DNA of 64,000 nt, taken from Phenylobacterium sp. GTDB taxonomy: Bacteria; Pseudomonadota; Alphaproteobacteria; Caulobacterales; Caulobacteraceae. Within the stretch, counting starts at the first letter, position 1, and each line of letters begins with the position of its first letter. Shown here one piece after another: positions 1 through 64,000 of this stretch. The position numbers and the translations under genes were made by a program. The notes beneath the pieces are model-generated. The model was given only the letters and a program-made list of their open reading frames with translations, did not search any database and was not told the origin of the DNA. The stretch spans positions 121,199 to 185,198 of the forward strand of contig NZ_JAUXSP010000018.1 in the NCBI RefSeq assembly GCF_030679875.1, written 5' to 3'.

Positions 1-522
1 TTGGGGCTGGCCATCCACGAGAGACACGGCCAGCTGGATATCCTGGTCCACGCCGCCGCCATCCTGGGGGGGCTGAGCCCTGTGTCACACATTGATCCGC
101 CGGCCTGGGACAAGGCTGTGGCGGTCAATCTGACGGCCACCTATCGCCTGCTGCGCAGCACTGAGCGACTGCTGAAAGCCGCCCCGGCCGGACGGGCCCT
201 GATCTTCACCAGCGGCCGCGTGGCCCGTCCCAAGGCCTTCTGGGGGGCCTATGGCGCCACCAAGGCCGCCACCGACCATCTGGTGCGCACCTGGGCCGAC
301 GAGCTTGAGAACACCAGCGTGCGCGCCGCCCTGATCGATCCGGGCGCCATGCGCACCAAGATGCGCGCCGAGGCGATGCCCGGCGAGGATCCGGACACCC
401 TGCCCGATCCCGCTGAGATCGGGCCGATGATCGTCGAGCTGGCGAGCGCCGAGCTTGGTCCGCCCGATACGCCGATCAGCTTCGCCGCGTGGAAGGCCGC
501 GCAGGCGTCTTCCGCCCACTGA
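1..522 (+). CDS. SDR-family oxidoreductase, 5' end cut by window edge
   Basis: The C-terminal 173 residues of a short-chain dehydrogenase/reductase are present, an NAD(P)-dependent oxidoreductase of unknown substrate. The visible SDR signatures are the Asn-containing 'AVNLTATY' segment, the catalytic Ser in 'FTSGRVA', and the Tyr/Lys pair in 'YGATK'. The glycine-rich cofactor motif must lie before base 1, so the TTG at base 1 is not the true start. The 'LIDPGAMRT' stretch after the active site is typical of the family. The gene ends convergently with der and overlaps its 3' end by 47 bases, which is plausible because that part of der encodes only a low-complexity basic tail. Confidence 0.85.
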   Translation: MGLAIHERHGQLDILVHAAAILGGLSPVSHIDPPAWDKAVAVNLTATYRLLRSTERLLKAAPAGRALIFTSGRVARPKAFWGAYGATKAATDHLVRTWADELENTSVRAALIDPGAMRTKMRAEAMPGEDPDTLPDPAEIGPMIVELASAELGPPDTPISFAAWKAAQASSAH

Positions 523-2041
523 CCGGTCGAGCGCGGGTGGGCCTGGCCTTGGCGCCGCCGAAGCCAGACGACTTGGCCGCACGCGCCGGCTTGCCCGTCT
601 TGAGCGTCTTTCCGGCCTTGGCGCCCGCGGGCTTCTTCGATCCCGGCTTGGCGGAGGAGGACTTCATCTTTCGCGGCGCGGTGCGTGAGGGCCCCGGCGA
701 ACGGGACTCGCCCTCGGCATAGGGGTTCGCCCCGGACCTCACGGTCAGTCGCACCGGCACGCCGGGCAGGTCGAAGCTCTCGCGGATCGAGTGGATCAGA
801 TAGCGGCGGTAGCTATCGGGCAAGGTGCTGGCCCGGCTGGCGAACAACACAAAGGTCGGGGGACGGGCCTTGGTCTGGGTGATGTATTTCGGGCGAACAC
901 GACGGCCATTGACCGCCGGCGGCGGGTGGCGTTGCACCGCCATGGCCAGCCAGTCGTTCAGGTCGCGGGTCTTGACCTTGGTCGACCAGTCGTCATGGGC
1001 CTTGAACACAGCCGGCATCAGGCGGTCGAGGTTGCGGCCGGTTTCCGCCGAAAGGGCGATCATCGGCGCTCCGCGGACCTGGGGCAGCTTGCGGGAAACC
1101 TCCTCCTCCAGTTCCTTCAGACGGATCTGCGGATCTTCCACCAGGTCCCACTTGGCCAGGACGAAGACCAGGGCGCGACCTTCCCGCTCCACCAGATCGG
1201 CGATCTGCAGATCCTGGATCTCCAGGGGATGGGTGGCGTCCATGACCAGAAGCACCACCTCGGCGAAGGTGATGGCCCGGATCGTGTCCTGCGTCGACAG
1301 GCGTTCCAGCTTCTCCTGAACCTTGGCCTTGCGGCGAAGCCCCGCTGTGTCCACCAGCCGGATCGCCCGGTCATCCCAGGTCCAGTCGACGGGAATAGAG
1401 TCGCGGGTGATCCCGGCTTCCGGTCCGGTCAGCAGCCGGTCCTCGCCGATCAGCCGGTTGACGAGGGTGGACTTGCCCGCGTTGGGGCGACCGACAATGG
1501 CCAGCTGAACGGGTTTGATCCCGCCCTCATCCTCATCCTCTCCGGCCTCGGGAAACAGACGAACCACCTCGGCATAGAGGTCAGCCATGCCTTCACCATG
1601 CTCGGCCGACACCGGAACCGGTTCGCCAAATCCCAGGCGGAAGGCGTCCATGGTCCCGGCGTCGCCCTGGCGGCCCTCGGCCTTATTGGCCAGGAGTACG
1701 ACGGGCTTGCTGGACTTGCGCAGCAGTTCGCCAAAGACCTCATCCATCGGGGCGACCCCCTCACGGGAATCCATCACGAACAGGATCAGATCGGCTTCAT
1801 CGATGGCGAGCTCGGTCTGCTGGCGCATCCGCGCCTCCAGGCTCTCGTCAGTGACGTCCTCGAAGCCGGCGGTGTCGATCAGCTCCAGATCGACATCCCC
1901 CAGGCGACCAGAGGCGAACTTGCGGTCGCGGGTCACCCCGGGCAGGTCGTCGACAATGGCGAGCTTTCGCCCGGCAAGCCGGTTGAATAGGGTCGACTTG
2001 CCGACGTTCGGACGGCCGACGATGGCGATTTTGAGTGGCAT
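476..2041 (-). CDS. der: Ribosome biogenesis GTPase Der (EngA)
   Basis: This tandem GTPase assists late assembly of the 50S ribosomal subunit. Two P-loops are visible: 'GRPNVGKS' near residue 9 and 'GRPNAGKS' near residue 185. Each is followed by a switch II motif ('DTAGF', 'DTAGL'), and a KH-like domain follows the second G domain. The G4 positions deviate from NKxD: the first reads 'NKAE' and the second 'AKWD'. The last ~70 residues are a Lys/Ala/Arg-rich tail, as in many alphaproteobacterial Der proteins. At 521 residues it is slightly longer than E. coli Der because of this tail. It is the last gene of a leftward series, 137 bases after bamB. Confidence 0.97.
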   Translation of the reverse strand: MPLKIAIVGRPNVGKSTLFNRLAGRKLAIVDDLPGVTRDRKFASGRLGDVDLELIDTAGFEDVTDESLEARMRQQTELAIDEADLILFVMDSREGVAPMDEVFGELLRKSSKPVVLLANKAEGRQGDAGTMDAFRLGFGEPVPVSAEHGEGMADLYAEVVRLFPEAGEDEDEGGIKPVQLAIVGRPNAGKSTLVNRLIGEDRLLTGPEAGITRDSIPVDWTWDDRAIRLVDTAGLRRKAKVQEKLERLSTQDTIRAITFAEVVLLVMDATHPLEIQDLQIADLVEREGRALVFVLAKWDLVEDPQIRLKELEEEVSRKLPQVRGAPMIALSAETGRNLDRLMPAVFKAHDDWSTKVKTRDLNDWLAMAVQRHPPPAVNGRRVRPKYITQTKARPPTFVLFASRASTLPDSYRRYLIHSIRESFDLPGVPVRLTVRSGANPYAEGESRSPGPSRTAPRKMKSSSAKPGSKKPAGAKAGKTLKTGKPARAAKSSGFGGAKARPTRARPVSGRKTPARPSTRRS

Positions 2042-2070
2042 AGGCGCCCCCTGGCGCGCTGGAACAGAAG

Positions 2071-2088
2071 CTGGTCTCCATAGACCAG
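2071..2088 (-). promoter_or_regulatory. Perfect 7-bp hairpin upstream of der
   Basis: CTGGTCT and AGACCAG flank a 4-base loop in the bamB-der gap, about 30 bases before the der start. The sequence shows the symmetry directly. Whether it terminates bamB transcripts, attenuates der or does nothing cannot be told, and there is no clear U-tract. Confidence 0.35.
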
Positions 2089-2178
2089 ATTTCGCTCAAG
2101 ATGGTGCGAATCCACGCTCCAGGCGCGGCAGAAAGACGCTTAGACGCCCCTACGGGCTGCGCCGACGGCCCTGGAGGC

Positions 2179-3564
2179 CTAGCGCAGGGCGATCAATTGA
2201 GCGGAATCGGTGGCGACATAGACCATGCCGTCCACCGCGATCGGTTCCAGGAGAACCGGCGAGCCCAGGTTGAGCTTGCGTTCCACAGCGCCCGTCTTGG
2301 GGTTCAGCACAGCCATTTCGCCGGTGGTCGAGGCCACGATCAGCTTGTTGGAAGCCAACAGGGGACCCGTCCAAATCGGCTTGGCCCCAGGCCGGGCGCC
2401 GATGCCAAAGACTCCGCCCACCTTCTTGGGCTCCACGCCCTCATTGAGGTCGCGGATCCAGTAGACCTGCCCGCTCTCGCGGGAGATGCACATCACCTCT
2501 CCAGCCTTGGACACCACATAGACGACGTCGCCTGCGGGCCAGGGCGTGGAGGTCGCCGTGACCGGCAGGGTCCAACGCGGCGCGCCGGTGCGGAGGTCCA
2601 CGGCGGCGAAGGCGCCCGCATGGCTGACCGCATAGACGTCCCCGCGATAGATCACCGGCCGCCCTGAAATGTCGCGAATTTCCGACAAGGCGTTGGTGCG
2701 GCTACCCCGGGATAGGCCCTCGTTCCACAGGTCATTGCCGTTGCCCGCGCGCAGGGCGACCAGTTCGCCGGAGCTGAACGCGGCGATCACGGTGTCGCCA
2801 GAGACAGCCGGACTGGAGGACCCGAGGATGCGCGCAGGCTCGCTCAGAGCCTGGTATGTCCAGCTGGGCGCCCCGGTTGCTGTCTCAAAGGTCAGCAGGG
2901 TGTTGTCGATGGTCACGGCCATGACCCGGCCCGCGGTCACTGTCGGGGCCGAGCGGATCGGCTGCTCGGTCGTCCGCCGCCACTCCTCGGCTCCGGTCGC
3001 CGCGTCGAGGCGAGCGACAAAGCGGTAGCCCGAGGCGACGTAGAGCTTGCCATCTGCATAGGCCAGACCGCCACCAAAACCCTCTCGTTCGGCGCGGCGA
3101 GGGGGCTCAAGGTCGACGCTCCAGACCGTCTGGCCCGTCTTAAGTTCAATGGCGGAGACCTTGGCCGATCCATCCATCACATAGATACGGCCGTCCGCCG
3201 CCACGGGGGGGGCGGTCACATGATGGCCACGCCCCGATCCCTCGCCGAAGTTGCGGCGCCAGGCGATATCGAAGTTGACCGGCGCCTCAATGTGCTCCGG
3301 CGCCTGCTCGCCCACGCCACCCGGCAGGGGCCAGGCTGTGCGGGCATAGGGAGTCGGCAGGAAGAAGTCGGCGCCGCGAAGCGTTTCGGAGGGCTCGATC
3401 GTACCGTCAAAGGCGATGACCGAAATCCGCTCGCCGCCGCTCGCAATCTCCTGCGGGCCGTCGTCCTGGTCGAAGGGATTGAGGCGGTTGATCGTCGAGC
3501 AGCCGGACATCGCAACGGCGCTGACCAGCAGAACGGCGACCATCGAAGGGCGGGAGAGGATCAT
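2179..3564 (-). CDS. bamB: BamB-like PQQ-repeat beta-propeller lipoprotein
   Basis: This is probably the outer-membrane assembly lipoprotein BamB, which supports BamA in inserting beta-barrel proteins. The N-terminus is a lipoprotein signal peptide ending in the lipobox 'MSGC', giving a lipidated Cys near residue 22. The rest is built of repeated PQQ-like beta-propeller blades with motifs such as 'DGRIYVMDGSAKVSAI' and 'DLRTGAPRW'. At 461 residues it is longer than E. coli BamB (about 390). The start codon overlaps the stop of the upstream TPR gene (ATGA), so the two are co-translated. The yfgM-bamB-der order is the same as in E. coli, which strongly supports the name. Confidence 0.9.
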   Translation of the reverse strand: MILSRPSMVAVLLVSAVAMSGCSTINRLNPFDQDDGPQEIASGGERISVIAFDGTIEPSETLRGADFFLPTPYARTAWPLPGGVGEQAPEHIEAPVNFDIAWRRNFGEGSGRGHHVTAPPVAADGRIYVMDGSAKVSAIELKTGQTVWSVDLEPPRRAEREGFGGGLAYADGKLYVASGYRFVARLDAATGAEEWRRTTEQPIRSAPTVTAGRVMAVTIDNTLLTFETATGAPSWTYQALSEPARILGSSSPAVSGDTVIAAFSSGELVALRAGNGNDLWNEGLSRGSRTNALSEIRDISGRPVIYRGDVYAVSHAGAFAAVDLRTGAPRWTLPVTATSTPWPAGDVVYVVSKAGEVMCISRESGQVYWIRDLNEGVEPKKVGGVFGIGARPGAKPIWTGPLLASNKLIVASTTGEMAVLNPKTGAVERKLNLGSPVLLEPIAVDGMVYVATDSAQLIALR

Positions 3565-4316
3565 TGCGCGGTCGAACCTTGCTGCAGCGGAGCCTCGGCA
3601 GAGGCCGCATCGTCGGAAGCGGGCGGGGGAAGCGCGAGCGAGGCCTTAACCGCGTCAGGCAGGGCCTTGGCCGTCCCGGAGTCAATCATGGCCCGAGCGG
3701 CCTGGGCGCGCTGCCGGGCCATTTCAGAAACCCCGGGCATGAGGGCGAGCACGCCAAAATCCGCACGGGCCTCATCCATTTCGCCCCCCATCAGCTTGGC
3801 GAAGGCCAGAGCCTCGAGGGCCAGCGCGCGATAGGGACGCCCGTCCTCGGTCAACGGCTCAAGCCTTGTCTTCAATTCCGACAGCGGGGCGGTATCGAGC
3901 ACCGCGAAGGCGGATTTGAGGCGGGCGGCGTCACCCAGTATCGGGTCCGGGGCCTTGGCGGCGGCCTCATCGAACAGCTTTACGGCGGCATCAACGTCGC
4001 CGTCGTTCACCTTGAGCCCGGCCTGCTGCATCAGGGCCAGGGCGGCGTAACCGTCCGGTCCATTCTCGGCGACCTCGGCGAAGCGTTGCTCGGCCTTGTT
4101 CATGTCGCCGGCGCCAAAGGCCTCAACGCCTTCGGCATAGGCCTGGGACGCATCGCCCATGGCTCGGCTCTGCCAGGCGTTCCAGCCCCAGAGCCCCAAG
4201 CCCAGCGCCAGGATCAAGGCGAGCCCGCCCAACACCCAAGGCAGGGCGCGCAGGGCGAGCGTCTTGTAGCGGTCGGTGCGAAGTTGCTCCTCGACCTCTT
4301 CAAAAACGTCAGTCAC
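3561..4316 (-). CDS. YfgM-like tetratricopeptide inner-membrane protein
   Basis: A 251-residue protein with one N-terminal membrane helix (about residues 25-48, rich in Leu/Gly/Ala) and a periplasmic region of TPR-like helices ('EQRFAEVAENGPDGYAALAL'). YfgM-family proteins act as ancillary periplasmic chaperones near the Sec translocon in E. coli. The low-complexity C-terminus is Ala/Ser/Pro-rich. It sits directly before bamB with a 4-base overlap, matching the conserved yfgM-bamB-der arrangement. Assignment rests on topology, length and context more than on catalytic residues. Confidence 0.85.
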   Translation of the reverse strand: MTDVFEEVEEQLRTDRYKTLALRALPWVLGGLALILALGLGLWGWNAWQSRAMGDASQAYAEGVEAFGAGDMNKAEQRFAEVAENGPDGYAALALMQQAGLKVNDGDVDAAVKLFDEAAAKAPDPILGDAARLKSAFAVLDTAPLSELKTRLEPLTEDGRPYRALALEALAFAKLMGGEMDEARADFGVLALMPGVSEMARQRAQAARAMIDSGTAKALPDAVKASLALPPPASDDAASAEAPLQQGSTAQ

Positions 4317-4428
4317 GAATTGGAATCCCTGCGCTCAGGCGACAAAATCAGAGGCGGCGAACCTATAGTGCAAGCGGGCGCGCCGCAACGCCGCCTGACT
4401 GTCCGGTCGTAGGCCCATTGGTGAGAGG

Positions 4429-5232
4429 CTAGCCCGCCTTGGGAAAGTAAATCTCCGCCGGCCCGGGGAAACGCCGGGCCTGAACGTCGGCGGCATAGGC
4501 CTGGACCGCACCGAGGATCTCGCTGCGCAGGTCGGCATAGCGACGCACGAACTTGGGCGTCCAGTCGAACAGGCCGAGCATGTCGTCGGTGACCAGAATC
4601 TGCCCGTCGCAGCCGGCTGAGGCCCCGATCCCGATGGTGGGCACATCGACGGCCCGGGTGATTTCCTGGGCCAGCCCCTCGGCCACCCCTTCGATCACCA
4701 GCGCGAAGGCCCCCGCCGCCGCGGTGGCGCGGGCCTCGTCCAGAATCTTGGCGCGCTCCGCCTCGCCGCGCCCCTTGGCGCGAAACCCGCCGTCCACCAG
4801 CACGGCTTGGGGGCGCAGGCCCACATGGCCCATGACCGGCACCCCACGTTTCACCAGATAGTCGATCGTGTCGGCCACCGTGGGACCAGACTCCACCTTC
4901 ACCGCCTGGGCGCCGGTTTCCTTCATCAGGCGCGCCGCATTGGCATAGGCCTGCTCAGCCGAGCCCTCATAGGAGCCAAAGGGCATGTCGACGACCACCA
5001 TGGCCCGGCGGGAGCCGCGCATGACGGCCTGACCATGCAGGATCATCATCTCCAGGGTGACACCCACGGTGTTGGGCAGACCGTGGATCACCATGCCGAC
5101 GGAGTCCCCGACCAGCAGCAGGTCACAGGCCTCGTCCAGCAGTTCGGCCATGGGCGCGGTATAGGCGGTAAGACAGACGATCGGCGTCTTGCCCTTCCGT
5201 CCGGTGATGTCGGGCGCTGCTAGGCGTCGCAC
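4429..5232 (-). CDS. panB: 3-methyl-2-oxobutanoate hydroxymethyltransferase (PanB)
   Basis: PanB transfers a hydroxymethyl group from 5,10-methylene-THF to alpha-ketoisovalerate, the first committed step of pantothenate (CoA) synthesis in the cytoplasm. The family blocks are clear: '[11 protein letters not shown]' with the metal-binding Asp, '[10 protein letters not shown]', '[10 protein letters not shown]' and '[16 protein letters not shown]'. Length (267 residues) is normal. The start is a GTG preceded closely by AGGAG. It begins 26 bases after the membrane protein gene that partners the sigma factor, so it may be read from the same transcript, although no functional link is evident. Confidence 0.96.
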
Positions 5233-5258
5233 CGTCTCCTGGCGTTGAGCGGACAGGG

Positions 5259-5639
5259 TCAGAACTCCTCAATAATGCGGGTCAGGACGAGACCCATGGC
5301 GACGACAGCCAACCCAGCCACCAGCCAGATGGCCTCGATCCCCGCCGGGCCATTTAGCAACCACTCGGCCTGGGGGGCGATCTGACGGACGCCGCTGGTC
5401 AGGACCTGTACGGATTCGCTCGAGGCGGCCTCGGCGCGGGAAAACAGGTTGAACATAATCAGCTGACTGGCGCCGATCACGCCGCCCACAAGGCCCGCAG
5501 CGCCAATCAGAACCCGGCGCGCCGCCCAGCCGCGGTCCAAACGTCTTTGAACGCGTTCGGCGAAGGCTTCGGCGTCGGAGGACTCCGGCGCGCGGGCGAA
5601 CAGCCGCTCAAGCGTGCGTTCGACCTCCATCTCAGCCAT
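5259..5639 (-). CDS. Putative anti-sigma / sigma-partner membrane protein
   Basis: I place the start at the ATG at 5639 ('[11 protein letters not shown]'), overlapping the sigma gene stop by 8 bases, rather than the longer track start. This gives 126 residues. The first ~55 are a charged helical cytoplasmic region, followed by two hydrophobic helices ('[19 protein letters not shown]' and a C-terminal one). The translationally coupled position after an ECF sigma gene and the cytoplasmic-plus-membrane layout suggest an anti-sigma factor that holds the sigma factor at the inner membrane. No zinc-binding anti-sigma motif is visible, so the role is inferred from context. Confidence 0.7.
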
Positions 5640-6210
5640 TGCCACGCCGTCCCTCCATTGTATCGCCGTCGGGCGCCAGCCGGGCCCTGAGCTTATCCAG
5701 ACCACGTTTGACATGCGATTTGACCGTTCCAAGCGGCAGGTTCAAGGCCTCCGCCGCCTCGGCGTGTGACAGCCCCGCCCCATAGCAGAGACTGACGCAC
5801 AGCCGCTCAGCCTCTCCGAGGCCCTTGAGCGCCTCGTCCAGGTCCATCCGTCGGCCTGGATCCTCAGGCGGGGATTCATCCAGGAGATCTGCCGCCTCAA
5901 GCCGGGACCTGTATTTCTTATCTTTCTGAATCCGGCGCACGCAGGCCCGCGCGGCGATCTTCTTGACCCAGCCGCCAAAGGTCCCCTCGCCCCGGAATTC
6001 GGCGATGGATTCGAAAGCCGAGATGAAGGCGTCCTGCGCCAGATCATCGGTTTCGGTCGCGCTGATCCCCATTCGTCGCAGCAGCGCCCTGACTGCGGAC
6101 CCGTGCCGTCGCACAAGTTCGCCAAAGGCCTGGCGGTCGCCGGACGCGGCCAGGCTGGCCAGTTCGACGTCGTGCAGACTTGAGAGTCGGTGTCGTTCGG
6201 CCCGCGACAT
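5632..6210 (-). CDS. ECF-type RNA polymerase sigma factor
   Basis: A 192-residue group 4 sigma factor. Region 2 shows the core-binding and -10 recognition helices ('ETDDLAQDAFISAFESIAEF', then 'FGGWVKKIAARACVRRIQKD'). Region 4 has the HTH with 'GLSHAEAAEALNLPLGTVKSHVKRG'. No region 3 is present, as expected for ECF factors. It would redirect RNA polymerase to a small regulon, possibly including its own operon. The gene lies 22 bases after a DUF6249-like gene and is coupled to a membrane protein likely to be its anti-sigma factor. The inducing signal is unknown. Confidence 0.93.
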   Translation of the reverse strand: MSRAERHRLSSLHDVELASLAASGDRQAFGELVRRHGSAVRALLRRMGISATETDDLAQDAFISAFESIAEFRGEGTFGGWVKKIAARACVRRIQKDKKYRSRLEAADLLDESPPEDPGRRMDLDEALKGLGEAERLCVSLCYGAGLSHAEAAEALNLPLGTVKSHVKRGLDKLRARLAPDGDTMEGRRGNG

Positions 6211-6232
6211 GGCTGTGCCCCGCCGCGCGCGA

Positions 6233-6637
6233 TCAGGACCTGTCCCGGCCGATGAAGGACATCAGGATGAAAGCCAGCCCGATGAAGCCTGGAAAGGCGG
6301 AGATGCCGAGGAAGATATAGGTTGCGTCGGGCTCCTCGAACCCCAGCGCATAGCCGAAGGCGGCCAGGCCGACGGCCACCCCGACCCAGATGATGCCCGT
6401 CCGCAGATCACGCGCCGGCGAGGCCTTGGGCTTGATCTTCACGTCATGGGTGAGCGCCTGGATCAGCTCCGGCGGCAATTGCTGCCCCTGCTCGTAGGCG
6501 GCCTGGATCGTCTTGTGGAGCGCGGCGCGTTCCTTGGCCTTGAGGTAACGGGGCACGACAACGATGGCGACAATCGCGCTGAACACGATCGCGGTTGTGA
6601 AGACGCTCGAGATAATGCCGGCGATGGCGACGTCCAT
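6233..6637 (-). CDS. DUF6249-like small membrane protein
   Basis: The ATG at 6637 ('MDVAIAGI') is preferred over the track start because the hydrophobic helix begins there. It gives 134 residues. Visible are an N-terminal membrane helix, a conserved-looking cytoplasmic stretch 'ERAALHKTIQAAYEQGQQLP', then two more hydrophobic helices. This layout resembles the DUF6249 proteins often found beside ECF sigma factors in Caulobacterales (from memory, not searched). It is the first gene of the leftward sigma operon and may be a sensor or a regulated target. No enzymatic motif is seen. Confidence 0.7.
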   Translation of the reverse strand: MDVAIAGIISSVFTTAIVFSAIVAIVVVPRYLKAKERAALHKTIQAAYEQGQQLPPELIQALTHDVKIKPKASPARDLRTGIIWVGVAVGLAAFGYALGFEEPDATYIFLGISAFPGFIGLAFILMSFIGRDRS

Positions 6638-7109
6638 GGGAGATTTCCTATCTAGGCGCGGTCGGGCGCTTCTGACCCGTTCACACCATAAGAGGCGCGC
6701 GCCGTCCCCGACAGATGCAAGCGCCACCATGAAATCTTGGTCATGATTGGGCGTCCAACCTCCAGCCAGTAAGCCTTCGCCAGCGCGCAGCACCCTGCGC
6801 GTTCTGAACGGTGACGCACTGGCGGCGCATAAAAAACCATCATCGCAGTCTCGGGGGGGCGATTCCCCACCCCCGCATCAACCGCAGCGTTTACAGCGCC
6901 GGTTTTCTATGTCGTGCTCCAGATTACTGATGGTTATCGAAGCAAATATCCCATTTTGGTTGGAATCTCTGCGCGCTAATCCGCAACACAAGCAGGGGTT
7001 CATTCCGATGTGGCGGAATTCGACGACCAGTTGAAGGCTCTATTGAGGGGCGGCGCCGGCGCTGAGCCCGGCTTACAGGCCGCCGTGAAAACACTTGGGG
7101 GACGACCAT
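6638..7109. other. Divergent intergenic region, no gene recognised
   Basis: About 470 bases separate the leftward sigma operon from the rightward M20 hydrolase gene. ORFs here lack coding character. It must hold promoters for both directions. A GGGGGA ribosome-binding sequence lies just before the ATG at 7110. I see no convincing operator or RNA gene. Confidence 0.6.
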
Positions 7110-8705
7110 ATGGCAGCTAGCCGCACCAGATCCTTGACCGCCATCCTGCTCGCGACCGCGCTCTACCTGCCGGGGCAGGCGGCGCAGGCGGCGGCTCCGC
7201 CGGAGATGAAGGCGGCGGCGTCTGAGGGGGTCAAGAGCCGGGCCAAGCTGGCCCAGGAGATGGTCGATTCGATCTACAGCTTCGCTGAGCCAGGCTTCCA
7301 GGAATTCCGCACCTCGGAGTACGTGACCAAGATTCTCGAGGAGAACGGCTTCAAGATCGAGCGCGGCGTCGCCGGTATCCCCACCGCCTGGACGGCGACC
7401 TGGGGCTCGGGCGGACCGAAGATCGGCCTCGGCAGCGATATCGACGCCCTGCTGGCCCTGTCTCAGGTGCCAGGCTCACCAGAACTGAAGCCGCAGGTCC
7501 CGGGCGCTCCTGGCCATGGGGAAGGACACAACTCCGGCATGCCGATGATGGTGGTCGCCGCCCTGGCCGCCAAGGACATCATGCAGGCCAACAACCTGCC
7601 CGGCACCCTGATGATCTGGCCGGGCGTCGCCGAGGAACTGCTGGCGACCAAGGCCTTCTATGTGCGCGAAGGCCTCTTCGACGACGTCGACGTCAACATC
7701 TTCAGCCATGTCAGCCGCGACTTCTCCACCGGATGGGGTCCGGCCGGCAATAACGGCATGGTGTCGGTAGAGTACACCTTCCACGGCAAGACCTCCCACG
7801 CCGCCGGCGCGCCTTGGGCCGGGCGCAGCGCCCTGGACGGCGTCGAGCTGATGAACACCGCCTGGAACATGCGGCGCGAGCATCTGCCGGTCACCCAGCG
7901 CTCGCACTATGTGATCACCAATGGCGGCGGCCAGCCCAACATCGTGCCGGGCGAAGCCAGCGTCTGGTATTATTTCCGCGAGCAGAATTTCGAGACCATC
8001 CGCGGCCTCTATGAGATCGGCAACCGGATCTCCGAGGCCGCCGCCATGGCCACAGACACCCGGGTAGAGCGGCGGGTCCTGGGCTATGCGGCCCCCAACT
8101 ATGGCAACAAGCCCCTGGCCGAGGCGGCCTACGCCAACATCAAGACCGTCGGCATGCCGCAATGGAGCGCAGCCGACCAGGCCTTCGCCCGGGCCACCCA
8201 GGACGCCAATCACCTGAAAGTGGAGCCCCTGGCCACGGAGGTCGCCGAACTGTCGACGCCGGATTCCCGAGGCATCTCCATGGGCGGGGGATCGGATGAC
8301 ATCGGCGACATCATGTGGACCGTGCCGACCATCACGATCCGCTATCCGTCCAACATCCCCAACACTATTGGCCACCATGTGACCGCCGCCATCGGCATGG
8401 CCACCCCGATCGCCCACAAGGGCGTGGTCGTCGGCGCAGAGGCCCTGGCCATGACCATCCTGGACCTGGTGACCACGCCGAGCCTGGTCGCCGAGGCCAA
8501 AGACTACTTCCAGAATGTCCAGCTTAAGGACCAAAAGTACGACCCCGTACTGGCGGACACTGACAAGCCGGCCATCCACCTGAACGAAGACATCATGGCT
8601 CGCATGCGACCCAAGATGGAGCCGCTCTACTACGACCCCAGCAAGTACAATAGCTACCTTGAACAACTTGGGATCGCCTACCCCAATCCTCCGGCGAAGA
8701 AGTAA
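7110..8705 (+). CDS. Secreted M20-family amidohydrolase (AbgB-like)
   Basis: This is a zinc/manganese-type amidohydrolase that probably cleaves an N-acyl amino acid, dipeptide or aminobenzoyl-glutamate-like amide. The ATG at 7110 is chosen because of the GGGGGA ribosome-binding site and because it starts a typical Sec signal peptide cleaved after 'AQAA'. M20 features include 'GLGSDIDALLALSQ', the metal-binding 'GHGEGHNSGMP' and the dimerisation-domain 'GKTSHAAGAPWAGRSALD'. The usual metal-ligand Cys of many M20D enzymes (GCGHN/ACGHD) is Glu here. At 531 residues it is longer than AbgB. The divergent Lrp regulator and nearby TonB receptor suggest a periplasmic peptide or amide utilisation module. 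Confidence 0.9.
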   Translation: MAASRTRSLTAILLATALYLPGQAAQAAAPPEMKAAASEGVKSRAKLAQEMVDSIYSFAEPGFQEFRTSEYVTKILEENGFKIERGVAGIPTAWTATWGSGGPKIGLGSDIDALLALSQVPGSPELKPQVPGAPGHGEGHNSGMPMMVVAALAAKDIMQANNLPGTLMIWPGVAEELLATKAFYVREGLFDDVDVNIFSHVSRDFSTGWGPAGNNGMVSVEYTFHGKTSHAAGAPWAGRSALDGVELMNTAWNMRREHLPVTQRSHYVITNGGGQPNIVPGEASVWYYFREQNFETIRGLYEIGNRISEAAAMATDTRVERRVLGYAAPNYGNKPLAEAAYANIKTVGMPQWSAADQAFARATQDANHLKVEPLATEVAELSTPDSRGISMGGGSDDIGDIMWTVPTITIRYPSNIPNTIGHHVTAAIGMATPIAHKGVVVGAEALAMTILDLVTTPSLVAEAKDYFQNVQLKDQKYDPVLADTDKPAIHLNEDIMARMRPKMEPLYYDPSKYNSYLEQLGIAYPNPPAKK

Positions 8706-8713
8706 TCCCAAGG

Positions 8714-8749
8714 CGGCGTCCCGCGTTATCCCCTTGGCGCGGGACGCCG
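8714..8749 (+). terminator. Strong hairpin after the M20 hydrolase gene
   Basis: CGGCGTCCCGCG and its exact complement CGCGGGACGCCG form a 12-bp stem with a 12-base loop, starting 9 bases after the stop. It lies between convergent genes and has no U-tract. It may be a terminator or a transcript-stabilising structure. Confidence 0.7.
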
Positions 8750-8792
8750 AGACTACCGGCCCAGGATCTGAATGCTCAGACGAGCTGGCCGC

Positions 8793-9296
8793 CTAGCGGC
8801 CCTCGGTGCGGTCCTGGAAGACGATGGGCGGAGTCGAGCGCCGCGCCACCTCCCGGATGACGAAGCTACTGCGGATCCGGGACACATGGGGGAGCATCGA
8901 GAGCTCCCGCCGATAGACCCGATCATAGTCCTCGAAAGACTCCACATTCAGCATGATTAGGAAATCGGTATCTCCGGAAACAAAGCCGCAATAGGATACC
9001 GAAGGACACTTCACCACCTCACGCTCGAATTCATTCAGCGCCCGTTCGGCCTGAGAACTCAGCTCAATGGCAACGAACACAACGATACCGAACCCCAACA
9101 TCGGCATGTTCAGGTCGGCTGAATAGCTCAGCACCGCCCCGCGTTCCTCAAGGATTTTTCGGCGGCGCGCCACCGCTGTGCTGGAGAGGTTGATCTTCTC
9201 CCCGAGCCAGACATCAGACGCCCGTCCGTCGACCGACAGCTCCCTTAGGATTTGGAAGTCGATAGCGTCCAAGCCATCGTGTTCGAATTTCGACAT
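8793..9296 (-). CDS. Lrp/AsnC-family transcriptional regulator
   Basis: A 167-residue feast/famine regulator. The N-terminal winged HTH is clear ('LDAIDFQILRELSVDGR', then 'INLSSTAVARRRKILEERG'). The C-terminal RAM ligand-binding domain follows, with 'SVSYCGFVSGDTDFLIMLNV'. Such proteins usually sense amino acids or small amides and control neighbouring uptake or catabolic genes. An AGGAA ribosome-binding site precedes the ATG. It sits between the secreted M20 hydrolase and a TonB receptor, so regulation of one or both by a hydrolysis product is a reasonable inference. Confidence 0.93.
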   Translation of the reverse strand: MSKFEHDGLDAIDFQILRELSVDGRASDVWLGEKINLSSTAVARRRKILEERGAVLSYSADLNMPMLGFGIVVFVAIELSSQAERALNEFEREVVKCPSVSYCGFVSGDTDFLIMLNVESFEDYDRVYRRELSMLPHVSRIRSSFVIREVARRSTPPIVFQDRTEGR

Positions 9297-9811
9297 GTAA
9301 TTCCTGTTTCACTGCGCAATTCGAGAGCAGAAAGACGATTTACGCACAATTGGGCCATCTAACCAGACGGACGAGCAGCAATTCAAACTATTCTGTCCTT
9401 GCTGAGTTGGCGACCAGCGGTTGCAGCAGGGTGGCGCAACTAAGGTCGTTAGCAACTGACGCATTGGAACAAATATAACCGGGGGTAGTCTCCATGTGTG
9501 TCCGATTGAATGATTTATCCTGGCCTAACCGACCCTTGAGGTCGAGTCTGGCCGGCGGCGGTCCCGCCTGGCGCGGCAGTCCCTGACGCGCTCTGACCCA
9601 CGCTGGCGAGAATAGTCAGCCAGGGGCCACCACGACGGCCCGGCGCATCCAGGATCGCCTCCCCGATCCCTCGCGTCGCCGAAGCCTCGCTCCGAACATC
9701 GCTGCAAGGGGCCTCTTCAGCCCCAGGTCAACGCGCGCCTCTGGAGGGCGCGTGTGATGGCTCCTCACGCCTCAGGCGTCGCGAGCCCTTCAAGAAAAGT
9801 CGAGAACCGCC
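9297..9811. promoter_or_regulatory. Divergent promoter region between lrp-type gene and TonB receptor
   Basis: This 515-base region has no convincing ORF. Its left half is AT-richer than its surroundings. Two similar direct sequences, TGCGCAATT (near 9315) and ACGCACAATT (near 9343), lie just upstream of the regulator gene and could be Lrp-type sites. This is pattern recognition only. Promoters for both neighbours must lie here. Confidence 0.45.
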
Positions 9812-12634
9812 ATGATCTATCCGTCTCCATCGCTCGCATCATCCTCTCATCGACTCCGCCGCTATGCCCTGGCCACCGCCAGCGCCGCAGCCCTGATGGC
9901 CCAGGCCGCTCCCGCCCTGGCCCAGACGGCCGCCGGCGCCGAACTTGATGAAGTGGTCGTCACCGGCTCGCGCATCGTGCGCGACGGCTATGACGCCCCA
10001 ACCCCTGTGAACGTCCTGGGATCGGCCGAGATCCTCGCCGAGGCGCCGGCCAACATCGCCGACTTCGTCAACACCCTTCCCTCGGTGGCGGGCTCTGTAA
10101 CCGCCTCCAGTTCGTCGGGCTCACTGAGCAACGGTCAAGCCGGCATCAGCGCCCTCAATCTGCGCGCGCTCGGCACGGGTCGGACCCTCGTCCTGTTTGA
10201 CGGCCAACGCTCCGTGGTTTCGGCCGCCACGGGCCAGGTCGACACCAACACCTTCCCGCAGTCGCTGATCGCGCGGGTCGAGGTGGTGACTGGCGGCGCC
10301 TCGTCAGCCTATGGCTCGGACGCGGTCGGCGGGGTTGTGAACTTCATCCTCGACAAGGGCTATACGGGCCTGAAAATGACCGCCGAGTACGGCGAGACCA
10401 CCTATGGCGACGGGGAGAACTGGAAGTACAACTTCACCGCCGGGTCCCCTTTCGCGGACGGCAAGGGTCATGTCCTGCTCAGCGCCGAAACGGTCAGCCA
10501 GACCGGGATCCACGGGGTCAGCCGCGACTGGAACAAGACCGGCCACTTCGCCATCCGCAATCCCAACACCGCGGCCGGCCAGCCCTTCTACGTGGTCGCC
10601 GACAATGTCGGCATCTCGTCCTACACGCCGGGCGGTCTGATCACGGCAGGCCCCCTGCGCGGAACCTATTTTGGCGTCAATGGCACGGTCAACCAACTGG
10701 CCTACGGGCAGGTGTCCGGACAATGGATGGTCGGCGGGGACTGGAAATACACCTCCAGCCTGAACGGCACCAATTCCCTGCTGCCCGACGAGGACCGCGA
10801 CAGCTTTTTCGGCCGCGTCAGCTATGAGGTCGCCCCGAACATCAATGTCTTCGCCCAGGCCTCCTACGCCCGCTACGAGGGCCTGAGCTACTACATCCAG
10901 CCGACCAACACCGGCGTTACGATCCGCTCGGACAACGCCTTCCTGCCCGCCTCGGTGCGCACCCAGATGGCGACCCTGGGCCTGACCTCTTTCGTCATGG
11001 GGTCGGGCAACGCCGACCTGCCCTGGTCGGGCAGCAACAATATCCGCGAGACCTCCCGCTATGTGGTCGGCGCCGATGGCGATTTCAGCCTGCTGGGCCG
11101 CGACTTTGGCTGGGACGCCTACTACCAGCACGGCGTCACCAAGACCCGCGAGGAGCTGACGCCCACCTGGAACAATGCCCGGCTGGCCCTGGCCACCGAT
11201 GCGGTGGTCCACCCGACCACAGGCCAGATCGTCTGCCGCTCCACCCTTACGAGCCCGTCCAACGGGTGCGTGCCGCTGAACCGGCTCGGCGTCGGCGTCG
11301 CCAGCCAGGCGGCCATCGACTATGTGCTCGGCCAGCCCCTCCGCACCCAGGAGTTCGTCCAGGATGTCGCGGCGGTGAACTTCACCACCGACTTCACCGG
11401 CTGGGCCGGCCCCATCGACATCGCCTTTGGCGCCGAGTGGCGGAACGAGAGCCTGGAGGGCGAGGTCGACGCCGCCTCTGAGTCTGGCTGGAAGTACGGC
11501 AACTACAAGGTCACCACCGGCGAGTACGACGTGGTCGAGGGCTATATCGAGACCCTGGTCCCGATCATCGAAGGGCTCGATTTCAACGGCGCGGCCCGTT
11601 ACACGCGCTACAGCACTTCTGGCGGCGTCACGACCTGGAAGGCTGGCCTCACCTATTCGCCTATCCCGGACATCACCCTGCGCGCCACGGCGTCGCGGGA
11701 CATCCGCGCGGCGAACATGAGCGAACTGTTCGACGCCGGCACGGCCCGCAGCAACGCTGTCTCGATCAACGGTGTCGCGACCGCCTTCGTGCAGAACCTG
11801 CAGGGCAATGTCGACGTCCAGCCGGAGGTGGCCGATGGGCTCGGCCTGGGTGTCGTTTTCCAGCCAAGCTTCCTGCCGGGGTTCGCGGCCTCCATCGACT
11901 ACTACGAGATCAAGGTCGAGGGAGTGATCGACTTCGTCAACGCCCAGCAATCCGCCGACTTCTGTTTGCTCAATAATGTTCAGCGCTACTGTAACAATCT
12001 CCGCTATCAGAACGGGCAGCTGGCCTTCATCGACCTGTTCTACGAAAACCTGAACAGCCTGAGCGCCAAGGGCCTGGACATCGAAGCCTCCTACCGGACC
12101 TCGCTCGACGCCTTCATCCCCAGCGCGGCCGGCGACCTTACCCTGCGGGCCATGGCCACCCACTATATGGAGAACGTCACGGACAATGGCGTCACCGCCA
12201 TCGACCTGGCCGGCTCCAATGTTGGCTCCACCCCCGACTGGTCCTACCGGGTTACGGCCGCCTACAGCCTTGACCCGATCAGCCTCAATTTCACCGCGCG
12301 CGGGGTCAGCGACGGGGTGATCAGCAACGCCTACACCGAATGCACGAGCGCCTGCCCGACCCTTGCGCCGCCCTACTACACCATCAACGACAACAACATC
12401 GAAGGCGCCCTCTACTTCGACGCCTCGGCCACCTACGCCTTTGATCTCGGGGCCAGCGGCGCCAGCGGCGAGGCCTATATCTCGATCAAGAACCTGTTCA
12501 ATAACGACCCGCCCCTGACCGCCAACCCGGCCGCCCTTGGGGCGGAGAACACGGTCGGCTATCTGCAGACCAATCGCAGCCTCTATGACACCCTGGGCCG
12601 GACCTTCCGGGTCGGCCTGCGCCTGGCCTTCTAA
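9812..12634 (+). CDS. TonB-dependent outer-membrane receptor
   Basis: A 940-residue receptor that would import a substrate across the outer membrane using TonB energy. A Sec signal peptide ends near 'APALAQ'. The N-terminal TonB-box-like 'DEVVVTGSRI' and a plug domain ('NLRALGTGRTLVLFDGQRS', 'VEVVTGGASSAYGSDAVGG') follow. The remainder is a 22-strand-type barrel ending in the outer-membrane signature 'FRVGLRLAF' with a terminal Phe. No iron or siderophore motif is evident. The neighbouring secreted M20 hydrolase and Lrp regulator suggest peptides or amino-acid conjugates. It is followed by a strong terminator. Confidence 0.95.
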   Translation: MIYPSPSLASSSHRLRRYALATASAAALMAQAAPALAQTAAGAELDEVVVTGSRIVRDGYDAPTPVNVLGSAEILAEAPANIADFVNTLPSVAGSVTASSSSGSLSNGQAGISALNLRALGTGRTLVLFDGQRSVVSAATGQVDTNTFPQSLIARVEVVTGGASSAYGSDAVGGVVNFILDKGYTGLKMTAEYGETTYGDGENWKYNFTAGSPFADGKGHVLLSAETVSQTGIHGVSRDWNKTGHFAIRNPNTAAGQPFYVVADNVGISSYTPGGLITAGPLRGTYFGVNGTVNQLAYGQVSGQWMVGGDWKYTSSLNGTNSLLPDEDRDSFFGRVSYEVAPNINVFAQASYARYEGLSYYIQPTNTGVTIRSDNAFLPASVRTQMATLGLTSFVMGSGNADLPWSGSNNIRETSRYVVGADGDFSLLGRDFGWDAYYQHGVTKTREELTPTWNNARLALATDAVVHPTTGQIVCRSTLTSPSNGCVPLNRLGVGVASQAAIDYVLGQPLRTQEFVQDVAAVNFTTDFTGWAGPIDIAFGAEWRNESLEGEVDAASESGWKYGNYKVTTGEYDVVEGYIETLVPIIEGLDFNGAARYTRYSTSGGVTTWKAGLTYSPIPDITLRATASRDIRAANMSELFDAGTARSNAVSINGVATAFVQNLQGNVDVQPEVADGLGLGVVFQPSFLPGFAASIDYYEIKVEGVIDFVNAQQSADFCLLNNVQRYCNNLRYQNGQLAFIDLFYENLNSLSAKGLDIEASYRTSLDAFIPSAAGDLTLRAMATHYMENVTDNGVTAIDLAGSNVGSTPDWSYRVTAAYSLDPISLNFTARGVSDGVISNAYTECTSACPTLAPPYYTINDNNIEGALYFDASATYAFDLGASGASGEAYISIKNLFNNDPPLTANPAALGAENTVGYLQTNRSLYDTLGRTFRVGLRLAF

Positions 12635-12666
12635 AGCCCAGCGACCGCAAGGCGGAGCGACAGCAG

Positions 12667-12709
12667 CGGCGCGTCGGTCGAGAGACTGACGCGCCGTTCC
12701 TCTTTTTCC
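12667..12709 (+). terminator. Rho-independent terminator after the TonB receptor
   Basis: A 13-bp stem with one G-U pair (CGGCGCGTCGGTC / GACTGACGCGCCG) closes a GAGA tetraloop and is followed by TTCCTCTTTTT. It begins 33 bases after the stop codon and is an excellent intrinsic terminator. Confidence 0.9.
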
Positions 12710-12820
12710 GGGACGCGCGGCGGGGCGTGGCTGTAACCAGGACAGGCGGGTCGACGAAGACCTGAAGTGGTCGGCCAAGCTCGTCGGTCGCCGCGCCGAA
12801 GGTCCGCCCCCGAGGAATAT

Positions 12821-13537
12821 ATGACCCAATTGAAGCGCTACCTGCCCCTGCTGGTCCTCGCGATCGGCTTGGTCCTGGTGTTCACCAGTGACCTGGGGCG
12901 GTTTCTGAATCTGCAGGCCCTTCAGACGCACGAGGCGGCGCTGCGAGGCCTTGTCGCCGACAACCTGCCCCTGGCGCTGCTCGCCTTTATCGGCGTCTAC
13001 GCGCTGTCTACCGCGCTCAGCGTCCCGGGCGCGGTGATCCTCACCCTGGCGGGAGGCTACCTGTTCGGCATCTGGGTGGGGGGCGCAGCCACCGTAGTCG
13101 GGGCGACGATCGGCGCCATCGCCGTCTTCTATGCGGTCCGCACCTCCCTAGGCGCGGTTCTGCGACAACGGGCAGAGGCCTCGAACGGCCGGCTCAAGGC
13201 GATCATCGACGGGGTCGCCGCCGGCGCCTTCGGCTACATTCTGACCCTGCGCCTCATTCCGCTGGCGCCCTTCTGGCTGGTCAATGTGGCCGCCGCCCTG
13301 GCCCACGCCCCCCTGGCGCCCTATGCGCTCGCGACCTTCATTGGGATCATGCCGGCGACCTTCATCTACAGCGGCATCGGCGCCGGGATCGGCGATCTGC
13401 TGGCCCGCGACGAGGCGCCCGACCTGGGGGTCATCTTCCAGCCCAATATCCTCGGCCCCCTGGTGGCGCTGGGCCTGCTGTCCCTGGGGGTGACCCTCTA
13501 TCAGCGCCACCGCGCCAAGTCCGGAGACGCCCTGTGA
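12821..13537 (+). CDS. TVP38/TMEM64 (VTT-domain) membrane protein
   Basis: The ATG at 12821 has a GAGG ribosome-binding site and starts right at the first hydrophobic helix, giving 238 residues. Several membrane helices are visible, with the VTT-domain blocks 'LSVPGAVILTLAGGYLFGIW', 'GATIGAIAVFY' and 'RLIPLAPFWLVN'. DedA/VTT proteins are membrane transporters or scramblases, though substrates are mostly unknown. It overlaps the next flavoprotein gene by 4 bases (GTGA). Natural fusions of these two families are known in databases, so the pair is likely to work as one redox/transport unit. Confidence 0.92.
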   Translation: MTQLKRYLPLLVLAIGLVLVFTSDLGRFLNLQALQTHEAALRGLVADNLPLALLAFIGVYALSTALSVPGAVILTLAGGYLFGIWVGGAATVVGATIGAIAVFYAVRTSLGAVLRQRAEASNGRLKAIIDGVAAGAFGYILTLRLIPLAPFWLVNVAAALAHAPLAPYALATFIGIMPATFIYSGIGAGIGDLLARDEAPDLGVIFQPNILGPLVALGLLSLGVTLYQRHRAKSGDAL

Positions 13538-14955
13538 GCGCCAAGACCATCAAGGCCGATCTGGCCGTCATTGGCGCAGGCTCCGGCGGCCTGTCGGTCG
13601 CCGCCGGCGCCGCCCAGCTCGGGCTGAAGGTCGTCCTGTTTGAAAAGGGCGAGATGGGCGGTGACTGCCTCAACTATGGCTGCGTCCCCTCCAAGGCCCT
13701 GATCGCCGCGGCCGCCGCGGCGCACGAGGCGCGGCACGCTGCAAGGCTCGGGGTGCATACCTCCGGCGTGTCGGTGGATTTCAGTCAGGTCATGGCCCAC
13801 GTGCGCGCCGCCATCGCCACCATAGCCCCCCATGACAGCCAGGAGCGGTTCGAAGGTCTCGGCGTGACCGTGGTCCGAGAGCCCGCCCGCTTCCTCGACG
13901 CCCGCACCGTCGGCAGCGCGAGCCTGAGCGTCCGGGCGCGAAAGATCATCATCGCCACCGGATCGAGCGCAGCGATCCCGCCCATCCCGGGGCTCGACGC
14001 CGTGCCCTTCCTCACCAATGAGACGGTCTTCGAGCTCACAGAGGCGCCATCGCGGCTGATCGTCCTCGGAGGCGGTCCCATCGGGGTTGAGCTGGGCCAG
14101 GCCTTCCGACGCCTCGGCAGCGAGGTGGTGATCGTCGAAGCCGACCAGATCCTCGGTCGCGAAGATCCAGCGGCGGCGGCGATCATAGTGGAGCAGCTGC
14201 GCGCCGACGGGGTGGAACTGATGGCCGGCCGTAAGGCGGTGCGGGTCGAGGCCGGACCGACGCTGATTGTCGAGGATGAGGCCGGCGAAACGCGAATCTC
14301 CGGCTCCCACCTGCTGGTGGCCGTGGGCCGCAAACCCGCCCTGGACGCGCTCAATCTGGCGGCGGCGGGGATCGAACGTGACCGCAATGGCGTGGTCACC
14401 GACAGGTCGCTGCGCAGCAGCAACCGACGGGTCTACGCCGTGGGGGACGCCGCCGGACGCGGCCAATTCACCCACCTGGCCGGGGCCCATGCGGGTCTGG
14501 TGGTGCGTCGGGCCATCTTCGGCCTGCCGGTGAACGCCGATAGCCTGGCCAACCCACGGGTGACCTATGCCGACCCTGAACTCGCCGCCGTCGGGCTCAG
14601 CGAGGCTGAGGCCCGCAAGGTCCATGGGGACGACATCCGCGTGGAGACCTTCGACTTCGCAGGCAATGACCGCGCCATCGCCGAGGGGGACACTCGCGGC
14701 ATGGGCAAGCTGGTCACAACGGCCAAGGGCAAGGTGCTCGGCGTCACCCTGGTGGGTCGCCACGCGGGCGATCACATCGCGCTCTGGGCCCTGGTTCTGT
14801 CAGCCAGCCTGAAGCTCAGCCAAGTGACCGGCATGATCGCGCCCTATCCGACCCGCGGCGAGATCAGCAAGCGACTGGCCGGGCAGTGGTACACGCCCGC
14901 ACTCTTCTCCCCCCGAACACGCAAGGTGGTTTCGATCCTCAAGCGGCTAGCCTGA
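13534..14955 (+). CDS. Mercuric-reductase-like FAD disulfide oxidoreductase
   Basis: A 473-residue member of the lipoamide dehydrogenase / mercuric reductase superfamily. The FAD-binding 'VIGAGSGGLSVAAGAAQLG' and the redox-active disulfide 'GGDCLNYGCVPSK' are intact. The NAD(P)-binding 'VLGGGPIGVELGQ' and second FAD motif 'VYAVGDAAG' follow. The usual C-terminal His-Glu dyad (HPTxxE) reads 'YPTRGE', so the general acid/base of lipoamide dehydrogenases is replaced. The N-terminal heavy-metal domain and C-terminal Cys pair of MerA are absent. Coupling to the TVP38 gene suggests a membrane-linked oxidoreductase rather than a pyruvate dehydrogenase E3. The start is the GTG overlapping the previous stop. 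Confidence 0.9.
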   Translation: MSAKTIKADLAVIGAGSGGLSVAAGAAQLGLKVVLFEKGEMGGDCLNYGCVPSKALIAAAAAAHEARHAARLGVHTSGVSVDFSQVMAHVRAAIATIAPHDSQERFEGLGVTVVREPARFLDARTVGSASLSVRARKIIIATGSSAAIPPIPGLDAVPFLTNETVFELTEAPSRLIVLGGGPIGVELGQAFRRLGSEVVIVEADQILGREDPAAAAIIVEQLRADGVELMAGRKAVRVEAGPTLIVEDEAGETRISGSHLLVAVGRKPALDALNLAAAGIERDRNGVVTDRSLRSSNRRVYAVGDAAGRGQFTHLAGAHAGLVVRRAIFGLPVNADSLANPRVTYADPELAAVGLSEAEARKVHGDDIRVETFDFAGNDRAIAEGDTRGMGKLVTTAKGKVLGVTLVGRHAGDHIALWALVLSASLKLSQVTGMIAPYPTRGEISKRLAGQWYTPALFSPRTRKVVSILKRLA

Positions 14956-16048
14956 GGCCTCGGGCGCGGGCGACGAATCCCAGGTCGAGACGGCGCTTCA
15001 CCCAGAGCGCGCCACGACTCCGCCACCAGAGTTTGTCCCGGAGGGCGAGCCCGGTCTCGTCGCCGAGATCCATGATCGATAGCCATCGGCCTTGGGGGCG
15101 ATAGGGGCGCAGCGGCCCGGCCTGGGCCCTGGCGATCAGGTTGGCCAGCAGGATCGGCGCGGCTCGCACCCCGAACACGCCAACCGGCGGGCGCGGCGCC
15201 TTGGCGATCACCGCGCAGTCGCCGGCCGCGAAGACCGCCGGGTGATCGAGAGCCTGGAGTTCTGGGTTGAGCAGCAGGCGTCCCGCCGCATCCATCGCCA
15301 ACCCCAGGCCCCCTGTCAGGGAAGGCGCGGTGAGGCCTCCGGCGAGGACCAGCATCTCGCACTCCAGGTCCCGGCCATCGGCCAGACGGCAATGGCCATC
15401 CCCGCGCCCTGTGACCTCGCCCTGAAGGATCACGATGCCCCGGCCCCGCAGCCGCGGCAGCAGGTCAGCGACCGCAGCCCGAGGCGCCCAGGTCGCAGGA
15501 TGGGGCGAGACAAGGGTGAGCCTCGCAACCTGCCCATGGCGCTCGCAAAGCCCCGCGATGGCCGCAGAGACCTCAAAACCCGTTTGGCCGCCCCCCGCCA
15601 CCACGACGTGGGGGGAACGCCGCTCGCGCAGCAACACCGCCTCGAGCTGTTTCCGCAGATCAAACAGTCGGGTCAGCGGCTTGACCGGCCATACCCCCGG
15701 CGCGGCGGCCAGGTTGAGCGGGTCACGCACCACTGAGCCGATATTGAAGGAGATCAAGTCGAAGGCCTGATCTTCCCCCTCGGCCGTGCGCGTGACCTGG
15801 GCGGCCAGATCGACGGCGACGATGTTCGTCGGCAGATGCCTCACACCCTGCTGCGCCGCCAGGGCCGCGACATCGATCATGGCGGCGGACTCAGGCAGGG
15901 CGCCGGAGAGAACGCCTGTGGCCAGACCCGAATAGTGAAACGCCGCCGGCGCGATCAGCGTCACGTCCAGGTCCGCCGCGCGCAGGGATGCGGCATGGGC
16001 CAGCAGATGCAGGTGGGCATGGCCAGCCCCCGCCAGGACCAGCCTCAT
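14939..16048 (-). CDS. FAD oxidoreductase of the SelD N-terminal-domain type
   Basis: A 369-residue FAD/NAD(P)-binding protein related to type II NADH dehydrogenases and sulfide:quinone reductases. The N-terminus 'MRLVLAGAGHAHLHLL' has the Gly-x-Gly-His-x-His pattern typical of the oxidoreductase domain found fused to SelD in some bacteria (TIGR03169-type, recalled, not searched). A second Rossmann motif 'VVVAGGGQTGFEVSAAI' and a C-terminal FAD motif 'PAVFAAGDCAVI' are visible. No SelD kinase domain follows, so this is a stand-alone form. It converges with the mercuric-reductase-like gene, overlapping it by 17 bases. Its presence beside the two selenodomain-associated transferases is the main contextual clue. 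Confidence 0.82.
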   Translation of the reverse strand: MRLVLAGAGHAHLHLLAHAASLRAADLDVTLIAPAAFHYSGLATGVLSGALPESAAMIDVAALAAQQGVRHLPTNIVAVDLAAQVTRTAEGEDQAFDLISFNIGSVVRDPLNLAAAPGVWPVKPLTRLFDLRKQLEAVLLRERRSPHVVVAGGGQTGFEVSAAIAGLCERHGQVARLTLVSPHPATWAPRAAVADLLPRLRGRGIVILQGEVTGRGDGHCRLADGRDLECEMLVLAGGLTAPSLTGGLGLAMDAAGRLLLNPELQALDHPAVFAAGDCAVIAKAPRPPVGVFGVRAAPILLANLIARAQAGPLRPYRPQGRWLSIMDLGDETGLALRDKLWWRSRGALWVKRRLDLGFVARARGLRLAA

Positions 16049-16073
16049 GGTCTACTGCGCCATCCGCAAGGCC

Positions 16074-16886
16074 TCAGTCGGCCGCCAGCCGCGAAGACAG
16101 CGCCGTCATGTAAGCCTCAATCCGCGCGGCGTTGGCGCCCAAGTCGCCAAGACCAACGCGCGAGGTGGACCGCATGTCGATCATGCTGGAACCCTCAGAA
16201 CCAGCGGCGCGGACCCGCACGGCGACGTCATCCTTGAACCCGAACCAGAAGGTCTCGGCCGTGGCCTCGATCTGTCCGGTCGTGGCGTCGGCCGAAACCA
16301 CGGTCCAACCCTGGGCGCGCACCTCGGCTTCCGCCGCAGCGAAAGCCTCGGCAGGCGCGACGTCCGTGGCGAGGGACTTCAGCGCGGGATAGGCCGCCTG
16401 TCCGACCTGCCCCAGGGACTTGCCCGCCAGAGGCGCAAAACGTGGCCCCTGATAGGCTGGCAGGCTGGTGAGAGGCGCTGCGACATCGGCGACTGGATTG
16501 GCCGCCTCGGCGTCCCGCAGGGTCATCAAAGCCGGGGAATAGATGGGGGGATCCTCGATATTGGTCGTGACGTCGTGGATCGGCGGGATGTCCGCGGACT
16601 GGGCGCGCACATAGGCGAGATAGCCAAAGCCTGCGGCGGGGATCAGCAGGGCGACCAGCGCCGCGCGCCAGCCCGTTCGCGGGGCGCGGGCCAGGGTCGC
16701 CACCAGGGCGACAAGGGCGACAACCAGAGCGGCGATCAGCAGGCGCGGGCCCCACTGGATGATCAGCACCCCCAGCCCAACGCGCCAGGACCAAAGGTCA
16801 AACTTCACCCCCAGGGCGGCGCCCATGAACCAGAACGGGAGCAATAGCGACAGAACCAGGGCGAAACGGGCGATCAGCAGCCGCAT
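16074..16886 (-). CDS. DUF1499 membrane protein
   Basis: A 270-residue protein with three N-terminal hydrophobic helices and a periplasmic or cytoplasmic DUF1499 domain (about residues 125-265). Characteristic pieces are 'DIPPIHDVTTNIEDPP', 'AEAEVRAQGWTVVSADATTG' and the C-terminal 'RVGLGDLGANAARIEAYM'. Function is unknown. It lies 25 bases upstream of the FAD oxidoreductase gene in the same direction, so the two probably form an operon divergent from the radical SAM genes. Confidence 0.9.
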   Translation of the reverse strand: MRLLIARFALVLSLLLPFWFMGAALGVKFDLWSWRVGLGVLIIQWGPRLLIAALVVALVALVATLARAPRTGWRAALVALLIPAAGFGYLAYVRAQSADIPPIHDVTTNIEDPPIYSPALMTLRDAEAANPVADVAAPLTSLPAYQGPRFAPLAGKSLGQVGQAAYPALKSLATDVAPAEAFAAAEAEVRAQGWTVVSADATTGQIEATAETFWFGFKDDVAVRVRAAGSEGSSMIDMRSTSRVGLGDLGANAARIEAYMTALSSRLAAD

Positions 16887-17051
16887 GGCGTCAACCTTCT
16901 GCGAAATTCAGCAAGCGTGACCGTTTCACGATCCAGCCGGTCAGGATAGGGGGCAGAGCTTGAAACCAATCGGCGCCGGTGGCCGAATAGGCTTAGGAAG
17001 GCGGCTCGCGTCCCTGGGGCCCCCGCCGGCTGCCGCCTGCGCAAGGATACG

Positions 17052-18020
17052 ATGACCCAGACCGCCCTGTCTCCGTTCGCCACCCACCGCGGGCCCGCCA
17101 CTCCAGGACGCTTCTCCGATCCCTTGATCACGGCGGACGGCTCAGCGCGGGCGCGGGTCGAGTTGAAGGCGCTGGAGACCCTCTGGTTCAATACTGGCAG
17201 CCTTTGCAATATCGCCTGCCTGAACTGCTATATCGAAAGCTCTCCGACCAATGACGCCCTGGTCTATCTGACGGCGGCCGACTGCGCGGCCTATCTCGCC
17301 CAAATCGCTGAAGGCGATCTTCCCACCCGGGAGATCGGCTTCACCGGCGGCGAGCCGTTCATGAACCCCGACATTCTGACCATGCTCGACCTGGCGCTGG
17401 CCGGCGGACATCGGGTGCTGGTCCTGACCAACGCCATGCGGCCGATGATGCGCTGGGGCGACCGACTTGGGCGGCTGATCAATGACCATGGGGACCAGCT
17501 GACCTTTCGCGTCAGCCTCGATCACCACACACAAGCCGCCCATGACGCCGAGCGGGGCGAGGGAGCCTGGGACAAGGCTTGGGCGGGCCTGGACTGGCTT
17601 GGTGGCGAGGGCGCCAGGATCGCCATCGCCGGACGGCGTATGGCCGAGGAGTCAGAAGTGCAGGCGCGGATGGCCTTCGCCCAGTTGTTTGAAACCAGAA
17701 GCCTTGCGGTGGACGCCATAAATCCCGGCGCCCTGGTGCTGTTTCCCGAAATGGAGCCAGGCGCAGATGTGCCTGAGATCACAGAGGCTTGCTGGGGCAT
17801 TCTCAACCGGTCGCCAACTGAGATGATGTGCGCCACCAGCCGCATGGTGGTGCGCCGACGTGGCGCCGCTGGGCCGGTCGTCGTGGCCTGTACGCTGACC
17901 CCCTATGATCCTCAGTTCGAGCTGGCGGCGACCCTGGAAGGCGCGGCGACCGCCGTCAGCCTCAATCACCCCTTCTGCGCGCAGTTCTGCGTGCTGGGCG
18001 GGGCCAGTTGCAGCGCTTAG
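17052..18020 (+). CDS. Radical SAM protein of the arsenosugar/selenodomain-type locus
   Basis: A 322-residue radical SAM enzyme. The 4Fe-4S/SAM motif is CX3CX2C in 'GSLCNIACLNCY', followed by the SAM-binding 'GFTGGEPFMNP'. It would generate a 5'-deoxyadenosyl radical in the cytoplasm. The C-terminus is unusually Cys-rich ('PFCAQFCVLGGASCSA'), suggesting an auxiliary cluster or substrate-binding thiols. It is not clearly ArsS, whose N-terminal motif differs. It overlaps the next glycosyltransferase gene by 13 bases, so its product is probably handed to the two transferases. The substrate is unknown. Confidence 0.88.
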   Translation: MTQTALSPFATHRGPATPGRFSDPLITADGSARARVELKALETLWFNTGSLCNIACLNCYIESSPTNDALVYLTAADCAAYLAQIAEGDLPTREIGFTGGEPFMNPDILTMLDLALAGGHRVLVLTNAMRPMMRWGDRLGRLINDHGDQLTFRVSLDHHTQAAHDAERGEGAWDKAWAGLDWLGGEGARIAIAGRRMAEESEVQARMAFAQLFETRSLAVDAINPGALVLFPEMEPGADVPEITEACWGILNRSPTEMMCATSRMVVRRRGAAGPVVVACTLTPYDPQFELAATLEGAATAVSLNHPFCAQFCVLGGASCSA

Positions 18021-18703
18021 CGGCCCAGGTCGCCCCGCGGCTGTCGGTCATTATTCCCACCTTGAACGCCGCAGATGGCCTGGCCACAACCCTGGCGGCC
18101 CTGCCGTCGGATGCCGAGGTGATCGTGGTTGATGGGGGCTCATCCGACGCCACCCTCCAGGTGGCCGCAGCCGCCGGGGCGCAGGTGCTGCGCGCGCCCG
18201 CCGGGCGAGGCGGCCAGCTGGCGGCGGGCGTGGTTCAGGCCCGGGCCCCGTGGATGCTGTTCCTGCATGCCGACACTCGATTGGACGCCAAGGCCTGGGC
18301 GGCTCTCGAGGCCTTTGTCGCAGATGGCGCCAACCAGGACACCGCGGCGGCCTTTGGCTTTCGCCTCGACACCAGGGCCTGGCAGGCGCGGCTGCTGGAG
18401 CTGGGCGTTCGCCTGCGCGTGGCGCTGTTGGCCCTGCCCTATGGAGACCAGGGCATGCTGATCCACCGTCAGCTCTATGAGCGTGTCGGAGGCTATCGCC
18501 CCCTGCCCCTGATGGAGGATGTGGATCTGGTCCAAAGGCTCGGCCGCAGGCGCCTCCGTATTCTGCCCGGCGTCGCCCTGACCTCGGCGGTCCGTTGGCG
18601 CAGACGCGGCTGGATGCGCCAGAGCCTGCTCAACCTGCACTGCCTGGCCCTCTACCTGACCGGCGCCCCGCCGGCGCGTATCGCCCAGATCTATGGCCGC
18701 TGA
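18008..18703 (+). CDS. TIGR04283-type glycosyltransferase (rSAM/selenodomain transferase 2)
   Basis: A 231-residue GT-A fold family 2 glycosyltransferase. The nucleotide-sugar site is seen in 'LSVIIPTLNAADGL' and 'EVIVVDGGSSDATL', and the metal-binding DxD equivalent in 'MLFLHADTRLD'. A downstream 'GDQGMLIHR' and 'LPLMEDVDLVQRL' match the family pattern. Proteins of this type are annotated as arsenosugar biosynthesis glycosyltransferases because they occur with arsM/arsS. The TTG start overlaps the radical SAM stop, and the gene overlaps the next transferase by 11 bases. This indicates tight translational coupling of three steps. Confidence 0.9.
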   Translation: MQRLAAQVAPRLSVIIPTLNAADGLATTLAALPSDAEVIVVDGGSSDATLQVAAAAGAQVLRAPAGRGGQLAAGVVQARAPWMLFLHADTRLDAKAWAALEAFVADGANQDTAAAFGFRLDTRAWQARLLELGVRLRVALLALPYGDQGMLIHRQLYERVGGYRPLPLMEDVDLVQRLGRRRLRILPGVALTSAVRWRRRGWMRQSLLNLHCLALYLTGAPPARIAQIYGR

Positions 18704-19295
18704 CCGCAGGCGTCGCCACCTGGTGATCTTCGCTCGCCACCCTCGATTCGGCGTGGGCAAGCGGCGCCTGGCGGCCGATGTCGGCGACCTGGCCGCCCTC
18801 CGGTTTGGCCGGTACGCCCTGTCACGCCTTTGGCGAGAACTCGGCGCGGATCCCCGCTGGACCCTGTGGGTCGCCACCTCACCCGACCGGCCAAACGACT
18901 GGGTAAGGACAGGACGGGCCTGCCCACAGGGGCGCGGAGATCTGGGGGCCAGGCTCAAGCATGTGGTGCGCCGATTGCCGCCGGGGCCCGTCGTGATCAT
19001 CGGCGCCGATACCCCGGGGGTCAGCCGAACCGACGTAGCGGCCGCCTTCGCCGCCCTGGGCTCCAGGCCCGCGGTTCTCGGTCCCGCCCTCGACGGGGGC
19101 TACTGGCTGATCGGCCTTCGCCGGCGCCCCCGGGAGCCCCTACCCTTTGACGGCGTCCGCTGGTCCACCGCCGACACCTTGGCCGACACGGTCCGCGCCC
19201 TAGGCGACGTACAGATCGCCCAGCTCAAGGTTCGCGAGGATGTCGATGATGGCGAGGCCCTGCGCCGGGCGCTCACCCGGCGGCGGCTGGGCTGA
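18693..19295 (+). CDS. TIGR04282/DUF2064-type transferase (rSAM/selenodomain transferase 1)
   Basis: A 200-residue GT-A-like transferase of the DUF2064 family. The N-terminus 'VIFARHPRFGVGKRRLA' is the family's Arg/Lys-rich nucleotide site. 'GRGDLGARLKHV', 'VIIGADTPGV' (Asp for metal) and 'LGPALDGGYWLIGL' are the other hallmark blocks. In databases such proteins are listed as arsenosugar biosynthesis glycosyltransferases and nearly always travel with the TIGR04283 type. It is the last gene of the rightward trio and converges with the phosphorylase gene, overlapping by 23 bases. Confidence 0.9.
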   Translation: MAADRRRRHLVIFARHPRFGVGKRRLAADVGDLAALRFGRYALSRLWRELGADPRWTLWVATSPDRPNDWVRTGRACPQGRGDLGARLKHVVRRLPPGPVVIIGADTPGVSRTDVAAAFAALGSRPAVLGPALDGGYWLIGLRRRPREPLPFDGVRWSTADTLADTVRALGDVQIAQLKVREDVDDGEALRRALTRRRLG

Positions 19296-20154
19296 ACTTG
19301 CGGGGACAGATTGCGGCGAGTTTTTCGGCGAGCTCAGGATCCCACCGCGCCGGGTCGGTGATCACCGCATAGTCGAGGCCGGTATCAATCGGCGAGGGCG
19401 CGCGGGTCTGTGGCAAGGCCCTGGCGAGGTGGGCGATCATGCTGCGCGCGGTGTCGGCGTTGCTCTGCAGCACCTCCAGCACATTGGACACTTCCACATG
19501 GGCGGTGGCTTCGCGCCAGCAGTCGTAGTCGGTGACCATGCAGACATTGGCATAGGGCAGCTCCGCTTCCCGGGCCAGTCGGGCCTCTGGCATGGCGGTC
19601 ATGCCAATCACCGAGCATCCCCACGAGCGATAAAGGTGGCTTTCGGCCCTGGTGGAGAACTGGGGGCCTTCCATGGCCAGATAGGTGCCGCCCTCGACCG
19701 TCGGCGCTCCGGCCGCCCGGGCCGCGTCCGCCGCCGCAGCGGAGAGGCGCGGGCAGACTGGATCAGCCATGGAGACATGGGCCACAAGGCCTTCGCCGAA
19801 GAAGGAGGCCGGCCGCGAGACCGTGCGGTCGATATACTGATCCACAAGGACGAAGGTCCCCGGCGGCAGCTCTTCGCGAAGTGAGCCCACCGCCGATACC
19901 GACAGGATGTCGGTGCACCCGGCCCGCTTCAGGACATCGATATTGGCCCGGGCGTTGAGCGCGCCTGGCGAAATCCTGTGCCCCCGACCATGCCGCGGCA
20001 GAAAGACCAGCCGGACATCGTCGAGTTCGCCCGTGACCAGCTCATCGGACGGCGCCCCCCAGGGGGACTCGATCGACAGGGTGCTGCGGTTACGCAGACC
20101 GTCCAGCTCATAGAGACCAGAGCCCCCGATGATCCCCAAGGTCCACTGTTTCAT
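19273..20154 (-). CDS. S-methyl-5'-thioadenosine / 5'-deoxyadenosine phosphorylase
   Basis: A 293-residue phosphorylase that splits MTA (and often 5'-deoxyadenosine) into adenine and a 5-substituted ribose-1-phosphate. I use the ATG at 20154 ('MKQWTLGIIGGSGLY'), which begins the domain exactly. The phosphate site 'FLPRHGRGH', substrate loop 'AMEGPQFSTRAES' and the adenine-selective 'TDYDCWRE' are all present. The Asp pair of the last motif favours adenine over hypoxanthine. In this locus it may recycle the radical SAM by-product or remove adenine from an adenosyl-conjugated intermediate. General methionine salvage is the alternative role. Confidence 0.93.
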   Translation of the reverse strand: MKQWTLGIIGGSGLYELDGLRNRSTLSIESPWGAPSDELVTGELDDVRLVFLPRHGRGHRISPGALNARANIDVLKRAGCTDILSVSAVGSLREELPPGTFVLVDQYIDRTVSRPASFFGEGLVAHVSMADPVCPRLSAAAADAARAAGAPTVEGGTYLAMEGPQFSTRAESHLYRSWGCSVIGMTAMPEARLAREAELPYANVCMVTDYDCWREATAHVEVSNVLEVLQSNADTARSMIAHLARALPQTRAPSPIDTGLDYAVITDPARWDPELAEKLAAICPRKFSPAAAG

Positions 20155-20333
20155 TCGCCCCCGCGCGCACCGCTCCTGAACCCCTGGCCTAGCCAAGCCC
20201 GCCCGCCTTGTCGACCACCGGGCCTGACGACGCTCGGGATATGAAGGTGACGACGATTTTTCGGAACGCTCTGCGCCCAAGCTTGTTTTGCAAGATCAAG
20301 CTCGGTTCAGACTAAACGGGGGGTGCGTCTCGC

Positions 20334-21092
20334 ATGACCGGACCAGACGCCCTTGGGCTCTCATACTGCGGGCCAGCGCCACAACCGCTTGAGGTCTGGG
20401 CAAGCTGGAATCTTGACCCCGTCCTTCTCGCCGCCTTCGCGCTTGCGACCAGCCTCTTTATGTGGCGCGCAAGGGCGACGCCCCACCAGAAAGGCGCGTT
20501 TTTCGGGGCCCAGGGCGTACTGCTCGTGGCCTTCGTCTCCCCTCTGTGCGCCCTGAGCGTGGCGCTGTTTTCCGCCCGCATCGGCCATCACATGCTGATG
20601 GTGGCGGTGGCCGCGCCGCTGCTGGCCTACGCCCTGCCCCGGGCCGTGCCTGGCCGCTGGCTGACCGCAGCGGGCCTCCTGCACATGGTCATCCTGTGGA
20701 TGTGGCACGCGCCCCCGGCCTACGGCTGGGCGGTGACCGGGGTCGCCAGCTACTGGCTCATGGAGATCACCCTGCTGGCCAGCGCTACAGTCTTCTGGAG
20801 CGCAGCACTCGCCCGCCGTGCCGAGGCGCCGGCGGTGATCCTGGCCCTCATCCTCACCATGGCGCAGATGGGACTTCTGGCGGCGCTGATCACCTTCGCC
20901 CAGCAGCCCCTGTTTTCCGCCCATTTCGCGACAACCCAGGCCTTCGGGCTGACCCCGTTGGAAGACCAGCAACTGGCAGGACTGATCATGTGGGCGCCGG
21001 GCGCCCTGCCCTACTTCGCGGCGGTCATCTGGCTGGCCGTGCGCTGGCTCAAGGGTCTTGAGAATGACGAGGCGATGGCGTGGCGTGGCTGA
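20334..21092 (+). CDS. ctaG: Cytochrome c oxidase assembly protein, CtaG_Cox (caa3) family
   Basis: A 252-residue integral membrane protein with about six or seven helices. The family pattern includes 'FSARIGHHMLMVAVAAPLLA' and 'HMVILWMWHAPPAYGW', with conserved His residues likely to bind copper. Caa3-type CtaG proteins help insert copper into the oxidase. It is unrelated to the Cox11-type CtaG. The gene heads a rightward block with a CopD-like gene and the oxidase subunits, and overlaps the next gene by 13 bases. Confidence 0.92.
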   Translation: MTGPDALGLSYCGPAPQPLEVWASWNLDPVLLAAFALATSLFMWRARATPHQKGAFFGAQGVLLVAFVSPLCALSVALFSARIGHHMLMVAVAAPLLAYALPRAVPGRWLTAAGLLHMVILWMWHAPPAYGWAVTGVASYWLMEITLLASATVFWSAALARRAEAPAVILALILTMAQMGLLAALITFAQQPLFSAHFATTQAFGLTPLEDQQLAGLIMWAPGALPYFAAVIWLAVRWLKGLENDEAMAWRG

Positions 21093-21571
21093 AATTCCTG
21101 CATATCGCCGCCCTGCTGATCTGGTGCGCCGGCTTGGTTTATCTCCCGGGCCTGCTCCTGGCCCACAGGAACATGACCAACCGGGAGGATTTCATCCGGA
21201 TCCGCAACGCCAGTCGGTTCAGCTACAACGCCATCACCTCGCCCGCGGCCTTCGTCGCCATTGGGGCCGGGACGGCTCTGCTGCTGCTGGCGCCGGGCGT
21301 TCTGCAGGGCTGGATGTTCGTCAAGCTGGCCCTGGTGGGGGCCCTGGTCATGGCCCATGTACAGTACGGCTTCGTCCTGTCGGCTCTGTCAGAGCTTGGC
21401 TCCAAGCCGCCGCGCCTTCGGCTGCTGGCCGTCTGGATCCTGGTCTTCGTGGCGATGACGGCCATCCTCTGGCTGGTGCTGGAAAAGCCCTTCCTGGGAT
21501 CGAGCCGGCTGCCGGCCTGGCTGCTGGAGCCCGGCGGCCTTCAGTCCTTGCTGCCTTCGACGCCGATCTGA
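21080..21571 (+). CDS. CopD/HemJ-like membrane protein
   Basis: A 163-residue protein with four hydrophobic helices. The N-terminal 'MAWLKFLHIAALLIWCAGL' has the His in helix 1 shared by CopD-like and HemJ-like proteins, and 'FSYNAITSPAAFVAIGAG' follows. These proteins bind copper or haem in the membrane. The start is a GTG overlapping ctaG. Position between the oxidase assembly gene and the oxidase genes suggests a role in copper or haem supply to the oxidase. The tail is C-terminal to the last helix and overlaps the opposite-strand DUF2231 gene by 31 bases. Confidence 0.85.
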   Translation: MAWLKFLHIAALLIWCAGLVYLPGLLLAHRNMTNREDFIRIRNASRFSYNAITSPAAFVAIGAGTALLLLAPGVLQGWMFVKLALVGALVMAHVQYGFVLSALSELGSKPPRLRLLAVWILVFVAMTAILWLVLEKPFLGSSRLPAWLLEPGGLQSLLPSTPI

Positions 21572-22050
21572 TGCTCGAACACCAGCTTGCCCCCATGCCA
21601 GCCGGCCAGGCCGACGAAGATCAGGCCCAGGACCGACAGGAACAGGCCCCAGGGCAGGACCGCGGTCTCGCGGTCAAAGAGCCGCAGTCCCCAATTGGCG
21701 CCGATAATGCTCAGCAGCATCATCGCGGCGACCGCATGGCTCCAGGGCTCGGCGCTGCGCCGGATGCCCCGGACCAGAAGCAGCTCGGCCGTACCGCTGG
21801 CCGCAGCCGCCACCCCCATGGCGAAGCCCCAGCCGCTGGTCCACAGACCCACCCGGGCGAAGAAGGGGTCGGCGCTCCACCAGTAAAAGAGGTCTGCCCC
21901 CAGGGTGGCGCACACCAGGGCGATCGGGAAGGTCACCAGCATCACGTGAACCGGATGGCCCGCGACCTGGATGCTCGAGGCGACATTGCCCGAATGAGGA
22001 TCCTCAGACCGATCCTGCGCGAGGGGGGGATGCTCTTGCGTCTGCGACAT
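21541..22050 (-). CDS. DUF2231 membrane protein, antisense within the oxidase block
   Basis: A 169-residue protein with four hydrophobic helices. The signature 'GHPVHVMLVTFPIALVCATL' with paired His is typical of DUF2231, a family often seen near respiratory genes and possibly haem-binding. It is coded against the direction of its neighbours, lying between the CopD-like gene and coxB. Its annotated 5' end overlaps the coxB 5' end by about 21 bases in divergent orientation, so one of the two starts may lie further inside. The C-terminus overlaps the CopD-like gene. Confidence 0.85.
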   Translation of the reverse strand: MSQTQEHPPLAQDRSEDPHSGNVASSIQVAGHPVHVMLVTFPIALVCATLGADLFYWWSADPFFARVGLWTSGWGFAMGVAAAASGTAELLLVRGIRRSAEPWSHAVAAMMLLSIIGANWGLRLFDRETAVLPWGLFLSVLGLIFVGLAGWHGGKLVFEHQIGVEGSKD

Positions 22051-22743
22051 GGGAGCCCAACGCGGCTGAGCCTTAATAGCTCCGCCGTAGCCGCCGGCCT
22101 TTTGCTCAGCGGTTGCGATACGCCGCTCTCGACCCTGGCCCCGGCGGGAGAGGCGGCCAGCACGATTGCGACCCTGTGGTGGGTGATGCTGACCGCAGCG
22201 GTTCTGATCTTTGTCGGCGTGGTCGGCGCCGCCCTCCTCCCCCTGATGACCCGGCGGCTCAAAGCCCCCTCAACCCGGGCCATGCTCATCGGGGGCGGTC
22301 TGGCCTTTCCCGGTGTCGTGCTCGTGGCGTTGCTGATCGCGGCCCTGGTCATTGGTGACCGGCTGAGCCCGCGCGGAGAGCCCGACGTGCTGCGCATTGA
22401 GGCCGAAGCCCACCAGTGGGGTTGGACATTCCGCTATCCCGACGCGCCGGGCCAGGCCGCCACAGCCGGCGTGATGCACGTGCCCGTGGGCCGTCCCTTT
22501 GAGGTGTATGTGACCAGCCGCGATGTGATCCACAGCTTCTGGGCCCCCAGGCTAGGCGGCAAGATCGACGCCATCCCCGGCCAGGTGAACGTCATCCGCC
22601 TGCAGGCTGACGCGCCGGGCGCCTATCGCGGCCAGTGCGCCGAATTCTGTGGCCGCGGTCACGCCATGATGGATTTCGTCCTCCAGGCCCACAGCGCCGA
22701 TGACTATCGCGCCTGGCAGTCCAGGCAAGGGGCCGGCCAATGA
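22030..22743 (+). CDS. coxB: Cytochrome c oxidase subunit II
   Basis: The long track ORF is a read-through. I place the start at the ATG at 22030, right after GAGGGGGG, giving 237 residues. A lipoprotein-type signal with lipobox 'LLSGC' is followed by two membrane helices and a periplasmic cupredoxin domain. The Cu-A site is complete in 'GQCAEFCGRGHAMM', with the upstream His in 'SRDVIHSFW', so this is a cytochrome c rather than quinol oxidase. No C-terminal haem c domain is present. The gene overlaps coxA by 4 bases. The start is somewhat uncertain because of the divergent overlap with the DUF2231 gene. Confidence 0.93.
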   Translation: MLLRLRHGSPTRLSLNSSAVAAGLLLSGCDTPLSTLAPAGEAASTIATLWWVMLTAAVLIFVGVVGAALLPLMTRRLKAPSTRAMLIGGGLAFPGVVLVALLIAALVIGDRLSPRGEPDVLRIEAEAHQWGWTFRYPDAPGQAATAGVMHVPVGRPFEVYVTSRDVIHSFWAPRLGGKIDAIPGQVNVIRLQADAPGAYRGQCAEFCGRGHAMMDFVLQAHSADDYRAWQSRQGAGQ

Positions 22744-25262
22744 CGGATCAAACGCACAGCCCCGCCACACCGCTGTCGACCATCGGCCGCCACAAGGCGC
22801 TGGAGCGCCTGTGGGCGACGCCGCCGGGCTGGGGGGCCCTGTCGGCGGTGAACCACTCCACCATCGGACTCCGGTTCATCATCACCGCCTTCGTCTTCTT
22901 CCTGATCGGCGGAGTCCTGGCCATGCTGATCAGGGCTCAGCTTGCGGGTCCTGAGACCGACTTCCTGGACGCGGCCGCCTACGCCCAGGTCTTCACCATG
23001 CACGGCACGGTGATGATGTTCCTGTTTGCCATCCCGGCCATCGAGGGGCTGGCGCTGTACATGCTGCCCAAGCTGATGGGGGCCAGGGACCTGGCCTTCC
23101 CGCGGCTCAGCGCCTTCGGCTACTGGTGCTACCTGTTTGGGGGATCGATCCTGATCCTGGCCCTGCTGGCCGGGGTCGCGCCGGACAGCGGCTGGTTCAT
23201 GTACACGCCGCTGTCGTCCAAACCCTACTCGCCGGGGATCAATTCCGACGTCTGGCTGATCGGCGTCACCTTTGTTGAGGTCTCGGCGGTCTGCGCGGCG
23301 GTGGAGTTCATGACCACCGTGCTGAAGATCCGCACCGGCGGCATGGCCCTGCACCGGATGCCGATCATGGTCTGGTACCTGTGGGTCACCGCGGCGATGA
23401 TGCTCTTCGGCTTCCCGCCCCTGATCCTGGGCAGCGTGCTTCTGGAGCTGGAGCGAGCCTTCGACTGGCCCTTCTTCGACCCCACCCGTGGAGGAAGTCC
23501 GCTGCTCTGGCAGCACCTCTTCTGGCTGTTCGGCCACCCGGAGGTCTACATCATCTTCCTGCCCGGGGCCGGCATCATCTCCACCATCCTGCCGGTGTTC
23601 ACGGGTCAGAAGTTGGTGGGCTACGCCTGGATCGTGGTGGCCCTGATCGCGCTGGGCTTCATCAGCTTTGGCATCTGGGCCCACCACATGTTCGCGACCG
23701 GGATACCGCACCTGTCGCTGGCCTTCTTCTCGGCGGCCAGCACCCTGGTGGTGATCCCCACGGCGGTGCAGATCTTCGCCTGGCTGGCCACCCTGCTCAG
23801 CGGACGCCCGCGCATCACCCTGTCGATGCTCTACTTCTACGGCTTCCTGTCGACCTTTGTGATCGGCGGCCTGACTGGGGTGATGGTCGCCGTGGTGCCC
23901 TTCGACTGGCAGGCGCACGACACCCACTTCATCGTCGCCCACCTGCACTATGTGCTGATGGGTGGCTTCGTCTTCCCCGTGCTGGCCGGCATCTATTACT
24001 GGCTGCCGCACTTCTCGGGACGCAAGCATCTCGAGGGCCTTGGCCGAACCGCCTTCACCCTGATCATGCTGGGGTTCAACGCCTCATTCCTGCCCATGCA
24101 TCTGACCGGCCTTTTGGGCATGCCGCGCCGGGTGTTCACCTATGGCGGCGACATGGGATGGGACCTGCTGAACCTGATCAGCTCCGTCGCCGGCTTCGTG
24201 CTGGCCATCGGCTTCGCCCTGGTGGTGGTCGATGTCATCCAAGTGGTCAGGTTCGGCCGCCGCGCCCGTCGCAATCCCTGGGGCGCCAGCACCCTGGAAT
24301 GGGGCATGCCCACCCCGCCCCCGTCCTACAACATCGGCTCACAGCCCCAGGTCACCAGCCGCGACCCGCTCGAGGATGATCCGGGCCTTCCCGCCGCCCT
24401 GGCCAGGGGCGAGGGCTATCTGGGCCAACCCCGCAATGGCTGGCGCGAGACGCTGGGCGTCCACATGCTGAGCGGCGAGCCCGACCAGGTGGTGCTGCTG
24501 CCTGGGCCGACCCTGATCCCGCTCTGGACCGCCATCGCCACAGGCCTGTTCTTCCTCAGCTTCCTGTTCAAGCTCTACCCGCTCTCCGGCCTCGCCTTCG
24601 TCCTGATCGTAATCTGCGGCTGGCGATGGATGTGGGCCTCGGGCCTGCCCGCCGACGCCGAGCCGGTGGATATCGGCCTGGGACGAAGGGCGCCGCTTCA
24701 TCCCACCGCCGCCGATCCTCCGAGCCTCTGGGGGATGGTCTTCACCCTGATGGCCAACGGCGTCTTCTTCGGCGCCCTGGTGTTCGGCTATCTGTTCCTC
24801 TGGGTGGTGGCGCCCAACTGGCCGCCGCCGAGCCTGCTGGCGAAAGAGGCTGTGACACCTCTGTTGATCCTGGCGGGTCTGGGCGTCGGGCTCACGGCGA
24901 TCTGGCGCGCGAGCCACGCCAACCGCGAGGGTCTGGTTGAGGCCAGCCGCACCTGGCTGCTGGTGTCGGCGGCGGCGGGCGCCGTCACCTGCGGCGCCGC
25001 CCTGGCCGTCCCGCTGTTCACCGCTCCGCCCGCCGACAGCCACGCCTACGCGGCGGCCGTGACCTTTATCAGCGGCTATGTCGCCTTCCACGGCTTGATC
25101 GCGGCGATCCTCAGCGCCTACGCCTGGGCGCGGTCCAAGGCCGGTTGGATATCGGCTCGGCGCGGGGTGGAGTTCGCCGCCCTGCGCCTTTGGTGGCTCT
25201 ATCTCAGCGCGGTCGGGCTTATCAGCCTCGCCCTGCTGCACGGCCCGGTGTGGTTCGCATGA
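22740..25262 (+). CDS. ctaD: Cytochrome c oxidase subunit I fused to subunit III
   Basis: An 840-residue fusion. Residues 1 to about 530 are subunit I with the haem a ligand region 'MHGTVMMFLF', the Cu-B His and cross-linked Tyr in 'GHPEVYIIFLP', 'WAHHMF', and both haem ligands in 'HDTHFIVAHLHYVL'. A linker leads to a C-terminal membrane domain (about residues 590-840) that resembles subunit III and has further helices. Such I+III fusions are known in caa3-like oxidases. It pumps protons while reducing oxygen in the inner membrane. The gene overlaps coxB upstream and a small membrane protein gene downstream by 4 bases each. Confidence 0.95.
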   Translation: MTDQTHSPATPLSTIGRHKALERLWATPPGWGALSAVNHSTIGLRFIITAFVFFLIGGVLAMLIRAQLAGPETDFLDAAAYAQVFTMHGTVMMFLFAIPAIEGLALYMLPKLMGARDLAFPRLSAFGYWCYLFGGSILILALLAGVAPDSGWFMYTPLSSKPYSPGINSDVWLIGVTFVEVSAVCAAVEFMTTVLKIRTGGMALHRMPIMVWYLWVTAAMMLFGFPPLILGSVLLELERAFDWPFFDPTRGGSPLLWQHLFWLFGHPEVYIIFLPGAGIISTILPVFTGQKLVGYAWIVVALIALGFISFGIWAHHMFATGIPHLSLAFFSAASTLVVIPTAVQIFAWLATLLSGRPRITLSMLYFYGFLSTFVIGGLTGVMVAVVPFDWQAHDTHFIVAHLHYVLMGGFVFPVLAGIYYWLPHFSGRKHLEGLGRTAFTLIMLGFNASFLPMHLTGLLGMPRRVFTYGGDMGWDLLNLISSVAGFVLAIGFALVVVDVIQVVRFGRRARRNPWGASTLEWGMPTPPPSYNIGSQPQVTSRDPLEDDPGLPAALARGEGYLGQPRNGWRETLGVHMLSGEPDQVVLLPGPTLIPLWTAIATGLFFLSFLFKLYPLSGLAFVLIVICGWRWMWASGLPADAEPVDIGLGRRAPLHPTAADPPSLWGMVFTLMANGVFFGALVFGYLFLWVVAPNWPPPSLLAKEAVTPLLILAGLGVGLTAIWRASHANREGLVEASRTWLLVSAAAGAVTCGAALAVPLFTAPPADSHAYAAAVTFISGYVAFHGLIAAILSAYAWARSKAGWISARRGVEFAALRLWWLYLSAVGLISLALLHGPVWFA

Positions 25263-25615
25263 GCCTCCGCCTCCGCCTCCGCCTCGGCGCCTTTGGCGAC
25301 CTGCTGTGGCTGGTGGGCGCCTTTGTCCTCTGGAGCCTGGCCTTTGTCGTCCTCTATGGGGTGCATGGCGCGGCCTGTGCGGGCGGTTGGGCGAGCCCCA
25401 CCGAGCCCTGGCCGCTGCGGCTGACCCTGATCGGGCTGTGGCTGGTCATGACCGTCGTTTCGGCGGCCTACGTCCTGTGGGTCTGGCGGCGGCCGGCCGC
25501 AGGCGACGGGACCGACGGCTTCCTGCGATACGCCACCCTCGCCGTCGCAGGCGTCGGCGCGGTTTCGACCGCCTGGCTGGGACTTCCGTTATTCCTGGTG
25601 CGGGTCTGCGCCTGA
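25259..25615 (+). CDS. Small membrane protein of the oxidase operon
   Basis: A 118-residue protein with three predicted helices, starting at the ATG that overlaps the ctaD stop (ATGA). The longer track ORF is not needed. 'FVVLYGVHGAACAGGWA' in helix 1 and 'VMTVVSAAYVLWVWRRP' in helix 2 are visible. No family is recognised. Tight coupling to the oxidase gene suggests an accessory subunit or assembly factor, possibly the functional equivalent of a small subunit IV. This is an inference. Confidence 0.8.
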   Translation: MSLRLRLRLGAFGDLLWLVGAFVLWSLAFVVLYGVHGAACAGGWASPTEPWPLRLTLIGLWLVMTVVSAAYVLWVWRRPAAGDGTDGFLRYATLAVAGVGAVSTAWLGLPLFLVRVCA

Positions 25616-25927
25616 AGCTGGCCCGCGACTTCAGGCCCGGACTATTCCCACTCGATTGTTCGGGTATGCACAACCCCTTTGATTCTGCGGGACAAAAAAT
25701 ATTCTCATGCGAAAATACCGTCACGCCAGCCAGCAAAAAGTTATGCTTCTGAGATTCGTATAATAATTAGGCGTTGTTCCTAGAATGGATCTTTCGAGAT
25801 GTATCGTCTCCAATCGGACGGAAAACGTAATCCCTTGCACCGAGTTGCGCATACGGGGGTTCATTTCAAAACACCGTCAATGCTGAAAACGTAGGCTGAT
25901 TGCTGATATTCAAGGTGGCCTGCGCGT
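25616..25927. other. AT-richer intergenic stretch at the core/accessory boundary
   Basis: After the oxidase operon the base composition falls abruptly, with A/T-rich pieces such as 'aaaaaatattctcatgcgaaaa'-type sequence near 25,690. No ORF with coding character is present. The 18-bp guaA-like site lies in it. The change marks the start of the IS-rich part of the window. Confidence 0.55.
25642..25659 (-). other. Putative att site: copy of a guaA 3' end
   Basis: Read on the minus strand, ACAATCGAGTGGGAATAG encodes Thr-Ile-Glu-Trp-Glu-stop, the characteristic end of GMP synthase GuaA. No other guaA sequence is nearby. The 3' end of guaA is a known integration target of genomic islands, and displaced copies mark an island's far end. 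The orientation would put the island to the right, with guaA beyond the window. An 18-base chance match cannot be excluded. Confidence 0.5.
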
Positions 25928-25974
25928 GTGACCTGCTCCCGGAAAACTGGACCAGTTTTCCGGGAGCAGGTCAC
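25928..25974. repeat. Near-perfect 23-bp inverted repeat made of IS3-type ends
   Basis: GTGACCTGCTCCCGG... is followed by its exact 23-base complement with a single A between the arms. The TGACCTG...CAGGTCA outer ends resemble IS3-family terminal repeats, arranged with inner ends touching. It could be a minimal MITE-like element or two IS ends joined by deletion of everything between. It would form a very stable hairpin in RNA. Confidence 0.85.
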
Positions 25975-25980
25975 GACAAG

Positions 25981-26263
25981 GGATTACGCCGTCGATGAGC
26001 CGTAAGGGCGACTGCTGGGACAACGCCCCAATGGAGAGCTTCTTCCCCACCCTCAAGACCGAACGGGTCCATCATCGGGTCTATGCCACGCGCGACCAGC
26101 CCGCCGGGATCTGTTCCACTACATCGAGGGCTTCTAACAATCCCCGACGCCTGCACTCAGCCCTGGGCTACATCAGCCCCAGCCGCCGCCGAGCGCAGAG
26201 CCGCCTAACCCCGTCCACTACTTCGGCGGAAGATCAGTCCACCAAAACGGGGGAGGATCACCT
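25981..26263 (+). mobile_element. IS3-family remnant (transposase C-terminus)
   Basis: The fragment encodes the C-terminal part of an IS3-type OrfB transposase. 'GITPSMSRKGDCWDNAPMESFF' (catalytic Glu included, split here for brevity) leads to 'RRLHSALGYISP'. One base is lost near 26,099 and one gained near 26,135, so about 35 bases are read in the wrong frame. 'CCACCAAAACGGGGGAGGATCA' near 26,240-26,262 looks like its right terminal repeat. The N-terminal two thirds of the element are missing. It is dead. Confidence 0.8.
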
Positions 26264-26321
26264 CACCGTTCGCTTGATCACCATCATCGTGAGTGAACTC
26301 AAATGCATAATCCTCTGCCTT

Positions 26322-26429
26322 CTAATCTCGAAGGCGTCTGATGGCGAAAGTCAGGCCCGCAACGCCCGCCACAATCATGAGAGCGCTCAGCCCGCCGATC
26401 ATGTAGCTAGTCAAAAACTGATCCTCCAC
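26322..26429 (-). CDS. Possible 35-residue single-helix membrane protein
   Basis: A GTG-started reading frame would give a short protein with one strongly hydrophobic helix ('YMIGGLSALMIVAGVAGLTF') and a basic tail ('AIRRLRD'). The helix-plus-positive-tail layout is protein-like, and it lies upstream of the ABC1-kinase gene in the opposite direction. There is no strong ribosome-binding site and no recognised family, so it may be chance. Confidence 0.25.
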   Translation of the reverse strand: MEDQFLTSYMIGGLSALMIVAGVAGLTFAIRRLRD

Positions 26430-26516
26430 ATGGGCCGCCAGAGATAACCCGTGAGGGGCCCACCGGTTCGAGCCCAGGGTCTTGCGCCCCCAGGGCCGAC
26501 CAAGCATCGAGGCTCT

Positions 26517-28136
26517 ATGTCACCCTTGACCCTTTCGCCCAACGACTATCGTCGTCTCGCTAAGGTGATCCACACCTTAGCCCCTACAGCCGCGCGGCCG
26601 GTCTTGGTGCGGCTGGGTCTGCTCCGGGGCGCGGCTTCCGACGAGGCGAACGAGGGCTCGGCATATGAGGCCTTCGTTGCGGCACTTGAGGCCCTAGGTC
26701 CTACATTCGTGAAGCTAGGCCAGATCATGGCGACACGATCCGATCTGCTTCCGCCAGAGCTGACCGAGCGGCTCGGCCGGCTTCACGACGACGTGGCTCC
26801 AGTGCCCTTCGACCATTTGCGCGAACAGCTGACGATCGATCTGGGCGCGCCGCCGGAAGAGCTCTTCGCCGAATTTTCGACGACGCCAATTGCGGCTGCG
26901 TCCATTGCCCAGGTCTACGCCGCGCGGCTCATGACCGGTGAAGATGTCGTTCTCAAGGTTCGCAGGCCGGGGATTGAGGCGGTCATGCGCGCTGATTTGC
27001 GGCTACTGTTGGCCGCTGCCCGCGTCATCGAGCGTCGCGCCCCGGCACTGCGTCGACATCAGCCTGTGCGTGTCGTGACGGAGCTCAGCGAAGCCCTTCT
27101 CGAGGAGATCGATTTTCGGATCGAGGCTCGCAATCAAGCGGAGGTCCGCAGACGCGCAACCGTCTTCCATGTTCCGCTCGTTCATGAGCGATTTACCACA
27201 GAAAGGACCATGGTCAGCGCACGCGTCCGTGGCCGCAGTCCTAACGCCGCGTTCCGCAACGAAGAGCCTGCCATGGCGCGCGCCTTGGCGCCCGATGCGG
27301 CGAGGGGGCTGCTGGGGATGATCCTGCTGGACGGGGTGTTCCACGCGGACCCTCATCCAGGAAATATTCTGGTGACTCCGGATGGTCGTCTGGCGCTGTT
27401 GGACTTCGGCTCCGTCGGGCGGCTCTCGGCGAAAAGGCGAGAGCAGGTCCTCGTGGTCCTCGGCTCCCTCGTGGATGCCGACGTAGCGGCGGTCTCTGAT
27501 GTGCTGATGGAATGGGCTGGCCGCTCGGGACCCCCGCCGCCCGGCCTTGAACAAGGTGTCGAGCGATTCTTCCTGCGTTACGCCGCGGATTCCGGGCGAC
27601 CGATCCGGCTTGCGGAGGCGATCACCGAATTCATCTCCATCGCCCGAGAAAACGCACTGACGTTGCCGCCGGACCTGCTGCTGCTCATGCGCGCTCTGGG
27701 CATCGCCGAAGGCTTGGCGAGGACGCTCGATCCCGACCTCGATGTCGTCGCCGCTATCGCGCCAGTGGTTCTCCGGGCTTTCGCATCTCGGTTTGCGCCG
27801 AAAGCGCTCGCCACCCGCGCCTTCCGGACGTTCAAGGAACTAGATCAGATCCTCGCCATCGGGCCAGAAGCGATCCGGCGCGGTATCGGGCGCATCAGCC
27901 GTGAGGGCATTGTCATCCAGGTCTCAAGTTCAGACCTGGCCGAGTTGCCGCGAGCGGTCAGACGGGCCGCCGATACCCTGTCGCTCGGGATCGTGGTCGC
28001 GGCCCTTATCGTCGCTGCCGCCGTCGTCATCGTCGCGAAGGACGATCAGGCCGCCGCGGTCGCTCGGATCGCCATCGTCATCCTGTCAGGCGTGGGCCTG
28101 GCCGCCTTCGTGAGTCGCCTGTTCCGGCGGGATTGA
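26517..28136 (+). CDS. ABC1/AarF/UbiB-family atypical kinase
   Basis: A 539-residue protein. The ATG at 26517 has a CGAGG site upstream. Family motifs are 'FVKLGQIMATRSDLLPPEL' (KxGQ region), 'TTPIAAASIAQVYAARL' (Ala-rich loop replacing the P-loop), 'VVLKVRRPGI' (Lys), 'FHADPHPGNILV' and 'LLDFGSVGRL'. Two C-terminal membrane helices follow. UbiB-type proteins support ubiquinone synthesis or lipid homeostasis. This copy lies among mobile-element debris next to an Hsp20 gene, which suggests a stress-related accessory paralogue rather than the core ubiB. It converges with the Hsp20 gene with a 51-base overlap. Confidence 0.92.
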   Translation: MSPLTLSPNDYRRLAKVIHTLAPTAARPVLVRLGLLRGAASDEANEGSAYEAFVAALEALGPTFVKLGQIMATRSDLLPPELTERLGRLHDDVAPVPFDHLREQLTIDLGAPPEELFAEFSTTPIAAASIAQVYAARLMTGEDVVLKVRRPGIEAVMRADLRLLLAAARVIERRAPALRRHQPVRVVTELSEALLEEIDFRIEARNQAEVRRRATVFHVPLVHERFTTERTMVSARVRGRSPNAAFRNEEPAMARALAPDAARGLLGMILLDGVFHADPHPGNILVTPDGRLALLDFGSVGRLSAKRREQVLVVLGSLVDADVAAVSDVLMEWAGRSGPPPPGLEQGVERFFLRYAADSGRPIRLAEAITEFISIARENALTLPPDLLLLMRALGIAEGLARTLDPDLDVVAAIAPVVLRAFASRFAPKALATRAFRTFKELDQILAIGPEAIRRGIGRISREGIVIQVSSSDLAELPRAVRRAADTLSLGIVVAALIVAAAVVIVAKDDQAAAVARIAIVILSGVGLAAFVSRLFRRD

Positions 28137-28571
28137 GGTTTCGCGCACGGGAACACGTCTTGCTTCCCCGCGCACCCACGCGGCCTTGATCATTCTCACG
28201 GTCAGAACGCCGTCTTCGAGGGTCGCCGTCACCTCGTCGGGATCGACCGGCTCCGGGAGATCGACGCTCAGGTCGAACGGACGCCCAATGTTCCCGGACC
28301 GCCCTAGACGGCCGGCCGCTCGCAGACGCAAACGCGTGGGAGTGGCCTCCAGGACCATGTCGCCTATGGCATACCCAGGGGCATCGACCTCAACGGTCAC
28401 GTCCTCGATCGTCTGGGCGATTGCAAAAGCCGGAACATCTCCCAAAGGAGAGCCGAGCTGGGTCTCAAGCCGGTGCCGGACACCCCTCAACCCGCGGCCG
28501 ATAAGGCTGTCGTATTCAAGGGTGGCGGAATATACTTTCCGCCCCAACTTGACCGAGATGCTGCCGATCAT
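28086..28571 (-). CDS. Hsp20/alpha-crystallin-like small heat shock protein
   Basis: A 161-residue protein. Its C-terminal two thirds form an alpha-crystallin-type domain: 'EDVTVEVDAPGYAIGDMVLE' and 'DEVTATLEDGVLTVRMIKA', ending near the 'VPVRETSIPP' tail. Such proteins bind unfolding proteins without ATP. It is divergent from the usual sHsp consensus, so some functional drift is likely. It overlaps the ABC1-kinase gene at the 3' ends. The pairing with that kinase recalls mobile stress-protection gene sets, but the evidence is only positional. Confidence 0.82.
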   Translation of the reverse strand: MIGSISVKLGRKVYSATLEYDSLIGRGLRGVRHRLETQLGSPLGDVPAFAIAQTIEDVTVEVDAPGYAIGDMVLEATPTRLRLRAAGRLGRSGNIGRPFDLSVDLPEPVDPDEVTATLEDGVLTVRMIKAAWVRGEARRVPVRETSIPPEQATHEGGQAHA

Positions 28572-28757
28572 TCGAAACTCCTGGGGAATATTCTCCGACT
28601 GAAGAGTTGGGCGCCTGATGGCGGCGAATTCAAGGCGATTAACGTCGGAACGGGTTGTTAGGCTCGCGGGAGAGCAGCGAGGGATGGCCGGGGGTTGGTC
28701 TTGCGCCGGACCTGCCCCCCAAACCTTGGACCAGGTCGGGCCGGGATTTCTCGCCGG

Positions 28758-29221
28758 TCAGGCGTCGGGTGGGCCATGTGTCCCGGCGCCATTCATGAGC
28801 ACGGTCGGGCACTTGTCGCCGATCGCGCTGTGGGGACGATGTTCGTTGTAGTCCCTACGCCAAGCCTCGCATTTTGATCAGGCGTCGTCGAGGGACATGA
28901 ACCAGGCGGTGTTCAAGCATTCGGCCCGGACCTTGCCGTTGAAGGACTCCGCAAAGGCGTTGTCCGTCGGCTTGCCAGGGCGGCTGAAGTCCAGGATGAC
29001 GCCCCGCTGGTAGGCCCAGAGATCAAGGTCGCGGGAGACAAATTCGGGGCCATTGTCGACGCGGATGACCCGTGGATAGCCGACCGCTTTGCCGGCCAGT
29101 TCGAGCGTCTGGACGACGTCGCAGGCCTTGTAGGCAAAGCGGGGATCCAGCGCCGGCGAACACCGACTGAAGGTGTCTATTATCGCCAGGATGCGTATCT
29201 TACGCCCGTCGAAGAGCTGGT
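28758..29221 (-). pseudogene. IS3-family transposase fragment (copy A)
   Basis: This is the C-terminal DDE part of an IS3 OrfB-like transposase: '[18 protein letters not shown]', '[14 protein letters not shown]' and '[11 protein letters not shown]' supply the later catalytic Asp and Glu. Compared with copy B, a CGA codon has become TGA at 28,878-28,880, cutting off the last ~40 residues. The N-terminal part is absent because it joins another IS remnant at 29,221. Confidence 0.88.
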
Positions 29222-29737
29222 GTGCGCCGTCGACAACTTCACCCGCGAGGCCCTGGCGCTGATCGTGGACACCTCGATCGGCGGCCATCGCATGGCACGC
29301 TGCCTGATCGCCCGGCATGGAATGCCACCCACCATCGTCAGCAACAACGGCACGGAAATGACAAGCCGTGCGATGTTGGAATGGACCAACCGCACCGGGA
29401 CCGGCTGGCACTACATCGCGCCGAGCAAACCACAGCAGAATGGCTTCGTGGAGAGCTTCAACGGCAAGCTGCACGACGAGGGCCTGAACGAGAAGGTCTT
29501 CGCGCACCCAGCGAACGCCCGGGCCGTAATCGAGCGCTGGCGGCGCGATTACAACAAATCTGCGGCCCCACTCAGCGCATAGCGGCCCAATGCCGGAAGC
29601 AGTGCGGCTGAACCCCGCGGCCGGTCGGCTGCGCAACCTCAAAGGTTATGGCGCCCGGCCGCCACCGCCAGCGCTGCAGATCAACTATCAAACCCCTGGG
29701 CTCCCACAACGATCGAGGGACCGGAGGGGGCAGGTCA
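29222..29737 (+). pseudogene. Second IS3-family transposase fragment, opposite orientation
   Basis: The sequence encodes '[20 protein letters not shown]', '[12 protein letters not shown]' and '[13 protein letters not shown]', the DDE core of a different IS3-group transposase (the usual SDNGTE reads SNNGTE, so a catalytic Asp is lost). A frameshift near 29,560 ends the frame early. The original tail ('RPHSA', then 'AVRLNPAAGRLRNLKGYG') continues in another frame up to the terminal repeat. It is inactive. Confidence 0.82.
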
Positions 29738-29814
29738 CCTGACCAGGCAACTTGCCACCAACGGAAGGGGTGGACCGTCTCCCTGCTATCGCTCGGAAAC
29801 GGCCCACTGTTGGC

Positions 29815-32358
29815 TTAGAACCGGTACTGGAATTCTATCCCATAGGTCCGAGGAAAGTTCGGCTTCAATGTGGTACGCTGGATTCCGCTGGCCGAGGGGG
29901 CTCCGGTTCGGAAGTCCTGATAGGCCAACTCATCAAAGGCGTTCTTGACGTAGCCGATCACCGTGTAGCGATCGTCGGCGTCCTTCCAAAGCGCCCGGAA
30001 GTCGACGACTTCGTTCGATGGCGAGCGGAAGCCCGGCTGAGCAAAAACGACGGCCTGTTGCTCGTCGGTGAAGGTGTAGGTGGCCCCAAGTACGAGATCG
30101 CCCTCAGCCAACTCGACTGTATAATTCAGTCCTAGGTTGAGTTTGTTCTCCGGAGTTATGGGAAGCCTGTTCCCAACGAGGGTCTGGAGCCTGCTTCCGT
30201 CCGGCAACACGACGCCCGTAGGTCGCGCGCCCGCCTGCAGAGCCTTCGGGTCGGCTGTATCGACGAAGCAGCAGCCGCTCTTAATCTCGGTATTGAGGTA
30301 CGAATAGCTCGCGAAAATCTGAAGATGATCGATCGGAGCCCACTGGGCCTCCATCTCAAGGCCCCAACTCACAGCGTCCAGATTCACGAACTGACTGCCC
30401 GTTAAGCCCGCCGCGGGGTCAAGAACCACGGTCAGCGGCGCCTGAAAACCCTGATAGTCCGCGTAGAACAGCGCAGAATTCAGTTGGAAGCGCCGCCCCA
30501 CATTTTTCTTCAGCCCGAGCTCGAAGTTGTCAACATATTCGGGATCAGCATAGGGGATCGGAGCGAGGCCGCTCGAGGCCTGCCAACCACCCGACTTATA
30601 GCCGCGGCTGTAACGGGCGTAGGCGTTGGTGTCGCTGTCCGGCTGCCATTGCAGACCCAAGGTCCCGGTCCAGGCGTCGTAGTCGCCCGACAGGTCACGC
30701 GTCAGACCACCGCCTGAGAGCTCACGTACATTGGCGTACAACGGGTTGGCCAGGCAGGACGCGATGGTTGGGCCGCCGCATATGGCAAAGGTTGTCAAAT
30801 CCACCGCGATCCCTTGTCCGACGGCGGCTGGTATCCCCGCGGCGGCCAAGATTGTTGTCGTGGTGTTGGTGCGCGACACGTAGCGAGCCGAGTCTGTACC
30901 CGACTTCTCATCGACCGTGTACCGGATGCCACCCGTAAACGTGATGGTATCGGTGATATCATAGTCGACCTGAAGAAAGGCCGCGTAAGAATCCACCTCA
31001 AGCGTACCGTCTACGAAGAGATAGTTCCCCATCGGGTTCGGTGCCGCCGGGCCACTGGTCGCCAGATTGATCGGGTTCTGAACGGCCGGATCGTTAAGGA
31101 CCCGCTGGCCCTGGGGTTGCGCGTAGGTTTGATGATACTGGTACAGACCGGCGATCCAGCGCAGTGGCCCGCCCGTGTTCGATGACAGGTTGATCTCGTT
31201 GGAGTACCATTTTTGGTCCTCGCGGTAGAAGAACCTCTGGTCTGGCGACACGCCCGTAGCGGTGTAGGCGCCGAAAGGCGTCGCGGTCGGCACGCTGAAT
31301 AGGCCGGTGCGCGATGAACGATCCTCGTCCCCAGCCGTGTCGTAGAGATAGGATTGGTAGCCGGCCAGATACTTGAGGGTCATGCCGCCAAGATCCCAGG
31401 TAAGGTCTAAGTGCAATCGCTCATGATTACTGAGCTTACCTTCACTCGTCTGGTTGGTGCTGATCTTGTAGGGGTCGGTCATCGCCGGATTAGTTCCTGC
31501 GAAGCCGAAGGTCGGATTGTAGTAGAGGCCAGCATTGCCGAGACCGGTCGGAGACGTGGTGTCGTAGCGGCTCGTGATCGACTCGTGGACGTTGCCAACG
31601 CCGAAGCTGTCATCCCAGTCGAATTTCGTATAGCGCAGGCGGGCCGTGATGTTCTCGCCAAGATCGGCTTCCAGCTGGGCCTCGACTATGTACCGTTTAA
31701 CAGCGCTGGAATCGCCGGCAGGCCCGAGGTTCTCGAAGAAGCCTTCCTCTCGGCGCTCCAGAGAGCCCCCGAGAAGGAAGCGTAGGCCATCCGTGATCGG
31801 TCCACGAACCAAGGCGTCGGTTCGCCAGGTGCCGTAGTTCCCAAGAACGGCACGGACCTCACCGTTGAAATCCTCCGTTGGACGCTTGGCGATGATGTTC
31901 AGCGCCCCGCCGATGGAATTACGTCCGTACAGCGTGCCTTGCGGTCCACGCAGAATCTCCGTGCGTTCGATAAACAGTGACGGCGTGGCTGCATCAGCCA
32001 TGGAGTTTGAGAATATTCCGTCGGAGTACAGCGCTACGGAAGGATCGGTTCCGATAGCATTGGTCAGGCGACCAAAGCCTCGGATCGAGAGGCGGTCGTT
32101 GTTGGTATAAGTGACGCTCGGCGATACACGCGCCAAATCCTCGACGTTGGCTACCCCAAGCACGTCGCGCCGCTCACTTGTATAGGCCGTCACGGCCACG
32201 GGCACATCCTGAAGGCGCTGATCGCGCCTTTCAGCCGTCACCACCAGCTCTTCAATGGTGAAGCCGGTGTCTTGCGCCCAACCAGGCGAGGCCGCAGCCA
32301 GAGCGAGCGCGGATGCGCCGCTCGCGAAGGCGAATCGTAGATTCTTGCAATTTTTCAT
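29815..32358 (-). CDS. TonB-dependent outer-membrane receptor
   Basis: An 847-residue receptor. It has a signal peptide ending at 'GWAQ', a TonB box-like 'IEELVVTAERRDQRLQDVPV' and a plug with 'RTEILRGPQGTLYGRNSIGG'. A long beta-barrel ends in 'TYGIEFQYRF' with the terminal Phe. This subtype (EELVVTAxRR, LQDVPVAV) is common in sphingomonads and Caulobacterales and often serves uptake of hydrophobic or aromatic compounds rather than siderophores. A GGGGGG ribosome-binding site lies 8 bases upstream, and a 16-bp palindrome lies about 45 bases upstream. It is bordered by an IS3 remnant on one side and the truncated acyl-AMP ligase on the other. Confidence 0.94.
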   Translation of the reverse strand: MKNCKNLRFAFASGASALALAAASPGWAQDTGFTIEELVVTAERRDQRLQDVPVAVTAYTSERRDVLGVANVEDLARVSPSVTYTNNDRLSIRGFGRLTNAIGTDPSVALYSDGIFSNSMADAATPSLFIERTEILRGPQGTLYGRNSIGGALNIIAKRPTEDFNGEVRAVLGNYGTWRTDALVRGPITDGLRFLLGGSLERREEGFFENLGPAGDSSAVKRYIVEAQLEADLGENITARLRYTKFDWDDSFGVGNVHESITSRYDTTSPTGLGNAGLYYNPTFGFAGTNPAMTDPYKISTNQTSEGKLSNHERLHLDLTWDLGGMTLKYLAGYQSYLYDTAGDEDRSSRTGLFSVPTATPFGAYTATGVSPDQRFFYREDQKWYSNEINLSSNTGGPLRWIAGLYQYHQTYAQPQGQRVLNDPAVQNPINLATSGPAAPNPMGNYLFVDGTLEVDSYAAFLQVDYDITDTITFTGGIRYTVDEKSGTDSARYVSRTNTTTTILAAAGIPAAVGQGIAVDLTTFAICGGPTIASCLANPLYANVRELSGGGLTRDLSGDYDAWTGTLGLQWQPDSDTNAYARYSRGYKSGGWQASSGLAPIPYADPEYVDNFELGLKKNVGRRFQLNSALFYADYQGFQAPLTVVLDPAAGLTGSQFVNLDAVSWGLEMEAQWAPIDHLQIFASYSYLNTEIKSGCCFVDTADPKALQAGARPTGVVLPDGSRLQTLVGNRLPITPENKLNLGLNYTVELAEGDLVLGATYTFTDEQQAVVFAQPGFRSPSNEVVDFRALWKDADDRYTVIGYVKNAFDELAYQDFRTGAPSASGIQRTTLKPNFPRTYGIEFQYRF

Positions 32359-32401
32359 GTTTCCCCCCTCAGTCGCTAGGCATTATTGCCTCTATGCTGA
32401 C

Positions 32402-32417
32402 GGTAATGGCCATTACC
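32402..32417. promoter_or_regulatory. Perfect 16-bp palindrome, candidate operator
   Basis: GGTAATGGCCATTACC is fully symmetric and lies about 45 bases upstream of the TonB receptor start. A looser inverted repeat (AGGCA-TTAT-TGCCT) sits between it and the gene. The size and position fit a dimeric repressor or activator site. No regulator gene is adjacent. Confidence 0.55.
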
Positions 32418-32663
32418 ATAACGCCGTTCACGCCTGAGGCAATGCCCCTCCCTCGGGTCGCGCGACCAGCCACTGGTCGGTGCTTAAAATAAGTCCGAAG
32501 TCGCTCGTGAAAAATATCAACGCCTTGATTTGACGGTCAATCCCGGCGATTTCAGATATTCGTTTTCGCAAGTTTTGGGGATTGGGTGCGCAAAAGCTTG
32601 CGAATTGCGCGGGCCGATCGGTTTGTTGTATCTCCGCTTTTCGACCTGTGATTCACTGATCGG

Positions 32664-33806
32664 GTGGTGATTTGGGGTGCGCCCGTTGCGTCCGAAACCG
32701 CCGCGGTTCGCCCGATGCAGTTCGCCGGCGCCCTGGTCGACCTGCCACAGTCCACCGGACAAGCGTTGCCGGAGATCGGGCCAGACAGCCCCTGCTATCT
32801 CCAGTTCTCGTCCGGCAGCACGCGCTTTCCCACCGGCGCCTTTGTCCGCCGTCCGCTGCTCTGGCTCGACCTTATGGGCAAGAACGGTACGACCATCTCC
32901 TACAGCCCCACCTTCGGCTACGAGCTCTGCGCGCGGCGGGCCGAGAACGCCAGCCTCGAAGGCTATGACCTGTCGCGCTGGCGGATCGCCGGCCTCGGCG
33001 GCGACATGGTCCGCACCAAGCCCCTGCGGGACTTCGCCGCGCGCTTCGCGGCGGCGGGCTTCGACCCCCAGGCTTTCGTGGCCAGCTATGGCATGGCCGA
33101 GGCGACGCTGGCCCTGACCATGGCGCCCCTGGGCAAGGGCCTGGTCACCGAGCGACTGGATGTGCACCGCCTGGAGCGCGACGGCGTGGCGGCCTCAGGC
33201 GCGCCCTCGCCCCGCGTCCGGGAGTTCGCCCGCTGCGGGCCGCCCCTGCCGGGGCACGAGCTTCAGGTCCGCGGCGAGCGGGGCGAGATCCTGCCGGAGC
33301 GCCGGACCGGTCGGGTCTTCGCCCGCGGCCCCAGCCTGATGAGCGGCTACTTCCAGGACCCCGACGCCACCGCCCGCGTCCTGGGCGCCGAGGGTTGGCT
33401 CGACACCGGCGACCTCGGCTATCTGTCGGAGGGCGAGATCGTCCTGACCGGGCGCAGCAAGGACCTGATCATCCTCAATGGCCGCAATATCTGGCCGCAG
33501 GACCTGGAATGGACCGCTGAGGCCGAGATCGCCGGCCTGCGCAGCGGCGATGTCGCCGCCTTCTCCGTTCCCGCCGAGGGCGAGGAGGCGGTGATCGTCC
33601 TGGTCCAGACCCGCAGCAGCGACGCTGAAACGCGCCAGAAGCTGGCCGTCGAGGTCACCGACCTGCTCCGCCAGCGCCACGGCGTGGAGGCCCAGGTGAA
33701 CCTTGTCGGCGGGCACGCCCTGCCCCAGACCTCGTCGGGCAAGCTCAGCCGTTCGCGGGCCAAGGCTGAGTATCTCGCCGGGCTGGCCGAAGCCGAGCCG
33801 GCCTAG
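32664..33806 (+). pseudogene. aasR: AasR-like fatty acyl-AMP/acyl-ACP ligase, two segments missing
   Basis: The frame encodes the later part of a fatty acyl-AMP ligase. The ATP motif 'YLQFSSGSTRFPTG', 'TISYSPTFGYELC', the 'YGMAEATLALTM' motif, 'WLDTGDLGYL' and the C-terminal 'RSKDLIILNGRNIWPQDLEW' are seen. The first ~150 residues are absent. A second gap of roughly 50 residues removes the region between 'FPTG' and 'RRPLLWLDL', which normally holds the HDMG motif. The frame is otherwise open (380 codons). In Caulobacter the equivalent gene loads fatty acids onto the ceramide-pathway ACP (AasR). Here it is probably non-functional. The 5' break lies near 32,660, beside the TonB receptor promoter. 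Confidence 0.85.
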
Positions 33807-33807
33807 G

Positions 33808-34761
33808 GTGTCACGGGGTCTCGTCACGGTCACCGGCGCGACGGGGTTCCTCGGCCGCTATCTCGTGCCCGCGCTCGCGGCCGACGGCTGGCGCATACGG
33901 GTGCTGGCCCGCCGCGACGTTATCCACCCCCTGTGGCGCGGCCTGGAGGTCGAGGTCGTGCCCGGCGATCTGGGAGATGATCGCGCCCTGGACAGGGCCT
34001 GCGCCGGCGCCGACGTCGTCATTCATGGGGCTGGCCTGATCAAGGCGCGCAGCCGGGCCGCCTTCTTCATCGTCAATGAGCAAGGCGCCCGCCGGGTGGC
34101 TGAGCGCGCCGAGGGCGCGGTGCTGCTGATCTCCAGCCTGGCCGCGCGGGAGCCCGGACTTTCGGACTACGCCGCCAGCAAGCGGGCCGGCGAGACGGCG
34201 GCGCACGCAGTGCTGGGCGAGCGCCTGACCATCGTGCGCCCCCCGGCCCTTTACGGCCCCGGCGACGCCGAGACCCTGCCCCTCTTCCAGCTGGCCGCCG
34301 CAAGTCCGATCCTGCCGCTTCTCGATCCGAAGGCGCGGATGGCCATGATGCATGTCGAGGACGCGGCGCGGCAGATCGCCGCCCTGACGGGACAGCCGGG
34401 CGGCCAGACGCTCAGCCTGTCCGATCCTCGCCCCCAGGGCTATGGCTGGCGCGAGGTGTTCCAGACGGCGGCGGACGCCTTTGGCCGCAGGCCCCGCTTC
34501 CAGCGGATCCCCAACGCCGCCCTGGGCGTCGTCGCCGTGATGGGCGCGGCGCGGGGCGGTCGATCGGCCCCCATGCTGACCTTCGGCAAGCTGCGAGAGT
34601 TGACGCACCTGGACTGGTCGGTGGCGCCGGGCGAGCAGATTTCCGGACTTCCGCCGGCCCGCTTTAATCTCGCCGACGGGTTCCTACATACGGTTCAGGG
34701 GTATGCGGCCTCCGGCGTCAGGTTTCGCAAACCGCCGCTACAGCAGGCGATCAGGTGCTGA
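33808..34761 (+). CDS. cerR: CerR-like NAD-dependent epimerase/dehydratase (ceramide reductase candidate)
   Basis: A 317-residue extended-SDR protein. The GTG at 33808, one base after the ligase stop, starts the Rossmann domain ('VTVTGATGFLGRYLV'). Catalytic Tyr/Lys appear in 'LSDYAASKRAGE', preceded by 'LLISSLAA'. Caulobacter CerR reduces the 3-keto group of oxidised ceramide. The gene order ligase-reductase-ACP-spt matches the Caulobacter ceramide genes. Function is inferred from family plus order. A general sugar-epimerase role is less likely in this context. Confidence 0.85.
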   Translation: MSRGLVTVTGATGFLGRYLVPALAADGWRIRVLARRDVIHPLWRGLEVEVVPGDLGDDRALDRACAGADVVIHGAGLIKARSRAAFFIVNEQGARRVAERAEGAVLLISSLAAREPGLSDYAASKRAGETAAHAVLGERLTIVRPPALYGPGDAETLPLFQLAAASPILPLLDPKARMAMMHVEDAARQIAALTGQPGGQTLSLSDPRPQGYGWREVFQTAADAFGRRPRFQRIPNAALGVVAVMGAARGGRSAPMLTFGKLRELTHLDWSVAPGEQISGLPPARFNLADGFLHTVQGYAASGVRFRKPPLQQAIRC

Positions 34762-34830
34762 CGCCCGCGTCATATTGCGCCAAAGATGCGGCGTTAACGG
34801 ACGATCGTTCTAGGGGGCGAGTCGGTCTCT

Positions 34831-35082
34831 ATGCAACTGGTGACAGATCCCACCGTGCTTGAGGTGGCGAAGGCCGCTGAGGCCGTGCTGGAGCGCGAGG
34901 TCCTTGTGACCGCGTCATCCGACATCTCGCGCGACCTCGCCGTGGACTCCCTGGCCCTCATGAACATCGTGATGGAGCTCGAAGATCGCTTCGACATCTC
35001 CATCCCCATCGACCGCCTGAGCGAAGTCCAGACCGTGGGCGATCTCGCGGCGCTTATCGACAACATCCGGAACAAGGTTTGA
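34831..35082 (+). CDS. acpR: AcpR-like acyl carrier protein of sphingolipid synthesis
   Basis: An 83-residue acyl carrier protein. The phosphopantetheine Ser is in 'LAVDSLALMNIVMEL', the DSL motif of ACPs. It is acidic around helix II ('ELEDRFDISIPIDRL'). It lies 69 bases after the CerR-like gene and is immediately followed by spt. In Caulobacter a dedicated ACP is needed with Spt for the first step of ceramide formation. With the acyl-AMP ligase broken, its loading here would need another enzyme. Confidence 0.9.
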   Translation: MQLVTDPTVLEVAKAAEAVLEREVLVTASSDISRDLAVDSLALMNIVMELEDRFDISIPIDRLSEVQTVGDLAALIDNIRNKV

Positions 35083-35084
35083 GC

Positions 35085-36302
35085 ATGGCTCTGCTCGATA
35101 GGCACGCGGCGTCCAGAGACGCCTATAAGGCGCTTCGCGATACGGCGGCCGATCCGTTCGGGGTCCGGTTCGATGCGGTCATCTCCCCCACGGAGGGCGT
35201 CGTCGACGGCCGTCCGACCATTCTGCTCGGCACCAACAACTATCTGGGCCTGACCTTTGACGAGGCCTGTGTCGAGGAGTCGGTCCGCGCAGTGCGCGAG
35301 CGGGGCACCGGCACTACGGGGTCGCGCATCGCCAATGGCAGCTATGAGGGCCATGTGGAGCTGGAGCGCGCCCTGGAAGCCTTCTATGGCCGCCAGCACG
35401 CCATGGTGTTCACCACGGGCTATCAGGCCAATCTGGGCGTGCTCTCGACCCTGGTCGGTCGGGGCGACCACCTGCTTCTGGACGCCGACAGCCACGCCAG
35501 CATCTATGACGGCTCGCGCCTGGGCCACGCCGAGGTCACCCGCTTCCGCCACAACGATCCCGAGGATCTCTACAAGCGCCTGCGTCGCCTCAAGGACGCG
35601 CCCGGCGAGAAGCTCATCGTCGTCGAGGGCATCTACTCGATGGTCGGCGACGTGGCGCCCCTGCGGGAGATCGCGGCGGTGAAGCGCGAGATGGGCGCCT
35701 ATCTGCTGGTGGATGAGGCCCATTCCATGGGCGTCCTGGGGGCGACCGGCCGCGGTCTGGCCGAGGAGGTGGCGGCCGAGGCCGATGTGGACGTCATCGT
35801 CGGCACCTTCTCCAAGAGCCTGGGCTCGGTGGGCGGCTTCTGTGTCTCGGACATGGATGATTTCGATGTCATGCGCATCGTCTGCCGCCCCTACATGTTC
35901 ACCGCCTCCCTGCCGCCGGCGGTGATCGCCTCGACCCTGGGCGCCCTGCGCCGGATCCAGGAGGCGCCGGAACTGCGCCACCGGCTGCACGCCAACGCCC
36001 AGCACCTCTATGACGGGCTCACCGCCCTGGGGCTGGCGACGGGGCCGACCTGCAGCCCGATCGTGGCCGTCACCATGCCGGACCAGGCGGTGGCCGCCGC
36101 CATGTGGAACCTGCTGCTGCAGAACGGGGTCTATCTCAATCTCGCCCTGCCCCCGGCGACCCCGGACAACCGCCCCCTGCTCCGCTCGAGCGTCAGCGCG
36201 GCCCACAGCATCGAACAGCTGGACCAGGTCATCGCGGTGATGGGCAAGGTGGCGCGCGAACTCGGCGTGCTGGCGACCGAACCCAAGCGTGCCCGCGGCT
36301 GA
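35085..36302 (+). CDS. spt: Serine palmitoyltransferase (Spt)
   Basis: A 405-residue PLP enzyme of the alpha-oxoamine synthase family that condenses serine with a fatty acyl thioester to give 3-ketosphinganine. I choose the ATG at 35085, 7 bases after AAGG, over the TTG overlapping the ACP stop. Key motifs are 'GTGTTGSRIANGSYEGHVEL', 'VDEAHSMGVLGATGRG' (Asp for the pyridine N) and the Schiff-base Lys in 'GTFSKSLGSVGGF'. The glycine-rich and HSMG features match Spt more than KBL or BioF, and the ACP gene directly upstream supports this. The gene seems intact. Confidence 0.93.
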   Translation: MALLDRHAASRDAYKALRDTAADPFGVRFDAVISPTEGVVDGRPTILLGTNNYLGLTFDEACVEESVRAVRERGTGTTGSRIANGSYEGHVELERALEAFYGRQHAMVFTTGYQANLGVLSTLVGRGDHLLLDADSHASIYDGSRLGHAEVTRFRHNDPEDLYKRLRRLKDAPGEKLIVVEGIYSMVGDVAPLREIAAVKREMGAYLLVDEAHSMGVLGATGRGLAEEVAAEADVDVIVGTFSKSLGSVGGFCVSDMDDFDVMRIVCRPYMFTASLPPAVIASTLGALRRIQEAPELRHRLHANAQHLYDGLTALGLATGPTCSPIVAVTMPDQAVAAAMWNLLLQNGVYLNLALPPATPDNRPLLRSSVSAAHSIEQLDQVIAVMGKVARELGVLATEPKRARG

Positions 36303-36323
36303 AGGTCGGGTCGGTCGGCGCCC

Positions 36324-37268
36324 TCAGGCGCGGTCGCGGCCGGCGGTCTGCGCGCGACGGGCCTTCCACAGCCGCCAGAACACCCCGGGCGAGGCCAGGA
36401 TGGGGTGCTTCTCCCGCCACGGCGTGAGCGGCACGCGCAGGCCGGTGTGCCGCTCGATCTTCCAGGCGGCGTAGCGGGCCGCCCCCTCGAAGGTGAAGGC
36501 CGCCTTGGCGAGACGGGCCAGGTTGAGCGGCTTGCCAAGCGCGCGCCTAAGTCGCCAGGCCGCCAGGATGCGCCCCCGCTCATGGTCGTCCAACACGGGC
36601 CGCACCGTCCCATCACCCGGCGTCTCCTCGAACGCCAGGCCCTGCGCCCGCCAGGCCGCCAGCAGCAGCCGCTCGTAGCGGCCGGGATCGACGCCCAGGA
36701 TATCGTTCTCCCGCCCGCGGGCCTCGACGCGGAACTCCGCCGCATAGGTCTGGCGAAATAGGGCCCGCCAGTAGTCCAGGGCAGGGCCTTCCGATGGACC
36801 GAGGGCGGCGGCGAACCGGGCCGCGGCGCAGGCGGCCTCGGAGACGGCCCGGGAGATGTCCCGAAGGGTGTCCGCATCCGACGCCCAGACCAGGGCCGAG
36901 GGCTGGACGAAGCGCGTCCAGATGGTCGTGTCGATCCGCCGTCCCGTGACCGCCGAGCGGAACTGGGCCAGGGTCATGGTCGCCACCTTGGCCCGCAGGA
37001 TACGGCCGTCGAGCTCCAGCTCGTGGTAGCTGACATCGGGCCAGAGAACCCGGCCCGCCAGGCCGCGCCAACCCGGGCGCGGGCCATGGGTAAGGACGTA
37101 GAAGTCCACCACGCCGTCCAGATCGCCTGTGCGCAGGACCGATCCGTAGAACAGAACCGCGGCGACGCCCTCGATGCGACTGGCCAGCGCCTGCGCCATG
37201 GCGCGCCCCGGCGGTGGGGCGGCCCGCGCCAGGTCTTCGCCGACCAGGGTCTGCAGAGCCTCCATCAC
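36324..37268 (-). CDS. CpgC-like nucleotidyltransferase-type protein
   Basis: A 314-residue protein with a nucleotidyltransferase-like N-terminus: 'VLFYGSVLRTGDLDGVVDFYVL' has the Gly-Ser and spaced Asp residues of the Pol-beta fold (quoted parts overlap). The C-terminal half is helical and Arg-rich. Next to spt and a lipid kinase, it occupies the position of Caulobacter CpgC (CCNA_01219 by recollection), needed for ceramide phosphoglycerate. GTG 37268 and ATG 37265 are both possible starts, overlapping the kinase stop. It converges with spt, with a 21-base gap. Confidence 0.75.
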   Translation of the reverse strand: MMEALQTLVGEDLARAAPPPGRAMAQALASRIEGVAAVLFYGSVLRTGDLDGVVDFYVLTHGPRPGWRGLAGRVLWPDVSYHELELDGRILRAKVATMTLAQFRSAVTGRRIDTTIWTRFVQPSALVWASDADTLRDISRAVSEAACAAARFAAALGPSEGPALDYWRALFRQTYAAEFRVEARGRENDILGVDPGRYERLLLAAWRAQGLAFEETPGDGTVRPVLDDHERGRILAAWRLRRALGKPLNLARLAKAAFTFEGAARYAAWKIERHTGLRVPLTPWREKHPILASPGVFWRLWKARRAQTAGRDRA

Positions 37269-38004
37269 GGGACCAGGAATCGCACAGGCGCGCCCAGGCC
37301 GATCGCGATCTCGCCGCCGGGGAACACCTCGCCGTCAACGACCACGGGCGCCGGGCTGGAAACCACAACGCGCTCGGCCAGGCTCCGACGGTAACCTTGG
37401 CGTCGCAGCCAGGTCTCAGCGCGACCCATCAGCACGGCCGGCAGGGCCAGCGCCAGTCGCCTGGGGGGGGGCGGCGACGTCCAAGACTTTCATCCCATCC
37501 TGCGGGGGACCGAAGGGGCGAAGCCCGAGGGGCAGGCGCTTGAGCGACGTGGCCAGCACGACGAAGCGCGGGGCGAGCGTCGTCTCGCGCCCATCGATGG
37601 ACAGGCTCGCGCGCACCCCCTGGCGCCAGCCGTCGCCGTCCTGGCCAAACAGTGCGCCAAAGGCTGCGCCGACGACCGTCAAGGCCACCGCCAGGCTGTG
37701 GAAGGCCCCCATGCGGTGGACGGACTGCGACATCTGGGTGGCGCGAACGAAGGCGCCGAGGCCAAAGATGAACCCCGCGAGATCCGCCTGCTCATCGCCA
37801 GCCCAGCCCAGGGCCAGGGGACGCCGTGTCTTCAGGTTCAGCGGGCCACGGGTGATCCGCGCCAGAGTTGCGTCCAGGGTCCAGCCGGGCCGGATCCCGA
37901 GGTCGAGGGCCAGTACGTTGGTCTTGCCAGAGGGCAAGACGGCCAGAATTGGCGTTGAGGCGCCGAGCCTGATTAAAAGATCGGACGGTTCCGTCTGATC
38001 GCAT
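37265..38004 (-). pseudogene. CpgB-like (ceramide/diacylglycerol) lipid kinase, broken
   Basis: Pieces of a DAGK-family lipid kinase are in three frames. 'SDGTVRSFNQ' near 37,990 resembles the GGDGT nucleotide loop. 'LAVLPSGKTNVLALDLGI' and the middle domain follow in another frame. After a run of nine G (37,463-37,471) the C-terminal 'ALPAVLMGRAETWLRRQGY' and 'VVDGEVFPGGEIAIGLG' appear in a third frame and end just at the CpgC-like start. One base less in the G tract restores that last fusion. The N-terminal ~60-80 residues are absent. In Caulobacter the equivalent kinase (CpgB) phosphorylates ceramide. Here it cannot be made as one protein. Confidence 0.82.
37463..37471. repeat. G9 homopolymer at the kinase frameshift
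   Basis: Nine consecutive G on the plus strand (C on the coding strand) sit exactly where the kinase frame breaks. Eight would restore the frame to the C-terminal domain. It may be a slippage-prone switch, a fixed mutation or a sequencing error. Confidence 0.75.
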
Positions 38005-38010
38005 CAGTCT

Positions 38011-38484
38011 CTAGCGCTGATAGCGCATGGAGATGGGGACCTGGGTGGTGCCTGGTCCGGCGCGGAACCGCACGCTCTCAAAGGACGGAAGGCCGACGCG
38101 GGTCGGCGCATTGTTGGAAAACCCGAACCCCTCCGCCGGCATGCCGATGATCGTCCGGTTGAAGTCATGATCGCTGTTGACGTCGTGATAGATGGCGATG
38201 GCGTAGTAGGCCGGCTCGGGAACCCAGAAACAGACCTCGGTCATCCGCGGCGTCGCCTTCACCCGTGCGCGCAGCAGCTTGCCCTTGGGCGCCAGGAACC
38301 GGCGGGGGTTGTCGGGATAGAGGGTGACCGCCACCTCCCCCTTGATCGGGCTCACGCCGGTGACCGCCACCGAGACCTTGTGCGGCCCTTCACGGCCCAC
38401 GCATTGGTCGGCCGCCAGGCTGGGCGCAGCGACCCCGAGCGACACGACGAAGGCAAGGCCCGCAAGGGCTGTTCGGACTTTCAT
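38011..38484 (-). CDS. DUF2141 periplasmic protein (CpgA-position)
   Basis: A 157-residue protein with a Sec signal peptide cleaved after 'PSLAA' and a DUF2141 beta-sandwich domain. Recognisable blocks are 'GEVAVTLYPDNPRRFLAPKG', 'YYAIAIYHDVNSDHDFNRT' and 'GMPAEGFGFSNNA'. DUF2141 proteins have no known enzyme activity. It is upstream of the broken lipid kinase in the same direction, which is the position of CpgA in Caulobacter, needed for the anionic ceramide phosphoglycerate. Its role in a locus with a dead kinase is unclear. Confidence 0.88.
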   Translation of the reverse strand: MKVRTALAGLAFVVSLGVAAPSLAADQCVGREGPHKVSVAVTGVSPIKGEVAVTLYPDNPRRFLAPKGKLLRARVKATPRMTEVCFWVPEPAYYAIAIYHDVNSDHDFNRTIIGMPAEGFGFSNNAPTRVGLPSFESVRFRAGPGTTQVPISMRYQR

Positions 38485-38547
38485 GGGCTGTGACGACCCC
38501 CTATGTTTGCGCCGACGGCGGATGGCGCCCGATCAGCAGGGTGCTTC

Positions 38548-38985
38548 ATGAGCAATGCGACCGCGGTAAACTTTGGCTATCCCCACTCGATGGTGGGTGA
38601 GACTGACCATTGGCTGTTGCTGGTGCGCCCCAAGCAGCCTACATTTGGGTCTCTCGTCCTTGTGTGCAAGGAGCCCGTCCAGGCATTTTCAGATCTGAGC
38701 GGCCAGGCCTTTGAAGATCTGCAGGTGGCGGTCCGCGGGATTGAGCGTCTTCTGCGCCAGACTGTGGACTACGCCAAGATCAACTATCTGATGCTCATGA
38801 TGGTCGATCCCGATGTACATTTCCACGTGATTCCCCGGTACGAGGGCGTGCGTGAACACGCGGGCGAGACCTTCGCCGACGCCGGCTGGCCGGGCCAGCC
38901 CAACCTGGCGTCGGCCGTGGCGCTCAGTCCCGAAGGTCTTGCGGCGCTGGCCGAGGCCTGGCGGCGCGAGTGGCGCGCGGCGTGA
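38548..38985 (+). CDS. HIT-family protein
   Basis: A 145-residue histidine-triad protein, started at the ATG at 38548. 'DVHFHVIPRYEG' carries the His-x-His part of the HIT motif. The usual third His is not obvious, so catalysis may be altered. 'DHWLLLVRPKQPTFGSLVLV' is the typical N-terminal strand pair. HIT proteins hydrolyse or transfer nucleoside monophosphates. It is divergent from the DUF2141 gene and overlaps the LptF/G permease gene (GTGA), so its function may be tied to lipid export. Confidence 0.85.
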   Translation: MSNATAVNFGYPHSMVGETDHWLLLVRPKQPTFGSLVLVCKEPVQAFSDLSGQAFEDLQVAVRGIERLLRQTVDYAKINYLMLMMVDPDVHFHVIPRYEGVREHAGETFADAGWPGQPNLASAVALSPEGLAALAEAWRREWRAA

Positions 38986-40208
38986 CCACGGCTCTGACGC
39001 CCAAGCCCACCTTTACGTTCGGTCTGCCCCTGCTCGACCGCTACGTCCTGCGGCTGACGGCAGGCCCGATGCTGGGCTGCCTGGCCGTGACCCTGATCGC
39101 CCTCCTGCTCGAACGGGCGCTGCGCCTTCTCGACCTGCTGGCCCAGAGCAGCGATCGTTTCGGCTTCGTGGTGCAGCTGACCGGCCAGCTGGTGCCTCAC
39201 TATTTTGGCCTCGCCCTGCCGGTGGCCTTCTTCGTCGCGCTGTTCATTGTCATCACGCGGCTGAGCGACGGGTCGGAGATCGACGCCCTGCTGGCCAGCG
39301 GCGTGTCCCTCCCCCGGCTAGCCACCCCCTTCATCTGCCTGGGCCTGGCGCTCACCTTGGTCAGCCTGATCGTGTTCGGCTACATGCAGCCCTACAGCCG
39401 CTACGCCTATCGGGCGGTGATGCACGCGGCGGCCAACGCCGGCTGGAACGGCGAACTGCAGGCGGGCGCCTTCGTCACCGAGGATCGTCTGATCATGACC
39501 GCCGACCGGGCTGACCCCCAGGGTCAGCGGCTGGAGGGGCTGTTCATACGCCGGCTGACGCCGACCGGCCGCGAAGAGGTGATCACCGCCACCACGGCCG
39601 ACCTGCAGGTGTCCCAGGACCGGTTGAATGTGACCCTCAACCTCCAGAACGGCCGGCGCATCCTGGAGGGGACGGACGGGGTCTATGACATCCTGGATTT
39701 CGACAGTTTCAGCACCACCGCCCCCCTGGCCGGCGCCACCGAACTGCTCCGCGCCCGCGGCGGCGATGAACGCGAACTGACCCTGGGCGAGCTGGCCCGC
39801 CTGGCGGGGTCCGGCGACAGCGTCCTGCCCCGCAGCACCCTGCTGTCGGAGCTCTACGGCCGGCTGGCGCGGGCCGCCTTCCTGCCCTTCCTGCCGCTGA
39901 TCGCCTTTCCCCTCGGCCTGGCGACCAAGCGGGGACGGCGCACGCCGGGCCTGGTCTTCGCCGGCATTCTGCTGCTGGCCTTCCAGCACGCCCTGCAGCT
40001 TGGCCAGTCCCTGGCCGAAAGCGGGGTCGTCCCGGCCTTCTTCGGGATCTGGACGCCCTTCGCTCTGTTCACCGGGTTTGGCGTCTGGATGTTCCTGGGC
40101 AGCCGGAACAGGCCCGGCGAGACGCCCATCAGCCGGTTGATCGGCACGGCCGGGGACAGGATCACCCGGGCGATGGCGGCGCGGGATGCGCGGGTCCAGG
40201 CCTCGTGA
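38982..40208 (+). CDS. LptF/LptG-family permease
   Basis: A 408-residue YjgP/YjgQ-type permease. The GTG overlapping the HIT stop is the likely start. Three N-terminal helices ('LLLERALRLLDLLAQSS', 'HYFGLALPVAFFVALFIVI'), a periplasmic beta-jellyroll region and three C-terminal helices are visible. LptF/LptG pairs extract LPS from the inner membrane. A dedicated pair in a sphingolipid locus may instead export anionic ceramides (inference). The partner gene starts right after it but is truncated to 49 codons, so this half-transporter lacks its local partner. Confidence 0.9.
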   Translation: MTTALTPKPTFTFGLPLLDRYVLRLTAGPMLGCLAVTLIALLLERALRLLDLLAQSSDRFGFVVQLTGQLVPHYFGLALPVAFFVALFIVITRLSDGSEIDALLASGVSLPRLATPFICLGLALTLVSLIVFGYMQPYSRYAYRAVMHAAANAGWNGELQAGAFVTEDRLIMTADRADPQGQRLEGLFIRRLTPTGREEVITATTADLQVSQDRLNVTLNLQNGRRILEGTDGVYDILDFDSFSTTAPLAGATELLRARGGDERELTLGELARLAGSGDSVLPRSTLLSELYGRLARAAFLPFLPLIAFPLGLATKRGRRTPGLVFAGILLLAFQHALQLGQSLAESGVVPAFFGIWTPFALFTGFGVWMFLGSRNRPGETPISRLIGTAGDRITRAMAARDARVQAS

Positions 40209-40354
40209 AGCTCTACGCCTACATCCTGTCGATCGTCGGCACGCGCATCCTGGCCGCCGCCGCCATCCTGCTGGGCATCCTGCAGGTGCTGGAATTGCTC
40301 GACGCCACCCCGGAGATCCTTGAGCGCGGCCTGGGGCTGGGCGGCGTCGCCTAG
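40205..40354 (+). pseudogene. LptG-like permease, truncated after 49 codons
   Basis: A GTG overlapping the LptF-like stop begins 'MKLYAYILSIVGTRILAAA' and continues through one helix to 'EILERGLGLGGVA', then a stop. This is the standard N-terminus of an LptF/G protein, which should be about 360 residues long. The homology ends abruptly at 40,350, where AT-richer unrelated DNA begins. It marks the right-hand break of the sphingolipid block. Confidence 0.85.
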
Positions 40355-41106
40355 CTTGAATCACAGACCACGACGAAGCGGAATCCCCGCTCACGCCTTT
40401 TCCAAACAGCCTCTCAGAGCCGAATGCAATTTCGCGAACCGTGAGGCGCGGATAGACCATTGCACACCTGCCAAAAAAAAGGGCGGCACGGCCGGTCTTC
40501 CGCGCCGCCTAAGCTGCCCTGGGCCCCGGGAGGTAGGCTGGAGCTTTGGGCAGGATGGGGCCGCAGTGCGTGCTCTCAGAGACGAAAAGCCGAATACCGT
40601 GCGAGCCTCATCGGCTGATGGCTGGTACACGTCATTCTCGTAAGTCGCAATACGATAAATGACCTCATGATGAGGATCAGCACTGAGAGTTTTGGTCGGT
40701 TGTTGAAATGGCCAAAACGAAGCGTGAGTGTTTGGTGGCGTGGTCGTCCGGCCCCTGGGGCGAAACCCTGCAGGTCGAGCCATCTTGCAAACCACCCTCT
40801 CTTTGAAGGCCCCTCGCAGGCGTTCGTCCCGGCAAGCCGGCATACCCCCATATATGGCAAGTTGGCCCGTCGCGACCGGCGGTGAGCACGGGACCCGCGG
40901 AGGGCGGCCAAGCTCACCATGTCATTTAATACATAGTAGTTTCGGGCTAACAGATATATATTTTGCGATCGTACACGATGGGTGATCGCCAAGCGACCGC
41001 GCTTGGACCAGACAGCAAGAAGCGGCGGCCATCCGTCAATGCTGCGCGCGCACAAGCGCAGGCGCGGCGAGGACGCTTCCCTGAAACGACGCGGGCTTGG
41101 ATAAAG
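40355..41106. other. About 750 bases with no recognised gene
   Basis: ORFs here are short, overlap in several frames and have no protein-like composition. The GC content is lower than in the flanks. No clear IS ends or repeats are seen. It joins the truncated LptG gene to an amidohydrolase pseudogene, so it is probably scar sequence from a rearrangement or insertion. Confidence 0.5.
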
Positions 41107-41537
41107 ATGATGAAGAAGCCCATATCCGCTGACTCCCACATTACCGAGCCGCAACATTGCTACGTCGACTACATCGATCCGAAGTTTCGTGATCGAGCAC
41201 CGCGGATGGAGCGGCTCGACAAGATCGGCGATGCCTTTGTTATCGAAGGACTAGCCTCGCCGATGCCAACGGGGCCGGTCGTCGCCGCCGGCAAAGACCC
41301 ACTGCAGATCACGGCGCGCGGCGCATTCGCGGCTGCCAGAATGGCTGGGTGGCGTTCAGGATGAAGGACATGTGCAATGCCCGGCGACTGATGTGGGCGA
41401 ACGATTTCCCGTGTTCCGATTCAACCTGCCCCTTGTCGCAGACCATGCTCGAAGAGCACACCAAGGGCTTGGGCGAGCAGGAATGGAACTGGATCTGCCA
41501 CGACAACGTGGCGGAACCATACAGGAGCGCCTTCTGA
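41107..41537 (+). pseudogene. Amidohydrolase (TIM-barrel) gene with central deletion
   Basis: The start 'MMKKPISADSHITEPQHCYV' is the N-terminus of an amidohydrolase-2 family metal-dependent hydrolase, with a metal-binding His region. After about 70 codons the frame shifts to a C-terminal piece, 'RRLMWANDFPCSDSTCPLSQ' and 'WICHDNVAEPY'. The middle ~250 residues are missing. Such genes often accompany acyl-CoA dehydrogenases and hydratases in catabolic clusters, as here. Confidence 0.82.
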
Positions 41538-41615
41538 TAACTACGTAATCTAAACGTGGCCGTTCTAGCCAAGTTGGAAACTGATCGCGTCTCTTCAAAC
41601 AATGGAGTTTTTGTA

Positions 41616-42818
41616 ATGGCTGACGCCGCAGATCAGACTATCGAGGCCTTTCGTCAGGACGTGCGGGCCTGGGTCGAAGTCAACTTCCCTTCGGACTTGA
41701 AGGGTCTGAGCAATCCGACCGGGCTTGAAGAGCGTCTGCAGCCGACCGAGGAACAGGTCGCCTGGCGCAAGGCGGTCGGCGGAAAGGGTTGGGGGACGCC
41801 GACGTGGCCTGCCGAATACGGCGGTGCGGGGCTTTCTTCGGCCCACGCCCGAGTTATCCACCAGGAATTTTCGCGCGCTGGAGCCTACAACCCGATCGGG
41901 GGAATGGGCGTCATGATGTTCGGACCGACCTTGCTCGAGTACGGCACTGAAGAACAGAAGCTGGAGCACATTCCGCCGATCTGCCGCGGCGAAGTTCAGT
42001 GGTGCCAAGGCTACTCCGAGCCCGGGGCCGGCTCTGATCTGGCCTCCCTGCAGACGCGATGCGAGGACATGGGCGACCACTATCGGATCAACGGCCAGAA
42101 GATTTGGACATCGGGTGCCCAATGGGCTGACTGGTGCTTCTGTCTTGTTCGAAGCGATCCCACGAAGAAGCATGAAGGCATCTCCTTCGTGCTCTTCACC
42201 ATGCGCCAGCCAGGCGTCGAAGTGCGGCCGATCAAGCTGATCGCCGGCAGCTCGCCGTTTTGCGAAACCTTTCTGACGGACGCGCGCGCCGAGAAGAAGG
42301 ATCTGGTGGGTCCCCTGAACGCCGGCTGGACAATCGGAAAGCGGCTCCTGCAGCACGAGCGCTCCAGCATTTCGAGTATGGGAAACGCCCTCGGCGGCAC
42401 TGCGGCCCTTCCAGATCTCGCCAAGGCCTATGTCGGCGTCGACGCGCACGGTCGCCTGGCCGACAGCGACCTGCGGACCCGGATCGTTTCAAACGAGATG
42501 GACGGGCGCGCCTTCCAGCAGACGGCGATGCGGGCGATGGCGGAAGCCAAGGGCAACGCCGGCCCGTCGGCGGCGACCTCGATCATGAAGAACGCCGGCA
42601 CCCGCTGGACTCAGGACCGGGCCGAACTGACGCTCGAGATCATGGGTCACCAGGGCCTAGGCTGGGCGGGCGAGGATTTCACCCCCGCGGAGCTGGACGC
42701 CGTGCGCGGCTGGCTGGGCGGTAAGGCTAGCACGATCTATGGCGGCAGCCAGGAAGTGCAGAATAACATCATCTCCAAGCGGATCCTGGGGTTGCCCGAT
42801 CTGTCCGCAGTCAACTGA
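41616..42818 (+). CDS. Acyl-CoA dehydrogenase
   Basis: A 400-residue FAD enzyme that would form a 2,3-double bond in an acyl-CoA. The ATG at 41616 has GGAG eight bases upstream. Family blocks are 'WPAEYGGAGLSSAHARVIHQ', 'WCQGYSEPGAGSDLASLQTR' (FAD/substrate loop), 'ISFVLFTM' and the C-terminal 'IYGGSQEVQNNIISKRILG' (catalytic base region). The 'GWAGEDFTPAELDAVRGWLG' insert suggests a branched or steroid-type substrate rather than straight fatty acids. It starts a rightward group with an MBL hydrolase and an enoyl-CoA hydratase. Confidence 0.93.
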   Translation: MADAADQTIEAFRQDVRAWVEVNFPSDLKGLSNPTGLEERLQPTEEQVAWRKAVGGKGWGTPTWPAEYGGAGLSSAHARVIHQEFSRAGAYNPIGGMGVMMFGPTLLEYGTEEQKLEHIPPICRGEVQWCQGYSEPGAGSDLASLQTRCEDMGDHYRINGQKIWTSGAQWADWCFCLVRSDPTKKHEGISFVLFTMRQPGVEVRPIKLIAGSSPFCETFLTDARAEKKDLVGPLNAGWTIGKRLLQHERSSISSMGNALGGTAALPDLAKAYVGVDAHGRLADSDLRTRIVSNEMDGRAFQQTAMRAMAEAKGNAGPSAATSIMKNAGTRWTQDRAELTLEIMGHQGLGWAGEDFTPAELDAVRGWLGGKASTIYGGSQEVQNNIISKRILGLPDLSAVN

Positions 42819-42947
42819 GCGAGTGAGCGTGGCAGAATCCGCGAGCGGCGAGCAGAGGCTTAAGCGTCAGCTGCGGTTGGACAATTTTTCAGCGTCGATT
42901 TCTTCCGCCGCGATGCGGTCCACGACCATGACCAAAGGGAGGCCGCG

Positions 42948-43829
42948 ATGCTGAGTTGGCAAGTTGGGGCGGTGAAGATCACCCGGATCGTGGAACTCCA
43001 GATTCCGATCCCATACAATCGAGCCGCCCCCTTTCTGGCTGAAGCGACGCCCGAGGCGTTGCGAGCCATCCCGTGGTTGTACCCGAATTTCGTCAACGAG
43101 CAGGATCAGCTGCTGCTGTCCATCCACGCGCTGCTGGTGGATGCGCCGGGCCTACGGCTGGTGGTGGATACCTGCATCGGAAACGATCGACCCCGGTCCA
43201 TTCTGCGTGGACAGCCGTTGGCCACCGGCTTCCTGCAGTCCATGGCCGAGGTCGGCTGGTCGCAGGAGAGTGTCGATGCCGTGATCTGCACCCACCTGCA
43301 TGTGGATCATGTGGGCTGGAACACCAAGCTTGAGGACGGCGCATGGGTTCCGACGTTTCCAAATGCCCGCTACCTGTTCGGCAAGACCGAATTCGCCCAC
43401 TGGAGCACAGAAGGCGACGAGGAACAGCAAACGATCCTGTCGGACTCGGTACAGCCCATCCTCGACGCGGGGCTCGCCGAGTTCGTCGAAATGGATCACC
43501 GCATCTCGCCCCACCTCCGGCTCACGCCCAGCACCGGACATACGCCTGGCCATGTCAGTGTGATGACCGAGTCCAACGGTGAATCGGCGGTCATCACCGG
43601 CGACATGAGCCACCATCCGTGCCAGATGGCCCATCCGCATTGGTCGCCGCCCTTCGACAGCGATCCGAGAGCGGCGGCGGCGACGCGCGCGCGACTGTTC
43701 GCCGAATGGGCCGACAAACCCATTCTGGTGATCGGCACTCACTACGCGGCGCCGACGGCGGGATACATAATGCGGGAGGGCGCCGGGTTCCGCTTCGACG
43801 CCGAGGCGATGGACGCCCCCGCTGCCTGA
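42948..43829 (+). CDS. MBL-fold metallo-hydrolase
   Basis: A 293-residue metallo-beta-lactamase-fold hydrolase. The metal motif is 'CTHLHVDHVGW', followed by 'STGHTPGHVSVM', 'VITGDMSHHPCQM' and a late His in 'IGTHYAAPTAG'. These are all four metal-binding segments of a dinuclear enzyme. The sequence resembles lactonases or arylsulfatase-like MBL enzymes, and the substrate is not evident. A GGGAGG site precedes the ATG. Between an acyl-CoA dehydrogenase and an enoyl-CoA hydratase it may open a lactone or thioester in the same catabolic route. Confidence 0.92.
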   Translation: MLSWQVGAVKITRIVELQIPIPYNRAAPFLAEATPEALRAIPWLYPNFVNEQDQLLLSIHALLVDAPGLRLVVDTCIGNDRPRSILRGQPLATGFLQSMAEVGWSQESVDAVICTHLHVDHVGWNTKLEDGAWVPTFPNARYLFGKTEFAHWSTEGDEEQQTILSDSVQPILDAGLAEFVEMDHRISPHLRLTPSTGHTPGHVSVMTESNGESAVITGDMSHHPCQMAHPHWSPPFDSDPRAAAATRARLFAEWADKPILVIGTHYAAPTAGYIMREGAGFRFDAEAMDAPAA

Positions 43830-43877
43830 CTTCGGGAGAGGACGACAACCTTGAAAAAGAACATCGGATAGAACTCA

Positions 43878-44621
43878 ATGGATGATCTCGTGCTCCGCTC
43901 TGACCTGGACGGCGTCTGCCAGCTGACGCTGAACCGGCCGGACAAGCTCAACGCGCTGAATGTCGATCTGTTCAAGGCGCTCGAGGCCCACGTTGCCGAC
44001 CTGGAGGCGGCGCCGGTTGGCGTCGTCGTGCTGCGCGGCGCCGGGCGGTGCTTCTCGGCGGGCCACGATCTCGGCGACATCGCCGAGGGCGAGAAACTTC
44101 CCCGGCCTAACTATCAGTCGCATGTCATCCAACGCCTCGCCGAGCTTACCTCGCCGGTCGTCTGCGCTGTGCACGGCCATTGCTACACCGGCGCCCTGGA
44201 GCTTGCCCTGGCTGGCGACATCATTCTTGCGGCCGAATCCGCCAAATTCGCCGACACCCACGCCAAATGGGCCTTGACGCCGGTCTGGGGCCTCAGCCAG
44301 CGGCTACCGCGCCGGGTGGGAACCTACAAGGCACGCGAGATGATGTTCACCTGCCGTACCTATTCAGGACGGCAAGCCGAGGCCATCGGCCTCGCCAACG
44401 CGTGCGTGACCGATGCTGAGTTCGAAGCGGCCGTGGACAGCCTCACCTCTGAAATTCTCACCAACTCGTCATTCAGCCATGCCGCGAACAAGCGGCTGCT
44501 GACCGAAACCGATGGCCTGTCACAGCCGGCCGGCTTGGCGCACGAGGTTTATCGAAGCCAGGGCGCAGGACCGGACATGGTCGATCGAATCAGGCAGTTC
44601 ACAAAGCGCCCACCCGCCTAG
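43878..44621 (+). CDS. Enoyl-CoA hydratase/isomerase family protein
   Basis: A 247-residue crotonase-fold protein. The oxyanion-hole regions 'LRGAGRCFSAGHDLGDIA' and 'VHGHCYTGALELALAGDIIL' are clear, and 'KWALTPVWGLSQRLPRRVG' follows. One of the two hydratase Glu positions appears retained ('ALELALA'), so activity may be isomerase- or hydrolase-like. The TAG stop is formed by the TA target site plus the first G of an IS630-type element, so the original C-terminus may have been slightly different. It is the last gene of the short rightward acyl-CoA group. Confidence 0.9.
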   Translation: MDDLVLRSDLDGVCQLTLNRPDKLNALNVDLFKALEAHVADLEAAPVGVVVLRGAGRCFSAGHDLGDIAEGEKLPRPNYQSHVIQRLAELTSPVVCAVHGHCYTGALELALAGDIILAAESAKFADTHAKWALTPVWGLSQRLPRRVGTYKAREMMFTCRTYSGRQAEAIGLANACVTDAEFEAAVDSLTSEILTNSSFSHAANKRLLTETDGLSQPAGLAHEVYRSQGAGPDMVDRIRQFTKRPPA

Positions 44622-45201
44622 AGCAGATTCCGATCACGTCGCATCGTATCCGGCGGCGGCGAAGTAGTTGGCCCACTCGGTGGGGGTGAAGGTGTCGATG
44701 GCCTCGACGATGGCGCGTTCGAGGGCGGCGACGGTGCGGGCGGCGGCTTTTCGGAGCATGCCCGGTCTTCTTTTGAGCGTGATCCGGTGACGCTCAAAGA
44801 ACCGCCAGAGCGTGGAGATCGCCACGGCAATGCCCCGCTCGGCGAGCGCCGTGCGCAACTCCGCCAGGGTGATGTCGGCCTTGGCCGCCACCAGCGACAG
44901 GATCAGCGGCCTATGCGCCTCGATCCTTCCCGAGCGCTTGTCGCCCCTGGCGCTTGGGCTGCACCTCGCCCGTCCGCCGCCGCAGGCTGGTCCAGCGGAT
45001 CGCGCTGGAGATGCTGACTCCGAACCGCTCGGCCTCCTTGCGGCGCGACTGCCCCTCGTCGACCGCCCCCACCACCCGCTCCCGAAGATCCACCGGCAGC
45101 GGCTTGCCCATCGCCACCGGCCTCCCTCACCGGCAGCCAGCGTGAGTCAGACTCGCCGCCTCAAGGGAATCCCCCCGAGTCAGGCGGCTTGGAAACTGCT
45201 C
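44621..45201 (-). mobile_element. 581-bp internally deleted IS630-type element
   Basis: Terminal repeats GAGCAGATTCC and (inverted) GAGCAGTTTCC are flanked by TA at both sides (44,619-44,620 and 45,202-45,203), the standard IS630 target duplication. The contents are an HTH region joined to the transposase C-terminus without the DDE core, so it is a non-autonomous, MITE-like derivative. Its right subterminal sequence resembles the left subterminal sequence of the IS630 element at 45,373. Confidence 0.82.
44634..45117 (-). pseudogene. IS630 transposase remnant lacking the DDE core
   Basis: The N-terminal HTH part 'KPLPVDLRERVVGAVDEGQS' and 'ERFGVSISSAIRW' is followed, after a frameshift near 44,900, by 'ADITLAELRTALAERGIAV' and 'STLWRFFERHRITLKRR'. 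It then jumps straight to the C-terminal 'FTPTEWANYFAAAGYDAT'. The catalytic DDE domain (about 150 residues) is missing. Confidence 0.82.
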
Positions 45202-45372
45202 TAGTCCTCGCTCGGTTCATAGGCCTGACGGGCGGTTTCCAGCGCAGCGAGCTTGGCCTCGAAGGCGCTCCAGTCGTCGGCCTGGTCGATCCGCCCCCGG
45301 ATGGCCTCGATCTCCTCATAGATCAGCTCCTGGGGCTCAGGCGCGGCGAAATAGGGGTGTGAGAGCGCCTTA

Positions 45373-46531
45373 TACCAATCGGCGCGGCGTCTGACTCTGG
45401 GGGATTCCGCTGAGCGGCGAAGCAGGATTCGATGGTGGGACCGGAGGGTTTCGCCATGCCAGCTATCGCGCTTCGCCAGGATTACGATGCCGCCAGGGTC
45501 CGGGCGCTTGCGCGGACCAGCCGGGACGCGCGTCAGGTTCGACGGCTGCTGGCGCTGGCGGCGGTCTACGACGGCGCCAGCCGGCGCGAGGCCGCGGCGG
45601 CGGGCGGGATGGACCGGCAGATCCTTCGCGACTGGGCGCTGCGGTTCAACGCCGAGGGGCCGGACGGGCCGATCGACCGCCAGGCTCCGGGGCCGAGGCC
45701 GAAGCTGACGCCCGAGCAACTGGCGGCCGTCGTCCGGCTGGTGGAGGACGGCCAGATCCTGGCCATTCACGGGGTGGTGCGCTGGCGGCTGATCGACCTT
45801 ACCGGCTGGATTCACGAGGAATACGGCGTGTCTCTGGACCCAGCCGACTGGGCCGGATCCTCAAGGCGCTCGGCTACAGACGCCTGTCCGCCCGGCCCAG
45901 ACACCACGCCCAGAACCCGCAGGCCCTGGAGGCCTTCAAGCGGGATTTTCCCCCTGCGGGTCCAGGAGATCCGCGAGCGGCTCCCCAGGCGAACCCGGCT
46001 TGAGGTCTGGTTCCAGGACGAAGCCCGCATCGACCAGAAGAACAAGCTCACCCGCCGCTGGGCAAGGCGCGGGACCCGACCGTCCGCGCCCAAGGACCAG
46101 CGCACCCAGTCGGCCTACCTGTTCGGCGCCATCTGTCCGCAGAAGGGAACCGCCGCCGGCCTGGTCATGCCCTATTGCGACACCCAGGCAATGAACGCCC
46201 ATCTGGCCGAGATCAGCGCCCAGGTCGAGCCCGGCCATCACGCGATCCTGCTGCTCGACCAAGCCTGGTGGCACACCTCCCAGGCCCTCGAGACGCCGCC
46301 CAACATCACCCTCCTGCCGCTGCCGGCCAAGGCCCCGGAGCTCAATCCGGTCGAGAACCTCTGGCAGTTCCTGCGCGACAACCGCCTCTCCAGCCGCATC
46401 TTCAGGAACTACGCGGACATCGTCGATCACTGCTGCGCCGCCTGGAACACCATCGCCGACCAGCCCTGACGCATCATGTCCATCGGCCTCAGAGACTGGG
46501 CCCAGGAATACTGATCAGCGCCGGTTGGTAT
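45373..46531 (+). mobile_element. IS630-family insertion sequence (about 1,159 bp)
   Basis: Inverted ends TACCAATCGGCG and (complement of) CGCCGGTTGGTA bound the element, with TA duplicated at 45,371-45,372 and 46,532-46,533. It sits inside selO, and deleting it with one TA restores the selO frame, which proves insertion. It carries one transposase gene. The left subterminal stretch GACTCTGGGGGATTCC is shared, 15 of 16 bases, with the adjacent MITE-like element. Confidence 0.88.
45456..46469 (+). CDS. IS630-family transposase, internally frame-shifted
   Basis: A 337-residue reading frame. The ATG at 45456 has GGAGGG seven bases upstream. N-terminal HTH ('RREAAAAGGMDRQILRDWAL') and DDE core ('VWFQDEARID', 'ILLLDQAWWHTS', 'ELNPVENLWQFLRDN') are visible. 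Between about 45,840 and 45,955 the frame is wrong: the expected 'LGRILKALGYRRLSARPRHH' lies in another frame, so two compensating indels have replaced about 38 residues with unrelated sequence. The protein is probably inactive even though the ORF is open. A sequencing-error origin is possible. Confidence 0.85.
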   Translation: MPAIALRQDYDAARVRALARTSRDARQVRRLLALAAVYDGASRREAAAAGGMDRQILRDWALRFNAEGPDGPIDRQAPGPRPKLTPEQLAAVVRLVEDGQILAIHGVVRWRLIDLTGWIHEEYGVSLDPADWAGSSRRSATDACPPGPDTTPRTRRPWRPSSGIFPLRVQEIRERLPRRTRLEVWFQDEARIDQKNKLTRRWARRGTRPSAPKDQRTQSAYLFGAICPQKGTAAGLVMPYCDTQAMNAHLAEISAQVEPGHHAILLLDQAWWHTSQALETPPNITLLPLPAKAPELNPVENLWQFLRDNRLSSRIFRNYADIVDHCCAAWNTIADQP

Positions 46532-47031
46532 TACGCCTGGCCGGCTCGAAGGCCGCCAGTTGCGCGCGGAAGTCCTCGAAGGCGGCCTGACGAGAGATGT
46601 CGCCGCGGGCGCCCGGCAGGGCGCGGGCGTCATCGCCGCCGAACCAGTCGAAGAAGAAGGGCTCCCGGCGCAGGGCTTGCCGCCGGCCGCCAGCGCCTGG
46701 AACGCCGCCTGGGCGAGGCTGGAATCGGCGTCCATCCCATAGCTGCGCACCCCCAACCGGCGACGCATGGCACTCACCAGCTCGGCCCAGTAGGAGCCCG
46801 CAAACCTGTTCAGCGCCTCGACCAGGGGTTCGGGCGGACTGACCAGGCAAAAGCAGCCGCCCGGCTGGCGCAGGTTCCAGAACACCGCCTCGGCCTAGCG
46901 CCCAAAGCTGTAGAGGCCGCTGTGGTCGAAATAGGCGGCCACGAAGTTGGATCGTTGCGCGGCAGGAGGCGGTCGGGGCCGTAGTCGGAGCTCTCGCCGG
47001 TGATGTTCATATTGCCGGTGCTGAGCACCCC

Positions 47032-48141
47032 GTGGACGAAGCCCCCGCCATCCAGGACGCGCCAGCCGCGCCATGCGCCCGCTCGCCGCCCCCGGCAGGG
47101 CGGCCGGACGATCTTCCGCCTCTTGCCCCGGCCTACGACCTGGCGAGGCGGCTGGCGGCGATGCTGCCGGGCGATCTCGACCACGTCTTCTTCGCCGAGA
47201 GCGGCTCGGTCTCGGTGGAGATCGCCATGAAGATGGCGATCCAGTTCTGGATCAATCGCGGCGTGTCCGGGCGCTCGAAGTTCGTCAGCTTCCTCGGCGG
47301 CTATCACGGCGACACGCTCGCCACCATGACCATCTGCGACCCGGAAGAGGGGATGCACAGCCTGTTTGCAGGCGTCATGCCCAGCCAGCACGTGGTCGCC
47401 CTGCCCCGCGACGCCGACAGCGAAGCCGCCCTCGACGCCCTGCTGGCCGACAAGGGCCACGAGATCGCCGCCCTGATCGTCGAGCCGCGCATCCAGGGCG
47501 CCGGCGGCATGCTGATCCACGACGATGAGGTGCTGCGCCGCCTGCGGGCCATCGCCGACCGCCACGACGTACTGCTGATCTTCGACGAGATCTTCACCGG
47601 CTTTGGCCGCACGGGCGACCTGTTCGCCTGCCAGGGCGCGGGTGTGACGCCCGACATCATCACGCTCTCCAAGGCGCTGACCGGCGGCACCCTGCCCCTG
47701 TCGGCCGCCGTGGCCAGCCGCCGGGTCTTCGAAGCCTTCTGGTCCGACGATGCGGGCGCGGCCCTGATGCACGGGCCGACCTATATGGCCAATCCCCTGG
47801 CCTGCGCGGCGGCCGGCGCCTCCCTCGACCTCTTCGAAGCCGGCGGCTGGAAGGCCGATGTGGCGCGGATCGAGGCCGCCTTGAGGTCGGGCCTGGAGCC
47901 CTGTCGTCAGGCCAGGGGGGTGGTCGATGTCCGCACCCTGGGCGCCATCGGGGTGGTGGAGTTCGAGGCCGCGGTGGACGCAGGCGCGCTGTGCCAGCGG
48001 TTCGCCGAGCTGGGCTGCTGGATCCGCCCCATGGGCAAGGTGGTCTATCTGACGCCGCCCTTCGTCACTACCGATGAGGAGTTGGACCGCCTGACTGGCG
48101 CCATCCAAACCGTGCTGGGCGCGCCCGCGGCCGGGCGCTAA
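47032..48141 (+). pseudogene. bioA: BioA-like PLP aminotransferase lacking its N-terminus
   Basis: This resembles adenosylmethionine-8-amino-7-oxononanoate aminotransferase of biotin synthesis. From 'APAYDLARRLAAMLPGDLDH' onward the homology is good: 'FFAESGSVSVEIAMKMA', 'GGYHGDTLATMTICDP', 'IFDEIFTGFGRTG' (Asp) and the PLP Lys in 'ITLSKALTGGTLPLS'. The first ~110 residues are missing, replaced by frame that runs out of the opposite-strand selO fragment. The join lies near 47,050-47,120. A GTG could still start a protein, but without the N-terminal substrate-binding part it is unlikely to work. Confidence 0.82.
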
Positions 48142-48151
48142 GCTCGCGCCC

Positions 48152-48559
48152 ATGGACGCCCAGGCCATTCTCGACAGCCTCGACCTGATTGCTAAGCACA
48201 GCGAAGATCCTGCGCCGCAGGTCTATGCTCGCCTGTTCGCCCGCTATCCTGAAACCGAGGCCCTGTTCATCGGCGACAAGCGCGGGGCGGCCCGAGGCCA
48301 GATGCTGCGCCAGGCCATCGAGACCCTGCTGGACTATCTGGGCCCCAACGCCTTCGCCGCCAACTTCCTGCGGGCCGAGCTGCGCAATCACGACGACATC
48401 GGCGTGCCGGCCGACATCTTCCCCGCCTTCTACAAGGCCATGGCCGAGGCCTTCGCCGACATCGCCGGCGAGGCCTGGACGCCGGCCATGCAGGCCGCCT
48501 GGGATGAGTTCACGGCCGAGGTCGAACAGATCGTCCAGGCGCCCGCCCAGACGATCTGA
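48152..48559 (+). CDS. Single-domain globin
   Basis: A 135-residue globin-fold haem protein. 'DPAPQVYARLFARYPETEAL' covers helices A-C, and 'LRNHDDIGVPADIFPAFYKA' includes the likely proximal His (F8) before helix G. 'WTPAMQAAWDEFTAEVEQIV' is helix H. It could bind oxygen or detoxify NO. It starts 10 bases after the BioA-like stop and ends 3 bases before the convergent hydrolase gene. It seems intact, unlike its neighbours upstream. Confidence 0.85.
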   Translation: MDAQAILDSLDLIAKHSEDPAPQVYARLFARYPETEALFIGDKRGAARGQMLRQAIETLLDYLGPNAFAANFLRAELRNHDDIGVPADIFPAFYKAMAEAFADIAGEAWTPAMQAAWDEFTAEVEQIVQAPAQTI

Positions 48560-48562
48560 ACC

Positions 48563-49498
48563 TCAGGCCAGCGCTGCCTTGAGCGACGCCGCCGTGGCCT
48601 TGGCCGCCTCGCCCACGGCCGGCGAGACGTCGGCCATGATGTAGAAGTCGTGGATCAGGCTGGGATACTCGATGTGCTCCACCTGGACCCCGGCCGCCCG
48701 CAGGCGCTCGGCGTGGTCGCGACCCTCGTCCTTCAGCGGGTCGAAGCCGGCCGTGACCACCAGGGCCGGCGGCAGGCCCGCGCAGTCCATCTTGCCCAGC
48801 ATGGCCCGGTGGGACTGGGGATGGCCGATGGCCGCCAGGCACTTGTCGAACCAGGCGATGGCCTGCTTGGTCAGCAGGGGGCCGTCCAGCGCCTGACGCG
48901 ACGCCGTCTCCTTTTCCGGCCATATGCCGGGATAGAGCAGCAGCTGGAAGGCCAGCCGGCGCTGGGGATCATCCTTGAGGTCGGCGGCCACCGAGGCGGC
49001 CAGGTTGCCGCCGGCCGAATCCCCGCCCACGGCGATGCGGGCCGGATCGAAGCCGATTTCCGCGGCATGGTCGAAGGCCCAGCGGGTGGCGGCGAGCGCA
49101 TCGTCATGGCTGGCGGGGAATGGGTTTTCCGGCGCCAGGCGGTAGTCCACTGACAGCACCCGGACGCCGGCCAGAGCCGCCATCCGTCGGCAATGGCCGT
49201 CATGGCTTTCCAGGTCGCCGATCACGAAGCCGCCACCGTGGAAATAGACGAGGCCGCCGGTGGTCGAAGGCGCCCCGGCCGGGGTGTAGAGCCTCGCCGG
49301 AATCTCGCCGGCCGCGCCGTCGACCTTCAGGTCGCGGACGCTGACATCCTTGGGCGCATTCTGGTCGGCGGCCTGGCGCTGCATGCGATAGCCGGCGCGG
49401 ACCATGTCCGGCGGCAGGGCGTCCAGGGGCGGAGGGGTCTGGCCCTCGGCGGCCTTGGCCTGGGCCTCCAGCATGGCCTGAAAGTGGGGATCCATCAT
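48563..49498 (-). CDS. Alpha/beta hydrolase (HSL-family esterase)
   Basis: A 311-residue esterase of the hormone-sensitive-lipase type. It has the oxyanion-hole motif 'YFHGGGFVIGD', the nucleophile elbow 'AVGGDSAGGNLAA', a catalytic Asp region 'FDPLKDEGRDHAERL' and the catalytic His region 'EYPSLIHDFYIMA'. It hydrolyses small acyl esters in the cytoplasm. It follows the aldehyde dehydrogenase gene in the same direction, so an ester, alcohol or aldehyde catabolic route is plausible (ADH, ALDH, esterase). Confidence 0.93.
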   Translation of the reverse strand: MMDPHFQAMLEAQAKAAEGQTPPPLDALPPDMVRAGYRMQRQAADQNAPKDVSVRDLKVDGAAGEIPARLYTPAGAPSTTGGLVYFHGGGFVIGDLESHDGHCRRMAALAGVRVLSVDYRLAPENPFPASHDDALAATRWAFDHAAEIGFDPARIAVGGDSAGGNLAASVAADLKDDPQRRLAFQLLLYPGIWPEKETASRQALDGPLLTKQAIAWFDKCLAAIGHPQSHRAMLGKMDCAGLPPALVVTAGFDPLKDEGRDHAERLRAAGVQVEHIEYPSLIHDFYIMADVSPAVGEAAKATAASLKAALA

Positions 49499-49609
49499 CG
49501 GCGTCTCCTCCTGGGGGGCGTCTTTTGGGGGGTCGTCGCGCTCTTGCCGGCGCAGTCACGAAAACGGCCCCCGACATCGCCGGGGGCCGCTGGTCTTTCG
49601 AGCCGAAGC

Positions 49610-51046
49610 CTACTCGGCGGCTTCCTTGGGCGCGTAGCCCATGACCGCCTTGACCTCCAGGAACTCGTGGAAGGCGAAGTCGCCCCACTCGCGCCCATTG
49701 CCGCTCATCTTGAAGCCGCCGAAGGGAGCGGTCATGTCCGACGCGCCGTTGATCGACACCTGGCCGGCGCGGAGCTTCGAAGCGACTTCGCGGGCCTTGG
49801 CCAGGTCGGCGCCGTTCACATAGGCCGCCAGGCCGTATTCGGTGTCGTTGCCGATGGCGATGGCCTGGTCGAGGCTCTCATAGCCGAGGATCGACAGGAC
49901 GGGACCGAAGATCTCTTCCTTCGAGATGGTCATCTCCGGCTTCACATTGGCGAAGACGGTGGGCTTCACATAGTAGCCCTTGTCCAGGCCTTCGGGACGA
50001 CCCGTCCCGCCAGCCACCAGGGTGGCGCCCTCGTCGATGCCCTTCTGGATCAGGTCCTGGATCTTGTCCCATTGGGTCTTGGAGACCACCGGGCCCAGCA
50101 TGGCGTTGCCGGTGGGGTCGCCCACCGTCACCTGGGCGGCGGCTTCCTTGGCCACGGCGATCGCCTCGTCCATGCGCTTGGACGGGACGAGCATGCGGGT
50201 CGGGGCGTTACAGGACTGGCCGGAATTGGTCATGATCTGGCGCACGCCGCCGGCCACGCTCTTGGCGAAGACGTCGTCGTCCAGGACGATGTTCGGGCTC
50301 TTGCCGCCCAGTTCCTGGTGCACGCGCTTGACGGTCGGGGCGGCGTTCTTGGCCACCTCGATGCCGGCCCGGGTCGAACCGGTGAACGAGACCATGTCCA
50401 CTTCCGGATGGGTCGAAAGCGGCACGCCGACGCCGAGGCCATCACCATGGACCATGTTGAACACGCCGGCCGGCACGCCGGCCTCGTGCATGATCTCGGC
50501 GAAGATCTGGCCGGTGAAGGGAGCGACCTCCGACGGCTTCAGCACCATGGTGCAGCCGGTGGCCAGCGCCGGGGCGACCTTGCACATGATCTGGTTCAGC
50601 GGCCAGTTCCAGGGCGTGATGAAGCTGCAGACGCCGATCGGCTCCTTGACGATCATCGTCGCGCCGCGGTCTTCCTCGAACTTGAAGTCCTTGAGGATGC
50701 CGATGGCGGTGGCCAGGTGGCCCATGCCGGCCGGCACCTGGGCGCGCTGGGCCAGCGAGGCCGGGGCGCCCATTTCCTCGGTGACGGCGTTGGCCAGATC
50801 GCCGAAGCGCTTCTGGTACTCGGCCAGCACCCGCTGCATGACGTCCAGCCGCTCTTCGCGGGTGGTCTGAGACCAGGTGGCGAAGGCCTTGCGCGCGGCC
50901 TTTACGGCCTTGTCCACATCGGCTTCGGCGCCGAGCGCGATCTTGCCGGCGACCTCTTCATTGGCGGGATTGATGACGTCCAGGGTCTTGAGCGCCACCG
51001 GCTCGACCCACTGGCCGTCGATATAGAGCTTCAGGTACTCGCGCAT
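49610..51046 (-). CDS. NAD(P)-dependent aldehyde dehydrogenase
   Basis: A 478-residue aldehyde dehydrogenase. The motifs are 'PWNWPLNQIM' (cofactor cleft), 'SFTGSTRAGIEVA', the catalytic Glu in 'QELGGKSPNIVLDD' and the nucleophile Cys in 'NSGQSCNAPTRML'. Length is normal. It oxidises an aldehyde to a carboxylate. It starts 11 bases after the alcohol dehydrogenase gene, so the two very likely work in sequence on one alcohol. The substrate is not evident. Confidence 0.95.
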   Translation of the reverse strand: MREYLKLYIDGQWVEPVALKTLDVINPANEEVAGKIALGAEADVDKAVKAARKAFATWSQTTREERLDVMQRVLAEYQKRFGDLANAVTEEMGAPASLAQRAQVPAGMGHLATAIGILKDFKFEEDRGATMIVKEPIGVCSFITPWNWPLNQIMCKVAPALATGCTMVLKPSEVAPFTGQIFAEIMHEAGVPAGVFNMVHGDGLGVGVPLSTHPEVDMVSFTGSTRAGIEVAKNAAPTVKRVHQELGGKSPNIVLDDDVFAKSVAGGVRQIMTNSGQSCNAPTRMLVPSKRMDEAIAVAKEAAAQVTVGDPTGNAMLGPVVSKTQWDKIQDLIQKGIDEGATLVAGGTGRPEGLDKGYYVKPTVFANVKPEMTISKEEIFGPVLSILGYESLDQAIAIGNDTEYGLAAYVNGADLAKAREVASKLRAGQVSINGASDMTAPFGGFKMSGNGREWGDFAFHEFLEVKAVMGYAPKEAAE

Positions 51047-51056
51047 GGGCTCTCGC

Positions 51057-52148
51057 TTACTCGTTAGATGTGAACATGATGACCGAACGGGCCAGTTCGC
51101 CGCGCTTCATGTCAGCGAAGCCCTCGTTGACCTGCTCGAGCTTGATGCGCTGGGAGATCATCTGGTCGAGCTTTAGCTTGCCGTTCATGTAGAAGTCCAC
51201 TAGGCGGGGCATGTCGATCGGGAAGCGGTTCGAGCCCATCATGGAACCCTGCAGCTTCTTCTCGCCCAGGAATGCGGCGCCCATCAGGGTGATGCTCTGG
51301 CCGACCGGGATCATGCCGATGATGTTGGCCGTGCCGCCGCGGCGCAGCATATTGAAGGCCTGCTCGGCGGTCTTGGACAGGCCGATGGCCTCGAAGGCGT
51401 GGTGCACCCCGCCCTTGGTCATTTCGAGCACTTCCTTGACCGCGTCGGTCTGGGAGGCGTCGATGAAGTCGGTTGCGCCGAACTCCATGGCCAAGTTGCC
51501 CTTGGCGGCGACCGTGTCGATGGCGATGATGCGGCCGGCGCCCGCGATGGCCGCCCCGTTGATCGCCGACAGGCCCACGCCGCCGCAGCCGATGACGGCC
51601 ACGGTCTCCCCCGGACGGACGCTGGAGGTGTGCATTGCCGCGCCGACCCCCGTCATCACCGAGCAGCCGATCAGGGCGGCGCGGTCGAGCGGCATGTCCT
51701 TGCGGATCGCGACGCAGGCATGCTCGTGGATCAGCATGTATTCGGCGAAGGACGACAGATTCAGGAACTGGATCATCGGGCCGGCGGCGGTGGTCAGCCG
51801 GGGCTCTTCATCAGCGCCGCGCTTGGTATCGGGCGAGACGCAAAGTGAGAGGTGGCCCGTCAGGCAAGACTCGCAGTGACCGCAATAGGCCGAAAGGCAG
51901 GTGATAACATGGTCACCCACCTTCACGGTCCGGACTTCCGAGCCCACCTGCTCGACGATCCCGGCGCTCTCATGGCCCAGCACCGCCGGTAGCGGGTGTG
52001 GGTAGGAGCCTTCCATGAAGTGCAGATCGGAGTGGCACAGGCCCGCGGCCACGGTGCGGATCAGGACCTCATGGGGGCCTGGCTTGTTGATCTGGACATC
52101 TTCGATCTGAAGCGGCTTGCCCACTTCGCGCAGCACGGCGGCTTTCAT
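51057..52148 (-). CDS. Zinc-dependent alcohol dehydrogenase
   Basis: A 363-residue MDR-family alcohol dehydrogenase. The catalytic zinc ligands are seen in 'GLCHSDLHFM' and 'LGHESAGIVEQVG', and the four-Cys structural zinc site in 'CGHCESCLTGHLSLC'. The NAD-binding 'VIGCGGVGLSAINGA' follows. The family resembles class III/NDMA-dependent alcohol dehydrogenases. It is the first gene of a leftward trio with the aldehyde dehydrogenase and esterase, converting an alcohol to an acid. About 200 bases upstream hold its promoter, with no recognised site. Confidence 0.94.
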   Translation of the reverse strand: MKAAVLREVGKPLQIEDVQINKPGPHEVLIRTVAAGLCHSDLHFMEGSYPHPLPAVLGHESAGIVEQVGSEVRTVKVGDHVITCLSAYCGHCESCLTGHLSLCVSPDTKRGADEEPRLTTAAGPMIQFLNLSSFAEYMLIHEHACVAIRKDMPLDRAALIGCSVMTGVGAAMHTSSVRPGETVAVIGCGGVGLSAINGAAIAGAGRIIAIDTVAAKGNLAMEFGATDFIDASQTDAVKEVLEMTKGGVHHAFEAIGLSKTAEQAFNMLRRGGTANIIGMIPVGQSITLMGAAFLGEKKLQGSMMGSNRFPIDMPRLVDFYMNGKLKLDQMISQRIKLEQVNEGFADMKRGELARSVIMFTSNE

Positions 52149-52344
52149 ACTGGCGTTCCCCGAACAGCGCCCGTCTTAGCGGGCGGATTATCGAAGTCCG
52201 GACATGGCCGAGACTTCCCGAGAGGCCAACCTTATCGCCGTTCACATGGCCTGCGCCAAGGGAAATTGGCGGCTCTCCTCAGGCAGTCGAAGGCGCAGCC
52301 GGTTTGAGCCGCAATAGGGTCATTCGTTTGGGCCAGGCCGCCGG

Positions 52345-52796
52345 CTATTTCGGCCAGCGCAGTCGGAAGTCACCCCGCGGCGGGGGGATACAACCCGCAA
52401 GTGTGGTCAACAGGTTCTCGGCGGATCCGTCGTTGAGGAAGTGGTCGGCGCCCGTCACCCGCTCGAACTGCATCGGCCGCCGCGTGCGGGTCTCGGCCAC
52501 CAGGTTCTCGGCCAGCTCGATGGGCGCTAAATCGTCCTAGTTGCCGTGCACGACGGGGACCGGACCTTGATGTTCCACAGGGCCGCATGGCATGCTGTGT
52601 AGCTGGTCGGGCTGGTTGGTGACCTCCAAGACGGGATGGCGCACATCGCGGGTAATGATCTCCAGCATCCCGGCCCGACCTTCAGCAGCCGCGCGGCCGT
52701 CGGTCGGGGCTGGCGGTAATAGCCCGACAGCAGCACCAGGCCGGTCACCTTGCCGGGATTCGGGGGGCGGTCAGAGTGACGTGGCAGGTTGCTCAA
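52345..52796 (-). pseudogene. Alpha/beta hydrolase remnant
   Basis: Pieces in two frames read 'GKVTGLVLLSGYYRQPRP' then, after a shift, 'DVRHPVLEVTNQPDQLHS' and 'GPVPVVHGN' with an in-frame TAG. 'PIELAENLVAETRTRRPMQF' follows, then 'VTGADHFLNDGS' with the catalytic His. The N-terminal half is missing. The right end runs into IS3 sequence. It is a dead gene. Confidence 0.78.
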
Positions 52797-52979
52797 CCTG
52801 CATTCTTAGTTGACCCACTCTGTTCCTTAACGGGCGATCCCCATGCGTTGACGTTAGGGCCGCAGCATAGCGTTTCCGCTCGAGTTGATGGTCCGCAGCG
52901 TTGCGCAGCGCCGCGTCAATCTGCTGCTGGGTCGCGCGCGCCCGCGTCAGCGCTTCAAGCTCGGCGAGCGCCAGCGCCC

Positions 52980-53480
52980 GGGCCCAACGACGTCTGGGCC
53001 ATGGACTTCCTGCCCGACCAGCTCTTCGACGGGCGCAAGATACGCATCCTGGCGATCATCGACACTTTCAGCCGGTTCTCGCCGGCGCTGGATCCCCGCT
53101 TCGCCTACAAGGCCTGCGACGTCGTCCGGACGCTCGAACTGGCCGGCAAAGCGGTGGGCTATCCACGGGTCATCCGCGTCGATAATGGCCCCGAATTTGT
53201 CTCCCGCGACCTCGATCTCTGGGCCTACCAGCGGGGCGTCATCCTGGACTTCAGCCGCCCTGGAAAGCCGACGGACAACGCCTTTGCGGAGTCCTTCAAC
53301 GGCAAGGTCCGGCCCGAATGCTTGAACACCGCCTGGTTCATGTCCCTCGACGACGCCCGATCAAAATGCGAGGCTTGGCGTAGGGACTACAACGAACATC
53401 GTCCCCACAGCGCGATCGGCGACAAGTGCCCGATCGAGCTCATGAATGGCGTCGGGACACATGGCCCACCCGACGCCTGA
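52980..53480 (+). pseudogene. IS3-family transposase, N-terminally truncated
   Basis: '[20 protein letters not shown]', '[20 protein letters not shown]' and '[17 protein letters not shown]' carry all three DDE positions, so the catalytic core is complete. The C-terminus 'RPHSAIGDKCPIELMNG' is intact, unlike copy A. The N-terminal half is gone; the open frame upstream is unrelated. Confidence 0.85.
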
Positions 53481-53533
53481 CCGGCGAGAAATCCCGGCCC
53501 GACCTGGTCCAAGGGTGGGGGCAAGGTCACTCA
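52980..53533 (+). mobile_element. IS3-family fragment (copy B)
   Basis: The 3' part of an IS3 element ends at GGTCCAAGGGTGGGGGCAAGGTCA, its right terminal repeat. It is about 96% identical by eye to copy A (28,709-29,221) but lies in the opposite orientation, 24 kb away. The 5' half of the element is missing, and bases 52,797-52,980 are not assigned. Confidence 0.82.
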
Positions 53534-54000
53534 TTGCCCCCCCCACGTGCGTCGACAAGCGCTTCGTCCGAGACCAGGTGGCCGGCGATCAACATGCTGC
53601 AATTGATGCGGTCCATCAGGTAGGCGCCGCTGCTGCCGGCCCACCATCGATCAAGAAAGCTCCGATGCCGGTGGCCTACGACCAGGAGGTCTGCGGCGAC
53701 TTGCTCTACGAAGGCGGCAATCTCAGCAGCGGGCTCGCCGCTCCGCAACTCGGCGACCGGCTCGAGGCCAAGTTGCCGCAGCCCCGTGACGCCCTCTTCC
53801 AGCACCGCTCGGTACGCTTCCTGCTCGTGAGCGATGACTCCGGCGTACGCACCTTCGGCCAGCCGTCTTCCAGGCGTCTCTGCGGCGACCGACAAGAGAA
53901 AGACCCGGGCCCGAAGCCTCATGGCCAGCATCGCGCCCTCGCGCAGCGCGGCACGTCCCTCCACACTGCCATCGTAGGCAAGAACGATTCGACGATACAT
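53527..54000 (-). CDS. UspA-family universal stress protein
   Basis: A 157-residue single-domain Usp. The ATG at 54000 ('MYRRIVLAYDGSVEGRAALR') is preferred over the longer track start. 'LLVVGHRHRSFLDRWWAGSS' is the ATP-binding G-2x-G-9x-G-S-like region, though less glycine-rich than the consensus. The TGA stop coincides with the TGACC end of the adjacent IS3 fragment, so the last few residues ('DARGGGNE') may have been changed by the insertion. It is divergent from the MarR/EmrAB operon. Confidence 0.9.
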   Translation of the reverse strand: MYRRIVLAYDGSVEGRAALREGAMLAMRLRARVFLLSVAAETPGRRLAEGAYAGVIAHEQEAYRAVLEEGVTGLRQLGLEPVAELRSGEPAAEIAAFVEQVAADLLVVGHRHRSFLDRWWAGSSGAYLMDRINCSMLIAGHLVSDEALVDARGGGNE

Positions 54001-54180
54001 ATGAACCCCCGCTTCAGACCCAAGGGTAGCCCTAGTATTTCCCGAAGGGCGCCCAATCGCACCCAACGCACCTTCGTAGGTTAATGGTTAGGGGGCTATC
54101 ATCCAACAAGCGCCGCGAGGTTTGCGCCGGGGCGTTTTGATGCTAATTATTAGCTCCCTATCGACACGGATTTGTACTCG

Positions 54181-54609
54181 ATGACCGCCAGACACGCCTT
54201 TGGACAGGCAGCGAACCTGATGAGCCGTCGTTGGCGGGCGCGCCTAGACGAGCGGCTTAAGGACACGGGCCTCTCGCAGGCGCGGTGGCTGGCGTTGTTT
54301 GAGCTATCAAGTTCGGACGGAGGGCTGACACAGCGGGATTTAGCGGATCGGCTCGGAATCGAGGCGCCGACGATCGTGCGCCAGTTGGATGACCTTGAAA
54401 GGCGCGGCCTGATTGCGCGGCGGGAGGCGCCGAATGATCGGCGAGCCAAACGCGTCACCCTCACCGCCGCGGCAGAGCCGGTCCTCGACCACATCACGAG
54501 CATTGCGGCCACGCTTCGCGACGAGTTGCTGGCGGATATTTCTGACGCCGATCTCGTCACCTGTCTGTCCGTTTTGGGACGAGTCAACCAGCGTTTGGAA
54601 CAAAGATGA
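54181..54609 (+). CDS. MarR-family regulator of the EmrAB operon
   Basis: A 142-residue MarR-type winged-helix repressor starting at the ATG at 54181 (a TTG three codons upstream is an alternative). 'LTQRDLADRLGIEAPTIVRQ' is the recognition helix-turn-helix and 'RREAPNDRRAKRVTLTAAA' the beta-wing. The gene overlaps emrA by 4 bases (ATGA), so it most likely senses the drug or toxic acid exported by the pump and represses its own operon. The conserved wing Asp-Arg pair is present. Confidence 0.92.
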   Translation: MTARHAFGQAANLMSRRWRARLDERLKDTGLSQARWLALFELSSSDGGLTQRDLADRLGIEAPTIVRQLDDLERRGLIARREAPNDRRAKRVTLTAAAEPVLDHITSIAATLRDELLADISDADLVTCLSVLGRVNQRLEQR

Positions 54610-55736
54610 GCGCGGCGGATGACAACCCCGTCGCGAGCGTGAAAAGCATTCGCATCGGGCGAAAACCCTCGCGGCGCCTGCTTCTCGTCGCCGCCGTGAT
54701 CGTGGCCCTCATTGCGGCCGGCGCGGTTTGGCTGCACGGGAGGGCCGGCCGGGTGTCGACCAATGACGCCCGCATTGCCGCAGATGTCATTGCGGTTTCC
54801 AGCGAGGCGGCCGGCAGGATTGTTCAGCTCGATGTCAAAGCCGGGGACCAAGTCGAGAGGGGTCAGATTCTGGTCCGCATAGAACCCCGCGACGCTCAAT
54901 ATAGCTTGGCGGAGATCAACGCCAACATCGCCAACCTGCGCGCGCAGCGCGCGCAGTTGTTGGCCCAGCAAAGCTTGGTGCGCAACACCGTCGGCAATCA
55001 AGCTGGGGTATCCTCCGCGACCATCGACAGCGCCCAGGCCGACTATCTGACCAAGCAGGCTGAGCTGGCCGTGGCACGGTCGGCCTTTCAGCGCACCGAA
55101 ACCCTCTATGGGAAAGGGCTGGTCGCCAAGAGCCGGTTCGAGGAGGACCAGGCGCGGCTTCGGGCCGCCGAGCAAACTGCCGTCCGCGCCCGCGCCGCGA
55201 TCTCCGGCGCGAAGGCGAGCGCCGAGGTCACCCAGACGGGCCTCCAGCAGGTGCAGGTGATCGCCGAGCAGATTGCGAGCGTCGACGCCCAGATCGACGC
55301 GCTGGCTGCGCGGCGTGAACAGCAGCGGCTCGATCTCGGACGGCGACAGATCGTGGCGGCCTTCGATGGGGTCATCGATCAGACCGTTGTCGATCCGGGC
55401 GAGTACGTCTCGCCGGGCTCGCGCATCCTGCTCTATCACGACCCGCATACCGTCTGGGTCGATGTGAACGTCAAGGAGACGGAGTTCCGTAAACTGAAGG
55501 TTGGCGCGTCGGCCAAGGTGAAGGTGGACGCCTATCCCGGCCGCACGTTTGAGGCCAAGGTTCAGCGCCTGGGGGGCGCCGCTACGAGCCAGTTCGCGCT
55601 ACTGCCCAACCCCAATCCGAGCGGCAACTTCACCAAGGTCACCCAACGGCTGCCCGTGAGGCTGGCGATCACCCAACAGCAGAATCTCCTCCGGCCGGGG
55701 ATGATGGCCGAGGTCACGATCGATGTCACAGACTGA
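54606..55736 (+). CDS. emrA: EmrA-type membrane fusion protein
   Basis: A 376-residue HlyD-family periplasmic adaptor. A single N-terminal membrane helix ('LLLVAAVIVALIAAGAVWL') precedes a lipoyl/hairpin domain with a long coiled coil (about residues 90-220). The C-terminal barrel region has 'VDPGEYVSPGSRILLY'. It links the inner-membrane MFS pump to an outer-membrane channel. It is coupled to the MarR gene upstream and overlaps emrB by 14 bases. No TolC-like gene is adjacent. Confidence 0.94.
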   Translation: MSAADDNPVASVKSIRIGRKPSRRLLLVAAVIVALIAAGAVWLHGRAGRVSTNDARIAADVIAVSSEAAGRIVQLDVKAGDQVERGQILVRIEPRDAQYSLAEINANIANLRAQRAQLLAQQSLVRNTVGNQAGVSSATIDSAQADYLTKQAELAVARSAFQRTETLYGKGLVAKSRFEEDQARLRAAEQTAVRARAAISGAKASAEVTQTGLQQVQVIAEQIASVDAQIDALAARREQQRLDLGRRQIVAAFDGVIDQTVVDPGEYVSPGSRILLYHDPHTVWVDVNVKETEFRKLKVGASAKVKVDAYPGRTFEAKVQRLGGAATSQFALLPNPNPSGNFTKVTQRLPVRLAITQQQNLLRPGMMAEVTIDVTD

Positions 55737-57381
55737 GGCCCTGTTCGCGCGCTATGGGTCGATGTACCGCTGGCTCGCGACGGCGGCGGCCATGGTCTCG
55801 GCGATCGCGGTGGTGCTTTCATCCACCATCGTCAACGTGGCTGTTCCGGCAATCATGGGCCAGTTCGGCATCGATCAGACCCGGGTGCAGTGGCTCGCCA
55901 CCGGCTTTCTCGCCGCAATGACGGTCACCATGCTGCTCTCTGCCTGGTGCGAACGCACCTTCGGTCAGCGGCAAACCATGACGGTGGCCCTGGGCGTGTT
56001 CCTGTTCGGATCGGTCCTCGGCGGGCTGGCGCCGGATGATACGGTGCTCATAGTCTCCCGGGTGATCCAGGGCGCTGCAGCGGGCGTCATCCAGCCGCTG
56101 GCGATGGTCGTGATGTTCCAGGTGTTTCCCCCCGACAAGCGCGGCGCGGCCATGGGAATCTTCGGGATTGGCGTGGTGCTCGCCCCGGCGCTGGGTCCGT
56201 GGGTCGGGGGACTGCTGATGGATAGCTTCGACTGGCGGTTCCTTTTCTATTTGGGGATTCCATTCGGCCTGGGTGGCATCACGCTGGCGCACCTCTTCCT
56301 GCCCGATCGCGATCCTGCGGTCGCGAAGGCCCGACTGGACTGGCCGGCTCTGGTGTGGCTCAGCGTGGCCCTGCTCGCGCTGCTGCAAACCATGTCCAGC
56401 GGCCAGCGCTTGGGCTGGGCCTCCACGCCCGTCCTCGCAGGGCTTGCAATCACGATGACCTGCGCGGCGGCCTTCCTCGTCCGCGAACGTCGGATTCCGC
56501 ATCCGCTGCTCGACCTGCGGGTGTTCGCCAGTCCCCCCTTCGCTGCGGCCGCGGCGGTCAGCTTTGTGCTGGGGGCCGGCCTGTACGGCACGACCTATCT
56601 GCTCCCGGTCTTCGTCCAGCAGATTCAAAACTTCACCCCAACCCAAGCGGGTCTGCTGCTGATGCCGGCCGGCTTCGTCCTGGTCATCGTCTTTCCCGCC
56701 GCAGGCATGATGAGCGACCGGCTGTCGCCAGGATTGCTGATCGGGGCGGGCATGGCTATCTTTGCCTATTCCTCGTGGCTTACGGCCCACGTGAGCGCTG
56801 ACACCGCCTTCTGGACGCTCGCCTGGTGGACGGTGATTGGCCGCATTGGGATGGGCTTTGTGTTCCCCTCGCTGAGTTCTGCAGCTCTCAAGGTGCTGCC
56901 GCTGGAACTGTTATCCCAGGGCTCTGGCTCGATGAACTTCACCCGGCAACTGGGCGGAGCGCTCGGCACGGGTATTCTGGGCGTGATTATTGAGCGGCGA
57001 ACCGCGTTCCACGGCGACGCCCTCGCCGCGACCCAGACGTCGGATAATTCAGCTACAAGCGGCTATCTCATGGAAGCCGCGCGAACCGTCCACGCGTTGG
57101 GACTCGGGCCTCTGGAGCAACTCCCGGCCGCCGGCTGGTTGCTGGGGCAAGGGGTTTACTACCAGGCGGCCGCCGCCGCCTATCGAGATGGATTCCTGAT
57201 CACGGCCATGGTCTTCGCCGTGGCCCTCGCGCCAACTTTCGTGCTCCATCGCGCCTTGGGGCGCGTTGCTGCGCGGCTAGGTCCAGGCCCCCAATCGGCT
57301 GAGAAGGCTGAAGACGAGGCGGATGCCGGGCCAGCAGCAGACCCTGTAATTGAAGCCAAGGCTCGCGCGGTGAGAATATGA
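55723..57381 (+). CDS. emrB: EmrB/QacA-family MFS drug exporter (DHA2)
   Basis: A 552-residue proton-driven transporter with 14 membrane helices. 'NVAVPAIMGQFGIDQTRVQW' is the typical DHA2 start. 'GAAAGVIQPLAMVVMFQVFP' and 'GIGVVLAPALGPWVGGLL' (motif C, antiporter) are clear. It exports hydrophobic drugs or acids through EmrA. The C-terminal ~40 residues are a polar tail. The gene overlaps the TetR gene by 4 bases, so pump and second regulator are co-translated. Confidence 0.95.
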   Translation: MSQTEALFARYGSMYRWLATAAAMVSAIAVVLSSTIVNVAVPAIMGQFGIDQTRVQWLATGFLAAMTVTMLLSAWCERTFGQRQTMTVALGVFLFGSVLGGLAPDDTVLIVSRVIQGAAAGVIQPLAMVVMFQVFPPDKRGAAMGIFGIGVVLAPALGPWVGGLLMDSFDWRFLFYLGIPFGLGGITLAHLFLPDRDPAVAKARLDWPALVWLSVALLALLQTMSSGQRLGWASTPVLAGLAITMTCAAAFLVRERRIPHPLLDLRVFASPPFAAAAAVSFVLGAGLYGTTYLLPVFVQQIQNFTPTQAGLLLMPAGFVLVIVFPAAGMMSDRLSPGLLIGAGMAIFAYSSWLTAHVSADTAFWTLAWWTVIGRIGMGFVFPSLSSAALKVLPLELLSQGSGSMNFTRQLGGALGTGILGVIIERRTAFHGDALAATQTSDNSATSGYLMEAARTVHALGLGPLEQLPAAGWLLGQGVYYQAAAAAYRDGFLITAMVFAVALAPTFVLHRALGRVAARLGPGPQSAEKAEDEADAGPAADPVIEAKARAVRI

Positions 57382-57983
57382 ACAGGCGCGCAAACTCGAC
57401 CTGCAAAGCCAAGCGGGAGGCGATCCTCTTGGCTACGGCGGACCTGATGAGTCGGCTTGGCCCAGATGTGTCGGTCACCTCGATCGCCCGCTCAGCGGCC
57501 GTCTCAAAGCAGACGGTCTACAATCATTTCGGCAGCAGAGCCGGCCTGATGGACGCTTTGGTCGCCAGTGGCCTCAGTGTTTTGTACGATCCGATGCTCG
57601 ATCTGGACAGCAACGGAGATCCTGAGGACGAGCTGGGATCCTACGCCCTTGCCTTGCTGCGCGAGCTCTCACAGCCCGCCTATCGGAAAATGCTTCGCGC
57701 GATCTTCTTTGCCATCCAGCACGATGCGGCAGCGGCCCAGCTGATCTATGACGCGACTGCGGTGCGTATGCGGGAACGCATCGCAACCTATCTCCGCGCG
57801 CAATGTGCGCGGGGGCGTCTCACTGTCGATGAACCCGACATCGCAGCTCAACTCTTCCACACTGCTGTCGTATCGAACGCGCAACTCATGATTCTGGCGG
57901 GGATCCACGATGAAAAGCCCATAGAGTCCCATGCTAGAGCTTGCTCGAGACTCTTCCTAAAGGCTTACGCAACTGATAGGTAA
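57378..57983 (+). CDS. TetR-family regulator at the end of the EmrAB operon
   Basis: A 201-residue regulator. The N-terminal HTH is 'VSVTSIARSAAVSKQTVYNH', followed by 'FGSRAGLMDALVASGL'. The C-terminal ligand domain resembles TetR_C members with 'AAQLFHTAVVSNAQLMILAG'. It overlaps emrB (ATGA), so this operon carries two different regulators, MarR at the front and TetR at the back. It may sense a second ligand or control other genes. Confidence 0.93.
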   Translation: MNRRANSTCKAKREAILLATADLMSRLGPDVSVTSIARSAAVSKQTVYNHFGSRAGLMDALVASGLSVLYDPMLDLDSNGDPEDELGSYALALLRELSQPAYRKMLRAIFFAIQHDAAAAQLIYDATAVRMRERIATYLRAQCARGRLTVDEPDIAAQLFHTAVVSNAQLMILAGIHDEKPIESHARACSRLFLKAYATDR

Positions 57984-58202
57984 TGTGCCTGCCGAGGCTA
58001 TGACATGAATCCTGCGCCGCAAGGCGGTCCGCCTAAGCTGTGTGGCGGCTTGCGGCTCGCCTCGCTCAGCCTTTCCACCACCCGCGGCCGGCGCCGGGGC
58101 TGATCCCTCGTTCAGCCCGTGGTGTGCAATATGCCGCCGAGGGCGCTGTCGCCAATTGCCACGCGCGAGCTAACTTGTTCGAATCTCCGCTGGTTTTAAG
58201 GA

Positions 58203-59154
<952 letters not shown>

Positions 59155-60435
59155 TCAGTTGCGCGCCGGAATGACGACCGGCATGGACGAGTACCCCCGG
59201 ATCAAGACCGAAGCCACACGGCGGGGCTCTTCCAGGACACGGATTTCAGGAAAGCGCGGGAGGATCTCTTCCCACAGAATCCGCAGCTGGAGCTCGGCTA
59301 GGCGATTACCCACGCAGCGGTGAATCCCGAACCCGAACGACAGGTGGTTGCGCGGCCGCTCTCGGTCGATGATGTAAGCTTCAGGGTTCTCGATCGCCTC
59401 CTCGTCCCGGTTGCCTGAGGCGTACCAGATCAGCACCTTGTCGCCCTTCTTGATGAGCTTGCCGCCAAGCTCGAAATCTTGGGTGGCGGTGCGCCGCATG
59501 TTGGAGAGCGGGGTCTGCCAGCGAATGGTCTCCGAAACCATGGAGGGGATCAGGTCTGGCTTCGCCTGCAGTTTACGTAGCTGCTCGGGGTTCTCGTTCA
59601 TCGCTAAGATCGAGCCGGTCATCGTATTTCGGGTGGTGTCATTGCCGCCGATGATCAGTAGGAGCAGATTCCCGAGGTACTCCATGCGGTCCATGTTCCG
59701 CGTGGCCTCGCCATGGGCCAGCATGGAGATCAGATCGCCCTTGGGCGGGGCGTTGACCCGCTCGTTCCAGAGTCGCGTGAAATAGTCCACGCAGGCGAAC
59801 AGCTCCATCCTGCGCTCGGTCTCGTAGTCATCCGTGAGGAACAGGCCGGATTGGGGGCCCGCGGTGGCGATGTCGGACCAGCGGGTTAGTTTGCGCCGTT
59901 CATCCCAGGGGAAGTCGAACAGGGTGGCCAGCATTTGGGTGGTGAGTTCGATGGAGACCCGATCGACCCAGTCGAAGGGCTCGCCGATCGGTAGTTCGTC
60001 CAGGGTCTTGGTGATGCGGCTGCGGATCAACGGCTCCATCAGGTGGAGGTTGGCCGGCGAGACAATCGGGCTGACGGTCTTGCGCTGGACGTCGTGCTTG
60101 GGCGGGTCCATCGCGATGAACATCGGAAGGGTGAAGTCTTCTTTTTGGTCGAAGATCGTGATCGATGGCTCCGACGAGAACACCTCGTGATTGATATCGA
60201 CGGCCATGATGTCGGCATACTTTGTGATGGACCAGAAGGCGCCGTCCGGGTGGTGATGCGCCGGGTGCAGATGAACTGGGTCCTCCTTGCGCAACCGCTC
60301 CAAGTATGGCCACACCGTGTCGGTGCGCCAGAGCTCTGTGTCGGCGAGGTTGATGTCCTCCAACGGCATTGCGTAGGCCTTTGCGCGGGCCTCGGCCCTC
60401 AGATCGATCGCGCCGTCGCTCATTGCATTTTCCAT
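59155..60435 (-). CDS. Cytochrome P450, CYP153-like
   Basis: A 426-residue soluble bacterial P450. The I-helix 'LLLLIIGGNDTTRNTMTGS' carries the oxygen-activating Asp-Thr-Thr, the K-helix ExxR is in 'SETIRWQTPLSNMRR', and the haem Cys is in 'FGFGIHRCVGNRLAELQ'. The start 'PLEDINLADTELWRTDTVWP' and 'YLERLRKEDPVHL' resemble CYP153, a family that hydroxylates alkanes and fatty chains at the terminus, and related terpene hydroxylases. It needs a ferredoxin, but the adjacent one is broken. It lies 36 bases after the BVMO-type gene in the same direction. Confidence 0.93.
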   Translation of the reverse strand: MENAMSDGAIDLRAEARAKAYAMPLEDINLADTELWRTDTVWPYLERLRKEDPVHLHPAHHHPDGAFWSITKYADIMAVDINHEVFSSEPSITIFDQKEDFTLPMFIAMDPPKHDVQRKTVSPIVSPANLHLMEPLIRSRITKTLDELPIGEPFDWVDRVSIELTTQMLATLFDFPWDERRKLTRWSDIATAGPQSGLFLTDDYETERRMELFACVDYFTRLWNERVNAPPKGDLISMLAHGEATRNMDRMEYLGNLLLLIIGGNDTTRNTMTGSILAMNENPEQLRKLQAKPDLIPSMVSETIRWQTPLSNMRRTATQDFELGGKLIKKGDKVLIWYASGNRDEEAIENPEAYIIDRERPRNHLSFGFGIHRCVGNRLAELQLRILWEEILPRFPEIRVLEEPRRVASVLIRGYSSMPVVIPARN

Positions 60436-60471
60436 CTCTTGCTTATCCCGTCAATTAAGATGACGGGCGCC

Positions 60472-63724
<3,253 letters not shown>

Positions 63725-63735
63725 GGGCCTGCTTC

Positions 63736-64000
63736 CTAAACGGCGATCCAGCCCTGAACGCGGGCGGCCTCGTTACGGACGAGTTCCGGCCCTCCGAGCA
63801 GTTGGCGATCCAGACCGATGCGCTTGAACCAGTAGTGCAGCCCGGCGAGGTCGGTGAAACCCATGCCGCCGTGCACTTCGGTGGAGGTCCGCGCGACGAA
63901 CCGGCCGACCTCGGAGAGGTGTGATTTTGCGTGGCAGGCCATCAGGGTCGATTCGTCAGGTGCATGGTCAAAGGCGTGCGCCGCATACCAGACCAGCGAG
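63736..64000 (-). CDS. Acyl-CoA dehydrogenase, 5' part beyond window
   Basis: The last 88 codons of an acyl-CoA dehydrogenase are visible. 'TEVHGGMGFTDLAGLHYWFK' is the C-terminal motif near the FAD and catalytic base, and the gene ends 'NEAARVQGWIAV'. It opens the leftward group of CoA ligase, monooxygenase and P450, implying beta-oxidation of an activated acid. The start lies to the right of base 64,000. Confidence 0.9.
   Translation of the reverse strand, partial: SLVWYAAHAFDHAPDESTLMACHAKSHLSEVGRFVARTSTEVHGGMGFTDLAGLHYWFKRIGLDRQLLGGPELVRNEAARVQGWIAV

Follow-up and report, generated by a model that had tools for sequence, protein, structure and literature searches.

Eight genes at positions 12821-20154 of the window (the whole 64,000-nucleotide stretch of Phenylobacterium DNA that was analysed) probably form a cluster for adenosylation of the arsenosugar type, with a radical SAM (rSAM) enzyme other than ArsS in the place of ArsS, an assignment made with a little better than even confidence. 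Its basis is the identity of the gene families, their conserved linkage, their genome-wide co-occurrence and the partners that they have in common with ArsS loci; from these we infer an arsenic substrate, all of the chemistry and the roles proposed below for the third to fifth steps of a route.

Gene content of the locus and identity of the radical SAM enzyme

Gene checking and family profiles agree with the initial annotation on eight open genes, their types and their positions. A TVP38/TMEM64 membrane protein (VTT domain; 12821-13537, forward strand; PF09335, 74.8 bits against a cut-off of 33.9) overlaps by 4 nt the gene of a MerA-like FAD/NAD(P) disulfide oxidoreductase (13534-14955, forward), whose redox motif is CxxxxC. 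The best model for the latter is NF004991 (444 bits, cut-off 620), and its score with the mercuric reductase model TIGR02053 (344 bits, cut-off 454) rules it out as MerA; it is 41-55% identical to copies in ArsS and rSAM loci. Two genes on the reverse strand follow. The FAD oxidoreductase at 14939-16048 matches TIGR03169 over its full length at 197.9 bits (cut-off 310) and is, judged by its sequence, a distant member of that family; a copy near ArsS in locus L181 scores alike (198.6 bits), and relatives adjoin rSAM genes in L033-L036 and L111 and lie near ArsS in L181 and L182. The DUF1499 membrane protein (16074-16886; PF07386, 76.4 bits, over cut-off) recurs in several arrangements in rSAM clusters of Caulobacterales and Sphingomonadales. 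The 165 bp separating it from the divergent rSAM gene (16887-17051) are probably a promoter region.

The rSAM gene (17052-18020, forward; PF04055 over cut-off) is succeeded by genes for a TIGR04283 family GT2 glycosyltransferase (18008-18703, forward, starting on TTG at 18008; 217.1 bits, cut-off 182) and a CofC-like TIGR04282/DUF2064 family transferase (18693-19295, forward; full-length TIGR04282 match, 130.2 bits, cut-off 134; DUF2064, 99.8 against 25.8). The overlaps previously reported for this trio measure 13 nt and 11 nt. Last comes a 5'-methylthioadenosine phosphorylase (MTAP; 19273-20154, reverse, ATG start at 20154; NF006492, 440.4 bits, cut-off 437; TIGR01694, 292.6 bits, cut-off 275), whose gene converges on that of the TIGR04282 protein with a 23 nt overlap. 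Being convergent with the rSAM operon, the MTAP gene is not part of it. Among the families that the initial annotation listed for checking, TIGR04283 and PF09335 are matched over cut-off, and TIGR04167 and TIGR03169 only distantly; TIGR04282 is only 4 bits short.

The rSAM enzyme is not ArsS. Its match to TIGR04167, the ArsS model, is confined to the radical SAM core (53.3 bits, cut-off 300), and profile search finds no DUF3641 (PF12345) in its C-terminus; the true ArsS of L181 scores 445.7 and 184.8 bits, respectively, with the same two models. Profile comparison shows the cores to be homologous, and the C-terminal cysteine patterns are similar, but identity in the profile alignment is 22% and the match between the C-terminal domains is not significant (E 0.009, probability 2%). 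The family to which it belongs is conserved across Alphaproteobacteria at ~58% identity, with a CxxxCxxC motif and auxiliary conserved cysteines (the structure model of the window protein has a pLDDT of 89.5). Its top NCBIfam model, NF049973 (the Rv1681, or MoeX, family), gives 90.5 bits, far under the cut-off of 380, with other members at 93-122 bits; a literature search found no function for Rv1681 family radical SAM proteins. PDB sequence and fold searches return only generic radical SAM matches (SkfB, SuiB, BlsE, EpeE, MoaA, viperin) and no specific relative. On this sequence evidence the enzyme represents a conserved, uncharacterised family separate from TIGR04167; literature searching on the gene families of the locus yielded almost nothing.

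Partners shared with ArsS loci and co-occurrence across genomes

ArsS is described as adenosylating arsenic in a passage of PMC12159101 that cites Cheng et al. 2021. The ArsS loci of two alphaproteobacteria (L181 and L182) contain TIGR04282, a fusion of TVP38 with the FAD oxidoreductase, ArsS, MTAP, TIGR04283 and the TIGR03169-like gene, and a third (L229) has MTAP, ArsS, TVP38, the FAD oxidoreductase, TIGR04283, TIGR04282 and ArsM. TIGR04282, TIGR04283, TVP38, the FAD oxidoreductase and MTAP are thus present in all three and in the window, and the TIGR03169-like gene is a further likeness between the window and ArsS arsenosugar clusters (TIGR04167). ArsM accompanies ArsS in some loci, whereas the arsM-like gene of the window genome is not linked. 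The window rSAM family itself occurs with the same partners and with ArsM of the same subfamily in L221, L223, L150 and L151 and in ten or more Sphingomonadales-type loci; in other lineages its gene has an arsM-like neighbour, and an Aurantiacibacter isolate is one example with arsM in the cluster. The neighbourhood comparison that had been suggested as a check therefore finds the gene set conserved together in relatives, where it matches the set around true ArsS. Many alphaproteobacteria, Ruegeria pomeroyi (L075) among them, also carry the rSAM gene with none of these partners nearby.

That unrelated genes merely happen to be neighbours here is the least probable of the readings considered, indeed scarcely credible. 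Rhodobacteraceae-type loci, in which rSAM lies beside zwf-pgl-edd and lacks nearby partners, would fit such an explanation; against it, the same families cluster in many gene orders in members of several bacterial orders, and are found in the same genomes even where they are not linked. TIGR04283 lies within ~9 kb of rSAM in 28 of 80 named loci; random placement would give ~0.5%, so the clustering is not due to chance. In a sample of 289 genomes, 83 with the rSAM family and 206 without, TIGR04282 is found in 77/83 and 25/206, respectively, and TIGR04283 in 78/83 and 24/206, although the P values of these associations ignore shared ancestry and are hence overstated. By eye, rSAM and TIGR04282 are jointly present or absent within seven families (f1, f14, f24, f41, f67, f94 and f114); other families are discordant, mostly through TIGR04282 without rSAM, and some of the genomes concerned are incomplete. 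ArsS occurs in 2 of the 289 sampled genomes, and in 115 genomes it never coincides with the window rSAM family, an exclusivity that is confounded with taxonomy. A connection with molybdenum cofactor, suggested by the MoeX-like name and by the moaB gene that adjoins TIGR04283/TIGR04282 in many alphaproteobacteria, was set aside: the genes there, which from names assigned by eye we take to be dsbA-mutY-ccrM-rnhB ... udg-ETFQO, are unrelated to one another and form a block conserved on the chromosome.

Arsenic, selenium or another substrate

The window contains no arsM, ArsS or selD. The initial annotation's description of the locus as lacking arsM and selD is correct for the window and does not extend to the genome, in which no protein reaches the TIGR04167 cut-off but which has an arsM-like gene on contig C19 and, on contig C23, a selD match over cut-off. 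The C19 protein falls under the cut-offs of the ArsM models and has the YYGCG, SNCV and GEC cysteines; its gene is unlinked to the window locus and lies among genes unrelated to arsenic. The selD gene adjoins mnmH, so that tRNA modification better explains selenium in this organism. The selenium-containing product once envisaged is accordingly unlikely, and the selenium route was set aside as the main reading: the chance that the locus handles an adenosyl-selenium compound is very slight, even though the gene families were originally named after an association with selenium and the genome has selD, because tRNA selenouridine accounts for selD and none of the rSAM loci examined has a linked selenium gene.

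A product without arsenic is the more serious, if still unlikely, alternative. The trio of rSAM, TIGR04283 and TIGR04282 would then make a non-arsenical adenosyl-derived sugar, which ArsM and the ArsS-type partners have joined in some lineages only. It is conceivable to the same limited degree that in the Alphaproteobacteria with the trio but without ArsM its product is an undescribed, widespread sugar of 5'-deoxyadenosyl origin other than an arsenosugar, with the arsenic version a side branch. At the thresholds used, 68 of the 83 rSAM genomes have no ArsM, and 77 of the 83 have both transferases; some 80% of alphaproteobacterial rSAM genomes would consequently have to take up arsenic in methylated form or act on a different substrate. 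Set against this, the clustering partners are those of ArsS and include ArsM in several lineages; ArsM is commoner in genomes with rSAM (15/83) than in those without (4/206); the two alphaproteobacterial ArsS genomes likewise yield no ArsM in the same search; and a PhnD-like binding protein encoded near some clusters (L044 and L070, as well as the ArsS loci L181 and L182) could import methylarsenicals. With arsenic favoured as the substrate, the locus is not as much of an orphan as first supposed.

A proposed route, related systems and significance

In the arsenosugar reading, the arsM-like gene product encoded on the other contig would convert arsenite to dimethylarsenite. The rSAM enzyme (17052-18020) would cleave SAM, and the 5'-deoxyadenosyl radical would combine with arsenic to give 5'-deoxy-5'-dimethylarsinoyl-adenosine, from which the phosphorylase (19273-20154) would take off adenine, leaving arsinoyl-ribose 1-phosphate. 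The TIGR04282 and TIGR04283 proteins might then activate the sugar or transfer it, with glycerol or a lipid as conceivable acceptors, and the two oxidoreductases, TVP38 and DUF1499 may look after redox state and membrane handling. The sequence of adenosylation, phosphorolysis and sugar transfer towards an arsenosugar-like product had been put forward in the initial annotation; the conserved ArsS-type gene set strengthens it. A genome search finds no other MTA phosphorylase, so the enzyme cannot be assigned to the window locus alone. It is quite possible, though on balance doubtful, that MTAP is a housekeeping enzyme whose position is unrelated to the pathway, in which case adenine would either be taken off by a different enzyme or stay on. 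The single copy, the full score, the convergent orientation and an rSAM genome with no MTAP match (G121) all fit that view. Conversely, MTAP is an internal gene of the rSAM operon L223 and of the ArsS loci L181 and L182, and it lies next to rSAM clusters in Caulobacterales and Sphingomonadales; G063 and G278, genomes of the same family in which the rSAM gene is absent, have no MTAP, and one enzyme may serve both purposes. A housekeeping MTAP touches a single component and is compatible with the arsenosugar reading.

The hopanoid pathway of HpnH and HpnG, in which adenosylhopane is converted to ribosylhopane and the acceptor is a hydrocarbon, follows the same logic of radical SAM adenosylation and removal of adenine by a phosphorylase; HpnH and HpnG nevertheless score only 31 and 28 bits at the window, and the loci examined show no gene neighbourhood common to the two systems. 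Arsinothricin synthesis, whose reported cluster consists of the three genes arsQML (PMC8552651), likewise forms a carbon-arsenic bond by radical SAM chemistry with an ArsM partner, but moves a 3-amino-3-carboxypropyl rather than a deoxyadenosyl group (PMC12159101).

The genetics of arsenosugars as known comprises ArsM and ArsS. If a separate rSAM family carries out the ArsS step, most alphaproteobacterial arsenosugar potential is missed by searches for ArsS. For TIGR04282, TIGR04283 and the MTA-type phosphorylase the locus offers roles that can be tested, and it suggests a second, unstudied bacterial way of attaching arsenic, or something similar, to sugar; should the substrate not be arsenic, a conserved alphaproteobacterial metabolite awaits description.

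Layout of the locus

The locus at 12821-20154 is an ArsS-type cluster in which the radical SAM enzyme (rSAM) is uncharacterised and differs from ArsS, the TIGR04167 radical SAM enzyme of known arsenosugar clusters. All eight genes listed in the initial annotation are found where it placed them. Their contig, C7, belongs to a 3.5 Mb genome whose closest named relatives are Phenylobacterium/Caulobacteraceae (82% identity in the radical SAM protein). The genes for TVP38 (12821-13537, plus strand) and a MerA-like FAD oxidoreductase (13534-14955, plus) overlap by 4 nt and are followed by a minus-strand pair, the TIGR03169-like gene (14939-16048) and DUF1499 (16074-16886). Between DUF1499 and the start of the oppositely oriented rSAM gene (17052-18020, plus) lie 165 bp; rSAM heads an overlapping chain in which it runs into TIGR04283 (18008-18703, plus) and TIGR04283 into TIGR04282 (18693-19295, plus). 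The MTA phosphorylase gene (MTAP; 19273-20154, minus) converges on TIGR04282, overlapping its end by 23 nt. Downstream of MTAP, at 20334-25262, lies a cytochrome oxidase cluster (CtaG-like caa3-type assembly factor, UPF0093, DUF2231 and oxidase subunits).

The radical SAM family and its distribution

The rSAM protein has a CxxxCxxC motif; more cysteines are invariant among 33 aligned family members, including 260, 280, 309, 313 and 320, a pattern consistent with an auxiliary cluster. In profile comparison its core is homologous to the ArsS core (98.9-99.7% probability, against 0.1% for an unrelated family of radical SAM proteins in that test), and the C-terminal domains of the two proteins have no significant homology. 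Identity with ArsS itself is ruled out: the protein's 53 bits fall well short of the 300-bit cut-off, and a domain search does not find in it the DUF3641 domain, for which a true ArsS scores 185 bits. Among NCBIfam models, that of the uncharacterised Rv1681 family comes nearest, with a score far under its cut-off. The structure was predicted with high confidence (pLDDT 89.5), and comparing it with the PDB brought up radical SAM enzymes of a generic kind.

Of 289 alphaproteobacterial genomes sampled, 84 encode the family (E <= 1e-10), and 83 of them are counted here, one weak partial match being left out; at least 573 stretches of the genome collection encode it. TIGR04282 accompanies it in 77 of 83 genomes, versus 25 of 206 without rSAM, and TIGR04283 in 78 of 83 versus 24 of 206 (the P values of both comparisons ignore shared ancestry); in many of these genomes the genes are not adjacent. 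A phylum-wide sample of 115 genomes has ArsS in 56, rSAM in 8 and both in none, the two sets also being taxonomically separate. In Rhodobacteraceae-type loci (more than 30, e.g., L040 and L075), rSAM diverges from zwf-pgl-edd, with pathway partners absent nearby.

Partners common to ArsS and rSAM loci

In two alphaproteobacterial ArsS loci (L181, L182) the order is TIGR04282, a TVP38-FAD oxidoreductase fusion, ArsS, MTAP, TIGR04283, metallophosphoesterase, PhnD-like binding protein, TIGR03169-like protein. If the radical SAM protein is set aside, they cover every family of the window locus but DUF1499. A third (L229) holds MTAP, ArsS, TVP38, FAD oxidoreductase, TIGR04283, TIGR04282 and ArsM. 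In several of the 18 ArsS loci examined, ArsS stands alone or with one partner. Among rSAM loci, L221 reads TIGR04282-TIGR04283-ArsM-rSAM-TVP38-FAD oxidoreductase and L223 reads DUF547-TIGR04282-ArsM-rSAM-MTAP, while those of Sphingomonadales (L055, L073, L084, L120 and others) combine TIGR04282, TIGR04283, an SDR protein, ArsM, FAD oxidoreductase and rSAM; ArsM of all these belongs to the same subfamily as that of L229. Across the 80 named rSAM loci the partners number 28 for TIGR04283, 27 for TIGR04282, 25 for FAD oxidoreductase, 12 each for TVP38 and MTAP, 10 for ArsM and 7 for the metallophosphoesterase.

The metallophosphoesterase lies 3' of rSAM in many alphaproteobacteria (L072, L098, L107, L113, L121, L124, L131, L132), and a relative adjoins ArsS in L181 and L182; a pathway sugar phosphate could be its substrate. 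The additional SDR protein, kin to thioester-reductase domains, sits between the transferases and arsM in Sphingomonadales loci L042, L055, L084 and L120. In alphaproteobacteria that do not carry rSAM (loci L187, L188, L193, L195, L197) a TIGR04283-TIGR04282 pair adjoins an APH-like kinase whose family has PF01636; in L187 and L195 an ABC transporter is there as well. The transferases may serve another purpose in these loci.

Because MTAP is single-copy in this genome, as in others that have it within an ArsS or rSAM locus, normal methylthioadenosine salvage is probably a further role of the enzyme. No MTAP match was found in two genomes of the bacterial family to which the window's genome belongs (G063, G278), both without rSAM and TIGR04282.

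Arsenic, selenium and the proposed pathway

The initial annotation described the locus as lacking arsM and selD. No arsM was found within the window; an ArsM-like gene does lie elsewhere in the genome, on contig C19 (364038-365102), 65% identical to a Sphingomonadales cluster protein, with no arsenic genes found among its neighbours. The encoded protein retains the cysteines of YYGCG, SNCV and GEC, the positions at which ArsM binds arsenic. The genome likewise does have selD, adjoining mnmH (tRNA selenouridine synthase, identified by eye). Of the 289 genomes, 6 have the C19-type ArsM subfamily, and all six have rSAM. A broader ArsM search matched 15 of 83 rSAM genomes versus 4 of 206 without; at the thresholds used ArsM was undetected in the other 68, and also in both alphaproteobacterial ArsS genomes. 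rSAM genomes of the ArsM-less kind may import methylarsenicals, with the PhnD-like protein as candidate importer; alternatively, the enzyme may act there on another substrate. Genes for this phosphonate-type binding protein lie near rSAM in L044 and L070 and near ArsS in L181 and L182. In six genomes (G093, G194, G196, G208, G281, G287), five of them carrying rSAM, the ArsM-family matches contain a single in-frame TGA and are likely ArsM proteins with selenocysteine.

Dimethylarsenic is reportedly supplied by ArsM, in work of Xue et al. 2017 (cited by PMC8787705). Judging from the gene set and the usual chemistry of these families, adenine would be removed by the phosphorylase and sugar transferred by TIGR04282/TIGR04283. 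According to PMC12159101, ArsS attaches an adenosyl group to arsenic during the biosynthesis of oxo-arsenosugars. The adenosyl-sugar pathway first proposed for the locus survives in part, narrowed to arsenic as the favoured substrate, with selenium unlikely; on the simplest reading, the rSAM family takes the slot of ArsS in an arsenosugar-type pathway.

Follow-up and report, generated by a model that had tools for sequence, protein, structure and literature searches.

The window analyzed here is a whole stretch of 64,000 nt (C7:121199–185198) whose right end coincides with the end of contig C7. Its leftmost part (476–6793, minus strand) carries genes for an EngA-type GTPase, a BamB-like protein and panB (4429–5232) together with their neighbours, and represents ancestral chromosome that follows guaA in relatives. 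A clade-specific chromosomal block (7095–25615, plus strand) comes next and ends in a COX1 cluster; between the genomes that carry the element described below, it is approximately 80–83% identical. Twenty-six bp past the last gene of this cluster lies an 18-bp motif (25642–25659), which reads CTATTCCCACTCGATTGT on the plus strand and ACAATCGAGTGGGAATAG on the minus strand (25659 to 25642), encoding T-I-E-W-E-stop. The sequence agrees with the initial annotation, which had read these 18 bases as the terminal motif of GuaA; no guaA body is present next to them.

To the right of the motif, the remaining approximately 38 kb (25660–64000), extending to the contig end, form the distal part of an inserted element. 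IS3-like transposase remnants without a single intact frame lie beside the motif (approximately 25990–26215, plus strand, 25995–26215 as delimited), as read from the sequence alone. Three transposase genes follow further inside: an rve-type IS transposase (28878–29642, minus strand), partly ~96% identical to a stretch near 53017–53528, a DDE_3 transposase (45432–46469, plus strand), and a second rve-type IS transposase (52776–53480, plus strand). Together with the IS3-like fragments, they mark the right as the island side. The cargo comprises genes for an ABC1/UbiB-like kinase (26520–28136, plus strand), a TonB-dependent receptor (29815–32358, minus strand), an acyl-CoA dehydrogenase, a metallo-beta-lactamase-fold hydrolase and an enoyl-CoA hydratase (41556–44621, plus strand), a globin, an esterase, and aldehyde and alcohol dehydrogenases (48152–52148), HlyD and MFS efflux components with TetR and MarR regulators (54606–58682, plus strand), and a cytochrome P450, an FMO-like monooxygenase and an acyl-CoA ligase (59155–63724, minus strand). 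The cargo is mainly metabolic, interspersed with IS elements, and the protein families suggest a catabolic role. Further copies occur elsewhere in the same genome for 47125–51047 (88% identity, C19) and 51072–52184 (81%, C17); the genes of the block 47125–52184 appear to be chromosomal ones that the island acquired from a related species.

Across the 3.5 Mb genome, the exact 18-mer has a single occurrence. A degenerate guaA-end pattern, ACNATHGARTGGGARTRR, has two matches, guaA itself and the copy at 25642–25659, while the reversed-pattern control gave none in this genome or in all 40 relatives. A second weak match at 38577–38594, considered as an internal att site of a tandem island, is coding sequence inside a HIT-domain gene and was dismissed as chance. 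The only guaA of the genome is located on another contig (C27:3492–5060, minus strand) and ends with ACGATCGAGTGGGAATGA. It encodes an intact protein of 522 aa, so truncation of the gene by the insertion was rejected. The genuine 3′ end and the displaced copy have 16 bp in common with one mismatch, the sequence common to both being ACRATCGAGTGGGAAT. This comparison had been proposed as a check, along with a search for a neighbouring integrase outside the window, and both came out as predicted: a tyrosine integrase gene (C27:1942–3198, 418 aa) starts 293 bp after the guaA stop on the same strand.

The C27 integrase is a P4-type tyrosine integrase. It contains arm-binding, central and catalytic domains (Arm-DNA-bind_3, Phage_int_M and Phage_integrase) with the R...HxxR...Y signature, whose segments MVRKSEL, HDLRR and VYNKAEY were aligned with a related integrase, and is followed by a gene for an AlpA regulator (Phage_AlpA, L007:1146–1970). 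Related integrases occupy the same position: of the 79 whose upstream sequence is long enough, 77 start 290–296 bp beyond a guaA end whose stop is TGA or TAA; for the 78th, from Acidiphilium, the guaA end is present with altered last codons, and for the remaining one the contig begins too near the integrase to judge. Integrases 84–88% identical to that of C27 adjoin guaA in Mesorhizobium genomes. In genome G021, an integrase gene beside guaA (L229, 9775–11028) has 100% (rounded) amino-acid identity, yet contains an in-frame TAG.

Comparison of the junctions locates the strand exchange. The interval GAGTGGGA (25646–25653, minus strand) is flanked by polymorphism on either side and matches the published core of guaA-integrating elements (PMC9376610, PMC7775301). 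To its left, the sequence is of island type in attR (ACA, seven of seven genomes) and of chromosome type in attL (ACG/ACC); to its right, it is of chromosome type in attR (TAG; GAG-TAG in G040) and of island type in attL (GAA-TGA). Since the polymorphism switches sides across GAGTGGGA, the exchange took place inside it, and this interval presumably also represents the enzymatic core. The adjoining island-side att arm (25654–25693, minus strand, ...GGTTGTGCATACCCGAACAATC) is invariant in seven genomes over the stretch compared. The motif search, the comparison with the guaA end and the relatives described below leave very little doubt that 25642–25659 represents attR, the junction at which an element site-specifically integrated into the last codons of guaA ends on the side away from its integrase. 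The displaced guaA end had been interpreted from the start as the distal att site of a genomic island, and the matching guaA 3′ end, the integrase and the relatives without the insert all uphold this interpretation.

In the mechanism best supported here, the C27 integrase (C27:1942–3198) used the 3′ end of guaA as attB and recombined it with attP, with strands exchanged inside GAGTGGGA. The element thereby replaced the last bases and the stop codon of guaA (now GAA-TGA) with the protein unchanged, and the original end (GAA-TAG), along with the chromosome that had lain downstream of it, came to lie at the far side of the element. The predicted attP of the excised circle is ...TACCCGAACAATCGAGTGGGAATGATTCAGG..., and the predicted restored attB is ...ATCGAGTGGGAATAGTCCGGG... 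The window copy is the old chromosomal guaA end with its ancestral TAG stop, and the TGA stop of the present guaA comes from the element. This swap leaves TAG in attR, and the element contributes TGA or TAA, as in each of the 77 strict cases; it provides a simple one-site marker by which draft genomes can be screened for guaA sites that are occupied and for orphan distal att sites.

Relatives without the insert were compared, as had been suggested, and the left-hand genes of the window were found downstream of guaA. In G002, a block homologous to window positions 6793–2179 lies in reverse orientation 1.8 kb after guaA; it is also found downstream of guaA in G022 (at 7.3 kb), G020 and G010, and in G030 and G032, which belong to other families, guaA and panB are ~7–9 kb apart. 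Because the panB block follows guaA in relatives, the left side of the window is the old downstream neighbourhood of guaA and the insert lies to the right. At base level, the empty site of G022 shows ...GAATAGggggctagcggcagg at the guaA end with GAATAGggggctagcggcaggttt directly after guaA, and in the occupied G023, with an integrase beside guaA, attR with the GAATAGggggctagcggcaggttt flank is found 82.6 kb from guaA. The second empty/occupied pair, G032/G036, displays the same junction pattern. Base-level empty sites are thus those of these two pairs, and the window's own genome was tested at the level of gene order; no empty site was found from the very same clade. The predicted extension of the island to the right is matched by G041, in which DNA of the window's right end and the integrase next to guaA are on one contig.

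The block ending in the COX1 cluster (7095–25615) is absent between guaA and panB in G002, G022, G010 and G020. It was considered as part of the island and rejected, being located outside attR and only ~80–83% identical between carriers. The block is older than the island and was already in place between guaA and panB when the island arrived; a motif search of the window found no remnant of an older att site at its far end. Extra DNA between the COX cluster and attR is present in G005 (4.2 kb; L070, 6302–10471) and G041 (3.1 kb; L253, 3098–6190), which shows that close relatives, too, vary on the chromosomal side of the site.

The same element is found in further genomes, a set composed of Phenylobacterium sp. 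and Caulobacteraceae MAGs. The attR arm (ggttgtgcatacccga ACA ATC GAG TGG) occurs in G001, G005, G018, G040, G041 and G042, each time followed by differing chromosome; the island-side end is thus exactly common to seven genomes with different chromosomal flanks. From att onward, the two island ends are free of mismatches, with 2841 and 3481 bp compared for G018 and 1932 and 2344 bp for G001, and beside them the flanking chromosome is 80–81% and guaA 92% identical. Longer island stretches of G018 are 99.97% (7.3 kb), 99.95% (12.2 kb) and 99.92% (10.7 kb) identical, that of G040 is 99.98% (15.5 kb) and that of G041 is 96–99.6%, with chromosome flanks of 81–83% in G040–G042; G001 matches most of 25660–55946 at 100% (tool-rounded). 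In three carriers (G001, G018 and G040), the island is therefore 99.9–100% identical over the compared stretches versus 80–83% for the flanking chromosome, and the identity step falls exactly at att.

These observations bear on three simpler explanations. A chance guaA-like 18-mer in an intergenic region is practically ruled out: although the similar 18-mer at 38577, within the HIT gene, really is chance, the exact sequence is unique in the genome, the reversed-pattern controls are empty in 40 genomes, in several species the motif stands exactly where identity rises from ~80% to ~100%, and coincidence is refuted by an att arm that is conserved next to seven chromosomal flanks that all differ. 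A guaA copy left over from an old duplication or decay would agree with a match confined to the 3′ end, but no guaA homology extends past the core, the arm upstream of it consists of invariant island sequence, and the integrase flanks the real guaA; we regard such an origin as equally negligible. The near-identity between species could be a metagenome binning or assembly artefact, given that most carriers are MAGs; this is very unlikely, as both junctions are inside contigs that run into species-specific chromosome in G001, G040, G041 and G042 (guaA 91–92%, COX flank 81–83%), which argues for horizontal spread rather than binning. The spread of the attR-bounded element is recent, and it is likely that one large metabolic-cargo ICE at guaA moved very recently (>99.9% identity) between several Phenylobacterium-like species that differ by ~17–20% in the flanking chromosome, with guaA as a recurrent hotspot in the lineage.

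Physical closure of the element is provided by G041. A single contig (DEWY01000011.1) contains the guaA end at 194237, the integrase, 41 kb of further sequence and then window positions 64000–58088 at 99.4% identity. In the window genome, guaA with the integrase (C27) and the window (C7) are on separate contigs; closure there depends on G041, k-mer overlaps and an IS66 repeat that permits more than one resolution. The missing middle includes C5, 164 bp from the window end according to a G018 contig, C32, which shares a 141-bp end with C5, the IS66 repeat, and C24. The initial 22 kb of C24 (C24:141–22131) match the G041 element collinearly, reaching to just behind the integrase. C10, C15, C18 and C20 were left out owing to uninformative all-against-all end matches, apparently from masked sequence. 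The clearly assigned contigs (C27, C32, C5 and C7) give an element of at least ~58 kb; its size is probably 80–115 kb, with an estimate of ~79 kb by the G041 layout.

Beyond its first 22 kb, C24 encodes a relaxase (best match RlxS, below the cut-off of that model), T4CP, TrbE, TrbL, TrbF, CagX/TrbG, TrbI and RepA. Also on this contig, at approximately 20809–25164 (L318:809–5164), is a gene for a 1451-aa Strawberry-notch-type helicase. The conjugation genes (C24:22131–52398) are absent from the G041 contig, so their assignment to the island is putative. This absence and the ambiguous contig joins around the IS66 repeat would fit a mobilizable or immobile genomic island that is not self-transmissible, with the conjugation genes belonging elsewhere. 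We consider this unlikely, since C24:141–22131 follows the G041 island collinearly, and the contig then goes on into the relaxase, T4CP and Trb genes. Judged from gene content, the element is probably an ICE, of which the window holds the distal ~38 kb; in the window genome it may measure about 115 kb, and the C24 relaxase, coupling protein and Trb system could provide autonomous conjugative transfer. The initial annotation's genomic island thus stands as an inserted element, refined to what is probably a full ICE.

The element belongs to the known guaA-associated kind of ICEs and genomic islands: it has an integrase downstream of guaA, a distal GAGTGGGA repeat, empty sites and AlpA near int. 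The guaA 3′ end, cited at the outset as an established integration site, is published as such for GIsul2 and ICERspD18B, both with the core GAGTGGGA (PMC9376610, PMC7775301). GIsul2 likewise has an alpA gene near int, and the integrase on a plasmid record of A. baumannii ATCC 17978, the strain whose plasmid pAB3 carries GIsul2 (PMC9376610), is 58% identical to that of C27 over 397 aa. In contrast, GIsul2 is 15 kb long as opposed to at least 58 kb, carries CR2-sul2 and arsenic resistance instead of metabolic genes, has alpA in the opposite orientation, and is reported in gammaproteobacteria. ICERspD18B of Rheinheimera, with the direct repeat ACAATNGAGTGGGAATNNTT, shares the insertion in guaA, an int with an AlpA regulator, a T4SS and a relaxase, but is 28.5 kb long, carries resistance cargo, and its transfer was demonstrated experimentally (PMC7775301). 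Mesorhizobium ICEs, like the tripartite ICEs whose integrase targets guaA (PMC8627217), are alphaproteobacterial elements at guaA with an RlxS-type relaxase, whereas their cargo is symbiotic and other. The guaA-associated islands with P4 integrase and AlpA, which PMC7775301 cites from Song et al. 2012, share the hotspot, the integrase class and the 8-bp consensus. Every tested point of the initial annotation is supported, while site, core and integrase type had all been published.

A five-residue motif read by eye has led to a fully bounded mobile element that involves mechanistically no new principle. Nearly identical copies of this element, with metabolic cargo, are documented for several environmental Caulobacteraceae; neither the element nor its spread in this group was found in the literature searched. 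Shorter inserts bounded by guaA-end repeats are also present at guaA in G020 (L089, 1.7 kb), G025 (L231, 3.4 kb) and G009 (L230, 25.8 kb). No close relative of the C27 integrase was seen beside guaA at these three loci, and the inserts may be remnants, or else elements that other integrases have brought to this hotspot.
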